DNA of 64,000 nucleotides, from assembly GCA_964019135.1 (NCBI GenBank), contig CAXHSH010000416.1, positions 962,701 through 1,026,700 on the forward strand, read 5' to 3'. This document shows positions 1-64,000 of the stretch, piece after piece. The DNA comes from Arenicola marina. Its lineage: Eukaryota; Annelida; Polychaeta; Arenicolidae. The position numbers and the translations under genes are program-made. Under the pieces are notes generated by a model. The model was not told where the DNA came from and did no database searches. It saw only the letters and a list, made by a program, of their open reading frames with translations. How positions within the stretch are numbered: position 1 is the stretch's first letter; each line of letters begins with the position of its first letter.

Positions 1-291
1 CAGATTTTAGCACAACCGGTTGGCAATATCCAGCCCAAGCCGTACGATAGCGCCGCCTGGCGAGTGTGGTCTGAAGCAGCTAGAGAGTCCGTGTTCACGG
101 CGCGTGCGAATCATGAGCCTCGCTTGATATAGTTGGTAAACTGTCTGGCCTCAATCGTAGACAACCCATCCCAATAGCACGCATTGTTGGACACAAATGG
201 ATTATCTGATAACTATTTAAAGATTATCCCACATCTTGAGGCAACAGTAGACGAGGTCAGGTATATAACGCCGTCCCAAACCATCTACAGT

Positions 292-410
292 GCCTGCGGC
301 CATACCACGTTGAAAGCACCGGTTCTCGTCCGATCCCCGTAGTTAAGCAACGTTGGGCCCGGTTAGTACTAGGATGGGTGGCCGTCTGGGAATACCGGGT
401 GTTGTAGACT
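292..410 (+). rRNA. 5S ribosomal RNA gene, unit 1
   Basis: About 119 nt matching the eukaryotic 5S pattern: a GGCCATACCACG start, the GTTCTCGTCCGATC arm, the internal control region around AGTTAAGCAACG and GGTTAGTACT, and an end at CGGGTGTTGTAGACT followed by a T-rich stretch. A TATA-like box (GTATATAAC) lies about 30 bp upstream at 261-269, as in many animal 5S genes. All copies share departures from the usual animal sequence, for example CCCCGTAG where CACCGAAG is common. A C opposite A weakens stem I. It could be a functional variant type or a homogenised pseudogene family. The sequence alone does not decide. Confidence 0.92.
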
Positions 411-524
411 TTTGTTTTCGCAACCATTTTTTTTAACATCTATTCTGTTTTTCTCTCTCCATTCTTTTCCATTCGTCTCCACTACCTTCAAGCACCAGCA
501 ATTGTTACACGTTTCGCCTTAAAG

Positions 525-767
525 ATGTCCTCAAATAGTAAATTCACATTCACTATAAATGGCCCTTATGATATACCACTTTGCCTTGTCACAGTGACGG
601 TTGATGGGGACGTTATGACTACATGCGCTCCAGGTTACACATCAATAGGTCGTCGTGGCTGCGTAGACAAGTATATACCGTCAAGTAGTGCCTTAAATAT
701 GGTCGTATATCAGGGTTATATGGTTACTGGTTATTTCTTTCTTTGCATATGTAGTTTCTTTTACTAA
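525..767 (+). CDS. Small ORF downstream of 5S, unit 1 (unrecognised)
   Basis: An 80-residue ORF starts about 115 bp after the 5S gene, behind a pyrimidine-rich leader (428-480). It begins MSSNSKFTFTINGP and has two cysteines flanking a GYTSIGRRG segment and a hydrophobic C-terminus. I recognise no family. The ORF is repeated in unit 3 (11866-12108). In unit 2 it stops after 57 residues (6853-7023) because of a single change, and in unit 4 (17634-17699) a small deletion ends it after about 22 residues. Those breaks argue against a strongly constrained protein. It may be only conserved spacer, or a short polymerase II transcript unit carried with the 5S gene. Confidence 0.25.
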   Translation: MSSNSKFTFTINGPYDIPLCLVTVTVDGDVMTTCAPGYTSIGRRGCVDKYIPSSSALNMVVYQGYMVTGYFFLCICSFFY

Positions 768-1394
768 TGTTTGGTCAGATTACTACCTGTTGCATTAGTC
801 TGTGGCGTATTGAATCATGCTTGCGGATGTTACGGGTGCGTTATTCGGTCGACCTCATCACATGCTGATTCGCTGGGTGTCTAATTTGCGGCGGGTCGCG
901 CTAGGGGGGGGGGGAGGTGTCATACTTTGGGTTGTAGCTAAAGATATCGCACGTCAACCTATGTGCTGTTTGTTTTTAAAGTAACGTTGGATACTTGCTC
1001 TATCTTTTCCATTTCACGCGCCCCATATAGTCAAACATGGGTACCGGTTTTTTTCTAGCATGGGTTTGAAAATTTGGGTTATTGCTTTACGTAACATGGG
1101 GGTGGTGGTTTCTATTGGTATGTAACTTCCAGCCTCGTCGCATCCCAAACTTTACCACGATGGCAATCATCGCTTCACATATAACATTCCCATGATTCTC
1201 TATTAATATTAACCTATGGGAAAATGTCATGGGTGATCAAATTCCAGTGCATCATTAGACCGAAGCCAGCGGCCATGGCAAACGACTACAGTGATAAACT
1301 CCCATACCGCCTAGTTCAACCCGCGTCAGATAATGCTCCAGAACATGAACATATCTCTTACTTCTAGGGGGACGTTTTCCCGTGGAACTCATTA
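768..1394. other. Conserved unit spacer between small ORF and minisatellite
   Basis: Recurs at 7096-7719 and 12109-12733, and is split by the LTR element in unit 4 (17866-18156 and 25103-25435). It contains a G homopolymer of varying length (near 903, 7232, 12246) that is interrupted in unit 4. I see no gene or RNA structure in it. Its right end begins the minisatellite through a degenerate monomer near 1380. Confidence 0.5.
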
Positions 1395-4300
1395 CGGCGT
1401 CCAGTGACCATGGTGACGTCGTATTCTGGATCCCATGGAACCGTCCACTGACCATGGTGAAGACGTATTCTGGATCCCATGGCATCGCCAGTGACCATTG
1501 TGACGTTGCATTCTGGATCCAGTCAGCATGGGGATATCGCATTGTGGATCCCATGCCACCGCCCAGTGACCATGGTGACGTGGTATTCTGGATCCCATGA
1601 CACCGCCAGCGACCATGGTGACGTCGCATTCTGGATCCAGTGACCATGGAGATATCGCATTCTGAATCCCATAGCACCGCCCAGTGACCATGGTGACGTC
1701 GTATCCTGGATGCCGTGGCACCGCCAGTGACCATGGTGACGTCGTATTCTGGATCCAGTGACCATGGGGATATCGCATTCTGAATCCCATGACACCGCCC
1801 GGTGACTATGGCGGCGTGGTATTCTGGATCCCTTGTCACCGCCCAGTGACCATGGTGAAGTCGTATTCTGGATTTCACTGCATCTCTCAGTGACCAAGGT
1901 GAAGTCGTATGCTGGATGCCATGACACCGCCCAGTGACCAAGGTGACGTCGTATTCAGGATCCCGTGGAACACCCCTGTGACCATGGTGACGTCGTATTC
2001 TGGACCCCAAAGCACCCCCCAGTGACCAAGGTGGCGTCGTATTCGTCGTACCATGACACCGCCCAGTGACCAAGGTGACGTCGTATGCTGGATGCCATGA
2101 CACCGCCCAGTGACCAAGGTGACGTCGTATTCAGGATCCCGTGGAACACCCCTGTGACCATGGTGACGTCGTATTCTGGACCCCAAAGCACCGCCCAATG
2201 ACCAAGTTGGCGTCGTATTCTTCGTACAATGACACCGCCCAGCGTCCATGGTAATGTATTCTGGATCCGATGGCGAGCCCCAGGGAACAGCGTGACGTCG
2301 TATTATGGATCCCTTGCCCCCGCCCAGTGAGCATGGTGATTTCGTATTCCGGATCCCATTGAACCCCCGAGTGACCATGGTGACGTCATATTCTGGATCC
2401 AACGGTGCCGCCCAGTGACCATGGTGAAGTCGTATTCTGGATCCCATGAAACCGTCCACTGACCATGGTGAAGACGTATTCTGGATCCCATGGCACCGGC
2501 CAGCGACCATCGTGATGTCGCATTGTTGGTCCCATGGCGGTGATATCGCATTCTGGATCTCATGGCACCGCCCAGTGACCATAGTGACGACGTATGCTGG
2601 ATCCCATGGCATCGCCAGTGACCATGGTGGCGTTGCATTCTGGATCCAGTCAGCATGGGGATATCGCATTGTGGATCCCATGCCACCGCCCAGTGATCAT
2701 GGTGACGTGGTATTCTGGATCCCATGACACCGCCAGCGACCATGGTGACGTCGCATTCTGGATCCAGTGACCATGGAGATATCGCGTTCTGAATCCCATA
2801 GCACCGCCAAGTGACCATGGTGACGTCGTATCCTGGATGCCATGGCACCGCCAGTGACCATGGTGACGTCGTATTCTGGATTTCATGGCATCTCTCAGTG
2901 ACCATGCTGATGTCGTATTCTGGATCCGATGGCGACACGTAGGGACCACCGTGACGTCGTATTATGGATCCCTTGTCGCCGCCCAGTGAGCATGGTCATT
3001 TCGTATTCCGGAACCCATTGAACCCCAAAGTGACCATGGTGACGTCATATTGTGGATCCAATGGTGCTGCCCAATAAGCATGGTGAAGTATTCTGGATCC
3101 CATGATACCGCCCAGTGACCATGGTGACGTGGTATTCTGGATCGCATGACACCGCCCAGTGACCATGGTGACGTCGCATTCTGGATCCAGTGACCATGGG
3201 GATATCGCATTCTGAATCCCATGACACCGCCCGGTGACTATGGCGGCGTGGTATTCTGGATCCCTTGTCACCGCCCAGTGACCATGGTGAAGTCGTATTC
3301 TGGATTTCACTGCATCTCTCAGTGACCAAGGTGAAGTCGTATGCTGGATGCCCTGACACCACCCAGTGACCAAGGTGACGTCGTATGCTGGATGCCATGA
3401 CACCGCCCAGTGACCAAGGTGACGTCGTATTCAAGATCCCGCGGAACACCCCTGTGACCATGGTGACGTCGTATTCTGGACCCCAAAGCACCGCCCAGTG
3501 ACCAAGGTGGCGTCGTATTCGTCGTACCATGACACCGCCCAGTGACCAAGGTGACGTCGTATGTTGGATGCCATGACACCGCCCAGTGACCAAGGTGACG
3601 TCGTATTCAGGATCCCGCGGAACACCCCTGTGACCATGGTGACGTCGTATTCTGGACCCCAAAGCACCGCCCAATGACCAAGGTGGCGTCGTATTCTTCG
3701 TACAATGACACCGCCCAGCGTCCATGGTGATGTCGTATTCTGGATCCGATGGCGAGCCCCAGGGAACAGCGTGACGTGGTATTATGAATCCCTTGCCCCC
3801 GCCCAGTGAGCATGGTGATTTCGTATTCCGGATCCCATTGAACCCCCGAGTGACCATGGTGACGTCATATTCTGGATCCAACGGTGCCGCCCAGTGACCA
3901 TGGTGAAGTCGTATTCTGGATCCCATGGAACCGTCCACTGACCATGGTGAAGACGTATTCTGGATCCCATGGCACCGGCCAGCGACCATCGTGATGTCGC
4001 ATTCTTGGTCCCATGGCGGTGATATCGCATTCTGGATCTCATGGCACCGACCAGTGAACATAGTGACGACGTATGCTGGATCCCATGGCATCGCCAGTGA
4101 CCATGGTGACGTTGCATTCTGGATCCAGTCAGCATGGGGATATCGCATTGTGGATCCCATGTCACCGCCCAGTGACCATGGTGACGTGGTATTCTGGATC
4201 CCATGACACCGCCAGCGACCATGGTGACGTCGCATTCTGGATCCAGTGACCATGGAGATATCGCATTCTGAATCCCATAGCACCGCCCAGTGACCATGGT

Positions 4301-5268
4301 GACGTCGTATCCTGGATGCCGTGGCACCGCCAGTGACCATGGTGACGTCGTATTCTAGATTTCATGGCATCTCTCAGTGACCATGCTGATGTCGCATTCT
4401 GGATCCGATGGCGACACGTAGGGACCACCGTGACGTCGTATTATGGATCCCTTGTCGCCGCCCAGTGAGCATGGTCATTTCGTATTCCGGAACCCATTGA
4501 ACCCCAAAGTGACCATGGTGACGTCATATTGTGGATCCAATGGTGCTGCCCAATAAGCATGGTGAAATATTCTGGATCCCATGGTACCGCCCAGTGACCA
4601 TGGTGACGTGGTATTCTGGATCCCATGACACCGCCCAGTGACCATGGTGACGTCGCATTCTGGATCCAGTGACCATGGGGATATCGCATTCTGAATCCCA
4701 TGACACCGCCCGGTGACTAAGGCGGCGTGATATTCTGGATCCCTTGTCACCGCCCAGTGACCATGGTGAAGTCGTATTCTGGATTTCACTGCATCTCTCA
4801 GTGACCAAGGTGAAGTCGTATGCTGGATGCCCTGACACCACCCAGTGACCAAGGTGACGTCGTATGCTGGATGCCATGACACCGCCCAGTGACCAAGGTG
4901 ACGTCGTATTCAGGATCCCGTGGAACACCCCTGTGACCATGGTGACGTCGTATTCTGGACCCCAAAGCACCGCCCAATGACCAAGGTGGCGTCGTATTCT
5001 TCGTACAATGACACCGCCCAGCGTCCATGGTGATGTCGTATTCTGGATCCGATGGCGACACCTAGGGAACAGCGTGACGTCGTATTATGGATCCCTTGCC
5101 CCCGCCCAGTGAGCATGGTGATTTCGTATTCCGGATCCCATTTAACCCCCAAGTGACCATGGTGACGTCATATTCTGGATCCAACGGTGCCGCCCAGTGA
5201 CCATGGTGAAGTCGTATTCTGGATCCATTGTCACCGCCCAGCATCCATGGGGATTTCGTATTCTAGAT
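1395..5268. repeat. Hierarchical minisatellite array 1 (44-bp monomer, 1479-bp higher-order repeat)
   Basis: About 3.9 kb of tandem monomers near 44 bp, with a core like CAGTGACCATGGTGACGTCG followed by TATTCTGGATCCCATGGCAC. Some monomers lack the 14-bp tail and are near 30 bp. Segments recur at exactly 176 bp (for example 1955 and 2131, 3431 and 3607), which is four monomers. Larger blocks recur at exactly 1479 bp (2446 and 3925, 2962 and 4441, 3431 and 4910). Every monomer carries a GTGACGTC-type core close to the CRE palindrome. The minus strand is nearly free of stops in all frames, giving long apparent ORFs (to 431 codons) that simply translate the repeat. Confidence 0.93.
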
Positions 5269-6328
5269 TACATGTCACCAAATCTACTCAGTAATACTCG
5301 ACAAAAGATTGATTTTAGACCCATATTGAGGTTACGCACCAAATGGTGGCATCCCCATGATAAGTAATGGAAAGCCCTTCTTTTCAACCCCATGCTATTA
5401 CTAAATTGATAACCAAGTTTGCATATTTCTGCCATATGAAACATTATACAGTTATAAAATAACTTGATTTTAATACCAAATAAAGCATAGGTTGACGTTG
5501 CAGTTGTTTAGCTATTCACCCCCCCCCCCCCCCCACCCCTCCCACTCACCAGAACAATCCTCCAGCTTTAACACGTCACAGGGACCCACGGAATCTGCGT
5601 CTAATGCGGTCGACACACGCCAGAACGTCCCCACGAAGGAATAAATACGGCACAATTTTGCCAAACCTGTATCAGTCTGCCCATTCAATAGTAACAAAAT
5701 CAGCCCCCTCTCAGACATAGGCAACTGACATGCATATAACTGTTATATACGACCATATTAGAGGCCCTACTTGACACTATATACTTTTCGATGCGCAACT
5801 TATCGATGTGTGACGTTAACAGGGTAACTTACCTATCTGCACCAGTTTATCTCTGTCCTGATCGCATCGTTACAGTCTCAAGAGACGGATGTCCGCACAC
5901 ATCTGTCCACTACCTGTGTGCTGAATCTAATGAGAAAATAGAGAATTTGGCGCCGTCAGTTGCTGCGACCACGCCGCCTATCGCCCCGGGTTACGCGAGA
6001 CGTCATTGAAACAAACGTTTCCCAAGCAGCGCATCAAACAAGGCAAAATACATGAAATATCACTCAGAGACTGTAAGAAAACGCGATGATCACCGGCAGA
6101 GATTTATTTATTTATGTCATCAACTGGCAACAGATCTTAAAGTATATATGCTGCTGTCGTCTAAAGAAGGTACTGTCATCCAAATACACTCCGGTTCTAC
6201 ATAAAAGAAAAGAGTATGGGCAACACACAGGTTGTATCAAGTATATTCGTATCGTAGATATGTCGCAACATTTAAATCGCTTGAACGCTTTAAAATATAA
6301 GACGTATCCAAGTTCCTTGTAAAGATGA
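5269..6328. other. Conserved unit spacer after the minisatellite, with unproven ORFs
   Basis: The same segment recurs at 10294-11341 and 16068-17111. It contains a C homopolymer of varying length (5519, 10543 and 16313), a plus ORF of about 67-72 codons starting MCDVNRVTYL (5791-6009, 10819-11022, 16589-16792) and a minus ORF of 104 codons (6112-6426, 11125-11439, 16895-17209, 26008-26322). On the minus strand, good GTAAGT or GTGAGT donor-like sites lie near 5826 and 5546. None of the ORFs resembles a known family. Substitutions between copies often change the residue, so I see no sign of selection for protein. Confidence 0.4.
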
Positions 6329-6619
6329 CAGATTTTAGCACAACCCGTTGGCAATATCCAGCCCAAGCCGTACGATAGCGCCGCCTGGCGAGTGTGGTCT
6401 GAAGCAGCTAGAGAGTCCGTGTTCACGGCGCGTGCGAATCATGAGCCTCGCTTGATATAGTTGGTAAACTGTCTGGCCTCAATCGTAGACAACCCATCCC
6501 AATAGCACGCATTGTTGGACACAAATGGACTATCTGATAACTATTTAAAGATTATCCCACATCTTGAGGCAACAGTAGACGAGGTCAGGTATATAACGCC
6601 GTCCCAAACCATATACAGT

Positions 6620-6738
6620 GCCTGCGGCCATACCACGTTGAAAGCACCGGTTCTCGTCCGATCCCCGTAGTTAAGCAACGTTGGGCCCGGTTAGTACTAG
6701 GATGGGTGGCCGCCTGGGAATACCGGGTGTTGTGGACT
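6620..6738 (+). rRNA. 5S ribosomal RNA gene, unit 2
   Basis: Same sequence as the unit 1 copy except two visible changes: GGCCGCCTGGG in place of GGCCGTCTGGG (which restores the usual animal sequence) and GTTGTGGACT at the 3' stem. The upstream TATA-like box is conserved at 6589-6597. Confidence 0.92.
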
Positions 6739-6852
6739 TTTGTTTTCGCAACCATTTTTTTTAACATCTATTCTGTTTTTCTCTCTCCATTCTTTTCCAT
6801 TCGTCTCCACTACCTTCAAGCACCAGCAATTGTTACACGTTTCGCCTTAAAG

Positions 6853-7023
6853 ATGTCCTCAAATAGTAAATTCACATTCACTATAAATGGCCCTTATGAT
6901 ATACATCTTTGCCTTGTCACAGGGACGGTTGATGGGGACGTTATGACTACATGCGCTCCAGGTTACACATCAATAGGTCGTCGTGGCTGCGTAGACAAGT
7001 ATATACCGTCAAGTAGTGCCTAA
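6853..7023 (+). pseudogene. Small ORF downstream of 5S, unit 2, prematurely stopped
   Basis: Same start and body as the 80-residue ORFs of units 1 and 3. A change from GCCTTAAATA to GCCTAAAATA creates a stop after the residues SSSA. The unit 4 copy (17634-17699) is shorter still because of a deletion near 17690. If the ORF were a gene, half of the copies would be broken. Confidence 0.25.
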
Positions 7024-7719
7024 AATATGGTCGTACATCAGGGTTATATGGTTACTGGTTATTTCTTTCTTTGCATATGTAGTTTCTTTTACTAATGTTT
7101 GGCCAGATTACTACCTGTTGCATTAGTCTGTGGCGTATTGAATCATGCTTGCGGATGTTACGGGTGCGTTGTTCGGTCGACCTCATCACATGCTGATTCG
7201 CTGGGTGTCTAATTTGCGGCGGGTCGCGCTAGGGGGGGGGGGGTGTCATACTATGGGTTGTAGCTAAAGATATCGCACGTCAACCTATGTGCTGTTTGTT
7301 TTTAAAGTAAAGTTGGATACTTGCTCTATCTTTTCCATTTCCCGCGCCCCATATAATCAAACATGGGTACCGATTTTTTTCTAGCATGGGTTTGAAAATT
7401 TGGGTTATTGCATTACGTAACATGAGGGTGGTGGTTTCTATTGGTATGTAACTTCCAGCCTCGTCGCATCCCAAACTTTACCACGATGGTAATCATCGCT
7501 TCACATATAACATTCCCATGATTCTCTATTAATATTAACCTATGGGAAAATGTCATGGGTGATCAAATTCCAGTGCATCATTAGACCGAAGCCAGCGGCC
7601 ATGGCAAACGACTACAGTGATAAACTCCCATACCGCCTAGTTCAACCCGCGTCAGATAATGCTCCAGAACATGAACATATCTCTTACTTCTAGGGTGACG
7701 TTTTCCCGTGGAACTCATT

Positions 7720-10293
7720 AGGGCGTCCAGTGACCATGGTGACGTATTCTGGATCCCATGGAACCGTCCACTGACCATGGTGAAGACGTATTCTGGATCC
7801 CATGGCACCGGCCAGCGATCATCGTGACGTTGCATTCTGGATCCACTCAGCATGGGGATATCGCATTCTGGATCCCATGCCACCGCCCAGTGACCATGAT
7901 GACGTGGTATTCTGGATCCCATGACACCGCCAGCGACCATGGTGACGACGCATTCTGGATCCAGTGACCATGGAGATATCGCATTCTGAATCCCATAGCA
8001 CCGCCAAGTGACCATGGTGACGTCGTATCCTGGATGCCATGGCACCGCCAGTGACCATGGTGACGTCGTATTCTGGATTTCATGGCATCTCTCAGTGACC
8101 ATGCTGATGTCGTATTCTGGATCCGATGGCGACACGTAGGGACCACCGTGACGTCGTATTATGGATCCCTTGTCGCCGCCCAGTGACCATGGTGACGTGG
8201 TATTCTGGATCCCATGACACCGCCAGCGACCATGGTGACGTCGCATTCTGGATCCAGTGACGATGGTGAAGTCGTATTCTGGATTTCACTGCATCTCTCA
8301 GTGACCAAGGTGAAGTCGTATGCTGGATGCCATGACACCACCCAGTGACCAAGGTGACGTCGTATGCTGGATGCCATGACACCGCCCAGTGACCAAGGTG
8401 ACGTCGTATTCAGGATCCCGTGGAACACCCCTGTGACCATGGTGACGTCGTATTCTGGACCCCAAAGCACCGCCCAGTGACCAAGGTGGCGTCGTATTCT
8501 TCGTACCATGACACCGCCCAGTGACCAAGGTGACGTCGTATGCTGGATGCCATGACACCGCCCAGTGACCAAGGTGACGTCGTATTCAGGATCCCGTGGA
8601 ACACCCCTGTGACCATGGTGACGTCGTATTCTGGACCCCAAAGCACCGCCCAATGACCAAGGTGGCGTCGTATTCTTCGTACAATGACACCGCCCAGCGT
8701 CCATGGTGATGTCGTATTCTGGATCCGATGGCGACACCCAGGGAACAGCGTGACGTCGTATTATGGATCCCTTGCCCCCGCCCAGTGAGCATGGTGATTT
8801 CGTATTCCGGATCCCATTGAACCCCCGAGTGACCATGGTGACGTCAAATTCTGGATCCAACGGTGCCGCCCAGTGACCATGGTGAAGTCGTATTCTGGAT
8901 CCCATGGAACCGTCCACTGACCATGGTGAAGACGTATTCTGGATCCCATGGCACCGGCCAGCGACCATCGTGATGTCGCATTCTTGGTCCCATGGCGGTG
9001 ATATCGCATTCTGGATCTCATGGCACCGCCCAGTGACCATAGTGACGACGTATTCTGGATCCCATGGCATCTCCAGTGACCATGGTGACGTTGCATTCTG
9101 GATCCAGTCAGCATGGGGATATCGCATTGTGGATCCCATGCCTCCGCCCAGTGATCATGGTGACGTGGTATTCTGGATCCCATGACACCGCCAGCGACCA
9201 TGGTGACGTCGCATTCTGGATCCAGTGACCATGGAGATATCGCGTTCTGAATCCCATAGCACCGCCCAGTGACCATGGTGACGTCGTATCCTGGATGCCA
9301 TGGCACCGCCAGTGACCATGGTGACGTCGTATTCTGGATTTCATGGCATCTCTCAGTAACCATGCTGATGTCGTATTCTGGATCCGATGGCGACTCGTAG
9401 GGACCACCGTGACGTCGTATTATGGATCCCTTGTCGCCGCCCAGTGAGCATGGTCATTTCGTATTCCGGAACCCATTGAACCCCAAAGTGACCATGGTGA
9501 CGTCATATTGTGGATCCAATGGTGCTGCCCAATAAGCATGGTGAAGTATTCTGGATCCCATGATACCGCCCAGTGACCATGGTGACGTGGTATTCTGGAT
9601 CGCATGACACCGCTCAGTGACCATGGTGACGTCGCATTCTGGATCCAGTGACCACGGGGATATCGCATTCTGAATCCCATGACACCGCCCGGTGACTATG
9701 GCGGCGTGGTATTCTGGATCCCTTGTCACCGCCCAGTGACCATGGTGAAGTCGTATTCTGGATTTCACTGCATTTCTCAGTGACCAAGGTGAAGTCGTAT
9801 GCTGGATGCCATGACACCGCCCAGTGACCAAGGTGACGTCGTATGCTGGATGCCATGACACCGCCCAGTGACCAAGGTGACGTCGTATTCAGGATCCCGT
9901 GGAACACCCCTGTGACCATGGTGACGTCGTATTCTGGACCCCAAAGCACCGCCCAATGACCAAGGTGGCGTCGTATTCTTCGTACAATGACACCGCCCAG
10001 CGTCCATGGTGATGTCGTATTCTGGATCCGATGGCGAGCCCCAGGAAACAGCGTGACGTCGTATTATGGATCCCTTGCCCCCGCCCAGTGAGCATGGTGA
10101 TTTCGTATTCCGGATCCCATTGAACCCCCGAGTGACCATGGCGACGTCATATTCTGGATCCAACGGTGCCGCCCAGTGACCATGGTGAAGTCGTATTCTG
10201 GATCCCGTGTTACCGCCCAGTGACCATGGTGAAGTCGTATTCTGGATCCATTGTCACCGCCCAGCGTCCATGGGGATTTCGTATTCTAGATTA
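7720..10293. repeat. Hierarchical minisatellite array 2
   Basis: About 2.6 kb of the same monomer family. The 176-bp repetition (8410 and 8586) and the 1479-bp repetition (8298 and 9777, 8410 and 9889) are both present, with fewer higher-order copies than array 1. This difference explains most of the 1.3-kb length difference between units 1 and 2. Confidence 0.92.
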
Positions 10294-11632
10294 CATGTCA
10301 CCAAATCTACTCAGTAATACTCGACAAAAGATTGATTTTAGACCCATATTGAGGTTACGCACCAAATGGTGGCATCCCCATGATAAGTAATGGAAAGCCC
10401 TTCTTTTCAACCCCATGCTATTACTAAATTGATAACCAAGTTTGCATATTTCTGCCATATGAAACATTATACAGTAATAAAATAACTTGATTTTAATACC
10501 GAATAAAGCATAGGTTGACGTTGCAGTTGTTTAGCTATTCAATCCCCCCCCCTCCCACTCACCAGAACAATCCTCCAACTTTAACACGTCACAGGGAATC
10601 ACGGAATCTGCGTCTAATGCGGTCGACACACGCCAAAACGTCCCCACGAAGGAATAAATACGGCACAATTTTGCCAAACGTGTATCAGTCTGCCCATTCA
10701 ATAGTAACAAAATCAGCCCCCTCTCAGGCATAGGCAACTGACATGCATATAACTGTTATATACGACCATATTAGAGGCCCTACTTGACACTATATACTTT
10801 TCGACGCGCAACTTATCGATGTGTGACGTTAACAGGGTAACTTACCTACCTGCACAAGTGTATTTCTGTCCTGATCGCATCGTTACAGTCTCAAGAGACG
10901 GATGTCCACACACATCTGTCCACTACCTGTGTGCTGAATCTGATGAGAAAATAGAGAATTGGGCGCCGTCAGTTGCTGCGACCACGCCGCCTATCGCCCC
11001 GGGTTACGCGAAACGTCATTGAAACAAACGTTTCCCAAACAGCGCATCAAACAAGGCAAAATACATGAAATATCACTTAGAGACTGTAAGAAAACGCGAT
11101 GATCACCGGCAGATATTTATTTATTTATGTCATCAACTGGCAACAGATCTTAAAGTATATATGCTGCTGTCGTCTAAAGAAGGTACTGTCATCCAAATAC
11201 ACTCCGGCTCTACATAAAAGAAAAGAGTATGGGCAACACGCATGTTGTATCAAGTATATTCGTATCGTAGATATGTCGCAACATTTAAATCGCTTGAACG
11301 CTTTAAAATATAAGACGCTTCCAAGTTCCTTGTAAAGATGACAGATTTTAGCACAACCGGTTGGCAATATCCAGCCCAAGCCGTACGATAGCGCCGCCCG
11401 GCGAGTGTGGTCTGAAGCAGCTAGAGGGTCCGTGTTCACGGCGCGTGCGAATCATGAGCCTCGCTTGATATAGTTGGTAAACTGTCTGGCCTCAATCGTA
11501 GACAACCCATCCCAATAGCACGCATTGTTGGACACAAATGGATTATCTGATAACTATTTAAAGATTATCCCACATCTTGAGGCAACAGTAGACGAGGTCA
11601 GGTATATAACGCCGTCCCAAACCATCTACAGT

Positions 11633-11751
11633 GCCTGCGGCCATACCACGTTGAAAGCACCGGTTCTCGTCCGATCCCCGTAGTTAAGCAACGTTGGGCC
11701 CGGTTAGTACTAGGATGGGTGGCCGTCTGGGAATACCGGGTGTTGTAGACT
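11633..11751 (+). rRNA. 5S ribosomal RNA gene, unit 3
   Basis: Appears identical to the unit 1 copy over the whole gene, including the GGCCGTCTGGG variant, with the same TATA-like box about 30 bp upstream and the same T-rich 3' flank. Confidence 0.92.
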
Positions 11752-11865
11752 TTTGTTTTCGCAACCATTTTTTTTAACATCTATTCTGTTTTTCTCTCTC
11801 CATTCTTTTCCATTCGTCTCCACTACCTTCAAGCACCAGCAATTGTTACACGTTTCGCCTTAAAG

Positions 11866-12108
11866 ATGTCCTCAAATAGTAAATTCACATTCACTATAAA
11901 TGGCCCTTATGATATACCTCTTTGCCTTGTCACAGTGACGGTTGATGGGGACGTTATGACTACATGCGCTCCAGGTTACACATCAATAGGTCGTCGTGGC
12001 TGCGTAGACAAGTATATACCGTCAAGTAGTGCCTTAAATATGGTCGTATATCAGGGTTATATGGTTACTGGTTATTTCTTTCTTTGCATATGTAGTTTCT
12101 TTTACTAA
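11866..12108 (+). CDS. Small ORF downstream of 5S, unit 3 (unrecognised)
   Basis: Second intact 80-residue copy of the unit 1 ORF, identical at the protein level as far as I can compare. The near identity across units reflects homogenisation of the whole unit, so it is not independent evidence for coding. Confidence 0.22.
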   Translation: MSSNSKFTFTINGPYDIPLCLVTVTVDGDVMTTCAPGYTSIGRRGCVDKYIPSSSALNMVVYQGYMVTGYFFLCICSFFY

Positions 12109-12733
12109 TGTTTGGTCAGATTACTACCTGTTGCATTAGTCTGTGGCGTATTGAATCATGCTTGCGGATGTTACGGGTGCGTTATTCGGTCGACCTCATC
12201 ACATGCTGATTCGCTGGGTGTCTAATTTGCGGCGGGTCGCGCTAGGGGGGGGGGGGGGAGGTGTCATACTATAGGTTGTAGCTAAAGATATCGCACGTCA
12301 ACCTATGTGCTGTTTGTTTTTAAAGTAACGTTGGATACTTGCTCTATCTTTTCCATTTCCCGCGCCCCATATAGTCAAACATGGGTACCGGTTTTTTTCT
12401 AGCATGGGTTTGAAAATTTGGGTTATTGCTTTACGTAACATGGGGGTGGTGGTTTCTATTGGTATGTAACTTCCAGCCTCGTCGCATCCCAAACTTTACC
12501 ACGATGGTAATCATCGCTTCACATATAACATTCCCATGATTCTCTATTAATATTAACCTATGGGAAAATGTCATGGGTGATCAAATTCCAGTGCATCATT
12601 AGACCGAAGCCAGCGGCCATGGCAAACGACTACAGTGATAAACTCCCATACCGCCTAGTTCAACCCGCGTCAGATAATGCTCCAGAACATGAACATATCT
12701 CTTACTTCTAGGGGGACGTTTTCCCGTGGAACT

Positions 12734-15700
12734 CATTACGGCGTCCAGTGACCATGGTGACGTCGTATTCTGGATCCCATGGAACCGTCCACTGACCATG
12801 GTGAAGACGTATTATGGATCCCATGGCATCGCCAGTGACCATTGTGACGTTGCATTCTGGATCCAGTCAGCATGGGGATATCGCATTGTGGATCCCATGC
12901 CACCGCCCAGTGACCATGGTGACGTGGTATTCTGGATCCCATGACACCGCCAGCGACCATGGTGACGTCGCATTCTGGATCCAGTGACCATGGAAATATC
13001 GCATTCTGAATCCCATAGCACCGCCCAGTGACCATGGTGACGTCGTATCCTGGATGCCGTGGCACCGCCAGTGACCATGGTGACGTCGTATTCTAGATTT
13101 CATGGCATCTCTCAGTAACCATGCTGATGTCGCATTCTGGATCCGATGGCGACACGTAGGGACCACCGTGACGTCGTATTATGGATCCCTTGTCGCCGCC
13201 CAGTGAGCATGGTCATTTCGTATTCCGGAACCCATTGAACCCCAAAGTGACCATGGTGACGTCATATTGTGGATCCAATGGTGCTGCCCAATAAGCATGG
13301 TGAAGTATTCTAGATCCCATGGTACCGCCCAGTGACCATGGTGACGTGGTATTCTGGATCCCATGACACCGCCCGGTGACCATGGTGACGTCGCATTCTG
13401 GATCCAGTGACCATGGGGATATCGCATTCTGAATCCCATGACACCGCCCGGTGACTATGACGGCGTGGTATTCTGGATCCCTTGTCACCGCCCAGTGACC
13501 ATGGTGAAGTCGTATTCTGGATTTCACTGCATCTCTCAGTGACCAAGGTGAAGTCGTATGCTGGATGCCCTGACACCACCCAGTGACCAAGGTGACGTCG
13601 TATGCTGGATGCCATGACACCGCCCAGTGACCAAGCTGACGTCGCATTCAGGATCCCGTGGAACACCCCTGTGACCATGGTGACGTCGTATTCTGGACCC
13701 CAAAGCACCGCCCAGTGACCAAGGTGGCGTCGTATTCTTCGTACCATGACACCGCCCAGTGACCAAGGTGACGTCGTATGCTGGATTCCATGACACCGCC
13801 TAGTGACCAAGGTGACGTCGTATTCAGGATCCCGTGGAACACCCCTGTGACCATGGTGACGTCGTATTCTGGACCCCAAAGCACCGCCCAATGACCAAGG
13901 TGGCGTCGTATTCTTCGTACAATAACACCACCCAGCGTCCATGGTGATGTCGTATTCTGGATCCGATGGCGACACCCAGGGAACAGCGTGACGTCGTATT
14001 ATGGATCCCTTGCCCCCGCCCAGTGAGCATGGTGATTTCGTATTCCGGATCCCATTGAACCCCCGAGTGACCATGGTGACGTCATATTCTGGATCCAACG
14101 GTGCCGCCCAGTGACCATGGTGAAGTCGTATTCTGGATCCCATGGAACCGTCCACTGACCATGGTGAAGACGTATTCTGGATCCCATGGCACCGGCCAGC
14201 GACCATCGTGATGTCGCATTCTTGGTCCCATGGCGGTGATATCGCATTCTGGATCTCATGGCACCGCCCAGTGACCATAGTGACGACGTATTCTGGATCC
14301 CATGGCATCGCCAGTGACCATGGTGACGTTGCATTCTGGATCCAGTCAGCATGGGGATATCGCATTTTGGATCCCATGTCACCGCCCAGTGACCATGGTG
14401 ACGTGGTATTCTGGATCCCATGACACCGCCAGCGACCATGGTGACGTCGCATTCTGGATCCAGTGACCATGGAGATATCGCATTCTGAATCCCATAGCAG
14501 CGCCCAGTGACCATGGTGACGTCGTATCCTGGATGCCATGGTACCGCCAGTGACCATGGTGACGTCGTATTCTAGATTTCATGGCATGTCTCAGTGACCA
14601 TGCTGATGTCGTATTCTGGATCCGATGGCGACACGTAGGGACCACCGTGACGTCGTATTATGGATCCCTTGTCGCCGCCCAGTGAGCATGGTCATTTCGT
14701 ATTCCGGAACCCATTGAACCCCAAAGTGACCATGGTGACGTGGTATTCTGGATCCAGTGACCATGGGGATATCGCATTCTGAATCCCTTGTCACCGCCCA
14801 GTGACCATGGTGAAGTCGTATTCTGGATTTCACTGCATCTCTCAGTGACCAAGGTGAAGTCGTATGCTGGATGCCCTGACACCACCCAGTGACCAAGGTG
14901 ACGTCGTATGCTGGATGCCATGACACCGCCCAGTGACCAAGGTGACGTCGTATTCAGGATTCCGTGGAACACCCCTGTGACCATGGTGACGTCGTATTCT
15001 GGACCCCAAAGCACCGCCCAGTGACCAAGGTGGCGTCGTATTCGTCGTACCATGACACCGCCCAGTGACCAAGGTGACGTCGTATTCAGGATCCCGTGGA
15101 ACACCCCTGTGACCATGGTGACGTCGTATTATGGACCCCAAAGCACCGCCCAATGACCAAGGTGGCGTCGTATTCTTCGTACAATGACACCGCCCAGCGT
15201 CCATGGTGATGTCGTATTCTGGATCCGATGGCGAGCCCCAGGGAACAGCGTGACGTCGTATTATGGATCCCTTGCCCCCGCCCAGTGAGCATGGTGATTT
15301 CGCATTCCGGATCCCATTGAACCCCCCGAGTGACCATGGTGACGTCATATTCTGGATCCAACGGTGCCGCCCAGTGACCATGGTGAAGTCGTATTCTGGA
15401 TCCCATGGAACCGTCCACTGACCATGGTGAAGACGTATTCTGGATCCCATGGCACCGGCCAGCGACCATCGTGATGTCGCATTCTTGGTCCCATGGCGGT
15501 GGTATTGCATTCTGGATCTCATGGCACCGCCCAGTGAACATAGTGACGACGTATGCTGGATCCCATGGCATCGCCAGTGACCATGGTGACGTTGCATTCT
15601 GGATCCAGTCAGCATGGGGATATCGCATTGTGGATCCCATGCCACCGCCCAGTGACCATGGTGACGTGGTATTCTGGATCCCATGACACCGCCAGCGACC

Positions 15701-16067
15701 ATGGTGACGTCGCATTCTGGATCCAGTGACCATGGAGATATCGCATTCTGAATCCCATAGCACCGCCCAGTGACCATGGTGACGTCGTATCCTGAATGCC
15801 ATGGCACCGCCAGTGACCATGGTGACGTCGTATTCTGGATTTCATGGCATCTCTCAGTTACCATGCTGATGTCGTATTCTGGATCCGATGGCGACACGTA
15901 GGGACCACCGTGACGTCGTATTATGGATCCCTTGTCGCCGCCCAGTGAGCATGGTGAAGTCGTATTCTGGATCCCGTGTTACCGCCCAGTGACCATGGTG
16001 AAGTCGTATTCTGGATCCATTGTCACCGCCCAGCGTCCATGGGGATTTCGTATTCTAGATTACATGT
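12734..16067. repeat. Hierarchical minisatellite array 3
   Basis: About 3.3 kb of the same monomers. The 176-bp step is kept (13648 and 13824), but the order of blocks in 14650-15950 is rearranged and shortened relative to arrays 1 and 2. This suggests unequal exchange or internal deletion within the higher-order repeat. Confidence 0.91.
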
Positions 16068-17401
16068 CACCAAATCTACTCAGTAATACTCGACAAAAGA
16101 TTGATTTTAGACCCATATTGAGGTTACGCACCAAATGGTGGCATCCCCATGATAAGTAATGGAAAGCCCTTCTTTTCAACCCCATGCTATTACTAAATTG
16201 ATAACCAAGTTTGCATATTTCTGCCATATGAAACATTATACAGTAATAAAATAACTTGATTTTAATACCGAATAAAGCATAGGTTGACGTTGCAGTTGTT
16301 TAGCTATTCAATCCCCCCCCCCTCCCACTCACCAGAACAATCCTCCAGCTTTAACACGTCACAGGGACCCACGGAATCTGCGTCTAATGCGGTCGACACA
16401 CGCCAAAACGTCCCCACGAAGGAATAAATACGGCACAATTTTGCCAAACGTGTATCAGTCTGCTCATTCAATAGTAACAAAATCAGCCCCCTCTCAGACA
16501 TAGGCAACTGACACGCATATAACTGTTATATACGACCATATTAGAGGCCCTACTTGACACTATATACTTTTCGACGCGCAACTTATCGATGTGTGACGTT
16601 AACAGGGTAACTTACCTACCTGCACCAGTGTATTTCTGTCCTGATCGCATCGTTACAGTCTCAAGAGACGGATGTCCACACACATCTGTCCACTACCTGT
16701 GTGCTGAATCTAATGAGAAAATAGAGAATTTGGCGCCGTCAGTTGCTGCGACCACGCCGCCTATCGCCCCGGGTTACGCGAGACGTCATTGAAACAAACG
16801 TTTCCCAAGCAGCGCATCAAACAAGGCAAAATACATGAAATATCACTCAGAGACTGTAGGAAAACGCGATGATCACCGGCAGAGATTTATTTATTTATGT
16901 CATCAACTGGCAACAGATCTTAAAGAATATATGCTGCTGTCGTCCAAAGAAAGTACTGTCATCCAAATACACTCCGGCTCTACATAAAAGAAAAGAGTAT
17001 GGGCAACACGCAGGTTGTATCAAGTATATTCGTATCGTAGATATGTCGCAACATTTAAATCGCTTGAACGCTTTAAAATATAAGACGCTTCCAAGTTCCT
17101 TGTAAAGATGACAGATTTTAGCACAACCCGTTGGCAATATCCAGCCCAAGCCGTACGATAGCGCCGCCTGGCGAGTGTGGTCTGAAGCAGCTAGAGAGTC
17201 CGTGTTCACGGCGCGTGCGAATCATGAGCCCGCTTGATATAGTTGGTAAACTGTCTGGCCTCAATCGTAGACAACCCATCCCAATAGCACGCATTGTTGG
17301 ACACAAATGGATTATCTGATAACTATTTAAAGATTATCCCACATCTTGAGGCAACAGTAGACGAAGTCAGGTATATAACGCCGTCCCAAATCATCTACAG
17401 T

Positions 17402-17520
17402 GCCTGCGGCCATACCACGTTGAAAGCACCGGTTCTCGTCCGATCCCCGTAGTTAAGCAACGTTGGGCCCGGTTAGTACTAGGATGGGTGGCCGCCTGGG
17501 AATACCGGGTGTTGTAGACT
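17402..17520 (+). rRNA. 5S ribosomal RNA gene, unit 4
   Basis: Full-length copy with GGCCGCCTGGG and an intact 3' end at TTGTAGACT. The upstream box is kept, although the 5' flank has small substitutions. This unit carries the LTR retrotransposon about 640 bp downstream. Confidence 0.91.
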
Positions 17521-18156
17521 TTTGTTTTCGCAACCATTTTTTTAACATCTATTCTGTTTTTCTCTCTCCATTCTTTTCCATTCGTCTCCACTACCTTCAA
17601 GCACCAGCAATTGTTACACGTTTCGCCTTAAAGATGTCCTCAAATAGTAAATTCACATTCACTATAAATGGCCCTTATGATATACATCTTTGCCTTTGAT
17701 TGATGGGGACGTTATGACTACATGCGCTCCAGGTTACACATCAATAGGTCGTCGTGGCTGCGTAGACAAGTATATACCGTCAAGTAGTGCCTTAAATATG
17801 GTCGTATATCAGGGTTATATGGTTATTGGTTATTTCTTTCTTTGCATATGTAGTTTCTTTTACTAATGTTTGGCCAGATTACTACCTGTTGCATTAGTCT
17901 GTGGCGTATTGAATCATGCTTGCGGATGTTACGGGTGCGTGGTTCGGTCGACCTCATCACATGCTGATTCGCTGGGTGTCTAATTTGCGGCGGGTCGCGC
18001 TAGAGGGACGGGGGGTGTCATACTATGGGTTGTAGCTAAAGATATCGCACGTCAACCTATGTTCTGTTTGTTTTTAAAGTAAAGTTGGATACTTGCTCTA
18101 TCTTTTCCATTTCCCGCGCCCCATATAGTCAGACATGGGTACCGATTTTTTTCTAG

Positions 18157-19198
18157 TGTTACGACCGTAACCTGTCAGGATGGCCGAAAATAAAATAAAA
18201 TCTTTTATAAGGGAAAGAAACAAAAACTAACTATTCACAACCAGTGTCAGTCTCCCACCATTGGCGGCATTTATTCAAACATTCTTGTCAAAGCAGGTAC
18301 GAGGGACAATATAAAAATAAAATACTCTGCCTGTAACCAGACCCCCTAGTCTGGCATAGACTAACTAAAAGGAAAATCCCCTAAGCTCAGATAAGAATTA
18401 AGAATTAAGAACCATAAGAATTAAGATAGACCAGTGGAAAAATGCAGGGGTTAGTGGGAGAGATTCTATTTAGGAAACATCACCAGTCAGAGGGCTGAGA
18501 GGCTGTCATCATCTAAGTTACATCGTCATTCGGTCCTCGGGACATCGGGTCATCGTGGTTATCGTGGTCATCGTGGTATCGTGGTATCGTGGTCATCGTG
18601 GTCATCGTGGTCATCGTGGTTAATCAAAAAAAAGGGGGTGGGGGGGTAAATAGGGGCACTAACCGACAGGGTCTGCCCTGCTTTTCGTCTCTATCTCCCC
18701 GAATGTGTGAGTCTAGAGAGTGTCCCTTTATACCCGCCACACCGGAAGACGTACACAGAAATAATCTATATCTCCCTTTTCGCGTTACTCCTCAACCCAA
18801 GAGTTTAAGTATGCAATGCAGGTTTCTGGCTTATATTAAAACTTTAAAGAATATCAGACAAACATCAACAGGACCAGAAACTAGTGCCTTATACATAAAC
18901 GCGGCTTTTGTTGGCAGCGAGGTTATAAAACTTTGGTAATTATCATAATGACTAAAACGAGGCCGCGCGCGATAAACAACAATCATGGCCGCCCCGAGAG
19001 GTAAACATTACCAAAAACGTGACAAATTGGTTGGTACCATCCCAAATAAGAATAGACAAGTTAAAAAGACAACAGAAAGTGACAATATGGCCTGCTACAA
19101 GGTAGGTAAACAGTTTAGTTGGGGTTGACAGCGTACACAAAGGGATAATTTTACAAAAATACCTGATTTCCGCGGGGACCATAATGGGAGGCGTCACA
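18157..19198 (-). repeat. LTR (3' LTR of the pol-less element)
   Basis: 1042 bp with TG...CA ends. Contains a tandem run of a 9-bp ATCGTGGTC-type repeat (18550-18620), whose copy number differs from the other LTR, and a G-rich tract at 18636-18647. Near its + strand start (18174-18187) lies GTCAGGATGGCCGA, the first 14 nt of animal tRNA-Leu. Confidence 0.93.
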
Positions 19199-19225
19199 AT
19201 GCCCCCTGCTTAAGTGTTAGGCGTC
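19199..19225 (-). promoter_or_regulatory. Polypurine tract of the pol-less element
   Basis: Immediately before the 3' LTR the minus strand reads AAGCAGGGGGCAT and then the LTR start TGTGACG. A second similar tract (AAGTAGGGGGGCA on the minus strand, near 19372-19384) sits about 170 bp upstream, within a diverged repeat of the same neighbourhood. This may be an internal polypurine tract or an old local duplication. Confidence 0.7.
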
Positions 19226-19472
19226 CTCGCCAACACTAAACTAACACCACAAAAATATTATACAAAATCTCACAAGTAATGAACCTGCAGCGTTGCAAGC
19301 GACGAGTACTTAGATGCAGATACATGTCAAAATACACCCTTACACGGGATTAGAATAGGGACCGTTATATTGCCCCCCTACTTAATGGTTTGGCATCATC
19401 GCCAAACAGTTATATACAACAATACAAACTCATATATTGCACCATATTCAGCTGAAAAGAAAAGTACATTAA

Positions 19473-20744
19473 TCACATGTTCCTCTGCTTCCGGCGTGGC
19501 TCGTTGAGCTGTCGAGGTCCTCCATGGTCTGGGCTGACGCCAGGGTGTTTGTTCTTGACGGCGGTGCGTCCTCCGCAGTCTGGGTTGACGGTAGATCCTC
19601 TCGACGGGGTTGCGTCTATGGACATGTGTCCTCCGCGGTCTTCCGGGCGGCAGCGGCTGTCCTCTGGGGTCCAGCACTCAACATTAGAAGTTGGACGTCG
19701 GATGGTTCCGCCAATGACCCACCAGAGAGTGCATGGCGCGAGAACAACCAGTAGGTCTCTCAACTCTTTGTCGGCAGCCACAGTAAACATCGTTGTCATC
19801 ACCATCGCAATCAACACCACCAACCCATGGTAAGGTGGCACCTGTAAGCCATCGGCCAGCGGAGCTGTGCAGATGCGTTGCACCTGGCCTGGTCTGCAGT
19901 CGAGTGACCCCTCGCCAGTGAAAGTCTCATCTTGGGATATCACATCAGGAGGCTTGGCATCAGGACGTTCCTTCTCTGGGAACTTCACATTGGGTGACTT
20001 CACACGAGGGGACTTCGCATCAGGGGACTTCACAATGGGCGATTCCACAGCAGGCGACTTCACAAGCGACATCAGGACAGGCAACTTCACAACTGAGGAC
20101 TTCACTTCCTGAGACTTCACATCAGGGGACCTAATATCTGGGGACTTCTTTTCGGGCGATTCCACAACAAGCGACATCAGGACAGGCAAGTTCACATCTG
20201 GGGACTGCAAATCTGGGGACTTTACTTCCTGGGACTTCACTTCGGGGGACTCCACTTCAGGCGATTCCACAACAGGCGACTTCGCAACAGGAGACTGCAC
20301 ATCAGGGGACTTCACTTCGGACGATTTAACAACAGGCGACTTCACTTCGGGTGATACAACAACAGGCGACTTCACTCCAAGCGACTTCACTTCGGGCGAC
20401 TCCTCGTCAAGTGACTTCTCGTCAGGTGACCTCTCATCAGGGGACTTCACAGCAGGAGAATTCAGAACAGGCGACCTCTCGTCAGGTGACTTCTCGTCAG
20501 GTGACCTCTCATCAGGGGACTTCACAGCAGGAGAATTCAGAACAGGCGACCTCTCGTCAGGTGACTTCTCGTCAGGTGACCTCTCATCAGGGGACTTCAC
20601 AGCAGGAGAATTCAGAACAGGCGACCTCTCGTCAGGTGACTTCTCGTCAGGTGACCTCTCATCAGGGGACTTCACATCGGGGGACTTTTCCCCGGTCACG
20701 GCGGTTACGGGTTTTGGGTACGTGGTCCCGTACTCATGAACCAT
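19473..20744 (-). CDS. ORF2 of the LTR element: SPxxK-repeat protein with hydrophobic segments
   Basis: 423 codons, beginning 53 nt after the gag stop and in another frame. Residues about 18-275 are an almost continuous run of pentapeptides of the form SPxxK or SPxxR (SPDEK, SPDER, SPAVK, SPEVK). This is a highly charged, probably disordered chain rich in proline-directed kinase sites. Residues about 305-351 hold two hydrophobic stretches (GLVVLIAMVMTTMF and LLVVLAPCTLWWVIGG), which look like membrane segments or a hairpin. The C-terminus is basic. It resembles no pol domain. It occupies the place where some Gypsy elements carry an envelope-like gene, but I see no signal peptide or ectodomain. 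Expression might use reinitiation or splicing: the frame overlaps the gag end by only about 27 nt and no standard slippery site is visible there. Function unknown. Confidence 0.7.
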   Translation of the reverse strand: MVHEYGTTYPKPVTAVTGEKSPDVKSPDERSPDEKSPDERSPVLNSPAVKSPDERSPDEKSPDERSPVLNSPAVKSPDERSPDEKSPDERSPVLNSPAVKSPDERSPDEKSLDEESPEVKSLGVKSPVVVSPEVKSPVVKSSEVKSPDVQSPVAKSPVVESPEVESPEVKSQEVKSPDLQSPDVNLPVLMSLVVESPEKKSPDIRSPDVKSQEVKSSVVKLPVLMSLVKSPAVESPIVKSPDAKSPRVKSPNVKFPEKERPDAKPPDVISQDETFTGEGSLDCRPGQVQRICTAPLADGLQVPPYHGLVVLIAMVMTTMFTVAADKELRDLLVVLAPCTLWWVIGGTIRRPTSNVECWTPEDSRCRPEDRGGHMSIDATPSRGSTVNPDCGGRTAVKNKHPGVSPDHGGPRQLNEPRRKQRNM

Positions 20745-20797
20745 CCGCTGCGGGCCTGGTGACGTCGGGACCGGTTGTTGGCCAGCACGGCCGGTCC

Positions 20798-23245
20798 CTA
20801 GCAGTTTGACGGGTGCCCGTAATTAACCGCAGGACGGTCCGACATCTGGGTACGAGAGGTACGAGGTACGAAGTTATCCTGGTAGTATGGCCTTGTCGGT
20901 TGATTGGCATTTCGGGGGCAGTTTCTGGCGAAATGTCCCGGCTGACCACATCCGTAGCAGGCGAATCTGTCCTCCGTCCCCTGCTGGGTGGAACGACCCT
21001 CCCTAGGTTGTGACTGGGTAGGCCGGGCACCAGCAAGTCCAAGATGATGGGTAACTCTCCTGAGTTCCTGTTGTAACTCGGCAATCACTTTGCGATTCAC
21101 ATCTCCCTCCAGAGATATCGCACGGGCTGACTCGTCTGGCCAGCCTGTCCCCTGAGACTTGGTTGAACCCATGTTAGACTTCTCCGGGATACGGGCTATT
21201 CTGTGACTGCCTGTATCCTGCTCAGAGGCATCTTCTTCGAAACGGCTCACCCGTACTGCCTTCCTCGACCGGGGTGCTCCGTCGGCTGGGTTAAGGCGAT
21301 GACGCGTATCCAGGAAGTTAACTGACTCATACACGGCCTCATCGATGTCCCGGGGTTCTTTAATGTATTCGACGTGGAAGGTCACTTCGTTGTCGGTCAG
21401 TCCGTCCAAGAAACGTCGGAGAAGGTCTTCTTGGCGCGTGGCGCAGTCCCGTCGTGGGTACGCCTTGTCGTACAAGCGTTTCAGCTCGGCTGCGTACGTT
21501 TCCACAGACTCTCCGGTCTTCTGGCTCCTGTTACTAAATTTAGCGGCATATGATTTAGAAGTCTCAATTATCCTGAATCTATTCCCCAACTCGCCAACGA
21601 GAACTGTAAAATTGTTCCGCACCTTCCGCGGGAGCTGCCCGTATGCGAAATCGCCAGCCACACCCTGCAGCTTTGGGAGAAGTTCATCTAGTCTGTCATC
21701 TAGATTCCACCTCTGTCGATCAGCAACATCTTGGAACCGGTTAAACCAGACTTCCCAGGCTTCACGGCCAGTGAATGGGGGCAATTTCGACCCCCTGGAA
21801 GGAGTGTCGCGGTGCTTTGGCGAAGCGGGCCAATCTATCGCATCATCCTCGTCACTTGCAGACTCCCCCGATGTTGAGGGTGATTCACGTCTCCTGCGGA
21901 TAGAGATTTTTTTCTTTTGGTGCCGGACCTTTGTGTTGATTGGGGCCGCAGTCTCCCGCCTTGCTTGGGCACGGTCATAGTCCGCCGCGGTGGGGGTCCG
22001 ATGGTGCTCCAAGGGATTACCGGGAACCATCGTGGGGGTCTGGTCGGACATCGCCTGGGTGGGCACAAGGTGCGCTTGGTTATCCGCCATGGCCTCTCGG
22101 TAGATCGGAGGGGTAATCCCGGTCATCAACATCGGCTCCTGGCGCGGCGCCATGGGGACGTGGGATCGCATCTCCAGGGCGTAAGCAGGCATCGGTGGAC
22201 CCTGATAAACCTGCTGGACCGGGTCGGGCCCCACCAAGGGTGCTCCAGACGTCCAGGAGGCGGGCTGGAAACGCATCTGTGGGGCATAGGCAGGCATCTG
22301 TGGATCCTGATAGCTCTGCTGGGATTGGTGGGTCACCATCATGGGTGCTTGTGACGTCACGGCGGAGGGCTGGGGACGCATCGCTGGCGCAAACGCAGGC
22401 ATCGGTGGAGCTTGATAGCTCTGCTGGGGTGGTTGGGTCACCATCATGGGTCCTTGTGACGTCATGGCGGAGGGCTGGGGACGCATCGCAGGGGCAACCG
22501 CAGGCATCTGTGGAGCCTGAGGTGTCTGCTGGGCCGGGTTGGCCACCATCATGGGTGCTTGTGACGTCAGTGCGGAGGGCTGGGGACGCATCGCTGGCGC
22601 AAACGCAGGCATCAGTGGAGCTTGATAGCTCTGCTGGGGTGGGTGGGTCACCATCATGGGTGCTTGTGACGTCACGGCGGAGGGCTGGGGACGCATCGCT
22701 GGCGCAAACGCAGGCATCGGTGGAGCTTGATAGCTCTGCGGGGATGGGTGGGTCACCATCATGGGTGCTTGTGACGTCACAGCGGAGGGCTGGGGACGCA
22801 TCGCTGGCGCATGGGCAGACACCGGGGTTTGCAGGGTCGGGCTTGTCACCGAAACGGGGGCTTGAGGTGTCAACGGGTGAATCTGAGGCCGCAACACTGG
22901 GGAATAGGCCGACATGGCTGATGCTGGCTGAACCAGCTGGGTGAGCCCGGTCATCAACATCGGTGCTTGAGGCGTCAACGTGGGGAGCTGGGGGCTCATC
23001 ATTGGGGTTGACACCGCACTGGAGACAGGAGCTTGTGCCTCAGACTCCAAGGAGCTATCCTGAGCAGTATCTCTGGGAGGGGTGGATTTACGCCAGACAT
23101 CAGTTTTAACAGCTGAACTCTCCCCCTCGGACAGAGATAATTGATGGTTGGTACGAGACCTCAACCCTTCACGTATGTTTCGCTGCCCGTGGGACTCCAT
23201 CATTGGTATATATAAAGCTGCCAAATTGTCCAGTCCCTGCTGCAA
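20798..23245 (-). CDS. gag: Gag polyprotein of the pol-less LTR element
   Basis: 815 codons, uninterrupted. Residues about 140-335 are a Pro/Gln/Met-rich region built from tandem repeats of about 36 residues (108 bp in DNA), with motifs such as MRPQPSAVTSQAPMMV. Residues about 485-650 are a retrotransposon capsid domain (LPPFTGREAWEVWFNRFQD start; ETYAAELKRL and LLRRFLDGL motifs). Near residue 760 is a CCHC zinc knuckle, CYGCGQPGHFARNC, for RNA binding. The protein would assemble particles around element RNA in the cytoplasm. The repeated N-terminal part is unusual for Gypsy gag. The exact start is uncertain, since MESHGQRN about 15 codons in is an alternative. Confidence 0.9.
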   Translation of the reverse strand: MQQGLDNLAALYIPMMESHGQRNIREGLRSRTNHQLSLSEGESSAVKTDVWRKSTPPRDTAQDSSLESEAQAPVSSAVSTPMMSPQLPTLTPQAPMLMTGLTQLVQPASAMSAYSPVLRPQIHPLTPQAPVSVTSPTLQTPVSAHAPAMRPQPSAVTSQAPMMVTHPSPQSYQAPPMPAFAPAMRPQPSAVTSQAPMMVTHPPQQSYQAPLMPAFAPAMRPQPSALTSQAPMMVANPAQQTPQAPQMPAVAPAMRPQPSAMTSQGPMMVTQPPQQSYQAPPMPAFAPAMRPQPSAVTSQAPMMVTHQSQQSYQDPQMPAYAPQMRFQPASWTSGAPLVGPDPVQQVYQGPPMPAYALEMRSHVPMAPRQEPMLMTGITPPIYREAMADNQAHLVPTQAMSDQTPTMVPGNPLEHHRTPTAADYDRAQARRETAAPINTKVRHQKKKISIRRRRESPSTSGESASDEDDAIDWPASPKHRDTPSRGSKLPPFTGREAWEVWFNRFQDVADRQRWNLDDRLDELLPKLQGVAGDFAYGQLPRKVRNNFTVLVGELGNRFRIIETSKSYAAKFSNRSQKTGESVETYAAELKRLYDKAYPRRDCATRQEDLLRRFLDGLTDNEVTFHVEYIKEPRDIDEAVYESVNFLDTRHRLNPADGAPRSRKAVRVSRFEEDASEQDTGSHRIARIPEKSNMGSTKSQGTGWPDESARAISLEGDVNRKVIAELQQELRRVTHHLGLAGARPTQSQPREGRSTQQGTEDRFACYGCGQPGHFARNCPRNANQPTRPYYQDNFVPRTSRTQMSDRPAVNYGHPSNC

Positions 23246-24031
23246 ACGTGCCTCTCTTCCGCCTCCAACCAGTAATTTTCAACGACAGGTGCCAACGTAC
23301 ATCAATTGTCAACAAGGAGCATCAGGGGTCACCAGGTACATCAATGGTTATTACTCAGGTTTCAGCAAATACATCAACTGCCACCTCAGTACATCACATG
23401 TCCATAAACCACATCAAGGGTCATCTCAGTACATCACAGGTCTATGAGCCACATCACAGGTCATCAAATACATCAGTTGTCATCCAAGTACATCATAAGT
23501 CAACGAGTCACATCAGAGGTCATCAGTACATCACAGGTCTATGAGCCACATCGCAGGTCATCAAATACATCAGTTGTCATCCAAGTACATCATAAGTCAC
23601 ATCAGAGGTCATCAGTACATCACAGGTCATCAAATACAATTTCCTCTCAAATCCACCACATTAGGACAACTCTGGCTCATTGAGTACATCAAATGTCATC
23701 AATGGATATCAGGGTCATCAGATATTTCCTCAAATCCACCACATCAGGAAACATATGGGTTATCCAGTACATCAGGAGTCATCGCTGAACATCAGGATCA
23801 TCAGATTTCGACCAACATGAATCAAAGGAAGTGTCATCATATTCGTCAAAGGTCATCGTGGAACATCAGAGTTAGTGAGGTAAATCAAAATAATAAAAAA
23901 AAAATCTATGGCTGATTACATCACTAAACTGCCTCAGAATTACAGTTCTGCATCCAGCAAACAAGAAAATTAAAAGAAATAATAACCACCAGGCAGTGGA
24001 GCACGACCCTTGGATCCAGTATTAAAACCAG
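23246..24031 (-). other. Long repetitive leader of the LTR element
   Basis: Between primer site and gag lies about 790 bp of short imperfect repeats (plus strand CATCA and GTCATC words, for example a 60-80-bp unit repeated at 23440-23640). It would be the 5' leader and packaging region. Small plus-strand ORFs here merely translate the repeats. Confidence 0.6.
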
Positions 24032-24049
24032 ATCCCACTTCTGACACCA
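24032..24049 (-). promoter_or_regulatory. Primer binding site complementary to tRNA-Leu
   Basis: The minus strand reads TGGTGTCAGAAGTGGGAT, beginning 6 nt inside the 5' LTR. It is the perfect complement of an animal tRNA-Leu 3' end (ATCCCACTTCTGACA plus CCA). This fixes the element's orientation as minus and explains how its reverse transcription starts. Confidence 0.9.
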
Positions 24050-24055
24050 AAATAT

Positions 24056-25098
24056 TGTTACGACCGTAACCTGTCAGGATGGCCGAAAATAAAATAAAAT
24101 CTTTTATAAGGGAAAGAAACAAAAACTAACTATTCACAACCAGTGTCAGTCTCCCACCATTGGCGGCATTTATTCAAATATTCTTGTCAAAGCAGGTACG
24201 AGGGACAATATAAAAATAAAATACTCTGCCTGTAACCAGACTCCCTAGTCTGGCATAGACTAACTAAAAGGAAAATCCCCTAAGCTCAGATAAGAATTAA
24301 GAATTAAGAACCATAAGAATTAAGATAGACCAGTGGAAAAATGCAGGGGTTAGTGGGAGAGATTCTATTTAGGAAACATCAACAGTCAGAGGGCTGAGAG
24401 GCTGTCATCATCTAAGTTACATCGTCATTCGGTCCTCGGGACATCGGGTCATCGTGGTTATCGTGGTCATCGTGGTATCGTGGTCATCGTGGTCATCGTG
24501 GTCATCGTGGTCATCGTGGTTAATCAAAAAAAAGGGGGTGGGGGGGTAAATAGGGGCACTAACCGACAGGGTCTGCCCTGCTTTTCGTCTCTATCTCCCC
24601 GAATGTGTGAGTCTAGAGAGTGTCCCTTTATACCCGCCACACCGGAAGACGTACACAGAAATAATCTATATCTCCCTTTTCGCGTTACTCCTCAACCCAA
24701 GAGTTTAAGTATGCAATGCAGGTTTCTGGCTTATATTAAAACTTTAAAGAATATCAGACAAACATCAACAGGACCAGAAACTAGTGCCTTATACATAAAC
24801 GCGGCTTTTGTTGGCAGCGAGGTTATAAAACTTTGGTAATTATCATAATGACTAAAACGAGGCCGCGCGCGATAAACAACAATCATGGCCGCCCCGAGAG
24901 GTAAACATTACCAAAAACGTGACAAATTGGTTGGTACCATCCCAAATAAGAATAGACAAGTTAAAAAGACAACAGAAAGTGACAATATGGCCTGCTACAA
25001 GGTAGGTAAACAGTTTAGTTGGGGTTGACAGCGTACACAAAGGGATAATTTTACAAAAATACCTGATTTCCGCGGGGACCAAAATGGGAGGCGTCACA
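24056..25098 (-). repeat. LTR (5' LTR of the pol-less element)
   Basis: 1043 bp, almost identical to the other LTR. On the minus strand it lies upstream of gag and should hold the promoter. The tRNA-Leu-like 14-mer is at 24073-24086 on the plus strand, so the element RNA carries its complement inside U5. Confidence 0.93.
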
Positions 25099-25435
25099 CT
25101 AGCATGGGTTTGAAAATTTGGGTTATTGCATTACGTAACATGGGGGTGGTGGTTTCTATTGGTATGTAACTTCCAGCCTCGTCGCATCCCAAACTTTACC
25201 ACGATGGTAATCATCGCTTCACATATAACATTCCCATGATTCTCTATTATTATTAACCTATGGGAAAATGTCATGGGTGATCAAATTCCAGTGCATCATT
25301 AGACCGAAGCCAGCGGCCATGGCAAACGACTACAGTGATAAACTCCCATACCGCCTAGTTCAACCCGCGTCAGATAATGCTCCAGAACATGAACATATCT
25401 CTTACTTTTAGGGTGACGTTTTCCCGTGGAACTCA

Positions 25436-25889
25436 TTAGGGCGTCCAGAGGCCATGGTGACGTCGTATTATGGATCCCATGGAACCGTCCACTGACCATG
25501 GTGAAGACGTATTCTGGATCCCATGGCACCGGCCAGCGACCATCGTGATGTCGCATTCTTGGTCCCATGGCGGTGATATCGCATTCTGGATCTCATGGCA
25601 CCGCCCAGTGACCATGGTGACGTTGCATTATGGATCCAGTCAGCATGGGGATATCGCATTTTGAATCCCATAGCACCGCCCAGTGACCATGGTGACGTCG
25701 TATCCTGGATCCCATGGCACCGCCAGTGACCATGGTGACGTCGTATTCTGGATTTTATGGCATATCTCAGTGACCATGCTGATGTCGTATTCTGGATCCC
25801 ATGGCGACACGTAGGGACCACCGTGACGTCGTATTATGGATCCCTTGTCGCCGCCCAGTGAGCATGGTCATTTCGTATTCCGGAACCCA
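25436..25889. repeat. Minisatellite array 4, residual
   Basis: Only about 450 bp of the monomers remain, downstream of the inserted LTR retrotransposon. The array then jumps directly to sequence that in other units lies about 0.7 kb beyond the array (ATACGTCATTGAAAC). One deletion removed both. Confidence 0.88.
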
Positions 25890-26515
25890 TCCGATACGTC
25901 ATTGAAACAAACGTTTCCCAATCAGCGTATCAAGCAAGGCAAAATACATGAAATATCACTGAGAGACTGTAAGAAAACGCGATGATCACCGGCAGAGATT
26001 TATTTATTTATGTCATCAACTGGCAACAGATCTTAAAGTATATATGCTGCTGTCGTCTAAAGAAGGTACTGTCATCCAAATACATTCCGGCTCTACATAA
26101 AAGAAAAGAGTATGGGCAACACGCAGGTTGTATCAAGTATATTCGTATCGTAGATATGTCGCAACATTTAAATCGCTTGAACGCTTTAAAATATAAGACG
26201 CTTCCAAGTTCCTTGTAAAGATGACAGATTTTAGCACAACCGGTTGGCAATATCCAGCCCAAGCCGTACGATAGCGCCGCCTGGCGAGTGTGGTCTGAAG
26301 CAGCTAGAGAGTCCGTGTTCACGGCGCGTGCGAATCATGAGCCTCGCTTGATATAGTTGGTAAACTGTCTGGCCTCAATCGTAGACAACCCATCTCAATA
26401 GCACGCATTGTTGGACACAAATGGATTATCTGATAACTATTTAAAGATTATCCCACATCTTGAGGCAACAGTAGACGAGGTCAGGTATATAACGCCGTCC
26501 CAAACCACCTACAGT

Positions 26516-26628
26516 GCTTACGGCCATACCACGTTGAAAGCACCGGTTCTCGTCCGATCCCCGTAGTTAAGCAACGTTGGGCCCGGTTAGTACTAGGATG
26601 GGTGGCCGCCTGGGAATACCGGGTGTTG
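26516..26628 (+). rRNA. 5S ribosomal RNA gene, unit 5, 3'-truncated
   Basis: Starts GCTTACGGCC, differing from the GCCTGCGGCC of the other copies, and matches through GGGAATACCGGGTGTTG. It then leaves the 5S sequence about 6 nt before the normal 3' end and runs into unrelated DNA. The 3' strand of stem I is lost, so this copy is probably non-functional. It marks the right boundary of the array. Confidence 0.85.
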
Positions 26629-27340
26629 ACAGCTTCCTTGACATACACTTTGTAAGATTCCAAGCAATGTGCATATTATTTTAACCATCTTTTGCTTTGT
26701 GTGCAATAACTGGTACCTGCGCAATCACTGGTCCGATAACTATATAGGCCTAACCCACCACAGCCAATCGCAGCCTAACTAACACAGGAGTGGTTCAAAG
26801 TCGTCATAACGCACCCAATAACATGATGCGCATATCAAATTTCCATATGATGTAATCAATATCGACTTAGATCATAATAATAATATTTTGTTTAGCTGAT
26901 GAAAGGGGAAGTTGCTTGAGAATATTATATAGATCTATACTATAGAATTTTAACCTCCCAGCCTTGTCCTTAGTTGCATATATATTCGCTTAACGGCTCT
27001 GACCCGACGATCGACGGCGGTGAGAGTTCGAGCCTCACGAAGTGTCATAATTTGTTTAAGGGGGGTTATCTCCGAATATGGGTACTACATCTAGACCTAA
27101 TATTATCATTTGGATCAATTCTTACCTCTGTTTCTGCTGATATTGCGTACGATCGCTCCGTCGAGTTGGGAAAAGCACTGGCTGCATATTGTGTCGATAA
27201 GTCTCGTAGAAATTGTCGCGGAAACCGGTATTTTTCGATTTCTCTTTCAGCAAGCGAATCTATTATGATTCGCTCTTTAATCAATCTTTCTGTTGGCTCC
27301 CTTCTATTAAACAACAGGAACGCCATGTTCGTTTTGAGAG
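26629..27340. other. Unique sequence right of the 5S array
   Basis: No gene recognised. Short ORFs on both strands overlap and show no family resemblance. A tRNA B-box-like word (GAGTTCGAGCCTCAC, 27026-27040) has no matching A box or cloverleaf, and may be a decayed SINE piece. Confidence 0.4.
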
Positions 27341-27399
27341 AAATGTTTATTTTGCGAGCGAAGTTTACGAGCAAAATGGGTTTTCTGAGTGGGTCGAGA

Positions 27400-27553
27400 C
27401 GCGCATAACTTTACGAGCAAAATTAACGAGAAAAATGTTACGATATCTTAGTGAAACGCTTGTTGTCATTTTTCTCGTTAAGTTACGAGAAAAATGAAGT
27501 TACGAGCAAATTTAGTGGTTACGAGGTTGTAACCTCCTTAGTGAAACGGTCCC
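27400..27553. mobile_element. Terminal fragment of a MITE-like element with TTACGAG motifs
   Basis: The sequence is dense in TTACGAG and CTCGTTAA words and ends AGGAGG-type/CTTAGTGAAACGGTCCC. A second copy of CTTAGTGAAACG lies at 27450. It looks like one subterminal region of a small inverted-repeat transposon. I could not find the partner end. Confidence 0.3.
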
Positions 27554-27555
27554 CA

Positions 27556-29352
27556 GGACCCGGTTGCACGACGACCCCGTAATTAGTTACGAGCCCGTAA
27601 GCTACACGTAAGCTACCCGTAAAATTTTACGTGGGTTGCACAAAGGGCGCGTAAGTTTTACGTGAGGGTCGCCCAGCCCGTAACTTTACGTGACCGATAG
27701 ACCACTCGTAAATAGGTAGACTGCGGCTCGTTACTGGTCAAGGGGACCATAACATGCATAATATCTTATGAAATAACATTGCTTTCGAAATTAAAAGTTG
27801 CTGTCCGCAATTGCAACCATTGTGTTCGCCTTCTTGATGTCAGAGCTAAAACATTGTCACTTACATTTGCCGATTTAATCCACATGATCTGATTCGCCTG
27901 ACCTCCGCAGGCTGGCAGACAACAAAGCGGGCAAGTCTAAACAGATACAGACATATGACGAACCCACTGCCACTGGGTCAGTCGGGATAACATTTTGTAT
28001 TTGTAACATTGTCATTAGCCTACATTTAGCCAAATATAGGCTACCAAATAAATTTAACAGTGACAGTTTGTTCGCCCGCCGGTCAGTGCGTGCATCCCTG
28101 GCTATAAAGAAATAAACGATACAATGTTGCAAGCATCATGAGTGCACCCAAAGAATTTATACAAGTTCTTTGGTGCACCTCACGCGCATCACTTGGCTTT
28201 GTCAGCAAGTGGGTGGGGGTCACTACCCATTCGATTGCTATCAAATTTAACTTGCCAACTCTTCTTAACAATCATATCAAATGCTGAAGGTTCAGGAAAT
28301 CGGAGCGACGCATTTTACAGTATCATTGAAATAGAAATGTGCATGTAATTGTAAGACTCATCGAAACGATGGTTTCGGCGTTATAGTGGCTCGAATACGT
28401 TGCGCTTCATAGGCAACAACACAATAACTGCCAGTTCGATTTCTATAATATTCACCATGCCACTTGTTCATGACAATCCCTATAAATTGGTAAAAGTTCT
28501 GCGAAATCGAAGCAACAGTTTTGCCATGGTCGTTGAACTAATTCTGCTCATGGGAATCTGGAATCACAGGATGTAGAAAGAGATGTAGAGTAGAAAGAAG
28601 GGACATGCTGTTAACTGTTAACATTTCTGAAGTTCAATGAATGGAAAATGAATATGGCTAACTGACAGTAACTGTTATTGATTTTCTAATAAAAAGGGTC
28701 CACTGAGGGCTAGGGTTCCCCCTCCCCAATATAACACCCACCCACGGCGATAACTCGCTAAAATTATGTCAGATTTTTATTACGGAGTGACCCCCGCCTC
28801 AATGACATGAAATGCATTTGTTCTATTTTTTATCTTCGCCATAACAAAGAAGTTTGCAGGAACTTTGTTACTGATAGATCTATGGTAAGCCTAGTGCACA
28901 TATTTCCGTTCAGCAGTCGAGCCAGAAACGCGATGATTTCTGAGATTATGTAAGGTACTATACCATCTTTGATCTCCTAAACAAATTACTCCAGACATCA
29001 AAAGGTTGTCCTTATAATTTGCTTTATTCTGCCCCTATACACTTTCAGGATTTTTCAGAAATAAATATAAATGTAGACATAACTAAATATGTCAGACAAA
29101 TAACTATACTATATATATATACATTACATGATCTAAAATGAAAAGGCGCAAAGAAACCTTCAAACCGCGGTGCATTGTCGGATCTTACGGGCCCCGTAAA
29201 TATCCAAACGCGCCAAAAAGTTTACGGGAACGCGTAAGTGATTTCGTGCAACCGACGTAACGTAACTTTACGGACCCCGTAGACCCCACTTACGGGTACC
29301 CGCAAATAGACTTACGGGGGGCATATTACGGGGTCGTCGTGCAACCGGGCCC
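27556..29352. mobile_element. Non-autonomous inverted-repeat DNA transposon (about 1.8 kb)
   Basis: The two ends are inverted copies sharing CCGGTTGCACGACGACC and the following CCGTAA (27559-27580 and the reverse complement ending at 29352). Both subterminal regions (about 150 bp) are crowded with CCCGTAA/TTACGGG words, and a second GTTGCAC copy lies inside each. There is no transposase ORF inside, so it is non-autonomous. Target duplication is not clear: AGG occurs at both junctions. It lies against the GC-rich last part of the recombinase gene, and may have cut off that gene's 3' end. Confidence 0.65.
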
Positions 29353-29810
29353 AGGTTCTGACCGACTAGGCGGTGGCTGGCTGGAAGGCGGGGCCGGCTG
29401 GCAGGGAGGCGGGGGCGGCTGGCTGAGAGGCGGCGGCTGGCTGGCAGGCGGCGGCGGCTGGCAGGGAGGCAGCGGTGGGCTGGGAGGCGGCGGCGGCTGG
29501 TATATAGACGGCGGCTGGCAGGGAGGCAGCGGTGGCGGCTGGCAAAGAGGCAGCGGCTGGCTGGGAGGCGGCGGCGGTTGGCTGATAGGCCGCGACGGCC
29601 GGCCGCGGCGGCGGCGGCCGCAGGCGGCGGCTGACTGCGGCTGGCATATAGACGGCGGCTGGCAGGGAGGCAGCGGTGGCGGCTGGCAAAGAGGCGGCGG
29701 CTGGCTGGGAGGCGGCGGCGGTTGGCAGATAGGCCGCGACGGCCGGCAGCGGCGGCCGCAGGCGGGGCGGCGGCTGGCTGCGGCTGGCATGGTGGCGGTC
29801 GGCATTTGTC
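29353..29810 (-). repeat. GC-rich GGCGGC-type repeat, possible last coding exon
   Basis: Imperfect tandem repeats of GGCTGGCAGGGAGGC-like words that are stop-poor on both strands. A splice acceptor (TTATCCTCAG at 29811-29820, minus) would continue the recombinase gene in phase into a Pro/Ala/Arg-rich low-complexity tail starting DKCRPPPCQPQP. The proline-rich ORFs seen in the other frames arise from the composition. Coding status is uncertain. Confidence 0.4.
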
Positions 29811-30016
29811 CTGAGGATAACAATCTTAACATTAAAATGTTGTCAAATAGCATAATATAACCCTGTAAAATACATATCGGCCGTCACTGATGTCTTATGA
29901 GCTTCGCATCACATTTTTGACGAAAACACTTTTTAGGTGTTGTCATGTTAGGGCGCTATTTGACATTGCCTAACCATCTGAAAAATACTAGAGGGCATAA
30001 AATAATAGAAACCTAC

Positions 30017-33000
30017 CTCGAGGGCCAACTGGAGCAATTTCGCATTGACATGCGCCAGCGGGCCAACGTGACCTTTAAGGCGTCGGGCTGCAAATATAGT
30101 TTGGCTTCTATAGTCATTTGTCAAGTTATGAATAGAATACACGTATGCATATATTATTTAATGCAGTGTTATTTGAAGAAACTAGGATCATCGGAATTAT
30201 ATAAAACAAAAAACATAAATTTTAATTTGAAATCTTACAATACTTATTAATATACTGTCAAGTTATTGTTACAATGTTAACGTGATTGAAGATGTAACGT
30301 ATTACAGAACACATTTTCTTCTGCCTTTCAACTCACCGATATCCCAGACAACCAGCTCGATCAATTTCACAGTTTCAGCCGGTCTGGCGCCCTTCCGACG
30401 ATGTCGAACCAAATACTTGGCAGCGACATCGAAGTCTACGACCCCATCTGCGACCGCCCCGGCGCACTCGTCGGCAACTTTGTCTATCACGTGCATGACG
30501 ACCGGGCGGCCCCTCGCTTCTTCCCTCCAGCACTTTAGTATCTCCGCCTCATGCATAACCGTGAGGGCTTCCTCCATACGCTTCCCTGTGTCAACAAAAG
30601 GTTACCATTGTAGAGTGGTCATTAGACTACTAAGAAGACGTTTAGAACTACCCGTCGTATAACTGGTGCAAAGGTCCGTCGTAAGTCGCGTTAGAAAGGG
30701 AATATAAAGAGGATTTCATATGAAAAAATCCGCATAAAATAATGAGTCGTATAAGGGTGGCACCATATAATGCAGGGATCACTGTACATTCAACTTACCT
30801 TTCAATGCCGGTTTACAGACTGCCACTCGCCGTTGTTGCTGGAGAACTGCGCCTGGCCCCACCACGACCGCCGGATCAACCACAGGTGGGATATCGGCGG
30901 TCGGGTCTGGTGTCAGCAAGCTAGCTTGCACAGGCGCCGGATCGACCACAGGTGGGATCTCGGCGACTGGAGTGGGCGAGCTAGCTTGCTCAGGCGCTCT
31001 CTCTTGGTTAGGAGGTATGGTGGCGGGCCGGCGAGAAGGGGGCAGCAGTTGTCGGGTTCCCTCCACGTCAAAACCAGCAAGCTCTGCAAACCAGAAATAA
31101 GTCTAGCATAAGTTGTTAAAGCCGAAAATAGAAAGGAACATAATTTTGTTATTTGTAACTGAAGACATTAAAAAAACACTGTCATACTCAAATTAATTTT
31201 TAGCATGCTCTTTGCTTAAGGGGAATGAACACCCACCGCCCTCTGCCGCAACAAGCTCTTCCTCGGTGATCGGTTGGCCATCCCAAATCTTCTGAATGTA
31301 ATTTGAAGTCCTTGAAGCCCTGGCCCAGCGCTGACTATCATTGTAATTTTTCTGCGCAGTACGTGCCGAGTGGCACATATGCTCGGCGAGCTCGTTCATT
31401 TCGAACCCCGCGACGACTCCGATCTAAAAAGAGAAATTAGGATGAAAAACATAATAGAAGTGACATAAACACTGGCTGGTCTCGTCGATACTATCTGAAT
31501 AACCTTTAATGATTTGGTACATGCGAGGCTTTTATTAATATCACCAATCAAAATGAACTACTTACGATGGTGACGGCTCCGTGTCGGAGGGTGTTGTTCG
31601 TCACCCTCAGGTCGACCCCAGCCCTTGCCATGTCGCTGGCCAGGATTCCGGCCACCCGGTTGTTGGTGAACGGCTCGTCGTCCATCGTCACAAAGACGAA
31701 GGACGACCGCTCGCAACGCATTCGGAGGTAGGCCTTGACCTGTAGATAGGCGCATACCTCCTTGTGCGTAATTTCGTCGACCCCAATGACCAGCTGGCCC
31801 CCTCACTCGTCTTGTGGTGATTTATCTACAACAAACATTTAAAAAAGGATCGAATCGTTATTCATTACACCTTCAACATAATAATAATAATACCACAATA
31901 GACGAACATGAAATACATCTTTGTATCGTTAACATCAACTTTTATAGAATGCTCGTCATATGTCTGTCAGTGACTTTTCTGAAGTATAACAACAATATGG
32001 ATGCAATATTTTGTAGCGTAGCATATGTGACAAACATAATTCTCACCGTGTGCAAGACTCGCCCGCGGGCGACATGGCTCTCAAGCACCATATTGTGCTT
32101 CAGTTCGCGCATGGCGCCGGCTCGGCTGGCGTTGTACGTTGATAACTTGAGCATCAGGTAATTCCTCATCCTCACCCAATCGTCTATTGAGGCTCCCTGG
32201 CCCTCGCTGACGGCGCCGAAGGCGGTGACGGCCAGCCTGGCCCTCTCTGAGCCCAAGTATGTCTGCCAGTGGGCCGGCGTCATTGTACCACCCTCTGTTC
32301 AAAACAGATACGTTCAAAATGACACATAAACATTGTACTAAGGCTCTTGCAATATAAAACATGAAACATGATGCCCGATAAGCCTTTAAATATTACCTAA
32401 ATGAAAGTGAAATGAGACCAAATAAACGGCCAGTGAGGTCAACTGAGATTAATTCAGTCATGTGGCGTGAAATATTAGGTAATTGCGGTAATGTGGGGTG
32501 AAAGGAAATATACTTAAGTTATGTATATAAAACTGCAAACCAAAAACTTCCTTCTTTTAATTTTACCGGCCCGCTTCTGCGCCGACCTGGCGCTTTCTTC
32601 GGCCGCCTGCCGCTTCAAGGACGAGGGCCAAAGCGATATTGAAGCCTCCAGTCGTTCGCAGTTTAGATTTGGGCTTCCCGCAACTTTTATGAAAGTCAGG
32701 AAGCTGCAAAAAATTGTAGTCTCAAATTTGATGTCCTATCTATGCATTTCTGGTAACTAATAATGGTCTGGTAAAAATAATGTACAACTTAAAGATCTAA
32801 AAACATGACTGCCTCTCCATATACCAAAAACATTCCAATAAGGTCATAAAAGAGGTAACTTGTCTGTGTTTAATGAATCATGGACAATTAAAATTACTGC
32901 TTACTGCTTAAGGATGAAAATGTAATTTCTCATCGTCTTGGCGGTTCTTGTCCCCTCTTGGAGGTAGCCCTCGATGTAGTTCGCCTCAATGAGGGAAGAA

Positions 33001-34936
33001 AAGCATTTGGGAGCTCTCCCAAGGTCGCAATGTTGCACCTGGAAAGCATGCGGCCCATCTCGGCACCGTTGTGTCGAGCCTTCTCGGCCGGCACCATGCC
33101 CCCGGACCTCCTGGTCCGCCACGCAATGAAGGCTTTGACGGCCTTAAAGCAAATGAAACATGGCTAAAATTATAAAATAATCAGAAGCATAATTGTTAAT
33201 GCGCGAGTCTAAACCTAACCCTCTTTCACATACATCATCTTGTTACATCATCTTATGTTACAAATACTATGTTATACATATCAGTGTTAAAATGAAGCTT
33301 ACTTCATTAGCTGTTGTAGAGGGCTCCACGTGCGTGTAGTCGCCCTCGTCAGGGAGGGGCGCGGGTGCCGCTGCCAGGTGGGGCGCGGGGGCCGCATCCA
33401 TGTGTGCCGCCAGGAGGGTGCCCGCCAGTAGGGGCGCGGGTGCCGCCGCCAGGGGTGGCGCGGGTGCCGCCGCCAGGGGTGGCGCGGGTGCCGCCGCCAG
33501 GGTGGCGCGGGTGCCACCGCCAGTAGGGGCGCGGGTGCCGACTCCAGGGGGGGGGGGGGCGGGTCCCGCCGCCAGGGTTGGCGCGGGTGCAGCCGCCAAG
33601 AGGGGCGCGGGTGCCGCATCCAGGGGTGCAGCCGCTGACGCTTCCGCTTTGGCGCGACGCACAAAGGGCACAGGCTGCCTGGCATTGAGTAACGCCCAAT
33701 ACTCCGCCGAACGGGCCTTGACCTTGTGGTTTCTGTTGAAACATCAATAGCTAGAACACTTCTACAGAATAAAACGTGGCACAAGACAAGCACAACAATA
33801 TGATTTTATGTTTAGTCGAGTAATCCATTATTACTCTTCCCATCGAATCATTTGTGATATAATATACATTATGTATATATATATATACAAATATGAATAC
33901 AACTTTATTTACCGCCGGAGGTGTTTGTCGATCCTCGACGAAACAAAGTTGCAGCCCTCTACCGGACAGGAGCTTGGTCGATGTTCGTCGACCAACCCGA
34001 GCGCTGGTGGCTGGCGACTCGCTGTCGCCTCGATTTCATCTGCATCAGCCTGGTGTATGTGCCTCATGTGGCGGGTCAAATACCTGACATGTTTCTGGCA
34101 AACGGGGCATCTCCTCGGTGCCCGATTCTTCTTTTTGGCCTGCAGAAAATACCAATAGCTTAATTACAACAAAATACTGGTATGAGCACACGACCATAGC
34201 ATAGGGTCATTATCTTGACACATTGGACGTCATAGGAATCGATATATTTCCAAATTAAGACCACGGTATCGTACCTTTTTGACGGGGGGCTCCCCGGTCT
34301 CGGCCACCAGACCCTCCATCGGGCCCTCTGCTTCTGTGAAAGGTCGAATAACATACAGACATTTAGCAAGATCATATATCAATACGTGGATGTAAATAAG
34401 TCAGTTAACGTTGCTTAATAAGTTTGCACAGGACGTAAAATCGGGTATACTAAAGAGCCTTTAGGCAACATACCTTGGTCTGCCCTCTTCTGCGCCCGAT
34501 CTTCCTTCAATGACGCCTTCCTTTTCTTCTCCTCTTGCTAAAACATACAGATTATCATAATTTTAGCGCATCTGAGAATAATGGTTTGTTATATCATTAT
34601 AAATTGAGCGCGTCTTAAACGTATACTTTTTACAACATATTGTAAATGCATGATAAGTAATTGCATAGTACCAAACGAAAGTAACTAACCTTCCTTCTTG
34701 CGCCTGTCAGCAGGCCAGCCAATGACACCTAAAACGAAAAAAAACGTAGTCGTTAAGGATGTCCCATTCATTAAAGTTTAATTGCCCCTCTTCGAAACCT
34801 GGCAACCATAAAATCATGATAAAAACATAATTTCAGTCAAATATATATTACGTACCCGATAGGGTTGACGGCCAGGCGTCGGCGGAACATAATCGATGTC
34901 GTCAAACAGAGAGTCGGACGACTCGGACTCGCTCAT
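30017..34936 (-). CDS. Crypton-like tyrosine recombinase with zinc fingers, 14 or more exons
   Basis: Exons (plus coordinates, read right to left): 34856-34936, 34690-34728, 34474-34537, 34275-34333, 33913-34139, 33303-33732, 32905-33142, 32567-32703, 32047-32294, 31566-31825, 31237-31423, 30799-31083, 30337-30585, 30017-30087. All have AG/GT borders and their phases agree, except for single-base lesions in 32905-33142 (near 33000) and in a C run at 31798-31802. The protein starts MSESESSDSLFDDIDYVP. Exon 5 encodes a C2H2 finger (CPVCQKHVRYLTRHMRHIH) and a second CPVEGC motif. Exon 6 is Ala/Pro-rich. Exons 7-8 are the helical core-binding domain. Exons 9-11 are the catalytic domain, with Arg in ASRAGAMREL, Lys in HHKTS, Arg in NTLRHGAVT (the usual His of HxxR is Asn), His in MCHSART and Tyr in AQKNY. 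Such enzymes cut and rejoin DNA through the Tyr. With no reverse transcriptase nearby it is Crypton-like or a host gene derived from one. Confidence 0.8.
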
Positions 34937-35100
34937 CTATGAAGATATAAGCATGAAACTATGAAAAGCAGTCCTTAAAGGCGAAGAGCACTATAGGATT
35001 AGAGGTGGGAGGGGGGCGGCACTCTTAATATGAATATTCGAGACACAGTAGGCGATAGACAGACAAACTTTGAATTAAAAAGTAATAAATAAATAAGGGG

Positions 35101-37097
35101 AGTATATGCGTAAATATGTAGTTCGGGGTAGTTTTGATCCGAATTCGGTTCAATCGGTTTATTTCGGGTGGGTGCGACATGAATCTGGCGTAAATATATA
35201 TTTCGGGGTAGTTTTGATCTGAATTCGGTTCTAAACGTTGATTTCTATATGGGTTGCGACATGAATCTGGCGTAAATATGTATTTCGGGGTAGCTTTGAT
35301 CCGAATTCGGTTCAAACGGTTTATTTCGGGAGGGTTGCGACATGAATCTGGCGTGAATATATATTTCGGGGCAGTTTTGATCCGAATTCGGTCCAAACGG
35401 TTTATTTCCGCAGTGTTGCGACATGAATCTGGCGTAAATATATATTTCGGGGTAGTTTTGATCCGAATTCGGTTCAAAACGTTAATTTCTATATGGATTG
35501 CGACATGAATCAGGCGTAAATATGTATTTCGGGGTAGTTTTGATCCGAATTCGGTTCAAAACGTTGATTTCTAAATGGGTTGCGACATGAATCTGGCGTA
35601 AATATGTATTTCGGGGCAGTTTTGATCCGAATTCAGTTCAATCGGCTTATTTCGGGAGGGTTGCGACATGAATCTGGCGTAAATATGTAGTTCGGGGTAG
35701 TTTTGATCAAAATTCTGTTCAAACGGTTTATGTCGGGAGGGTTACGACATGAATCTGGCGTAAATATGTATTTCGGGGTAGTTTTGATCCGAATTCGGTT
35801 CTAAACGTTAATTTCTATATGGATTGCGACATGAATCAGGCGTAAATATGTATTTCGGGGAAGTTTTATGATCCGAATTCGGTTCAAATGGTTTATTTCG
35901 GGAGGGTTGCGACATGAATCTGACGTAAATATATATTTCGGGGTAGTTTTGATCCGAATTCGGTTCTAAACGTTAATTCCTATATGGGTTGCGACATGAA
36001 TCTGGCGTAAATATGTATTTCGGGGTAGTTTTGTTCCGAATTCGGTTCTAAACGTTAATTTCTATATGGATTGCGACATGAATCTGGCGTAAATATGTAT
36101 TTCGGGGTAGTTTTGATCCGAATTCGGTTCAAACGGTTTATTTCGGGAGGGTTGCGACATGAATCTGGCGTAAATATATATTTCGGGGTGGTTTTGATCC
36201 GAATTCGCTTCTAAACGTTAATTTCTATATGGATTGCGACATGAATCAGGCGTAAATATGTATTTCGGGGAAGTTTTATGATCCGAATTCGGTTCAAACG
36301 GTTTATTTCGGGAGGGTTGCGACATGAATCTGACGTAAATATATATTTCGGGGTAGTTTTGATCCGAATTCGGTTCTAAACATTAATTCCTATATAGATT
36401 GCGACATGAATCAGGCGTAAATATGTATTTCAGGGAAGTTTTATGATCCGAATTCGGTTCAAACGGTTTATTTCGGGAGGGTTGCGACATGAATCTGGCG
36501 TAAATATGTATTTCGGGGTAGTTTTGTTCCGAATTCGGTTCTAAACGTTAATTTCTATATAGATTGCGATATGAATCAGGCGTAAATATGTATTTCGGGG
36601 TAGTTTTGATCCGAATTCGGTTCAAACGGTTTATTTCGGGAGGGTTGCGACATGAATCTGGCGTAAATATATATTTCGGGGTGGTTTTGATCCGAATTCG
36701 CTTCTAAACGTTAATTTCTATATGGATTGCGACATGAATCAGGCGTAAATATGTATTTCGGGGTAGTTTTGATCCGAATTCGGTTCAATCGGTTTATTTC
36801 GGGAGGGTTGCGACACGAATCTGGCGTAAATATATATTTCGGGGTAGTTTTGATCTGAATTCGGTTCTAAACGTTGATTTCTATATGGGTTGCGACATGA
36901 ATCTGGCGTAAATATGTATTTCGGGGTAGTTTTGATCCGAATTCGGTTCAAACGGTTTATTTCGGGAGGGTTGCGACATGAATCTGGCGTGAATATATAT
37001 TTTGGGGTAGTTTTGATCCGAATTCGGTTCAAACGGTTTATTTCCGCAGTGTTGCGACATGAATCTGGCGTAAATATATATTTCGGGGTAGTTTGTA
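35101..37097. repeat. Minisatellite of about 80 bp (about 25 copies)
   Basis: Tandem copies of a unit containing TTGCGACATGAATCTGGCG, TAAATATGTATTTCGGGG and GATCCGAATTCGGTTC. Two unit variants are mixed, one ending AAACGGTTTATTTCGGGAGG and the other AAACGTTAATTTCTATATGG. Groups of units repeat together (for example 35870-36100 and 36280-36500), so there is some higher-order order. Apparent ORFs on both strands are translations of the repeat. It begins about 165 bp upstream of the recombinase start codon. Confidence 0.93.
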
Positions 37098-37550
37098 ACG
37101 TCTGAACTCATCGCGTAGAATTGCTGTTCAGCCGCAAATTTTTGCCTTCAGCACAAATACTCACATGAATCCAAAAAAATTAATATCCGAAACTTGTTCT
37201 ATAGTAACTTCTTTAGTTCCGTGAGATATGGATTCGTGCCAATTCGTCGCCAATTTGTATAAACGACAAGTTTTTATTCTGTCACAAAACTGTTTTGCCG
37301 CTCGCCGCCATGTTGATGGGTCGTTCATACCCTCAGCGCCGCTTGTGAGCGACAGCGGAGTTATAATTCTAGAGGTCATCGTACTCTAATCTCTCTACTC
37401 GGTCGTTAAAAAATTGCGATTTACAGTGTCTTTCACGATCATTTCTCGGACTCATTTAACCACGATTTCCATTTAGGGGTACCAAAGTCTTTCACAACAC
37501 GTCCCTTTGTCGGCACGATTTTGTTCAAAAACCGCTTCAATAATGTATTA
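37098..37550. other. Unique sequence between minisatellite and LINE
   Basis: No gene or RNA recognised. A minus ORF of 72 codons (37161-37379) has no known relatives that I can see. Confidence 0.4.
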
Positions 37551-39731
37551 TTTTTTTTGGATAGAATCTTTATTGCCATGGATAGTACATAAATTTACAT
37601 AATAAAGAACAGGTTGGCAAGGAGCAGAAGTTGAGGCTTATTTGCTCACCGGGACTCCACATCTTTTTCGAGATCGGATCGAAGATGTATTATTGTAAAC
37701 TACAAACTGTTCTCTGGCATTGAGATAACTTTTTAGCCCAGTTAATGCAAGCCCCCTTATGCCGTATGTGTCTAACGTTTGAAACAATATATCATGGTCA
37801 ACAGTATCGAAGGCTTTCGAAAAATCGAGAAATATACCAACAGTAGTTTGTCCCATTTCCATAGCAGTTGTTAGTTTGTCTTGCAGAAGTAAAAGGGCCA
37901 AGGTAGTAGAGTGATTTGATCTAAAACCAAATTGTTTTTTATGTAGTAAGTCATACGTGTTAATAAAGTTGATTAGGCGTTTCTGCATCAGCTGTTCGAA
38001 CACTTTAGAGAATGTTGGAAGAATTGAAATTGGCCTGTAGTTATTAAATAATTTACCATCCCCGCCTTTTAGGATAGGTGTTACTTTTGCACGTTTAAGT
38101 TCTTCGGGGAATATCCCTTCACTAAATGAAAGATTAATTACATGGGTAAGGGTTGGGTGAGGGGATCTATAATCGTTTTGATTACTTTGGCAGTTAGCGA
38201 GTTCCATCCTGGTGAGCTATTCTTTAGGGATGCAAGAGCATTCCGGACTTCACTACTGGTAACTGGCTCGAGGAAAAGCGACTTATTATTGGTATCTTTC
38301 ATAAACGTAAGTGGGGAGTCTCCATTATTTGGGATTGTTTTTGTTATAGATTTACCAACATTAACAAAGTAGTTATTAAACTCATTAGCAATTTGGCTTC
38401 TATCTGTAATCAGTCCTCCTCTAATCGAAAATGTCGTTTGAAACTTCTGACCCTGTTTTTTTGTTTACTACCTCTTTAATAGTTTTCCACATCTTAAACA
38501 AGTTATTTTGATTGGCTTTTATGGCGGACTGATAATACGTTTTTTCAGCCGCTCTCAGAGTTGATAAAAGCTTATTTTTATATTTTTTATAATCATGTTC
38601 AGAATCTTTGGTTTTTAGTCTCATAAATCTACAATACAATCGCTTTTTCTTAGATATGCAGTCCTTTAATCCTGCACTGAGCCAAGGCTTTCTGTTTTGG
38701 TATTTAGATCTGGAGATAGTGAGAGGAAAACATTTCTCATGTATAAGAGAGATTGAACGATGCAGTTTAGTATAAGCTTCCTGGGTGCTGAGTGTCTCTA
38801 AAATATTATCCCAGTTTTCATTTGTTATACAATGAACAAAATTCTCAACATTTGGCTTACTCACATTCCTTTTCATGATGGTAACTCTGTCAACATTAAT
38901 TTTAACATACTCTGATATATAAAATACAGGAAAATGATCTGTGATATCTGTATACATAATGCCTTTCAGGGAAGAATTGATATCGCACTCGTTAGTGAAG
39001 ATATTATCAATCAATGTGGCTGTGGTACTCGTTACCCTGGTCGGTTTACTTATGGCGGGTAGAAACGCATGGCTAAACATTGAATCGATAAAATCAGCTG
39101 TAGGTCTATGTGAGTCCATATTGAGCAGATTAATGTTAAAATCTCCTGCGAGATAACAAACCACTTTTTCAGAGTTAATCTTATGCAATAGCTCGTCTAA
39201 ATGCTCAATAAATACAACAATGTTGGTATCCGGTGGTCGGTAAACTACACCCACTAAAATGGACTTCTGGCTTACATGAGCTCCCTTATCCAGTTGCACA
39301 AATAAAGCTTCAATATTTTCATTAAATACATCTAAGTCCGATCGCTTGCTGAAATTAACTCCTGATTTAATCAACATTGAAACCCCTCCACCAGTTCTGT
39401 CTTGTCGGTAACTATTGACAGGGAGATAACCGTCCAAACCATGCCAATCAACGTTACTGTCGTTAAATCAGGTTTCAGTAAAAGCATACACAGTAAAATC
39501 ATGATTTAGGGTTTCAATATAGGATCCAAACTGTGAAAAGTTTTTTTGAGCATTTTGTATGTTCATATGCATAATGGAAAACGATAAATCTTCGGGTCTA
39601 AATTCGTCACATGACTCATTGAAGGAGTCTTCTAAATAGTATTTGCAATTTGACATGCTTACAGACGAATCTACATAGAAATTTACATCAGGATCAGTGT
39701 CATTTAGCGGCACGTTGTTGTAAATGGATTA
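37551..39731 (-). pseudogene. Broken CR1/Jockey-type LINE (endonuclease plus partial reverse transcriptase)
   Basis: On the minus strand, an apurinic-type endonuclease domain runs from SFSIMHMNIQNAQ through AGDFNINLL and TDHFPV (39600-38900). A linker follows, then a reverse transcriptase with RPISILPTFSKVFEQL and FLDFSKAFDTVDHDI (38100-37800), which supplies the first catalytic Asp. Lesions: a TGA in place of Trp after the TET motif (39468-39470), frame changes near 38430 and 38170, and an abrupt end after RCGVPVSK, so the YADD box and thumb are missing. The 3' end is nevertheless present: AATAAA at 37569-37574 (reverse) and an A tail at 37551-37558. Thus about 1 kb is deleted internally rather than 3'-truncated. 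Dead element. Confidence 0.85.
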
Positions 39732-41012
39732 AACAACTGTTTTTCAAGCTCGACCAGTGGAATACGAGAATTATTGACACTACTAGACGAGATAGCAAGT
39801 TCGAAGGCCAGAGTCTCAGTTATGCCATTAAAAGGAAATATTTCAGTTATACAATTGGTGCAATACCATGGGTGATTATTTTCCTTTACAACCTGCAGGT
39901 CATCTCTGGAAAAATGAGATAAACAATTAACATGATAGATACAGTAGCAAATAGAACAGTTGAGTATAAATATTATGACAGGAGAAACTCATGGTAACAG
40001 TAATCCCAAATAATGGTAGCAACATACACAAAACTACATAAACATACTATATATATACAAGCAACGTATTAACATGTAAGATAGTGATGCCAGTAACACA
40101 TGGAACGAACGCAAAGTGATCCGTTTTCCACCTATCGGGTACTCCGTCTTTACAGATTAGGGTGTGGGCGATTAAACAAAACAAAACACTCAAGAGTGAT
40201 CAGATGCTTTTCTCGCATGGTAGCCAAGCAGTGTCACGCTTAGAAAGTCGAACAACGAGTTGTATGAGGTGGGGCGGTATTGCAGGCCAATGCATTTTAA
40301 ATGCATGTGTGAAAGTCACCCTCAACGCCACATGGGGGTCATTATAGCTGCTGTATAACCCCCTTGACTGGGATGGGAGAGAGGGGGGCACCTTGCGCAG
40401 ACATAGCTTGGAGCACTAGCCATAGGCCAATACAGTCGACAGGACATTCAACATTTTGACTGACTCACGCATAGCTCACAACACGGTCAAGTGCCCTGGC
40501 ATAAGATGAAGTAGACAAGTATCCCTCTTGTAGTAAGAAAAGTAGGGCAAGAAAAGTACATGCATCAAATGTTCTGTAATGAGATGTTGGTCAATTTCCC
40601 TGTTAGTACACGTACCCTTGTTCACATTATAGTTCACGTGTTGGCCACGCACAGCTTGTACTCTGAAATTTACTATTGAGGGATGGAAGAAAGGAGAGTT
40701 CAATTATTTGAACCACAGTATCGCTAAAACTAATACCTCCATTTACATTTACATTAACATTAACATTTACATTTATCGGGCACCTGGAGCTCCGCCGTTA
40801 TAATTTAGCAATACAATGTCAGTCCTCATGCTATTAGTCTGGCTGTGCATACATCATCGAACCGGAAGCAATCATTTGATTAACTCACGAGTTGTTTGTA
40901 GCGTGGTATCAAATATCCATCATTCGAGCAACCAACATACATCTAGTCTGATAACATTACGATCAATGGGGCCATTTAGGGAAATATGTTAATAGTATTA
41001 ACAAGAAAACCC
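39732..41012. other. No gene recognised
   Basis: Moderately AT-rich unique DNA. It may include the LINE's 5' region (the endonuclease frame is closed just upstream of 39731). A short run of ACATTTACATTAACATT words lies at 40743-40775. Otherwise I see nothing. Confidence 0.35.
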
Positions 41013-41601
41013 TGTTGGAAACATATTTTGAGAATAGAATACCGTTTGTATGGCCAATTATGCTCTGCCGCTGTTGTGGATCCAATTATTCGGCTACATG
41101 CTACTTCTCAATCGCGACAATAGACATGTGGTATGCCAGGTCCAATGCTTTTGCGCCATACTGTAGTTTGCGCGCGTGAGTTACTATAGCAACCACAGCG
41201 GTGATGTCACCGCTTGGATTGAGTTTGAAGTCAGTTAGTCAGTCAGCGGCGTTGCGGGAGGACGGGTTTTAGCTAGCCAGCTAGGAGGGATTTACGTTGG
41301 ATTCACCGCCCTGCGGAGCAAGGGGCTGGCAGCAGTTTCACCAACTGCTGCCAGGTAAGTGACACCGATAACGGAGTTCGTGACTTGTTTTTTTATTTGA
41401 GTTTAAGGGTTTAATAAATGATCGAAACTTTAACCACTTCGTTTCGCCTCAGTGCCTTCGCCACCACGTGTCAACGTAAGACCGAACTCGGAACGAACAC
41501 CCAGTTGGGGTTGTCGAAATTAAGTTTAGAAGTAATTAGAATAACACAACGAGAAGTACATTAAAGTAGAGAAAAGACCCCCCCATTCCCAAAATATCAC
41601 A
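41013..41601 (+). repeat. Probable BEL/Pao-type LTR
   Basis: The stretch begins TGTTGGAAAC and ends AATATCACA, giving TG...CA ends. It contains a GC-rich transcription-start-like region and an AATAAA (41414-41419). It is followed one base later by TTTGGTGCCGTGACCAGGAT, a primer-site pattern seen in BEL elements. No gag follows, so it is a remnant. The left boundary is inferred from sequence form only, and no second LTR was seen. Confidence 0.5.
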
Positions 41602-41621
41602 TTTGGTGCCGTGACCAGGAT
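41602..41621 (+). promoter_or_regulatory. Primer-binding-site-like sequence after the LTR
   Basis: TTTGGTGCCGTGACCAGGAT directly follows the LTR end. The words AAAATATCACA occur both at the LTR end (41591-41601) and just after this site (41622-41632), which suggests a local duplication. Confidence 0.5.
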
Positions 41622-41676
41622 AAAATATCACAGACATACCTGTTTATTATATGTTTGCGGCGTCGACGTTTGTGAG

Positions 41677-42105
41677 TTACGAGTCAGTTACGGACAGCTG
41701 TTCTTTGCTCAGTGCTGATTCAACTGCCGCCTCCAGGAGCTTGAATCTGTCGGTGCCATGTTGTCTCACCGCGAAGCGTCTTGTGATGATGACAGCAATG
41801 TTGTTACGCTTGTGTCGCCTGAGGATATATCTGACGTGACTTCCGGAGCCGTAGTCTCCATCTTCCTGCCATCCTTCCTGATCGGGAGAAAGTCGGTACA
41901 CGGCCTCATTGTGAGCAGCCCCGGCGCGCTGTGGATCCATCAGGAGACGACGATAGGCCTTCCGGACATCCTGGATTGTCTTTACCTTGACCAGAGTGGC
42001 GTAGGCACTTGCTCCTTTGGCGGTGATTGTATCCCCAGTGAAACACACATCTTGGGTCAACAGTTCCTCTGCCCTCTCTGCCGGCGATAGAGCTAGTATA
42101 TCTTG
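41677..42105 (-). pseudogene. Impact N-terminal (YigZ-like) domain fragment
   Basis: The minus frame 42060-41677, extended a little upstream, reads a domain with AHNEAVYRL, an EDGDYGSG motif (family form DDGEHGAG), NNIAVIITRRFAV and HGTDRFKLLEAA. These match the Impact-N/UPF0029 fold in order and spacing, although the usual RWFGG..LGPDRF has drifted (RRFAVRQHGTDRF). It is a single exon-like piece just downstream of the DUF6589-like pieces on the same strand. No neighbouring domain completes it. Role unknown; likely a broken transposon-associated or duplicated gene. Confidence 0.5.
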
Positions 42106-42132
42106 AGCTGTGATAGCAGGTAATAAATCAGT

Positions 42133-43030
42133 CTACTTTCCGATTACTTGCTCATTGTCAAATATATTTATTGTGTCTCCATCAGGGACGGAAGGAAGTG
42201 GTGTGTTCTGAGACTTTAGCCATGATTGCACTGTAGAATATCCTCCGCCAGGGCAGGATGCATTGAGAAGGTCAACAGATAATTTACTTGTGGTGGATGC
42301 GTATAGGTTTAAGGACTGGAGAAACGACAGTGGAGAGACAAGTCGGTTATAACGTAAGCTATAGATCTGTTCTATTGACCGTGATGCCCACTGATCCCTC
42401 AATGAAATTCTGTAGCATTTCATTTCGACTATTCACCCAAGAGCGAAGATCGAAATCTTTGAGAAATGCAACATCAGTGTACTGCGCAGATATGTCAAGA
42501 CAGTCTTCGTAAATATCACCACTGATGGTCTGGCCCAACGCCTTTGCTGCAGTACACTTTTCACTTGGGGATAAGATGAAAAGTTGAAAAGTTCAATGAA
42601 TGTATGTCGTTCGCCCTCGCTTAAACGTTGCACCTGTTCCAAGATACTGGAGCTATTATTGTCGCATGTTTTGGGGCTGCCAGTAAACACTTTTTTGATC
42701 AGTCCAGTTTTACCAGTATCAATTTGGTGCGATCTTTTAGCTTTTCTTCCTGGCTTTGGGTTAAAGGTTGTATCTAAAGTGAATGTCATAGGATGGATGT
42801 AAGTTTGGAACACCCCACCATGCTTCTGGGTCTTTCGGTGTCGTTCAAACAACAGTTCGTGGGACCTGCACAGTCTAGATGGATGTACTTGAGGGTCCTC
42901 ACTTGTAAGATTTATGTCAAACAAAGCTTTGAATTCAGTAACATAGTCAAATTTTGAGTTGGAGACTGGATTCTGCAGATCTTCAGTTCCGCAAATACGG
43001 CATGCTTCTGATGCTGAAGTTGGTTCACAC
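42133..43030 (-). pseudogene. DUF6589-like transposon-type protein, frameshifted
   Basis: Reading leftwards on the minus strand: a zinc-finger-like CRICG (about 42990) with a later CRSHELLFERH, a linker with FNPKPGRKAKRSHQ, LSEGERHTFIELFNF, then in another frame SEKCTAAKALGQTISGDI and LRSWVNSRNEMLQNF, then in the first frame IEQIYSLRYN, CPGGGYSTVQSWLKSQ and DNEQVIGK. The order and wording follow proteins carrying DUF6589, which are multi-copy in many invertebrate genomes. At least two frame changes show it is decayed. The family's function is not established; association with Academ or KDZ-like transposons is my inference. Confidence 0.5.
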
Positions 43031-43499
43031 CTTTAAAAAACATTCGCCGGTGGAGTTAAAACTATATAGGGGAAGATTGGTGTGGGAGGGTAGAGTCCTT
43101 AGAGAAATCGACAGGAAGGGTGAAAGGACTGATGTATATATAGGCTGCATATGCTGAACTTCTGGCATCGCCGACATTACAAGTACCTGATAGTTGGGCA
43201 CAAGCTGTTGGCCTGTAAGTAATCGTTTCCAAACGTTTTCTTTGAGAACATATCTATATATATGTTTACCGTTTTTATGTTTTTCCTTGGCGAATAAGTA
43301 TTCATTAAGCTCATTTGAGTATTTTGTAATAATACACTTTTTCAACATACGTCTATAGAGACATGGGTATAATCAATAATTAGAAAAATATTACTCCCGG
43401 GTTAAGTAACATTTTTGTCATTATCATGTTTAAACGTAAATAGAACGAATAGAACAGTGTACGAGTGGACACGCTATAGAATATTCCTCCATCCTACCA

Positions 43500-43900
43500 G
43501 ACACGGGCGGTCAAGCTCCTGAGCGGCTCCGACATGAGTTGACGTGGGAGAGGGTGGCCAACCTCAGTGGACGACCTGGAGGAAACATTGGCTTGGACTT
43601 AGTCAATGAGTTTTTGAACGACGATTTCAAAGATAACACTGGAGGCTTTTGTCTTAAAGGTAATGTTTTACGGCGCTTTTATCTTTAACATTATGTTCTC
43701 GCTGTGGATTATGCCCATATTAAACGTATATCAAACGCCTTATTCTCAACTTGCAGAAATGCTGAAGAGGGGCAGGGGCAATTACACAGATGAGCAGTTG
43801 AGGAGATGCAGCCAAATGAGCGGAGCCTTCGGCAAGCACCTCGACGATCTTCACGATCTTCATGATCCATGGAGACGTCGAGACGGGACATGGCAACCAA
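43500..43900 (+). pseudogene. Two-exon fragment of a transposon-type protein
   Basis: On the plus strand an exon-like stretch reads ERLRHELTWERVANLSGR and LDLVNEFLNDDFKDN and ends at a donor (AAAGGTAATG, near 43661). After an acceptor (TTGCAG, 43752-43757) it continues EMLKRGRGNYTDEQLRRCSQ. These pieces resemble the C-terminal part of DUF6589-type proteins, but they lie on the opposite strand to the pieces at 42133-43030. Either an inversion or a second copy would explain this. The right-hand end fades into unrelated frame. Confidence 0.4.
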
Positions 43901-44144
43901 GACGTACAATCCAAGCTACAGGCGAGACATACGCGCATATTCATCTCTGTCTTTTCTCCCATGCGTCTGATGCGGTACAGCGGGCCTCACGCTCACCAGG
44001 CGTTTGAAGACGTACCGATGTGGAACAGACTGCGCGACCCACACGCACTTGGCCGCCGACTTCGCGAACTCAGCAGCGTCAGCGACGACTGGACAAAAAA
44101 AACCTTTACTGGTCTAATTCAGAACCGTCACGGAACCCTGTGAA

Positions 44145-44455
44145 GTGTGAGGTGTAATGGGTCAACCCACCCCCTCCCTCCCTCCCTCCCCATCCCCTTG
44201 GACAGTGACGGGATGTATATACCGTTCTAGAAGAGTGTGACAAGTGTGATCAAGCGTGATGCCCCCCCCTATCCCCTTGGCCTGTCACGGGTTTTAAATA
44301 CATATCTCGGAAACTGTGATGGGTCCACCTCACCCCCTCCCTCCCTCCCTCCCCATCCCCATTGGCAAGTCACGGGGTGTAAATACCGTTCTCGAAGAGT
44401 ATGAAAAAGTGTGACGAAGTGTGAGGGGTCAACCCCCTGCCCCTGCTGGGAACTG
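44145..44455. repeat. Three-copy tandem repeat of about 110-130 bp with CCCT runs
   Basis: Copies of the pattern GGGTCAACCCACCCCCTCCCTCCC, CCCATCCCCTTGG, CACGGGNTGTAAATACCGTTCT and AGTGTGA recur at about 44155, 44270 and 44310. They are separated by GTGTGA-rich joins. Confidence 0.6.
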
Positions 44456-44577
44456 TCGCGATGAGACTGACTCCTCCGCTACTTATTCTCCCGGCTTTCG
44501 GAACAGAATTTGCAACAATTTGGCCCACTGCAACAGCTTCGGATATCACTTGACTTCATCTGAGGCAGGTGTAAGGC

Positions 44578-44885
44578 CTAAAGCACAAACCGCCTGCGGC
44601 ACCTAGTGCTAATATCCCTCGCGAGATATTTCACGTCCTGATCTATGACGTCACTGTTCAGACAGTTTCGCGGCAGGTACACGATTGCCTTCCCTGGACG
44701 TCCGTCCCGGGCGCACCTATCCACCTCTTGCCAGTAATTCACCAGTTTTGATGATGGGCCCCAGTGTAAGACGAACTGAACATCCGGTATCTGGATCCCC
44801 ATGCCAAAGGCGACGGTGGACACAATACAGCGGACGGCGCAGTTTGGTGAGGAGACGGCCGCTTGTTTGCAGATCAGTGTTGCTA
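44578..44885 (-). pseudogene. RecQ-type helicase C-terminal fragment
   Basis: About 100 codons on the minus strand read CAVRCIVSTVAFGMGIQIPD, FVLHWGPSSKLVNYWQEVDR and CARDGRPGKAIVYLP. These are motifs V and VI of RecQ/superfamily-2 helicases, whose arginine finger (GRAGRD in intact proteins) appears here as DRCARDG. An in-frame stop lies upstream near 44905, and the rest of the helicase is absent. RecQ-like helicases are carried by some Academ transposons as well as by the host, so this could be part of the same decayed element as the DUF6589-like pieces. Confidence 0.6.
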
Positions 44886-45087
44886 TATGGTCCCATCATT
44901 CTGTACATGATTTGTGTTTTTCGCAACAGTCTGCATATATGCATATTTTTTGCCCCCTCAACCGTTCACTACAACAATGGATGCGTGATACACCCTGTGG
45001 TAGCGTTCAGAGGTATCTCGAAAAGTAATGAACTGCAGAAAGGCTAGAATTTTTTTTCAGGCTATGATGGATATTGTCTTATGCGAA

Positions 45088-45216
45088 AGAGTTCCCACTT
45101 TCACGAAAGGTAAAACTCGTCAATACGAAGGAACGCGAGGGCAAGATCAATCAAAACAGCTTGCTGATATCTTTGGCATCGGAAAATCAACAGTTTTTGC
45201 TATGTTGATTGGTTGA
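45088..45216 (+). pseudogene. Helix-turn-helix fragment, pogo/Tigger-like
   Basis: The ORF end reads QSKQLADIFGIGKSTVFAML, the wording of a CENPB/psq-type helix-turn-helix at the N-terminus of Tigger transposases. It stops at once afterwards, and no DDE domain follows. Confidence 0.4.
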
Positions 45217-46904
45217 TATTCTGTAACCCGACCACCTCCCTAAGTCGATCGATGAGCGGCAGTCCCGTCCTCGGTCGACTTAGAGAGAGAGGTTTTAGTG
45301 TACCTTTTATAACCCTGAATTACAATCCGGCCCCAAAATGTCGAAACCTGAAAACTCACTTTCCCATCCACAATTTGCAGATATCTCAGATTTTTACTCT
45401 ATACGCTTGTTTACAGTTTCCATCATAAAATAATTTATCTCAAATCGCTTTTCGCCCATTTTTACATATAGTATGTAATATATGAACAGGCGTCTGTCAA
45501 TATAATTTGACCTTGATATGTATTTTTTGGCCCAAAACTGATTTTGTAATCCAAAGCTCCACAATTTTGTGGAATGTTCGCACGATTTTCTACCCTTCTA
45601 CTCCACCTATCACTTTCATATTTCACACTTATGCACACCTATACACTTGTTAAAATACAAATAAATCACGCAGATAAAACAAATCTGAAATTTGTTTCCA
45701 CTTTGTACAACATTTTGGACATTTTCTTTCAGTAAGATTCGTATTACGGAAAATGTTCAGACCATTTTCGGATATTTTATAGAGGGTTGCTATTAGATTT
45801 TAAACGAAAAGCAAAATTACAAAAAAGTTCATATATGCGACAAAGCCACAGTCACTCTTCTTGTCATACACATTTTGACACAACGTTCTAACATTGACTG
45901 CGACCTGATTTCTAATAAGATTTGGGGTCAAATGCACCCAATGACTCGTGGCCACATCTTCTTTTTAATATTGTGGTATTACATGTCTAAGTTGCTCAGT
46001 TGCACCACAATAATGCGTTTTGCATCAAAAATAGCTTTTCTTAAGGTTATTTCTATATTGAGAAATAAGACATATTTCCGTTTCAAATTGGCTATAAGCT
46101 CCTCTTTGTTGAAAGAACATAGCAAAATAATTGTCCATGAAGACAACATTATTCTGACACCAATTGGGCCAAATTAGGACGCCTCCATTTCTCAATATCA
46201 AAAACATAGATTTTCGGTCGTTTTAGAGGCCCCCTTCAAATGACCACGTATGCCCTTAATATTGCACATGGATACTTGCGGTCTCTTTTATCGAATTTGG
46301 CATTCCATGGTCTCATATTGTGGATATACGGTCCTATATTGCCTTCAATGACCTTCATTTTAAACTTAGCTAAACAAGACACTATTTTGATCCCAAAACA
46401 GGATATATTTCATCGTCACGATCAAAATCAACCGAGTAACATCCGAGAAAGTATAAGATATATGAGACAGCTATCTGGACTACGTCATCATGCTGAAACA
46501 TTTGTGAAAATATCTTTAGTATAGCCATAACAAATAACATAAACACTATTTCCCCGCCAAAATCAACTTTGGGCGGGAAAATGGTGATTTTGAGATTTCC
46601 GGTTTGATCGTCGACCTCGGCTTACACCCTATAGACAGTTATGCAGTAAATCTCACAGGCTTTCTTATGGTGTATATATCATGCCCTCACATCAATGATT
46701 TAGCATCGAAAGTGTTGAAAAACGCTGGAGATTTTATCATTTTTGGCTAAATTTGATTTCTCAAGGTCACCTTGCCTCTTATTATATGCGATCTTCTTCT
46801 GGTCGATATCGATTCAGACACACTGGTCAATTGGGCATATTTCTTAATCTAATCCTAAGTGGACAGACTTCGTATTAGGGCAGACAGACAAATTTGTTGT
46901 CACG
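45217..46904. other. AT-rich DNA without a recognised gene
   Basis: Two ORFs of about 95-100 codons on the plus strand (45875-46177, 46240-46524) have AT-driven composition and no family resemblance. I see no repeats or RNA genes. Confidence 0.4.
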
Positions 46905-47712
46905 TGTAACACACCAACGTGATTTACTGTTCCCAGAACGTTTTAGGAAGGTTACATTATAACCTAAAATTAATCAACGTTCTCAAAACGTTTTTGGAAG
47001 GATCCATTATAACCCTTAAAATATTCACCGTTCCCGAAACGTTTTTGGGAGGTAACATTATAACCTAAATTTAATCATTGTTCTCAAAACTTTTTTGGAA
47101 GGATCTATTATAACCCTTAACATAATCACCGTTCCCAAAACGTTATTGGAAGGTACCCTTATCACCTAAAATTCCCAAAACGTTTTTGGAAGGATGCATT
47201 ATAACCCTAAAATTATTCACGGTTCCCAGAACGTTTTTGGAAGGTTACATTATAACCTAACATTATTCACTGTTCCCAAAATATTTGTAGAAGGTTACAT
47301 TATAACCTAAAATTATTCAACGTTCCCAGAACGTTTTTGGAAGGTCACATTATGACCTAACATTATTCGTTCTCAAAACGTTTTTGGAAGGTTACATTAC
47401 AACCTAAAAATAATCAACGTTCTCAAAACGTTTTTGGAAGGATCAGTTATAACCCTTAAAATATTCACCGTTCGCAAAACGTTTTTGGAAGGAAAGATTA
47501 TAACCTAAAATTAAGCAACGTTCGCAGAACGTTTTTGGAAGGATGCTTTATAACCCTAAAATTATTCACCGTTCCCAGAACGTTTTTAGAAGGTTTCATT
47601 ATAACCCTAAAATTATTCAACATTCCCAAGGCGTTTTTGGAAGATTACATTACAACCTCAAATTAATCAACGTTCCCATAACGTTTTTGGAAGGTAACGT
47701 TATAATGATAAC
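46905..47712. repeat. Minisatellite of about 52 bp (about 15 copies)
   Basis: Tandem units built from CGTTCCCAAAACGTTTTTGG, AAGGTTACATTATAACC and TAAAATTATTCA. The AAAACGTTTT core is a perfect palindrome and TTATAA lies nearby, so each unit can fold on itself. Units are degenerate, with alternating GGTTACATTATAACC and GGATGCATTATAACC forms. Confidence 0.9.
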
Positions 47713-48796
47713 GAAGTAATAACTTTCGGGTAACGTTAGCATAACGTTAGGTGTTTGCTGGGATAGCCAGTTTTCTTCTAACGATAGTGAAGCGAGTGGA
47801 AATGTATGCTTGCATGTATTAATTGTGCATCGATAATAGATTGTTACATCTATTGCTAGGTGAATATGAAACTCTTGTAATATATCTAAAGTGTGTGTGT
47901 TGTCCTTATGATACGATTGATAGAGTTCAATCTTAGAACCCTCTGTATGCAGGTCAACTCATAAGCAGCACTGAAGACTGGCTGATTGCTGGCTTGGCTT
48001 CTTAACAGGATATGTGCATGTACAGCAACTGTATAACATGCCTAACATGCTAACGTGGAAGTTCACCACCAGCAAATCGAGGAACATATTTTACAATTAA
48101 AGGCAGACCCAGTAACTTAAAAGGGGGCGGGGAGACGGGGTCCATTGAGCCAGTATTAATTAGCTGTCAGACAGAGTTGATCCCAGAAACCATAAAGTAT
48201 GAGTTTTACAACTATTTTTTCACTAACCAAGGTCATAAACGTTAGTTTTCAATTAATCCTGTAAGATAAGCACTAGTTGATAACTAACCATAGATTCATT
48301 CTTCGTTCTCATATATATGTGTGTAGTAACTATTTAGAAATTATTATATATGCACACAAATCACAATCAAGATCAAAAATCCAGAATAACGCTAGGACAT
48401 GATATTTTAAATATTTTACAGTGCAGGTGATAAAACATGTAGGTATAAATATTCACATAAAACCCATAAAATTAAACAAATGTAATCACATCTAAAGATT
48501 TTTTACATGTCATTTTATTACATATACCAGTATTTATAAATTAATAAATTAATGAAATTTCATTGCTGGGAGTGTTCATATTGTAAATGTCTTAATGTTC
48601 AGTCTGCATATTCTTGGTAAATATTTATGTAATAGTTAAATAATTATTTGTATTTATCTAATAATGCATTAAGTCAACTTAAAATTGACGCAAGTGAAGG
48701 GTCTTGAATCATTTATTTGTGGTTATGACATTCATGAAAAAAATATCCATTAGTTACGCAGACATCCATTTACTCCAATGATTTAATTGGTGATGT
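47713..48796. other. AT-rich DNA without a recognised gene
   Basis: No ORF, repeat or RNA gene that I can support. It continues from the end of the 52-bp repeat (AACGTTAGCATAACGTTAGG) into AT-rich DNA. Confidence 0.4.
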
Positions 48797-48800
48797 CCAT

Positions 48801-48835
48801 ATATGCACACCAGCGGTACCTGCTGGTGTGCATAT
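48801..48835. repeat. Perfect 14-bp inverted repeat (hairpin)
   Basis: ATATGCACACCAGC (48801-48814) and GCTGGTGTGCATAT (48822-48835) are exact reverse complements around a 7-bp centre, GGTACCT. It could be the end of a mobile element or a recombination scar. Confidence 0.7.
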
Positions 48836-49042
48836 CTATGCGAAAAATAACCCCGGGAAACAAGCACGCGCTAAAGCGAAGCGAGCCGAGTTGCACACAT
48901 TGGGCAGCGACCAGCAAGGAGAAGGACGTTTTTCCGAAATTGTCTTTTATAAGAAAATATTTTGTGTTTTTCAATCGGAAATAGTCCTTCACGACTGGTG
49001 GAAAAGTTGCCGAGGCGTCGCGTGGAGACTCAGACTGTCAGA

Positions 49043-49131
49043 GTTAGTCGTAGTTCCATCTCCGAAACCTAGTGGCTCCGCACCCTCCGCCAACAAGGAC
49101 AAGGTTTCGTACGGAAAGCTCACTTTCTCGG
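49043..49131. repeat. Inverted copy, left (partner at 54727-54812)
   Basis: About 85 bp, including TTCCATCTCCGAAACCTAGT and GGCTCCGCAC, reappears as its reverse complement at 54727-54812. The left copy has an extra ACAAGG or so near 49100. The two arms enclose the Harbinger transposon, so the target was probably an older inverted-repeat sequence. An ORF over the left arm (48828-49202) is unlikely to be a gene. Confidence 0.7.
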
Positions 49132-49872
49132 ACCAAGATTCCGCCGTGAAATCGGGGCGGAAACTTGGGGAGTCCACAAAGTCACCTTTTGGACCTTCCT
49201 AACTTAGCTTTATCTCACTCTATGCAGAGGTGATCCAATCACCTGTCAATTTCTATAATTCATAAGCCGGTATACGTTTGAACAACTGACTTTCAGGCAG
49301 TTTATTGCACAAACCATCTTCAGTAAGCATGTTCACCCGCGGTTTGCGCCAGGTGGCGTTTGGCTTATTGCGCGTGAATGGCTGGGTCTACGGAGCGCCA
49401 CCAAGCGAATTGTGTTGTTTTGACGATTGTGCGCATGCGCAAATTCTCCACTGGGTGGGAAAGATGGCGGTGGGGACAGGGCTGTCTGCAGGCTCGACAA
49501 TACAACAAATGGTACCGTTGTAATAGCAGAGACTTTAACCAAAATTACAACGTAAATTGAAAGATACATACTTCCAGAAACTATTGCCATAGATCTACTC
49601 CAAAAGTAAATAATCGGCGAGATATATGAATTTCTAAATGCCAGTGGTGGGTTTCACAAAGAGGGTATTAAGCTTAAGTAATACCAGTATTAACTTTAAT
49701 ACCGGCAAATTTTGTCTTAGGTAATACCGACTCGTAATACCGTTTCCCAAACGCAAATAAAGACGGTATTAGCTAAGACCGGTATTAAGCGATTTAATAC
49801 CGACTTTAATACCGATGAGTGACGTCACGACATATCTCGTTAAAAAAACGCGGGATTTACTTGCGTTCCAAA

Positions 49873-51574
49873 ATGGCGGAAAAGAAAAGCAAAGCAAATT
49901 TTACGCCTGCGGAGAATATCCTATTGGTTGACCTCCATGAACAAAACAAAGACGTTTTAACCTCAAAATTAACAAACATCATCACAAAAAAAGTGAAGCA
50001 GTCTGTCTGGTTCGACATTACGCGAGCTCTGTCGGCCGTCGGCTTGGGCTCTCCTTTGCGGGACGTCGAAGACGTCCGCAGAAAGTGGAAAAATTTGGCG
50101 TCTGTCGCGAAAAAAGAGTTGGGAGAGGCCAAGCGTCCGGCAACTGGTGGTGGACCGCCAACGACTATCTCCGCCCTGAGCGACCGCATCCTAGATGTAA
50201 TTGGTCGGGATAGCGCCACCGTGACAGGGCTCGTGGGGGTAGAATCCCGCGATACAGCCCCTCCCACTGCAACACAGCACTCGCCCCGGCCTGCTGACCG
50301 GGCATGCTCCATGACGATGGACGAGCCAACAGCGCCAACTGCAGCGCTTACCCCTATTGCGTCTCCGGTAAGTTTTGCACTTTCCTCTTCTATCACCGAG
50401 ACAAATGTAATAAATATTGTTTGCGAAGTATTTGGCCCAGAAAAATTGATACATTTCGCGCTTGCCAACAAAGGCCTTGAAAGGGCGCAACAATGTAATA
50501 GTTTTCGTCTGTGATGCGATTTAGTTAGCAACGGGCGCATGTAGGGCAATGTGCACATGCACCCTTTTACAAACTGCTGGATCTGAACATCAGTAAATCT
50601 AGCAGTGTATCTTAACTTACATAAGCTTAGTCTATACATGTAGATTTAATATGTGCGGTCTAAAGCCATTAAAGGCAAAAACAGTAGCTTTCCTTCATTG
50701 TTAGCTGGCTGAAATTCCCCTGCAGCTGTGTCTTGAAAATGTTTCTTTTTTCTTGTAACATGGCCCCTACACTATAATCTTATATTTACTTATTCTCAAT
50801 TGAATGGAACCACATGTAAATATATTGATCTATAGTCTACAATAAAATTATACACTATAAGTTTATACCTAGATTTTGTTCTAAGGAAATAAATTTAGGG
50901 CCAGCTTATAAAAAAAAAACATTATAGAAAGTTAATTATATAAGAGCATCATATAATTTATTAATCTTTAATCTTGGCCAAGTCGCTGATGGTCCTAAGG
51001 GGATGGTTAATAATTGTAAGTTTACATCATAAGAATGTAAGTTAAGTATCAAAATTACATTTTTAATATTGATTTAATTTTAATTAATTAATATTAATTT
51101 CAGGAGAGTGGTCCTACTACTAGTATTAGCCAGGTCAGAGCTGATGAGCCTAAGCGGCTTCCAACAATGCCAGCTGTGCAAAGGTAACTGAATTGATAAA
51201 GACTGCATAGACTATATATTTATATTAATTTAATAATCCAAAAAGAGAACACTTTCCCATCTCATTATTTTTAAGATGTCATGTTGTTGATACTTAAATA
51301 CATATATATCTATTCATGCATCAATTTAAATGTACTCAAATGTACTTAATGCTCAGCCTTCAGAGTTTTGAAACACTTCTACTTTTAACTGATGATATAC
51401 ATATCATAATGATCACTGATCACAATTAGTTTTTTCTTAAATTATTGCAGGAGACCTAGACTGAAACGCAAAAGAATTGAAGAGCTCCAGATCGAGGTGT
51501 TGCAGTTAGAAAAAGAACAGTTAAAAAAGAACATATCTCTAATGGATGCCAAACAAATTAAGGTTGATTTGTAA
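49873..51574 (+). CDS. Harbinger Myb/SANT-like DNA-binding protein, three exons
   Basis: Exons 49873-50367, 51104-51183 and 51451-51574 have GT-AG borders and matching phases (0, then 2), giving 232 residues and a TAA stop. The start is the ATG in AAAATGGCGG; an upstream in-frame ATG at 49819 lies nearer the transposon end. Residues about 8-85 form a Myb/SANT-like trihelix (FTPAENILLVDLHEQ, DVEDVRRKWKNLASVAKKEL). A proline/alanine linker follows, and the last exon encodes a basic stretch and a Leu/Glu/Lys-rich coiled coil (IEELQIEVLQLEKEQLKK). In this superfamily the Myb-like partner binds the transposon ends and brings in the nuclease. Confidence 0.88.
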
Positions 51575-53147
51575 ATTGAAGCCCTGCGGTTTGAGCAGCA
51601 GAGACGGCTCTGTTCACCATCCCTGTCAACTGGGCTGGCACTCAGCAGCTTTCTGAGTTAGATCTAGATATAACGATCCAGTTATAATGTATTGTAGTTT
51701 TTCTTCTTTTTTCACAGGTTTTGCCAATTCTATTTAGATACTTAACGATCACTTACTTCAGAAACAGACCTAGACTATATTTTAAAATCTGTTTTGAACA
51801 ACACTTGGCCATGTAGAGACATTTTTTCGAAGTGATAGCATGGGTATGTATATATAGATCACTATAGCTATAGGTTATATAGTACTGTCGAGTGTTGTAG
51901 ACTACTGTACCTGTTGCACACTGTTGAGTGTTGTGTCTTTTATAATAAACGATTTATTATTTAATGAATGTTATTCACAGCTTTAGAATCTATATCAGAT
52001 GAATTTCAGATAAAGAAGATACCGTTCTTGAAATTAAGAGTTGTAATAATTTCCTAACCTAACTTAGTTTTAAATCCAAGAATATGTGAATAAGCTTAAA
52101 GAACGTCCACTAAGCTTAATATTTTGTTAGATTAGATGAAAAGAAAGAATTTTGTAATAATTTAATTAATAAAATCTGGTATGAGGCGGTCATAAAACCT
52201 CATGGGGTAAAAGAGAATGTTTTCTGTAGTAGGCGCAGAAGTAGAGCTTGTCGATACTTATCAAGACATCTGCAATGGCAGTAGATCTATAGCCCGCAGT
52301 CGGATAAAAGTGGATGGGCAGTCAGCCATTATTATTTTTTTGGGGGGTGGGGGTATGCCAAGAATGCACAGGCCACTGGGCTTGCCTAGTTCCGACATCA
52401 AAACCATCACCAAACTTCACCTTGGGCTAAGCTAGCAGAGCATAGTACGAAAACGCGAACCCGCTACCATTTATACACCCTTGCCCCGTTCGGAAATTGA
52501 ACTGTCCAATATCCTTCAAGTTCAACACACTGTCACTATGTCAGTGTCACTGGCCCAGATCTAAGAGGCCAAATGCAGACAAAGTAAACTCACCGCAATT
52601 TAAAATCTCACGGCTATCCACTGTTTTTTCATCAAAAAGATCATTATATTATACTTTCGCTTTGCGTAATCTATTTTTCTCAGTCTTATCTGAGAGGAAC
52701 AACAGCGAAGTGCAAGTGATGCGGCATGTTCGATGTGCGGCAGTCTACTGTCTACGTCTGTCTGTGACTAAATGTGGTCTGTCGTCTGAAGGCAGTGAAG
52801 CTAATGACTAACGTCACATAGAAAAAGATCTATCCTCGACCAGCGCTCGATCCGGATTGCAACAATGTACATGAAACAAAGTATACAGGTATAGGCGCGC
52901 GAGGAGGCCTAAGTCGCGGTCAATGCAAACAAAGAACTTGTATGAGCAAATAAGATAGTGTATCGTAGGGTTTTCTTGCTATATTATAAGTAACCGCATA
53001 CGTCGAAACAGGTAATGATCGGCCAATTTCCAAAGCTGCGATTCACAATTTTATTTCAGATAGTCATAGACAGAGAAACCCAAAGAAGACCGTCCGCTTC
53101 ATAAGTTAATGAGATTGTCGGATTATAGTGAAGCATGCAATTTCATC
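51575..53147. other. Central non-coding part of the Harbinger element
   Basis: Contains the 3' regions of both converging genes, with AATAAA for the Myb gene near 51945 (plus) and one for the nuclease near 53050 (minus). Short ORFs in 52217-52811 are not recognisable. Confidence 0.5.
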
Positions 53148-54215
53148 TTAAAGTTCAAAATGTGTGGCGACGATGTGTTGTCGCATATTACGGCCATCAA
53201 GCGGTTCTTCATGCTGGTGCACCACCTCTCCATTGTGCATGTCGTCTGCAATCTCGATGGCGTCAACCACGATGTCTGGATAGCGCCTCGCGTAGATGAT
53301 GTTATGCAATATAGCACATGCAGCAGCCACCACACAGGTCTTGTGGGGTGTGTATCTTATCTCACCATGAAGACAGCCAAATCGCCTCTTGAGTCTGCCA
53401 AATACATTTTCGATAATGACTCGTGTGCGGCAAAGGGATCCGTTGTACCTCTCTTCTTGTGGTGTTGTAGGGTTGCGAAATGGTGTCATCAACCAGGAGC
53501 GACACGGATAACCACTGTCTCCGATAAGAATGCCCCGATAGGTCCCATTGTCAAAAGCTAATCTCAGTCCACTTTCGTTCAAAATCCTGCTATCATGGGT
53601 ACTACCTGGCCAACGAGCGACAAAGTTAGTGACAACTCCTTCACTGTTGCAGACGGCCTGTACGTTGATGCTGTGATACCCTTTTCTGTTGACGTAAGAC
53701 ACTTCGTCTTGACTCGGGGCGATGATTCTAATGTGTGTGCAGTCAATGGCCCCTACGACACCAGGGAAGTCTGCCATCTCATAGAATAGTTGTTTTGCTC
53801 TAAGAAGGGTTTGTTCCTCCCTGGGGAATGTTATGAATTGGTCCATACGCCTGGTAAGCGCTGTGGACACGGCTGTCACACATCTAGAACATGTCGCCTT
53901 GCTGAGACCAACTGTGTCGCCAAGGGTCCAAAGAAACGCACCTGTAGCAAAAAAAAAAAGCGCCACCGCAACCTGCATTAATACCGGGAGGCTGTGACTT
54001 CTTTGTGTGGAACGTTCGAGATCGTCTCTGAGCAGGTCGCACAAGTAAATAATGCCATGGCTGTCGAATCGGAAGCGCCCGAGGAGGTCGGCGTCACTGT
54101 ACTGCTCCAGTGGATTCAGTCGATCGCGAAAAATGCGTTCCCGTCGCAAATGCATGTCCATAAAAATAATGCGGTGGACTACATTCATCGCCATCCTGAA
54201 GATGAGTGCGCGCAT
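53148..54215 (-). CDS. Harbinger DDE nuclease (HARBI1-like)
   Basis: A single uninterrupted 355-codon ORF. An N-terminal helical region contains LLGRFRFDSHGIIYL, and a helix-turn-helix-like GLSKATCSRCV follows. The DDE_4 nuclease domain has its catalytic residues in GAIDCTHIRI (Asp near residue 155), ILIGDSGYPC (Asp near 231) and RVIIENVFGRLKRRF (Glu near 269). The later AACAILHNI motif is typical of HARBI1 relatives. Length matches the family and no lesion is visible. It would cut and paste the element together with the Myb-like protein. A reverse-strand AATAAA lies just beyond its stop (about 53050). Confidence 0.93.
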   Translation of the reverse strand: MRALIFRMAMNVVHRIIFMDMHLRRERIFRDRLNPLEQYSDADLLGRFRFDSHGIIYLCDLLRDDLERSTQRSHSLPVLMQVAVALFFFATGAFLWTLGDTVGLSKATCSRCVTAVSTALTRRMDQFITFPREEQTLLRAKQLFYEMADFPGVVGAIDCTHIRIIAPSQDEVSYVNRKGYHSINVQAVCNSEGVVTNFVARWPGSTHDSRILNESGLRLAFDNGTYRGILIGDSGYPCRSWLMTPFRNPTTPQEERYNGSLCRTRVIIENVFGRLKRRFGCLHGEIRYTPHKTCVVAAACAILHNIIYARRYPDIVVDAIEIADDMHNGEVVHQHEEPLDGRNMRQHIVATHFEL

Positions 54216-54812
54216 GAACTGTTACACGTCAGCATAGGTCGGTATTAACAGAGTTAAACCTGCTACGACTCGGTATTAAAGTTAATACCGGTATTAATAC
54301 CGACATGGTCTTAATACCGTCTTTGTGAAACACGTCATAAACTTGGTCTTAAGTTAATACCTATTTAATACCGGTATTAGCGTTAATACCGGTATTAAAA
54401 AGCTTTGTGAAACCCACCACAGGTCGATTGCGCAGTAAGATGAATGAGCCTCAATCACGTTTCAGTTTGTAGAGATATTCCGTATTTTCGACCCCACCAC
54501 AGAGTCACGTGGCCGAACATGGTTGACAGCGGAGGCCGCAAGCGCTAATTTTGAAACGTTTCGCTAGAAAAGGGGTGATAGCAGGGTTATATAACAATGT
54601 ATGGAACTAATCAGTATTCTAACTGAAAGGCCATACTTTCTTCAATGCCCAAATGTCAATAAAAATGTGGCTGATATTTTGACGAAAGGTAAAAAAATTC
54701 GACGACTTTTTTTCGTGCCATTTTCGTACCGAGAAAATGAGCTTCCCGTACGAAACCTTGTTGGCGGAGCGTGCGGAGCCACTAGGTTTCGGAGATGGAA
54801 CTAAGTTAGTCG

Positions 54813-56790
54813 TAGCGCTAACACACTTAGGAATGTAGCCGTGTCACTGATACTTGATAACCTGTCCAGGTAAAAAATTTAAATCCAGAAATAACTATTT
54901 ATTAGTTGTTTTTCAGAAACTAGAGTGCATCAGAAACATAATAAAAAAAATATAGTTAAAACATATTAATAAATAAAAAAGTTATAAGCTTAGCCCTTTA
55001 CAGATTTTGGTCACCGTATCCATTTCTGTGATTTCACGGGCCAAACATTTCCCATTTTTTTCACATTGGTCGAAGATAAATGAATAAAATTTGGCAGATA
55101 TATGTATCATTTCATATGTCATTATATAGAATTGTAACTGCTTGCTTAAATATAAATATTTGTGTTTTAAAAGGCATTTTTCTCTTATTTTGTTAGTTAT
55201 TTTTTTTTAATTAAAAAGAAATTTGTTATTTTTGGTGAATTAAGTGTTTTAAACATATTTCTTATATCAAGAAGTTCTGAACATTGCTCTAAACTCATAT
55301 AAGCTTAATTATATTTCATTTGATAAAATATTTTTTTAGACTATTATAATTTAAATTATTATGATAATTATTATTCACACATGCATCAGTGGGTATCAAC
55401 ATCAATGCCGTACACAAGAAATGGCTATATATTGCATTTGGTAGCCAGTCTAGTCAGCCTGTTAAATGTGGAACAAACAATTACCACCGGTAATAGCATG
55501 GAACTTTGTATGTGGACAGAATTTTACAGATCTTGGAAGATATCGCATTAACATGCTGATCAGACTGACTGCATATACGGATATAGTATCAATTCATGTA
55601 CTTACGTGATAGTTTCCAATGCAAAGGGTACCTGTTTCCTGTGTAATGTCACTTCATGCTTGTTTCATTCTGTAATAGAAATATAGGGAATTAATTCTTG
55701 TGCAAGACCTTTCCACCTAAATGACTGAAATATTACAGCTGTCTGAAATTGTTTAATGACATATAATATGAACATGACCAACTTGAAAGAACTGGGAAGA
55801 ACCAAATTGAAATACCATTACTGCAACAGGCAACCGGAATCAGAATCTACAAGATAAAAAGTTAGTAAAACCTGGAACATCTTTACACCTGCTAATCGTT
55901 ACCTGAAGCAGCGAATTGAACTTGAACTTTATAACACTTTGCACTAGTTCATTTCCAAAGAACAAACTAATTTGATATCATATTAGGAAAGAGAATGAAA
56001 TAATGAATCTGCTAAATTACGGCTACCATCCCAAGGTTAGAAAGTGCTACTTACACCATCTATTAAACAATAATTGATGGGAAAAGTCACAAGTGTGCTT
56101 GCCAAGGCCAGCAAAATAAAATGCTCAGTCCATTGCAATTGTTGATTGCAATCTTTGTGCATAATAACGACGTCTTCGAAAGGAGAAAGACGAGGGTTGC
56201 CCCGGGACGATGCATCCAAAAGTACATCTTTACCAGGAACCATATACCCATGTGATATCAAGCTTGTCTAAACATATGGGTTCCTTGGCTCACATTTAAC
56301 ATGCAGCAGGTACAGGTCCATTACAAACCCAGGCCTAACACTGGCCTAAAATTACTTTGTCTGACAAACCCTTTTAGAACCATATCGCTATGAATTGGCA
56401 AGTCGATTATATGGTGATATTTTAGCATGGAATATTAAATTTAGGCCTTGTCTCAAACAATGCAGTTCTACACACAATGGCACAGGTTTTATGACTTTCA
56501 CGTTGGATATTAATGTTTTCCGTTGTAACGATTAATGGGGTTCTGCAATAGTGTAGCATGGCACTTCCTTACATCGGTTCCTCCCCTTATAGCCGTCCGT
56601 TCCGCCCACGGGTATTACAAAGTGCCAAACGTAAGTTATCGAAAAGTATAAATGTAATAATTTGGAAGTTGAATGTTGTTCAACAGGAAGAACATAGTTG
56701 AATATATGTTATTGTTGCGAAAAAATTCACATAGTAAGCTATAGTAATAAAAGCCATGTAAAAAATTACATACGAATACTACAGATATAC
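54813..56790. other. AT-rich DNA without a recognised gene
   Basis: Mostly low-complexity AT-rich sequence, especially 54880-55400. A 74-codon minus ORF at 56037-56261 has no visible relatives. I see no RNA gene. Confidence 0.4.
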
Positions 56791-56796
56791 AAATCC

Positions 56797-57470
56797 CTAA
56801 CGCGAGATTACATCAACAAAGAGTAATTTATTTGTAGAATAATTCACACATCGTTGTATCACAACAAGGAACAACTAACAAGTCTCCTTAAGTTGCAATG
56901 ACACCAATAGATGAATTATCCCATAAGAATCATGTCGTTATACAAAGCCTGCCTAAATACACTGTTTGACTCCTACCCTTAACGCGAGTGTACATCAAGA
57001 AAAGGTAATTTATTTGTAGAATAATTCACACATCGTTGTATCACAACCAGGAACAACTAACAAGTCTCCTTAAGTTGCAATGACACCAATACATGAATTA
57101 TCCCATAACAATCATGTCATACAAAGCCTGCCTAAATGCACTGTTTGAATCCTAACCTTAACGCGAGTGTACATCAAGAAAATGAGATTTATTTGTAGAA
57201 TAATTCACACATCGTTGTATCACAACAAGGAACAACTAACAAGTCTCCGTAAGTTGCAATGACACCAATACATGAATTATCCCATAACAATCATGTCATA
57301 CAAAGCCTGCCTAAATGCACTGTTTGAATCCTAACCTTAACGCGAGTGTACATCAAGAAAATGAGATTTATTTGTAGAATAATTCACACATCGTTGTATC
57401 ACAACAAGGAACAACTAACAAGTCTCCTTAAGTTGCAATGACACCAATACATGAATTATCCAATAACAAT
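56797..57470. repeat. Tandem repeat of about 180 bp, nearly four copies
   Basis: Units starting at the word CGCGAG lie at 56801, 56983, 57162 and 57341 (spacings 182, 179, 179). They share TTTGTAGAATAATTCACACA, TCGTTGTATCACAAC and AAGTCTCCTTAAGTTGCAAT. The first unit is the most diverged, and the last ends near 57470. The unit length is in the satellite-DNA range. Confidence 0.9.
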
Positions 57471-57678
57471 ATTGAAACTATGCTTTAAATAGTAGCGTTA
57501 TCGCGATAGTAACAATGCCTATACCGAATAGGTATATTTTAGGAAAGACGTCTATTATATGAAACCCACTTGGGACCTACGAGAACAGACCGACAATAGT
57601 ATATTATCATCAATGAAGTATATTATTATGCCAAACTAAAAAGGGAACCTACAGCGCTACCTAGTCAAACATAAGTAC

Positions 57679-58191
57679 TGCTGTGGTATTCCCCGGCCAC
57701 AAACTCGTTGGTTTGTTGACCAGGGAACGCCTTTCTACTTCTCGTTTTAACCCATGTTCGGGGCGATCAGTTCGTGGAAATTGAGTAACAACGATAAGGA
57801 TGCGATGTCAACAAGTGAATTTAATCAGGTCTTATCTAAACAATATTTACAGCAAAACGGTGGCTAATCTAAACTAACTAACGTGTAATTGAAGACCCAC
57901 AGGTTGGGTACTTACAATTAATCGGGGCTGAGGCTTAACCGAACCGCAATGGCCGGTTACTGGCGTTTCAGTAGCTCTTTACAACAAAACTGATCCGCCT
58001 CCCGATCCGCGTCCCGCGCACTCTCGGCTTCCCGCGGAAGACCTTCAAGCGCGCGCGCCCAGCGTCTCTAGAGTGACGTCACTCGCTAGAGGTCGTGCGG
58101 CACGCTACTAAAATAGGGAATAACTAAATGTACCCGTATGTACTACAATACGAACTAAGGATCTACTTTATGAAAAACTCCAAATATTACA
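57679..58191 (-). repeat. Probable 3' LTR of a Gypsy element
   Basis: On the minus strand a purine tract GAAGGGAGGGGGGA is followed by TGTAATATTTGGAG, a usual LTR start, at 58191. A plausible end (CCACAGCA, 57679) gives about 513 bp. The matching 5' LTR is not in the window because the gag end is truncated, so the left limit is uncertain. Confidence 0.5.
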
Positions 58192-58451
58192 TCCCCCCTC
58201 CCTTCAAGTCGTTTGCCCTCAAACGAAAATTTCACGTAAAGGAGGAGCTGAAATATTTTAACAATAACGGCTATGTACAAGGTTAACAAAACTAAAAAGT
58301 TCATCCTCGCTGCGTGTTGCAGCGGCTCCAGTTGTGGTAAAGGCCCGCGATATGGCAGCGGCCCGCGATGTCGCGATGGCTTTCTGGGAGACATCGCTGG
58401 CGACTGGGCGGTCGTGGCGTTTGTACCGCCCAGTCCGACGCTCTGACGGTA

Positions 58452-59530
58452 TCACTGTCCGTTGTCAGAGCGCCGCGCTGCGTGGACGTCGTTCCAGAGA
58501 CGCCGCATCCTCACGTAGTTGGTTTCTACGTCCGGGAACTCAGCATGGCTGAGCTCCCGACCATTGTCTGTGATGCGGGTTTCTGGAAGAGCTGGGATGG
58601 GGTCCCGGGCCAAATTGAGTGTCCGCGCGGCTGCTCCTAAGAGCTGGAGTGGCGCCGTCGTCGTTGGCGGAACGCCACTCGCCGCCACAGCGGCGCGCCC
58701 GTTGGTTGTGCCTGCCGCCGCGGAGTTGTGTCCCCGGTTTTCCGCTACCAGGGCCCTCGCTTTCCAGGACGCTGTTTCTGACTGGGCGTCCTGGAGCTGG
58801 CGGGTCAGCGCCTCCAGTTGGCTCTGACAGTCACGAAAAGTCAGGTCGGCTGCGGCCGAGGCGAAACTGTGACCCGCCCGGTAACCACTCTCGAAGGCAC
58901 CTTGGCCCTGTTCGAGAGTGGCCTGGGCCCTGGAGCACAACCGGTGGAATGAGTCATGGGCCCCCTGCATGGACTGCAGCAGGGACTCCCTGAGATTTGA
59001 CGGCGGCGCTTGGTCCTCACACGGACTGGGCGCGCACGCTGCACCACTCTGGCCGACCACTGGCGGCGTCAGTTGCCGCGAGACTAGGGGTTCGGCGGGC
59101 TGCCGATCGGTTGGCGGCGGCGGCCGCGTCTGTTCCATGGGCGTCGCCGGTTGGTCCGATCCGTTCGGCTCCTGAGGCGAGAAAGAATGCCGGCGTTCGC
59201 CGCCACCTAAACGGCAGACGGTTACCGCTGGCTCATTAGTAGGGCCCGGGGAGCCGAGACCCGTCGTGGCTGGGGCCACGGCCGGCTTCCCCAGGTCTTC
59301 CGTCGCTTCAGCGCCGGTGGCAGAAACTGCCGCATCGGCCCGCTGGTTCACGGCAGAGGAAGTGCCCTTATCCGCAAACCGGATGTCGGTGGCAGCGAAG
59401 GAGCCCGAGGCCGTGGACGTGAGCTGACGCTCAGGCCTGGTCCTCGCCCCACGAGGCACACCAGTGGGGCGCGCCTGGGGCTTGGGACGGCCAGCCGACC
59501 GCTGACGCTCGTACTCCCGACAGACAGGCG
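58452..59530 (-). CDS. C-terminal ORF of the Gypsy element (unrecognised)
   Basis: Downstream of integrase the reading frame shifts. A 335-codon ORF (58452-59459), open a little further upstream in its frame, continues without a stop. The N-terminal half is rich in Ala, Pro and Thr. The middle has a helical segment with SQLEALTRQLQDAQSETASW that could be a coiled coil. The end carries RMRRLWNDVHAARR. I see no chromodomain or envelope feature. It may be the integrase tail reached through a frameshift lesion, or a separate third ORF. Confidence 0.45.
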
Positions 59531-61504
59531 CACAGCTGCCTTCCGACTTTCTCGTCTGGCTATGCTATGTCCAATTTCCATTGCATCCCGCAGCCACTCA
59601 CCATAAGCGGTGACACAGGCTGGGGCGCGCTCCCTGGGAGGACCTTCAACCTGCAGGTCCAGTGGGAGGGTTATTTCCCGACCAAACAACAGTCTGTAGG
59701 GCGACACTCTGCTGCTCCTGTGCTCAGTCGAGCGATAGGCACACAGCACATACGGCAGGTGATCTTCCCAGTCCTGCGGGTGCAGGCGAGCATAGGTAAA
59801 GATCATGTCCTGTAGGACACGGTTGAAGTTTTCCACGAGGCCGTCCGACTGAGGCCGGTATGGCGTGGTCAAGGTTCTTTCAATCCGCATCAAACGACAA
59901 ACCTCCTGCAGGAGTTGGTTGTCAAACTCCCTGCCCCTATCAGAGTGAAGTTGGCGAGGGCAGCCAAACCGACAGAACACTTCTGTGACGAGTTTGTCTG
60001 CTGCCGTCTGTGCCTCCTTATTAGGCAGAGCGAAACCCTCAACCCACCTGGTGAAGTAATACTCTACCACAAGAACATACCTCTTCCCAGTGCCAGCATC
60101 TGGCATGGGGCCGACTAAGTCCATCGCAATACGTTCCCATGGCTCTCCTACTGGCATCTGCGTGAGTGGAGCTCTGTGTGGGACTGACGCCGGCTTGCGC
60201 TGCCCACAGTCCCTACACAAACTCAACCAACGACTCACGTCAGCTGACATCCTTGGCCAGTAGAAACTCTTCTGGAGCGATGATAAGGACTTTGTATGGC
60301 CCATGTGTCCGCCCAGGCGGTCACAGTGTACGGCCTGGAATAAGCGTCGCCTTAACGGAGGTGGCACCACCATCTGCAGTGCCTCCTCAACGTCGCAACT
60401 CGCCTTCTTTCTGCGATACAAGACCCCATCTTCAATGGTTAGACTATCCCACTGTTGCCACAGGCACTTGGTCACGCTACTCTGATCCCTGATTTCAGCG
60501 AATGGAGGTTTGTGAGCCGGGCTCCTCTTGTGATTGAGCATGCATTCGATACTCTCATTCTCGCTCTGCCAGCGACGAATGTCACTTAAGGTAACTTCCG
60601 GCACCCACTGTAGGGCACGCACACTCGGCGCCGCTACTGCCTCGCTCTCTGGACCAGTAATAGTCGACTCCTGGGAAACAGTGGATGGCAACTGACCTTC
60701 ACCCAGTGGTTCGGCCAACAAGCCACCACTTGACGCTTGGGACACAGCCGCTGCCCCAGCATCAGCGACCGACTGACTCTCATTCGACTTGTCACAGAGT
60801 ACAGCCTGTACCACCACACCTCTATCCTCATGCAGGTTACGAGTTGGCGTTAACAGTGCATTGCTTCCATTAAGGTACTGCAGCTTGTTCTCTGCCCTGG
60901 CTGTCACCACTACCTCTGTACCTGGGGGAATCTCAATAGATTTCTCCAACCGGACACGAGCGACTCGATCTTGTTTACCTTCCTTCCTGAGGGCAAAAGT
61001 CAACTTTCCTACCCTGAGAAGGCCATCTCGCATCGACATCTCACACCCATGATCCTGAAGAAAATCTAATCCCAGGATCCCACCACGCTCAGGCAGTTTG
61101 GCAATGACAACATCTTGAGAAATACACATTCCATCAAGCACAAGTTCAACACATGTCTCACCCATTAGACTCATGTATTCCCCATCAACCATGGAAAGCT
61201 GCGCACTTGCAGTCTTCAGAGCAGGGCGCTGGCTAGGATTTATTGCCATGTAAGTCTGGTTATCAATCAAGGAAACTGAAGCACCAGTATCCAAGAGCAG
61301 GGGACAGTCAGCACCATACATCTGGGCATGCAACATCCAACCCCTTGCTGGCTTAACCCTAAAGACATGGGTGTTTGCCTCGCTACCAGAACTTACCTGT
61401 GGCTGCTTCATAGATCTTGGCGAATCAGATTCGCCTCCCGGATGGATTTGAAGTTTAGGAGTATCTTTAGGGCTAGTGTCTCCCGGGTTAGCACTAGCCC
61501 TCAC
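59348..61504 (-). CDS. pol: Gypsy pol polyprotein lacking RT and RNase H (protease plus integrase)
   Basis: 718 codons, open throughout. The aspartic protease has its active site at LLLDTGASVSLID (residue about 70) and the later GILGLDFL. The integrase has its zinc-binding H..H..C..C region (VHCDRLGGHMGH, CRDCGQ; residues about 390-430), catalytic Asp in AMDLVGPMP (about 461), Asp in HSDRGREFDN (about 522) and Glu in SDGLVENFNR (about 557). Between them, where about 500 residues of reverse transcriptase and RNase H belong, there is only a linker with ALQWVPEVTLSDIRRWQ and YRRKKA, which normally follow RNase H. The joint keeps the frame. The C-terminus after residue about 640 is out of frame with the likely continuation. 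Confidence 0.85.
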   Translation of the reverse strand: MRASANPGDTSPKDTPKLQIHPGGESDSPRSMKQPQVSSGSEANTHVFRVKPARGWMLHAQMYGADCPLLLDTGASVSLIDNQTYMAINPSQRPALKTASAQLSMVDGEYMSLMGETCVELVLDGMCISQDVVIAKLPERGGILGLDFLQDHGCEMSMRDGLLRVGKLTFALRKEGKQDRVARVRLEKSIEIPPGTEVVVTARAENKLQYLNGSNALLTPTRNLHEDRGVVVQAVLCDKSNESQSVADAGAAAVSQASSGGLLAEPLGEGQLPSTVSQESTITGPESEAVAAPSVRALQWVPEVTLSDIRRWQSENESIECMLNHKRSPAHKPPFAEIRDQSSVTKCLWQQWDSLTIEDGVLYRRKKASCDVEEALQMVVPPPLRRRLFQAVHCDRLGGHMGHTKSLSSLQKSFYWPRMSADVSRWLSLCRDCGQRKPASVPHRAPLTQMPVGEPWERIAMDLVGPMPDAGTGKRYVLVVEYYFTRWVEGFALPNKEAQTAADKLVTEVFCRFGCPRQLHSDRGREFDNQLLQEVCRLMRIERTLTTPYRPQSDGLVENFNRVLQDMIFTYARLHPQDWEDHLPYVLCAYRSTEHRSSRVSPYRLLFGREITLPLDLQVEGPPRERAPACVTAYGEWLRDAMEIGHSIARRESRKAAVRLSVGSTSVSGRLAVPSPRRAPLVCLVGRGPGLSVSSRPRPRAPSLPPTSGLRIRALPLP

Positions 61505-62210
61505 TAGTTTGGGTTCTCCCTTACTGTATCCGGGCCAACACCCTTCCCATCTCCTGGGAGGTGTTTATCCCTTCCATTACTGCGCTGGTATCTGGGCTTT
61601 TTACAGTCCCTTGCCTTGTGCCCATACTCTGAGCAATTGTAGCATTGGATGGATGACATATCACGGGTAGGCCTTGACTGACGTGGCTGTCTGCCATTAT
61701 TACCTTTTTGATGGCTCTGCCCAACCACACGCTGGTTAGTATTGCCATATTTCAGGACCTGGTTAAGGCGTGCCGCTAACCCCTGAATATTGTCATCCCC
61801 CATCTCTTCTTCAGATGATACTGTTTGTTGAGCATTAAGCCTCAAAACTTGGGGCTTCCCCTTTCCCATAGGGTTGGAAAAGTGCTCACTCCTTTCAGCG
61901 ATATCAACTAATCGCTCCAAAGAAGCATCACCTTCGACAAAACACAATCGTCTTGTCATGTCATCAGTCAAGCCATTGATGAATTGTTCCCGGATCATGA
62001 CTAAACGACGATTCTCATCTGATCCGGGGTAAGCTTGTCTGGATAAGTCACACAGAGCTCTTGCGTATGTTCGCAATGTCTCACTAGGTTTACGCATACG
62101 GCTGCGAAACTGTCGTAAGGCACCATCAGTACCTCCCGGTTGGGCATATTGCCATAGGAGGGTGGACCGAATGGTTGCGTAATCACCCCTGGACTGACCC
62201 TGAATGACTA
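61504..62210 (-). pseudogene. gag: Gypsy gag, 5'-truncated
   Basis: The minus frame from about 62210 reads IRSTLLWQYAQPGGTDGALR, then a capsid C-terminal region (SETLRTYARALCDLSRQAYP, REQFINGLTDDMTRRL) and a CCHC zinc knuckle, CYNCSEYGHKARDC, near 61640. It ends at 61504, where pol begins. Upstream of 62210 the sequence becomes ATATTATATA repeats with no matrix/N-terminal part and no LTR, so the element's 5' end is missing. Confidence 0.8.
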
Positions 62211-62549
62211 CATATTATATATACAAAATACTACATATTATATTATATATACCGCGAGCGTAAAAAAAATACTAGCCTGCCACAACTTGATTAAAGAGAA
62301 TTCCTTACGATTGTAACCGGCAATTTGCCTATGCTTTTACCAGGGTCATTTTACTGCATATCAGCCAACAAAATGGGCACCCCATTTAACCAAAGTAAAG
62401 CCTGACCATGTGATGTAAAATAAACAAAATCAAACAAAGAATACGTGCATCTGAATATGGGTGGAATAGGAGACGAGGGACCTAGGCTGGACAATTATTA
62501 GTAAACCGCCCCTAATTAAAGACTGTGGGTGGTACACCCCCCCCCCCCA
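62211..62549. other. Short AT repeat and unique DNA
   Basis: A TATATTA-type microsatellite (62211-62252) marks the truncation point of the Gypsy element. The remainder shows nothing recognisable except a C homopolymer at 62537-62550 in front of the SINE. Confidence 0.4.
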
Positions 62550-62930
62550 ACCTTGGCCTATCAGGTAGAGCCTTCCACTATGCCAGCCTAAGCGGCTGGT
62601 TCGTGGTTCAAATCCCGCATTTGCATATGTCTATGTTTGTGCAGGATGCGGATCCCATATATCCCGGGGGGCCGGCGCGACAGCTCAGTGGGCTAGTGCG
62701 CTCGCATTGAGTGTTCGGGAGCCTGAGAGCCTAACGAAGCGTGGATCGATGATTCGAGCCTCCCTGTGGCCATGTCTTTCTTCGTAAAGAGTAGGGGGTT
62801 ACCCCCGGAGACATGACTCCACTCTCCCTTCCTTCTCCCATGGACATGATCTGACCAAACGAGGTTAAAGCGTCTTGAAATATCAACCAACCATATATCG
62901 CGGAGACATGGCATCTATGTACCTTGACTT
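62550..62930 (+). mobile_element. tRNA-derived SINE with two tRNA-like heads
   Basis: The first tRNA-like part (about 62553-62622) has a B box, GTGGTTCAAATCCCGC. The second (about 62668-62765) has an A box, CAGCTCAGTGGGCTAG, and a B box, GATGATTCGAGCCTCCC, with an expanded middle like a long variable arm. A body follows with GGTTAAAGCGTCTTGAAATA near 62862. The two heads look like two polymerase III promoter units in tandem. The right end and target duplication are not clear. Confidence 0.6.
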
Positions 62931-63012
62931 AGTTTTAAGTTTTATTTAACGTTACGTTTGTAAATAACAATTGGTTAAATGGAGCATCCCATTTTCTAGA
63001 CAGATAGAGCCC
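62931..63012. other. Short AT-rich spacer before the hydrolase ORF
   Basis: No feature recognised. It would contain the 3' untranslated region of the minus ORF beyond its stop. Confidence 0.3.
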
Positions 63013-63681
63013 CTATAGCTTCCCTTTCAGCCAGATAATTGCACCATCAAAATAGGCCTTCAGGACCTGGATGCCTTTCCGGCTGAGGTGAAGCCTGTCC
63101 CTGGCAAAGAGATGTACCTTGACAGAGCCCTTGTCCACAAAGTTCCTCCATGTGCGAAGGAAGTGGCACCTGTGACCCCTGTGAGCACGCATTAGTTGTT
63201 GGATACCCTGGTTAATGCGGGTCGCATGCAAGGCGGTCGCTTGATCGTCTACATGGCGTGGTAGAATACCAGACACCGCGAACAAAGCGTCTGGATGTCT
63301 CCTCCGCACTTCAGCGAGTATGGCCGCAAAGGCAGATTCAGCGTCCCTGTTCGCGTGAACATCATTTGTCCCGCAATGAATGATGATAATCTCAAAATCC
63401 GAGACCTTCATTTTGCCCAACTTAATCCGCCAAAGAAGATGATCTAATGTCAAACCCGGAAATGCCTGAACAAAGGTCTCGCGCGCCCTGTTGACGAATT
63501 TGCAAATACTGTCAGATATCAGGGTGAACCGGTTCCTTACTTCGGCTGGCCAATGAAACTCGGAGTGCTTGTAGGGGCACTCATATCCGACCCTGGCAAT
63601 ATGGCGTTCGTCATATCGGGAGCTGATGGAACAATACAACGAACGCTTGGGTCGGGACTGAAACCTCCTATAACCAGACAT
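63013..63681 (-). CDS. SGNH/GDSL-hydrolase-like protein, single exon
   Basis: 222 codons from MSGYRRFQ. An in-frame ATG 14 codons upstream (63723) is an alternative start. The middle and end follow the SGNH fold: FTLISDSICKF (block I, with SDS where GDS is usual), FPGLTLDHLLW (block II), IIHCGTNDVH (block III, G-x-N-D) and ARDRLHLS (block V, D-x-x-H), with the Ser, Asn, Asp and His in place. The basic N-terminal 60 residues are unlike any domain I know. Proteins of this short type are multi-copy in many invertebrate genomes and often accompany retrotransposons, where the substrate is unknown. Intronless and intact. A mobile-element or retrocopied origin is likely but not shown. Confidence 0.7.
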   Translation of the reverse strand: MSGYRRFQSRPKRSLYCSISSRYDERHIARVGYECPYKHSEFHWPAEVRNRFTLISDSICKFVNRARETFVQAFPGLTLDHLLWRIKLGKMKVSDFEIIIIHCGTNDVHANRDAESAFAAILAEVRRRHPDALFAVSGILPRHVDDQATALHATRINQGIQQLMRAHRGHRCHFLRTWRNFVDKGSVKVHLFARDRLHLSRKGIQVLKAYFDGAIIWLKGKL

Positions 63682-64000
63682 GTCTATCACTTTTATATGG
63701 AGTAAACGTAGGAAAATAGGCAAGCTAAAGATCGTAACTAAGATTGAACGGGATTAAAAACTAAGTGAACAATATTAAGAATATTGGGTGAAACTGAAGT
63801 AGCGCCGGGCGGGCGCTGGGCTGCTTGTCCCCCTCGCCATGCCTCGGCTGCCTATACCCTCGGATGGGCATGCAAGGACTGCAAAACGACAGTCCACTGT
63901 TAGCTGCATCTCCCAACGCATACGGTGCAGTCGTGTTAGCTGTCCCTTCAATCTTTTTTTTCTTGACGAACATTGCAAGGCGCCTACCCCACTCACCCCC
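63682..64000. other. GC-rich upstream region of the hydrolase ORF
   Basis: No gene recognised. It contains overlapping ORFs on the minus strand that run to the window edge (63761-63996) without family resemblance. Confidence 0.35.

Follow-up and report, generated by a model that had tools for sequence, protein, structure and literature searches.

How retroelements choose and hold one tRNA among many is a long-standing question. It is raised in a particular form by a locus of the polychaete Arenicola marina. The window analysed here, a stretch of 64,000 nucleotides (contig CAXHSH010000416.1), contains an LTR element of the Ty3/gypsy type on the minus strand at 18153 to 25102. Its primer binding site (PBS) matches the 3' end of tRNA-Leu, and a separate segment upstream, inside the LTR, is complementary to the 5' end of the same tRNA. 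Is this second segment a further contact for the primer, or is it a trace of something else? Comparison with other families of the same genome suggests that the segment probably does serve as a second primer contact, extended beyond the PBS, with the 5' acceptor strand of the tRNA.

The element and its primer tRNA

The two LTRs of the window element are about 1.04 kb long each and 99.4% identical. The 5' LTR (24056 to 25098, minus strand) reads TGTGACGCC...GGTCGTAACA, its ends having been read directly, with the GGTCGTAACA end at 24056. The 3' LTR lies at 18157 to 19198 on the same strand. Copies of a target-site duplication, CTAG, were read from the sequence at 18153 to 18156 on the left and at 25099 to 25102 on the right, and a likely polypurine tract (GCAGGGGGCAT on the minus strand, 19199 to 19212) adjoins the 3' LTR. 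The LTR pair, the short CTAG duplication, the tRNA PBS and the purine tract are all hallmarks of Ty3/gypsy elements.

Two long open frames, both on the minus strand, lie between the LTRs. The first (20798 to 23278; 826 aa from stop to stop) encodes a gag with a Retrotrans_gag-like region and a CCHC zinc knuckle. The zf-CCHC profile matches above its cut-off (E 9.4e-06), and Retrotrans_gag falls slightly under its own (E 1.1e-04, 22.8 bits, cut-off 24.1). This gag has 443 relatives, and most of the 120 listed carry PF03732 or PF00098. The second frame (19473 to 20822) encodes Ser/Pro-rich repeats and contains no pol domain that could be found. As protease, reverse transcriptase, RNase H and integrase domains were all absent from these two frames, the window copy is gag-bearing and probably non-autonomous, and its family as a whole looks like a gag-bearing non-autonomous family. 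In a related family, termed B, the pol domains examined, protease, reverse transcriptase and RNase H, were found. The gag frame of the window copy contains 35-aa repeats and the second frame 5-aa Ser/Pro-rich ones; elsewhere in the genome, copies with longer gag frames occur, the longest being 1246 aa. The element is inserted within a large tandem array of approximately 5-kb units with 44-bp sub-repeats, which forms its surroundings (1 to 18156 and 25099 to 26628). Farther along the window, the minus strand carries the remnant of a second Ty3/gypsy-type element (58452 to 62214), with CCHC, protease and integrase domains and no match to a reverse transcriptase domain in the three frames scanned.

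The two-part match to tRNA-Leu that had been predicted from the sequence of this locus is real. Read on the minus strand, the PBS, TGGTGTCAGAAGTGGGAT, occupies 24049 to 24032 and is separated by a 6-nt spacer from the end of the 5' LTR at 24056. It is complementary at every position to the last 18 nt, CCA included, of the host tRNA-Leu(CAG), as the original prediction had proposed for tRNA-Leu in general. The upstream segment, TCGGCCATCCTGAC, occupies 24086 to 24073 and is complementary to nt 1-14 of both tRNA-Leu(CAG) and tRNA-Leu(CAA); a second copy matching it in sequence lies in the 3' LTR (18174 to 18187, minus strand). The gap between segment and PBS is 23 nt, and the distance of forty that had been given holds solely when counted from start to start. 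A likely polyadenylation signal, AATAAA (24169 to 24174, minus strand), sits 125 nt upstream of the PBS with the segment downstream of it, and the segment is therefore most likely in U5. A possible small hairpin, GUUAC-GGUC-GUAAC, is predicted between the segment and the LTR end (24057 to 24070, minus strand). The whole leader folds no better than its shuffles (z 0.70).

The tRNA genes themselves were sought in the host genome (867 Mb). A pattern for the 3' part of tRNA-Leu(CAG), the exact partner of the 18-nt PBS, gave 64 matches, of which 59 lie in a single array on C20 and one in the tRNA-Leu(CAA) array on C17. ARAGORN called tRNA-Leu(cag) at four of five fetched sites, the fifth (L140) being no tRNA. 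The first 19 nt of tRNA-Leu(CAA) likewise gave 64 matches, all on C17; this intron-bearing gene was named from its sequence, ARAGORN having called none of the five loci tried. The two arrays, of about 60 matches each, span C17:13028446-13134547 (CAA) and C20:2509555-2596532 (CAG). Comparison of these genes with U5 and the PBS showed that both isoacceptors begin with GTCAGGATGGCCGA, the exact complement of the segment, and the 14 nt therefore do not discriminate between the two. The two-part match is to the right tRNA, but the tRNA-Leu(CAA) named in the original prediction is better given as tRNA-Leu(CAG), the best partner of the PBS in this host; the commonest tRNA-Leu(CAA) gene form that was read forms 17 of the 18 pairs.

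Recurrence of the complement in the host genome

The 18-mer PBS occurs exactly 210 times in the host, and its reversed control not once. One hundred of these sites were listed, all of which were taken as loci; further copies were added from other searches, among them those for the paired motif, which favour families A (that of the window), B and C. Families B and C are also within the unbiased list of PBS sites, and the row of a diverged relative of the window family, A2 (L055), comes from the paired-motif search instead. Clustering of 140 site occurrences (95 distinct) gave 29 clusters. Five of them, comprising tandem arrays and a duplicated context, were excluded from the ten-segment, duplex-energy and PBS self-pairing tests, leaving 24, some with two rows. 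The rows number 28 in the first complement test (two from tandem contexts), 29 in the ten-segment test, 27 in the duplex-energy test, from which L070 (of the family of L035) and L017 were dropped, and 13 in the PBS self-pairing test. The 5' sequence of tRNA-Leu(CAA) served as reference in the early complement tests and the shuffles, and tRNA-Leu(CAG) in the duplex-energy tests. One tandem array of about 49-bp units (L104, C5:24547000-24548300) has 19 units with the exact 18-nt Leu PBS, and shorter arrays with the PBS were also seen (L023-L026, L036-L038).

Relatives were also looked for outside the host. A 17-mer of the PBS found a single locus in IMG/VR, in an apparently protein-coding stretch of a viral contig, and none of the 19 IMG/VR stretches that matched a pattern from the gag alignment was confirmed as a gag relative. 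The 18-mer was present in five stretches of prokaryote genomes, which indicates how rarely it arises by chance. As no usable relatives were obtained there, all comparison families come from one genome, that of the host.

Within that genome, CATCCTGAC lies 12-42 nt upstream of TGGTGTCAGAAG in 21 places, namely 18 copies of the window family, the diverged relative L055 and two copies of another family. At 43-73 nt there are five more matches, from one further family. Reversed versions of these patterns gave no match in the host. The complement of the tRNA 5' end is thereby found in three families that differ in the sequence between the two parts: A, with the complement of nt 1-14 and a gap of 23 nt; B (L013), with GCCATCCTGAC, the complement of nt 1-11, and a gap of 48 nt; and C (L047), also with GCCATCCTGAC for nt 1-11 and a gap of 31 nt. 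Weaker or partial complements are present in D, B2, L035/L070 and L096. The pairing of D involves mainly nt 11-20 and fits tRNA-Leu(CAA) better than tRNA-Leu(CAG), and L035/L070 match nt 3-14 at 11 of 12 positions. In L047, shortly past the complement of nt 1-11 and upstream of the PBS, AGACCACT is the complement of nt 14-21 of tRNA-Leu(CAA), possibly by chance.

To assess the strength of these matches, the 120 nt preceding the PBS were dinucleotide-shuffled 10,000 times, and the shuffles that reached the observed match to the tRNA-Leu(CAA) 5' sequence were counted. The match of the window family was reached by none, bearing out the expectation that 14 nt would hardly agree by chance. One shuffle reached the match of B and one that of C, 15 that of A2 and 26 that of D (L012); the counts were 11 for L035, 13 for L070, 228 for L096, 437 for L087 and 979 for B2 (L102). 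When ten segments of tRNA-Leu(CAA), in linear numbering, were compared across 29 rows, the complement of nt 1-22 reached p < 0.02 in eight rows, the sense strand of nt 66-87 in two, the complement of nt 38-59 in one, and the seven others in none. No row of the 29 gave p < 0.02 for a T-arm contact (complement of nt 50-71 in linear tRNA-Leu(CAA) numbering, a stretch that takes in the T arm's 5' strand).

RNA duplex energies gave a similar distribution. Against the 120 nt upstream, nt 1-22 of tRNA-Leu(CAG) reached p <= 0.02 in 8 of 27 rows (A, A2, B, B2a, C, D, L035 and L093), related rows being partly dependent on one another. Two of the eight are borderline, p rising with 1000 shuffles to 0.027 for A2 and 0.022 for B2a. 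In B2 the signal is weak, and of the two copies only one shows it: p is 0.016 and 0.206 in the duplex test, 0.022 and 0.18 in the 1000-shuffle rerun. None of the eight control combinations exceeded one row of 27. There were none for the upstream 120 nt against nt 23-44 or against nt 40-61, and none for nt 1-22 against the next 130 nt upstream or against the 120 nt downstream. For the next upstream stretch, nt 23-44 gave none and nt 40-61 one (A); for the downstream stretch, nt 23-44 gave one (E, p 0.004) and nt 40-61 none. By both the shuffle and the duplex tests, the leader is complementary to a part of the primer tRNA other than the 18 nt at its 3' end. Both complementarities are present, they recur in several families, and they are concentrated in U5 and, within the tRNA, on its 5' portion.

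The gag clade and the origin of the match

The families with the complement are largely related through gag. In a gag-core search in which 150 of 474 candidates were scored, identity to the window gag showed a sharp gap: full-length clade members have at least 57%, and others, short fragments aside, about 35% or less. The clade includes A, B, B2, C, D and E, the cores of the last five being 58-63% identical to that of the window; c12 (L091/L094) is included through a degraded gag fragment of 57% beside L094, nothing having been found within 2 kb of L091. Further clade families, away from any of the listed PBS sites, lie on contigs C1-C8, for example at C4:25154314, C5:11804506 and C1:32157184. 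A gag-core tree of ten rows separates the clade from two outside families, its inner branching being unresolved and its bootstrap values unsettled. Five of the seven clade families are positive in the duplex test (p <= 0.02), with B2 counted on one of its two copies. Among the 17 other rows, two are positive, L035 and L093, a difference with Fisher p 0.009; "other" here denotes rows whose clade membership is not demonstrated, gag being unread for several of the 17. Relatives with the same PBS and an unrelated U5, which the original prediction had named as evidence against itself, do occur in part. The clade members E (L034) and c12 lack the complement, as 15 of the 17 other rows lack a significant one, and at the same time the complement recurs in families other than that of the window. 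On the sequences compared, the 5'-end complement is common in one gag clade and is not obligatory there.

This distribution could also have arisen by descent, if the ancestor of the clade had matched the tRNA 5' end by luck and some families had retained the match without any function. The confinement of the positives A, B, C, D and B2 to a single gag clade agrees with such a history, as do the two clade members without a match. It is nevertheless unlikely, because gag has diverged to about 60% and the U5 flanks are near-random in the aligned pairs (A-C, D-C and B-B2 hardly align beyond the motif and the LTR end), yet 11-14 nt have stayed exact in A, B and C. The differing gaps of 23, 31 and 48 nt and the positive L035/L070, outside the clade, also speak against it. 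The window family itself is represented by eight distinct sequences, which are nearly identical and too alike to reveal constraint on the segment.

Less probable still is a capture of the segment from the tRNA. Here the enzyme, while synthesising the plus strand, would have switched to the tRNA as template, copied it from nt 14 back to nt 1, run off the 5' end and returned to U5, leaving a trace that may be functionless. In A, B, C and L096 the match stops exactly at tRNA nt 1, as a run-off would give; but a pairing would likewise stop there, nothing lying beyond, and several separate captures of one short piece would be needed, each with the same orientation and each on the upstream side of the PBS. 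An equally improbable explanation is that the segment pairs with the PBS of its own RNA and masks it. Such pairing is conceivable because the acceptor stem is self-complementary, and five consecutive pairs (CUGAC/GUCAG) can form in A, B and C, but the 120 nt upstream are unremarkable against the PBS in all 13 rows (p 0.15-0.99), pairing with tRNA nt 1-22 is remarkable in most positive families, and the match takes in nt 8-14, for which the acceptor part of the PBS offers no partner; with no unusual upstream-PBS pairing in these rows, self-pairing was rejected as the cause of the segment.

A possible second hold on the primer

The preferred reading, a second contact of U5 with the primer, can be set out as a sequence of steps. 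Annealing of the PBS to the last 18 nt of tRNA-Leu would open the acceptor and T stems, which the structure of the tRNA requires; in PMC11181671, the primer tRNA of the HIV complex is described as partly unwound. The opening would free nt 1-7, which form the 5' strand of the acceptor stem, along with the neighbouring nt 8-14, and the U5 segment could then capture the freed strand. In the window family, both ends of the tRNA would then be base-paired with the genomic RNA, with the 23-nt loop between them, and the tRNA could therefore not refold its acceptor stem. Placed side by side, the U5 segment and the PBS would constitute the complement of the tRNA read across its joined ends, and the two helices would cross. 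RNAcofold does not represent crossing helices, so its energies do not decide between the states. Reverse transcriptase, extending the tRNA from its 3' end, would first copy the loop and afterwards have to dislodge the 5' end of the primer itself. We infer that the pairing forms and that it aids primer selection, annealing or packaging. That the RNA would hold both strands of the acceptor stem, as the original prediction had it, is consistent with the two complementarities.

Contacts between primer and template beyond the PBS have been described in several systems. In HIV-1, the primer activation signal (PAS) lies upstream of the PBS, and by analogy the PAS and PBS helices would cross as proposed here. 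PMC3185550 gives the PAS as 'downstream', yet places it at nt 123-130. As PMC3185550 and PMC11181671 describe, the HIV-1 PAS and the avian retrovirus U5-TpsiC contact both involve a part of the leader other than the PBS, which pairs with a strand of the tRNA that annealing to the PBS has released, as is predicted for the window leader. Their target is the T arm (PMC3185550) over about 8 nt, whereas here 11-14 nt would pair with the other released strand, at the tRNA 5' end, that is, with the 5' strand of the acceptor and the D stem. Extended tRNA contacts are also described for Ty1 and Ty3, as the original prediction had noted. Ty1 likewise has complementarity to its primer, tRNA-iMet, past the PBS, which contributes to initiation and packaging; unlike in the window family, its additional sites follow the PBS on the 3' side, and their partners are the T and D arms (PMC4974528). 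Ty3 has a tRNA site in two parts, as this Ty3-type element does, but its 5' part is 8 nt long, and its second part, of 24 nt, lies about 4.8 kb away in the 3' U3; the T and D arms are involved (PMC5371799, PMC11381356). In the portions of the literature consulted, largely open-access papers, the extra contacts involve the T, D or anticodon arms, and no description of a U5 complement to the 5' end of the primer tRNA was found. The present comparisons hint that a site in U5 for the 5' end of the tRNA adds to the known extended primer-template contacts, as a way of holding the primer that those papers leave undescribed.

More tentatively, this Ty3/gypsy clade may prime with a tRNA clamped at both ends in a near-circle. 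The enzyme would then have to displace the 5' end of the primer when copying U5, and on a change of tRNA the 5' segment would follow the primer. The resulting prediction is that the U5 segment changes along with the primer tRNA. Since a U5 segment matching the 5' end of the tRNA is seen in several families, it offers a simple sequence test for any animal genome.

A minor observation concerns L140 (C177:165500-165660), the site at which no tRNA was called. It is a non-tRNA copy of GGGTTCGAATCCCACTTCTGACACCA and reads like an element PBS that has grown from 18 to about 26 nt by taking in part of the T arm, as though the copying of the plus strand had overrun its usual stop in the tRNA.
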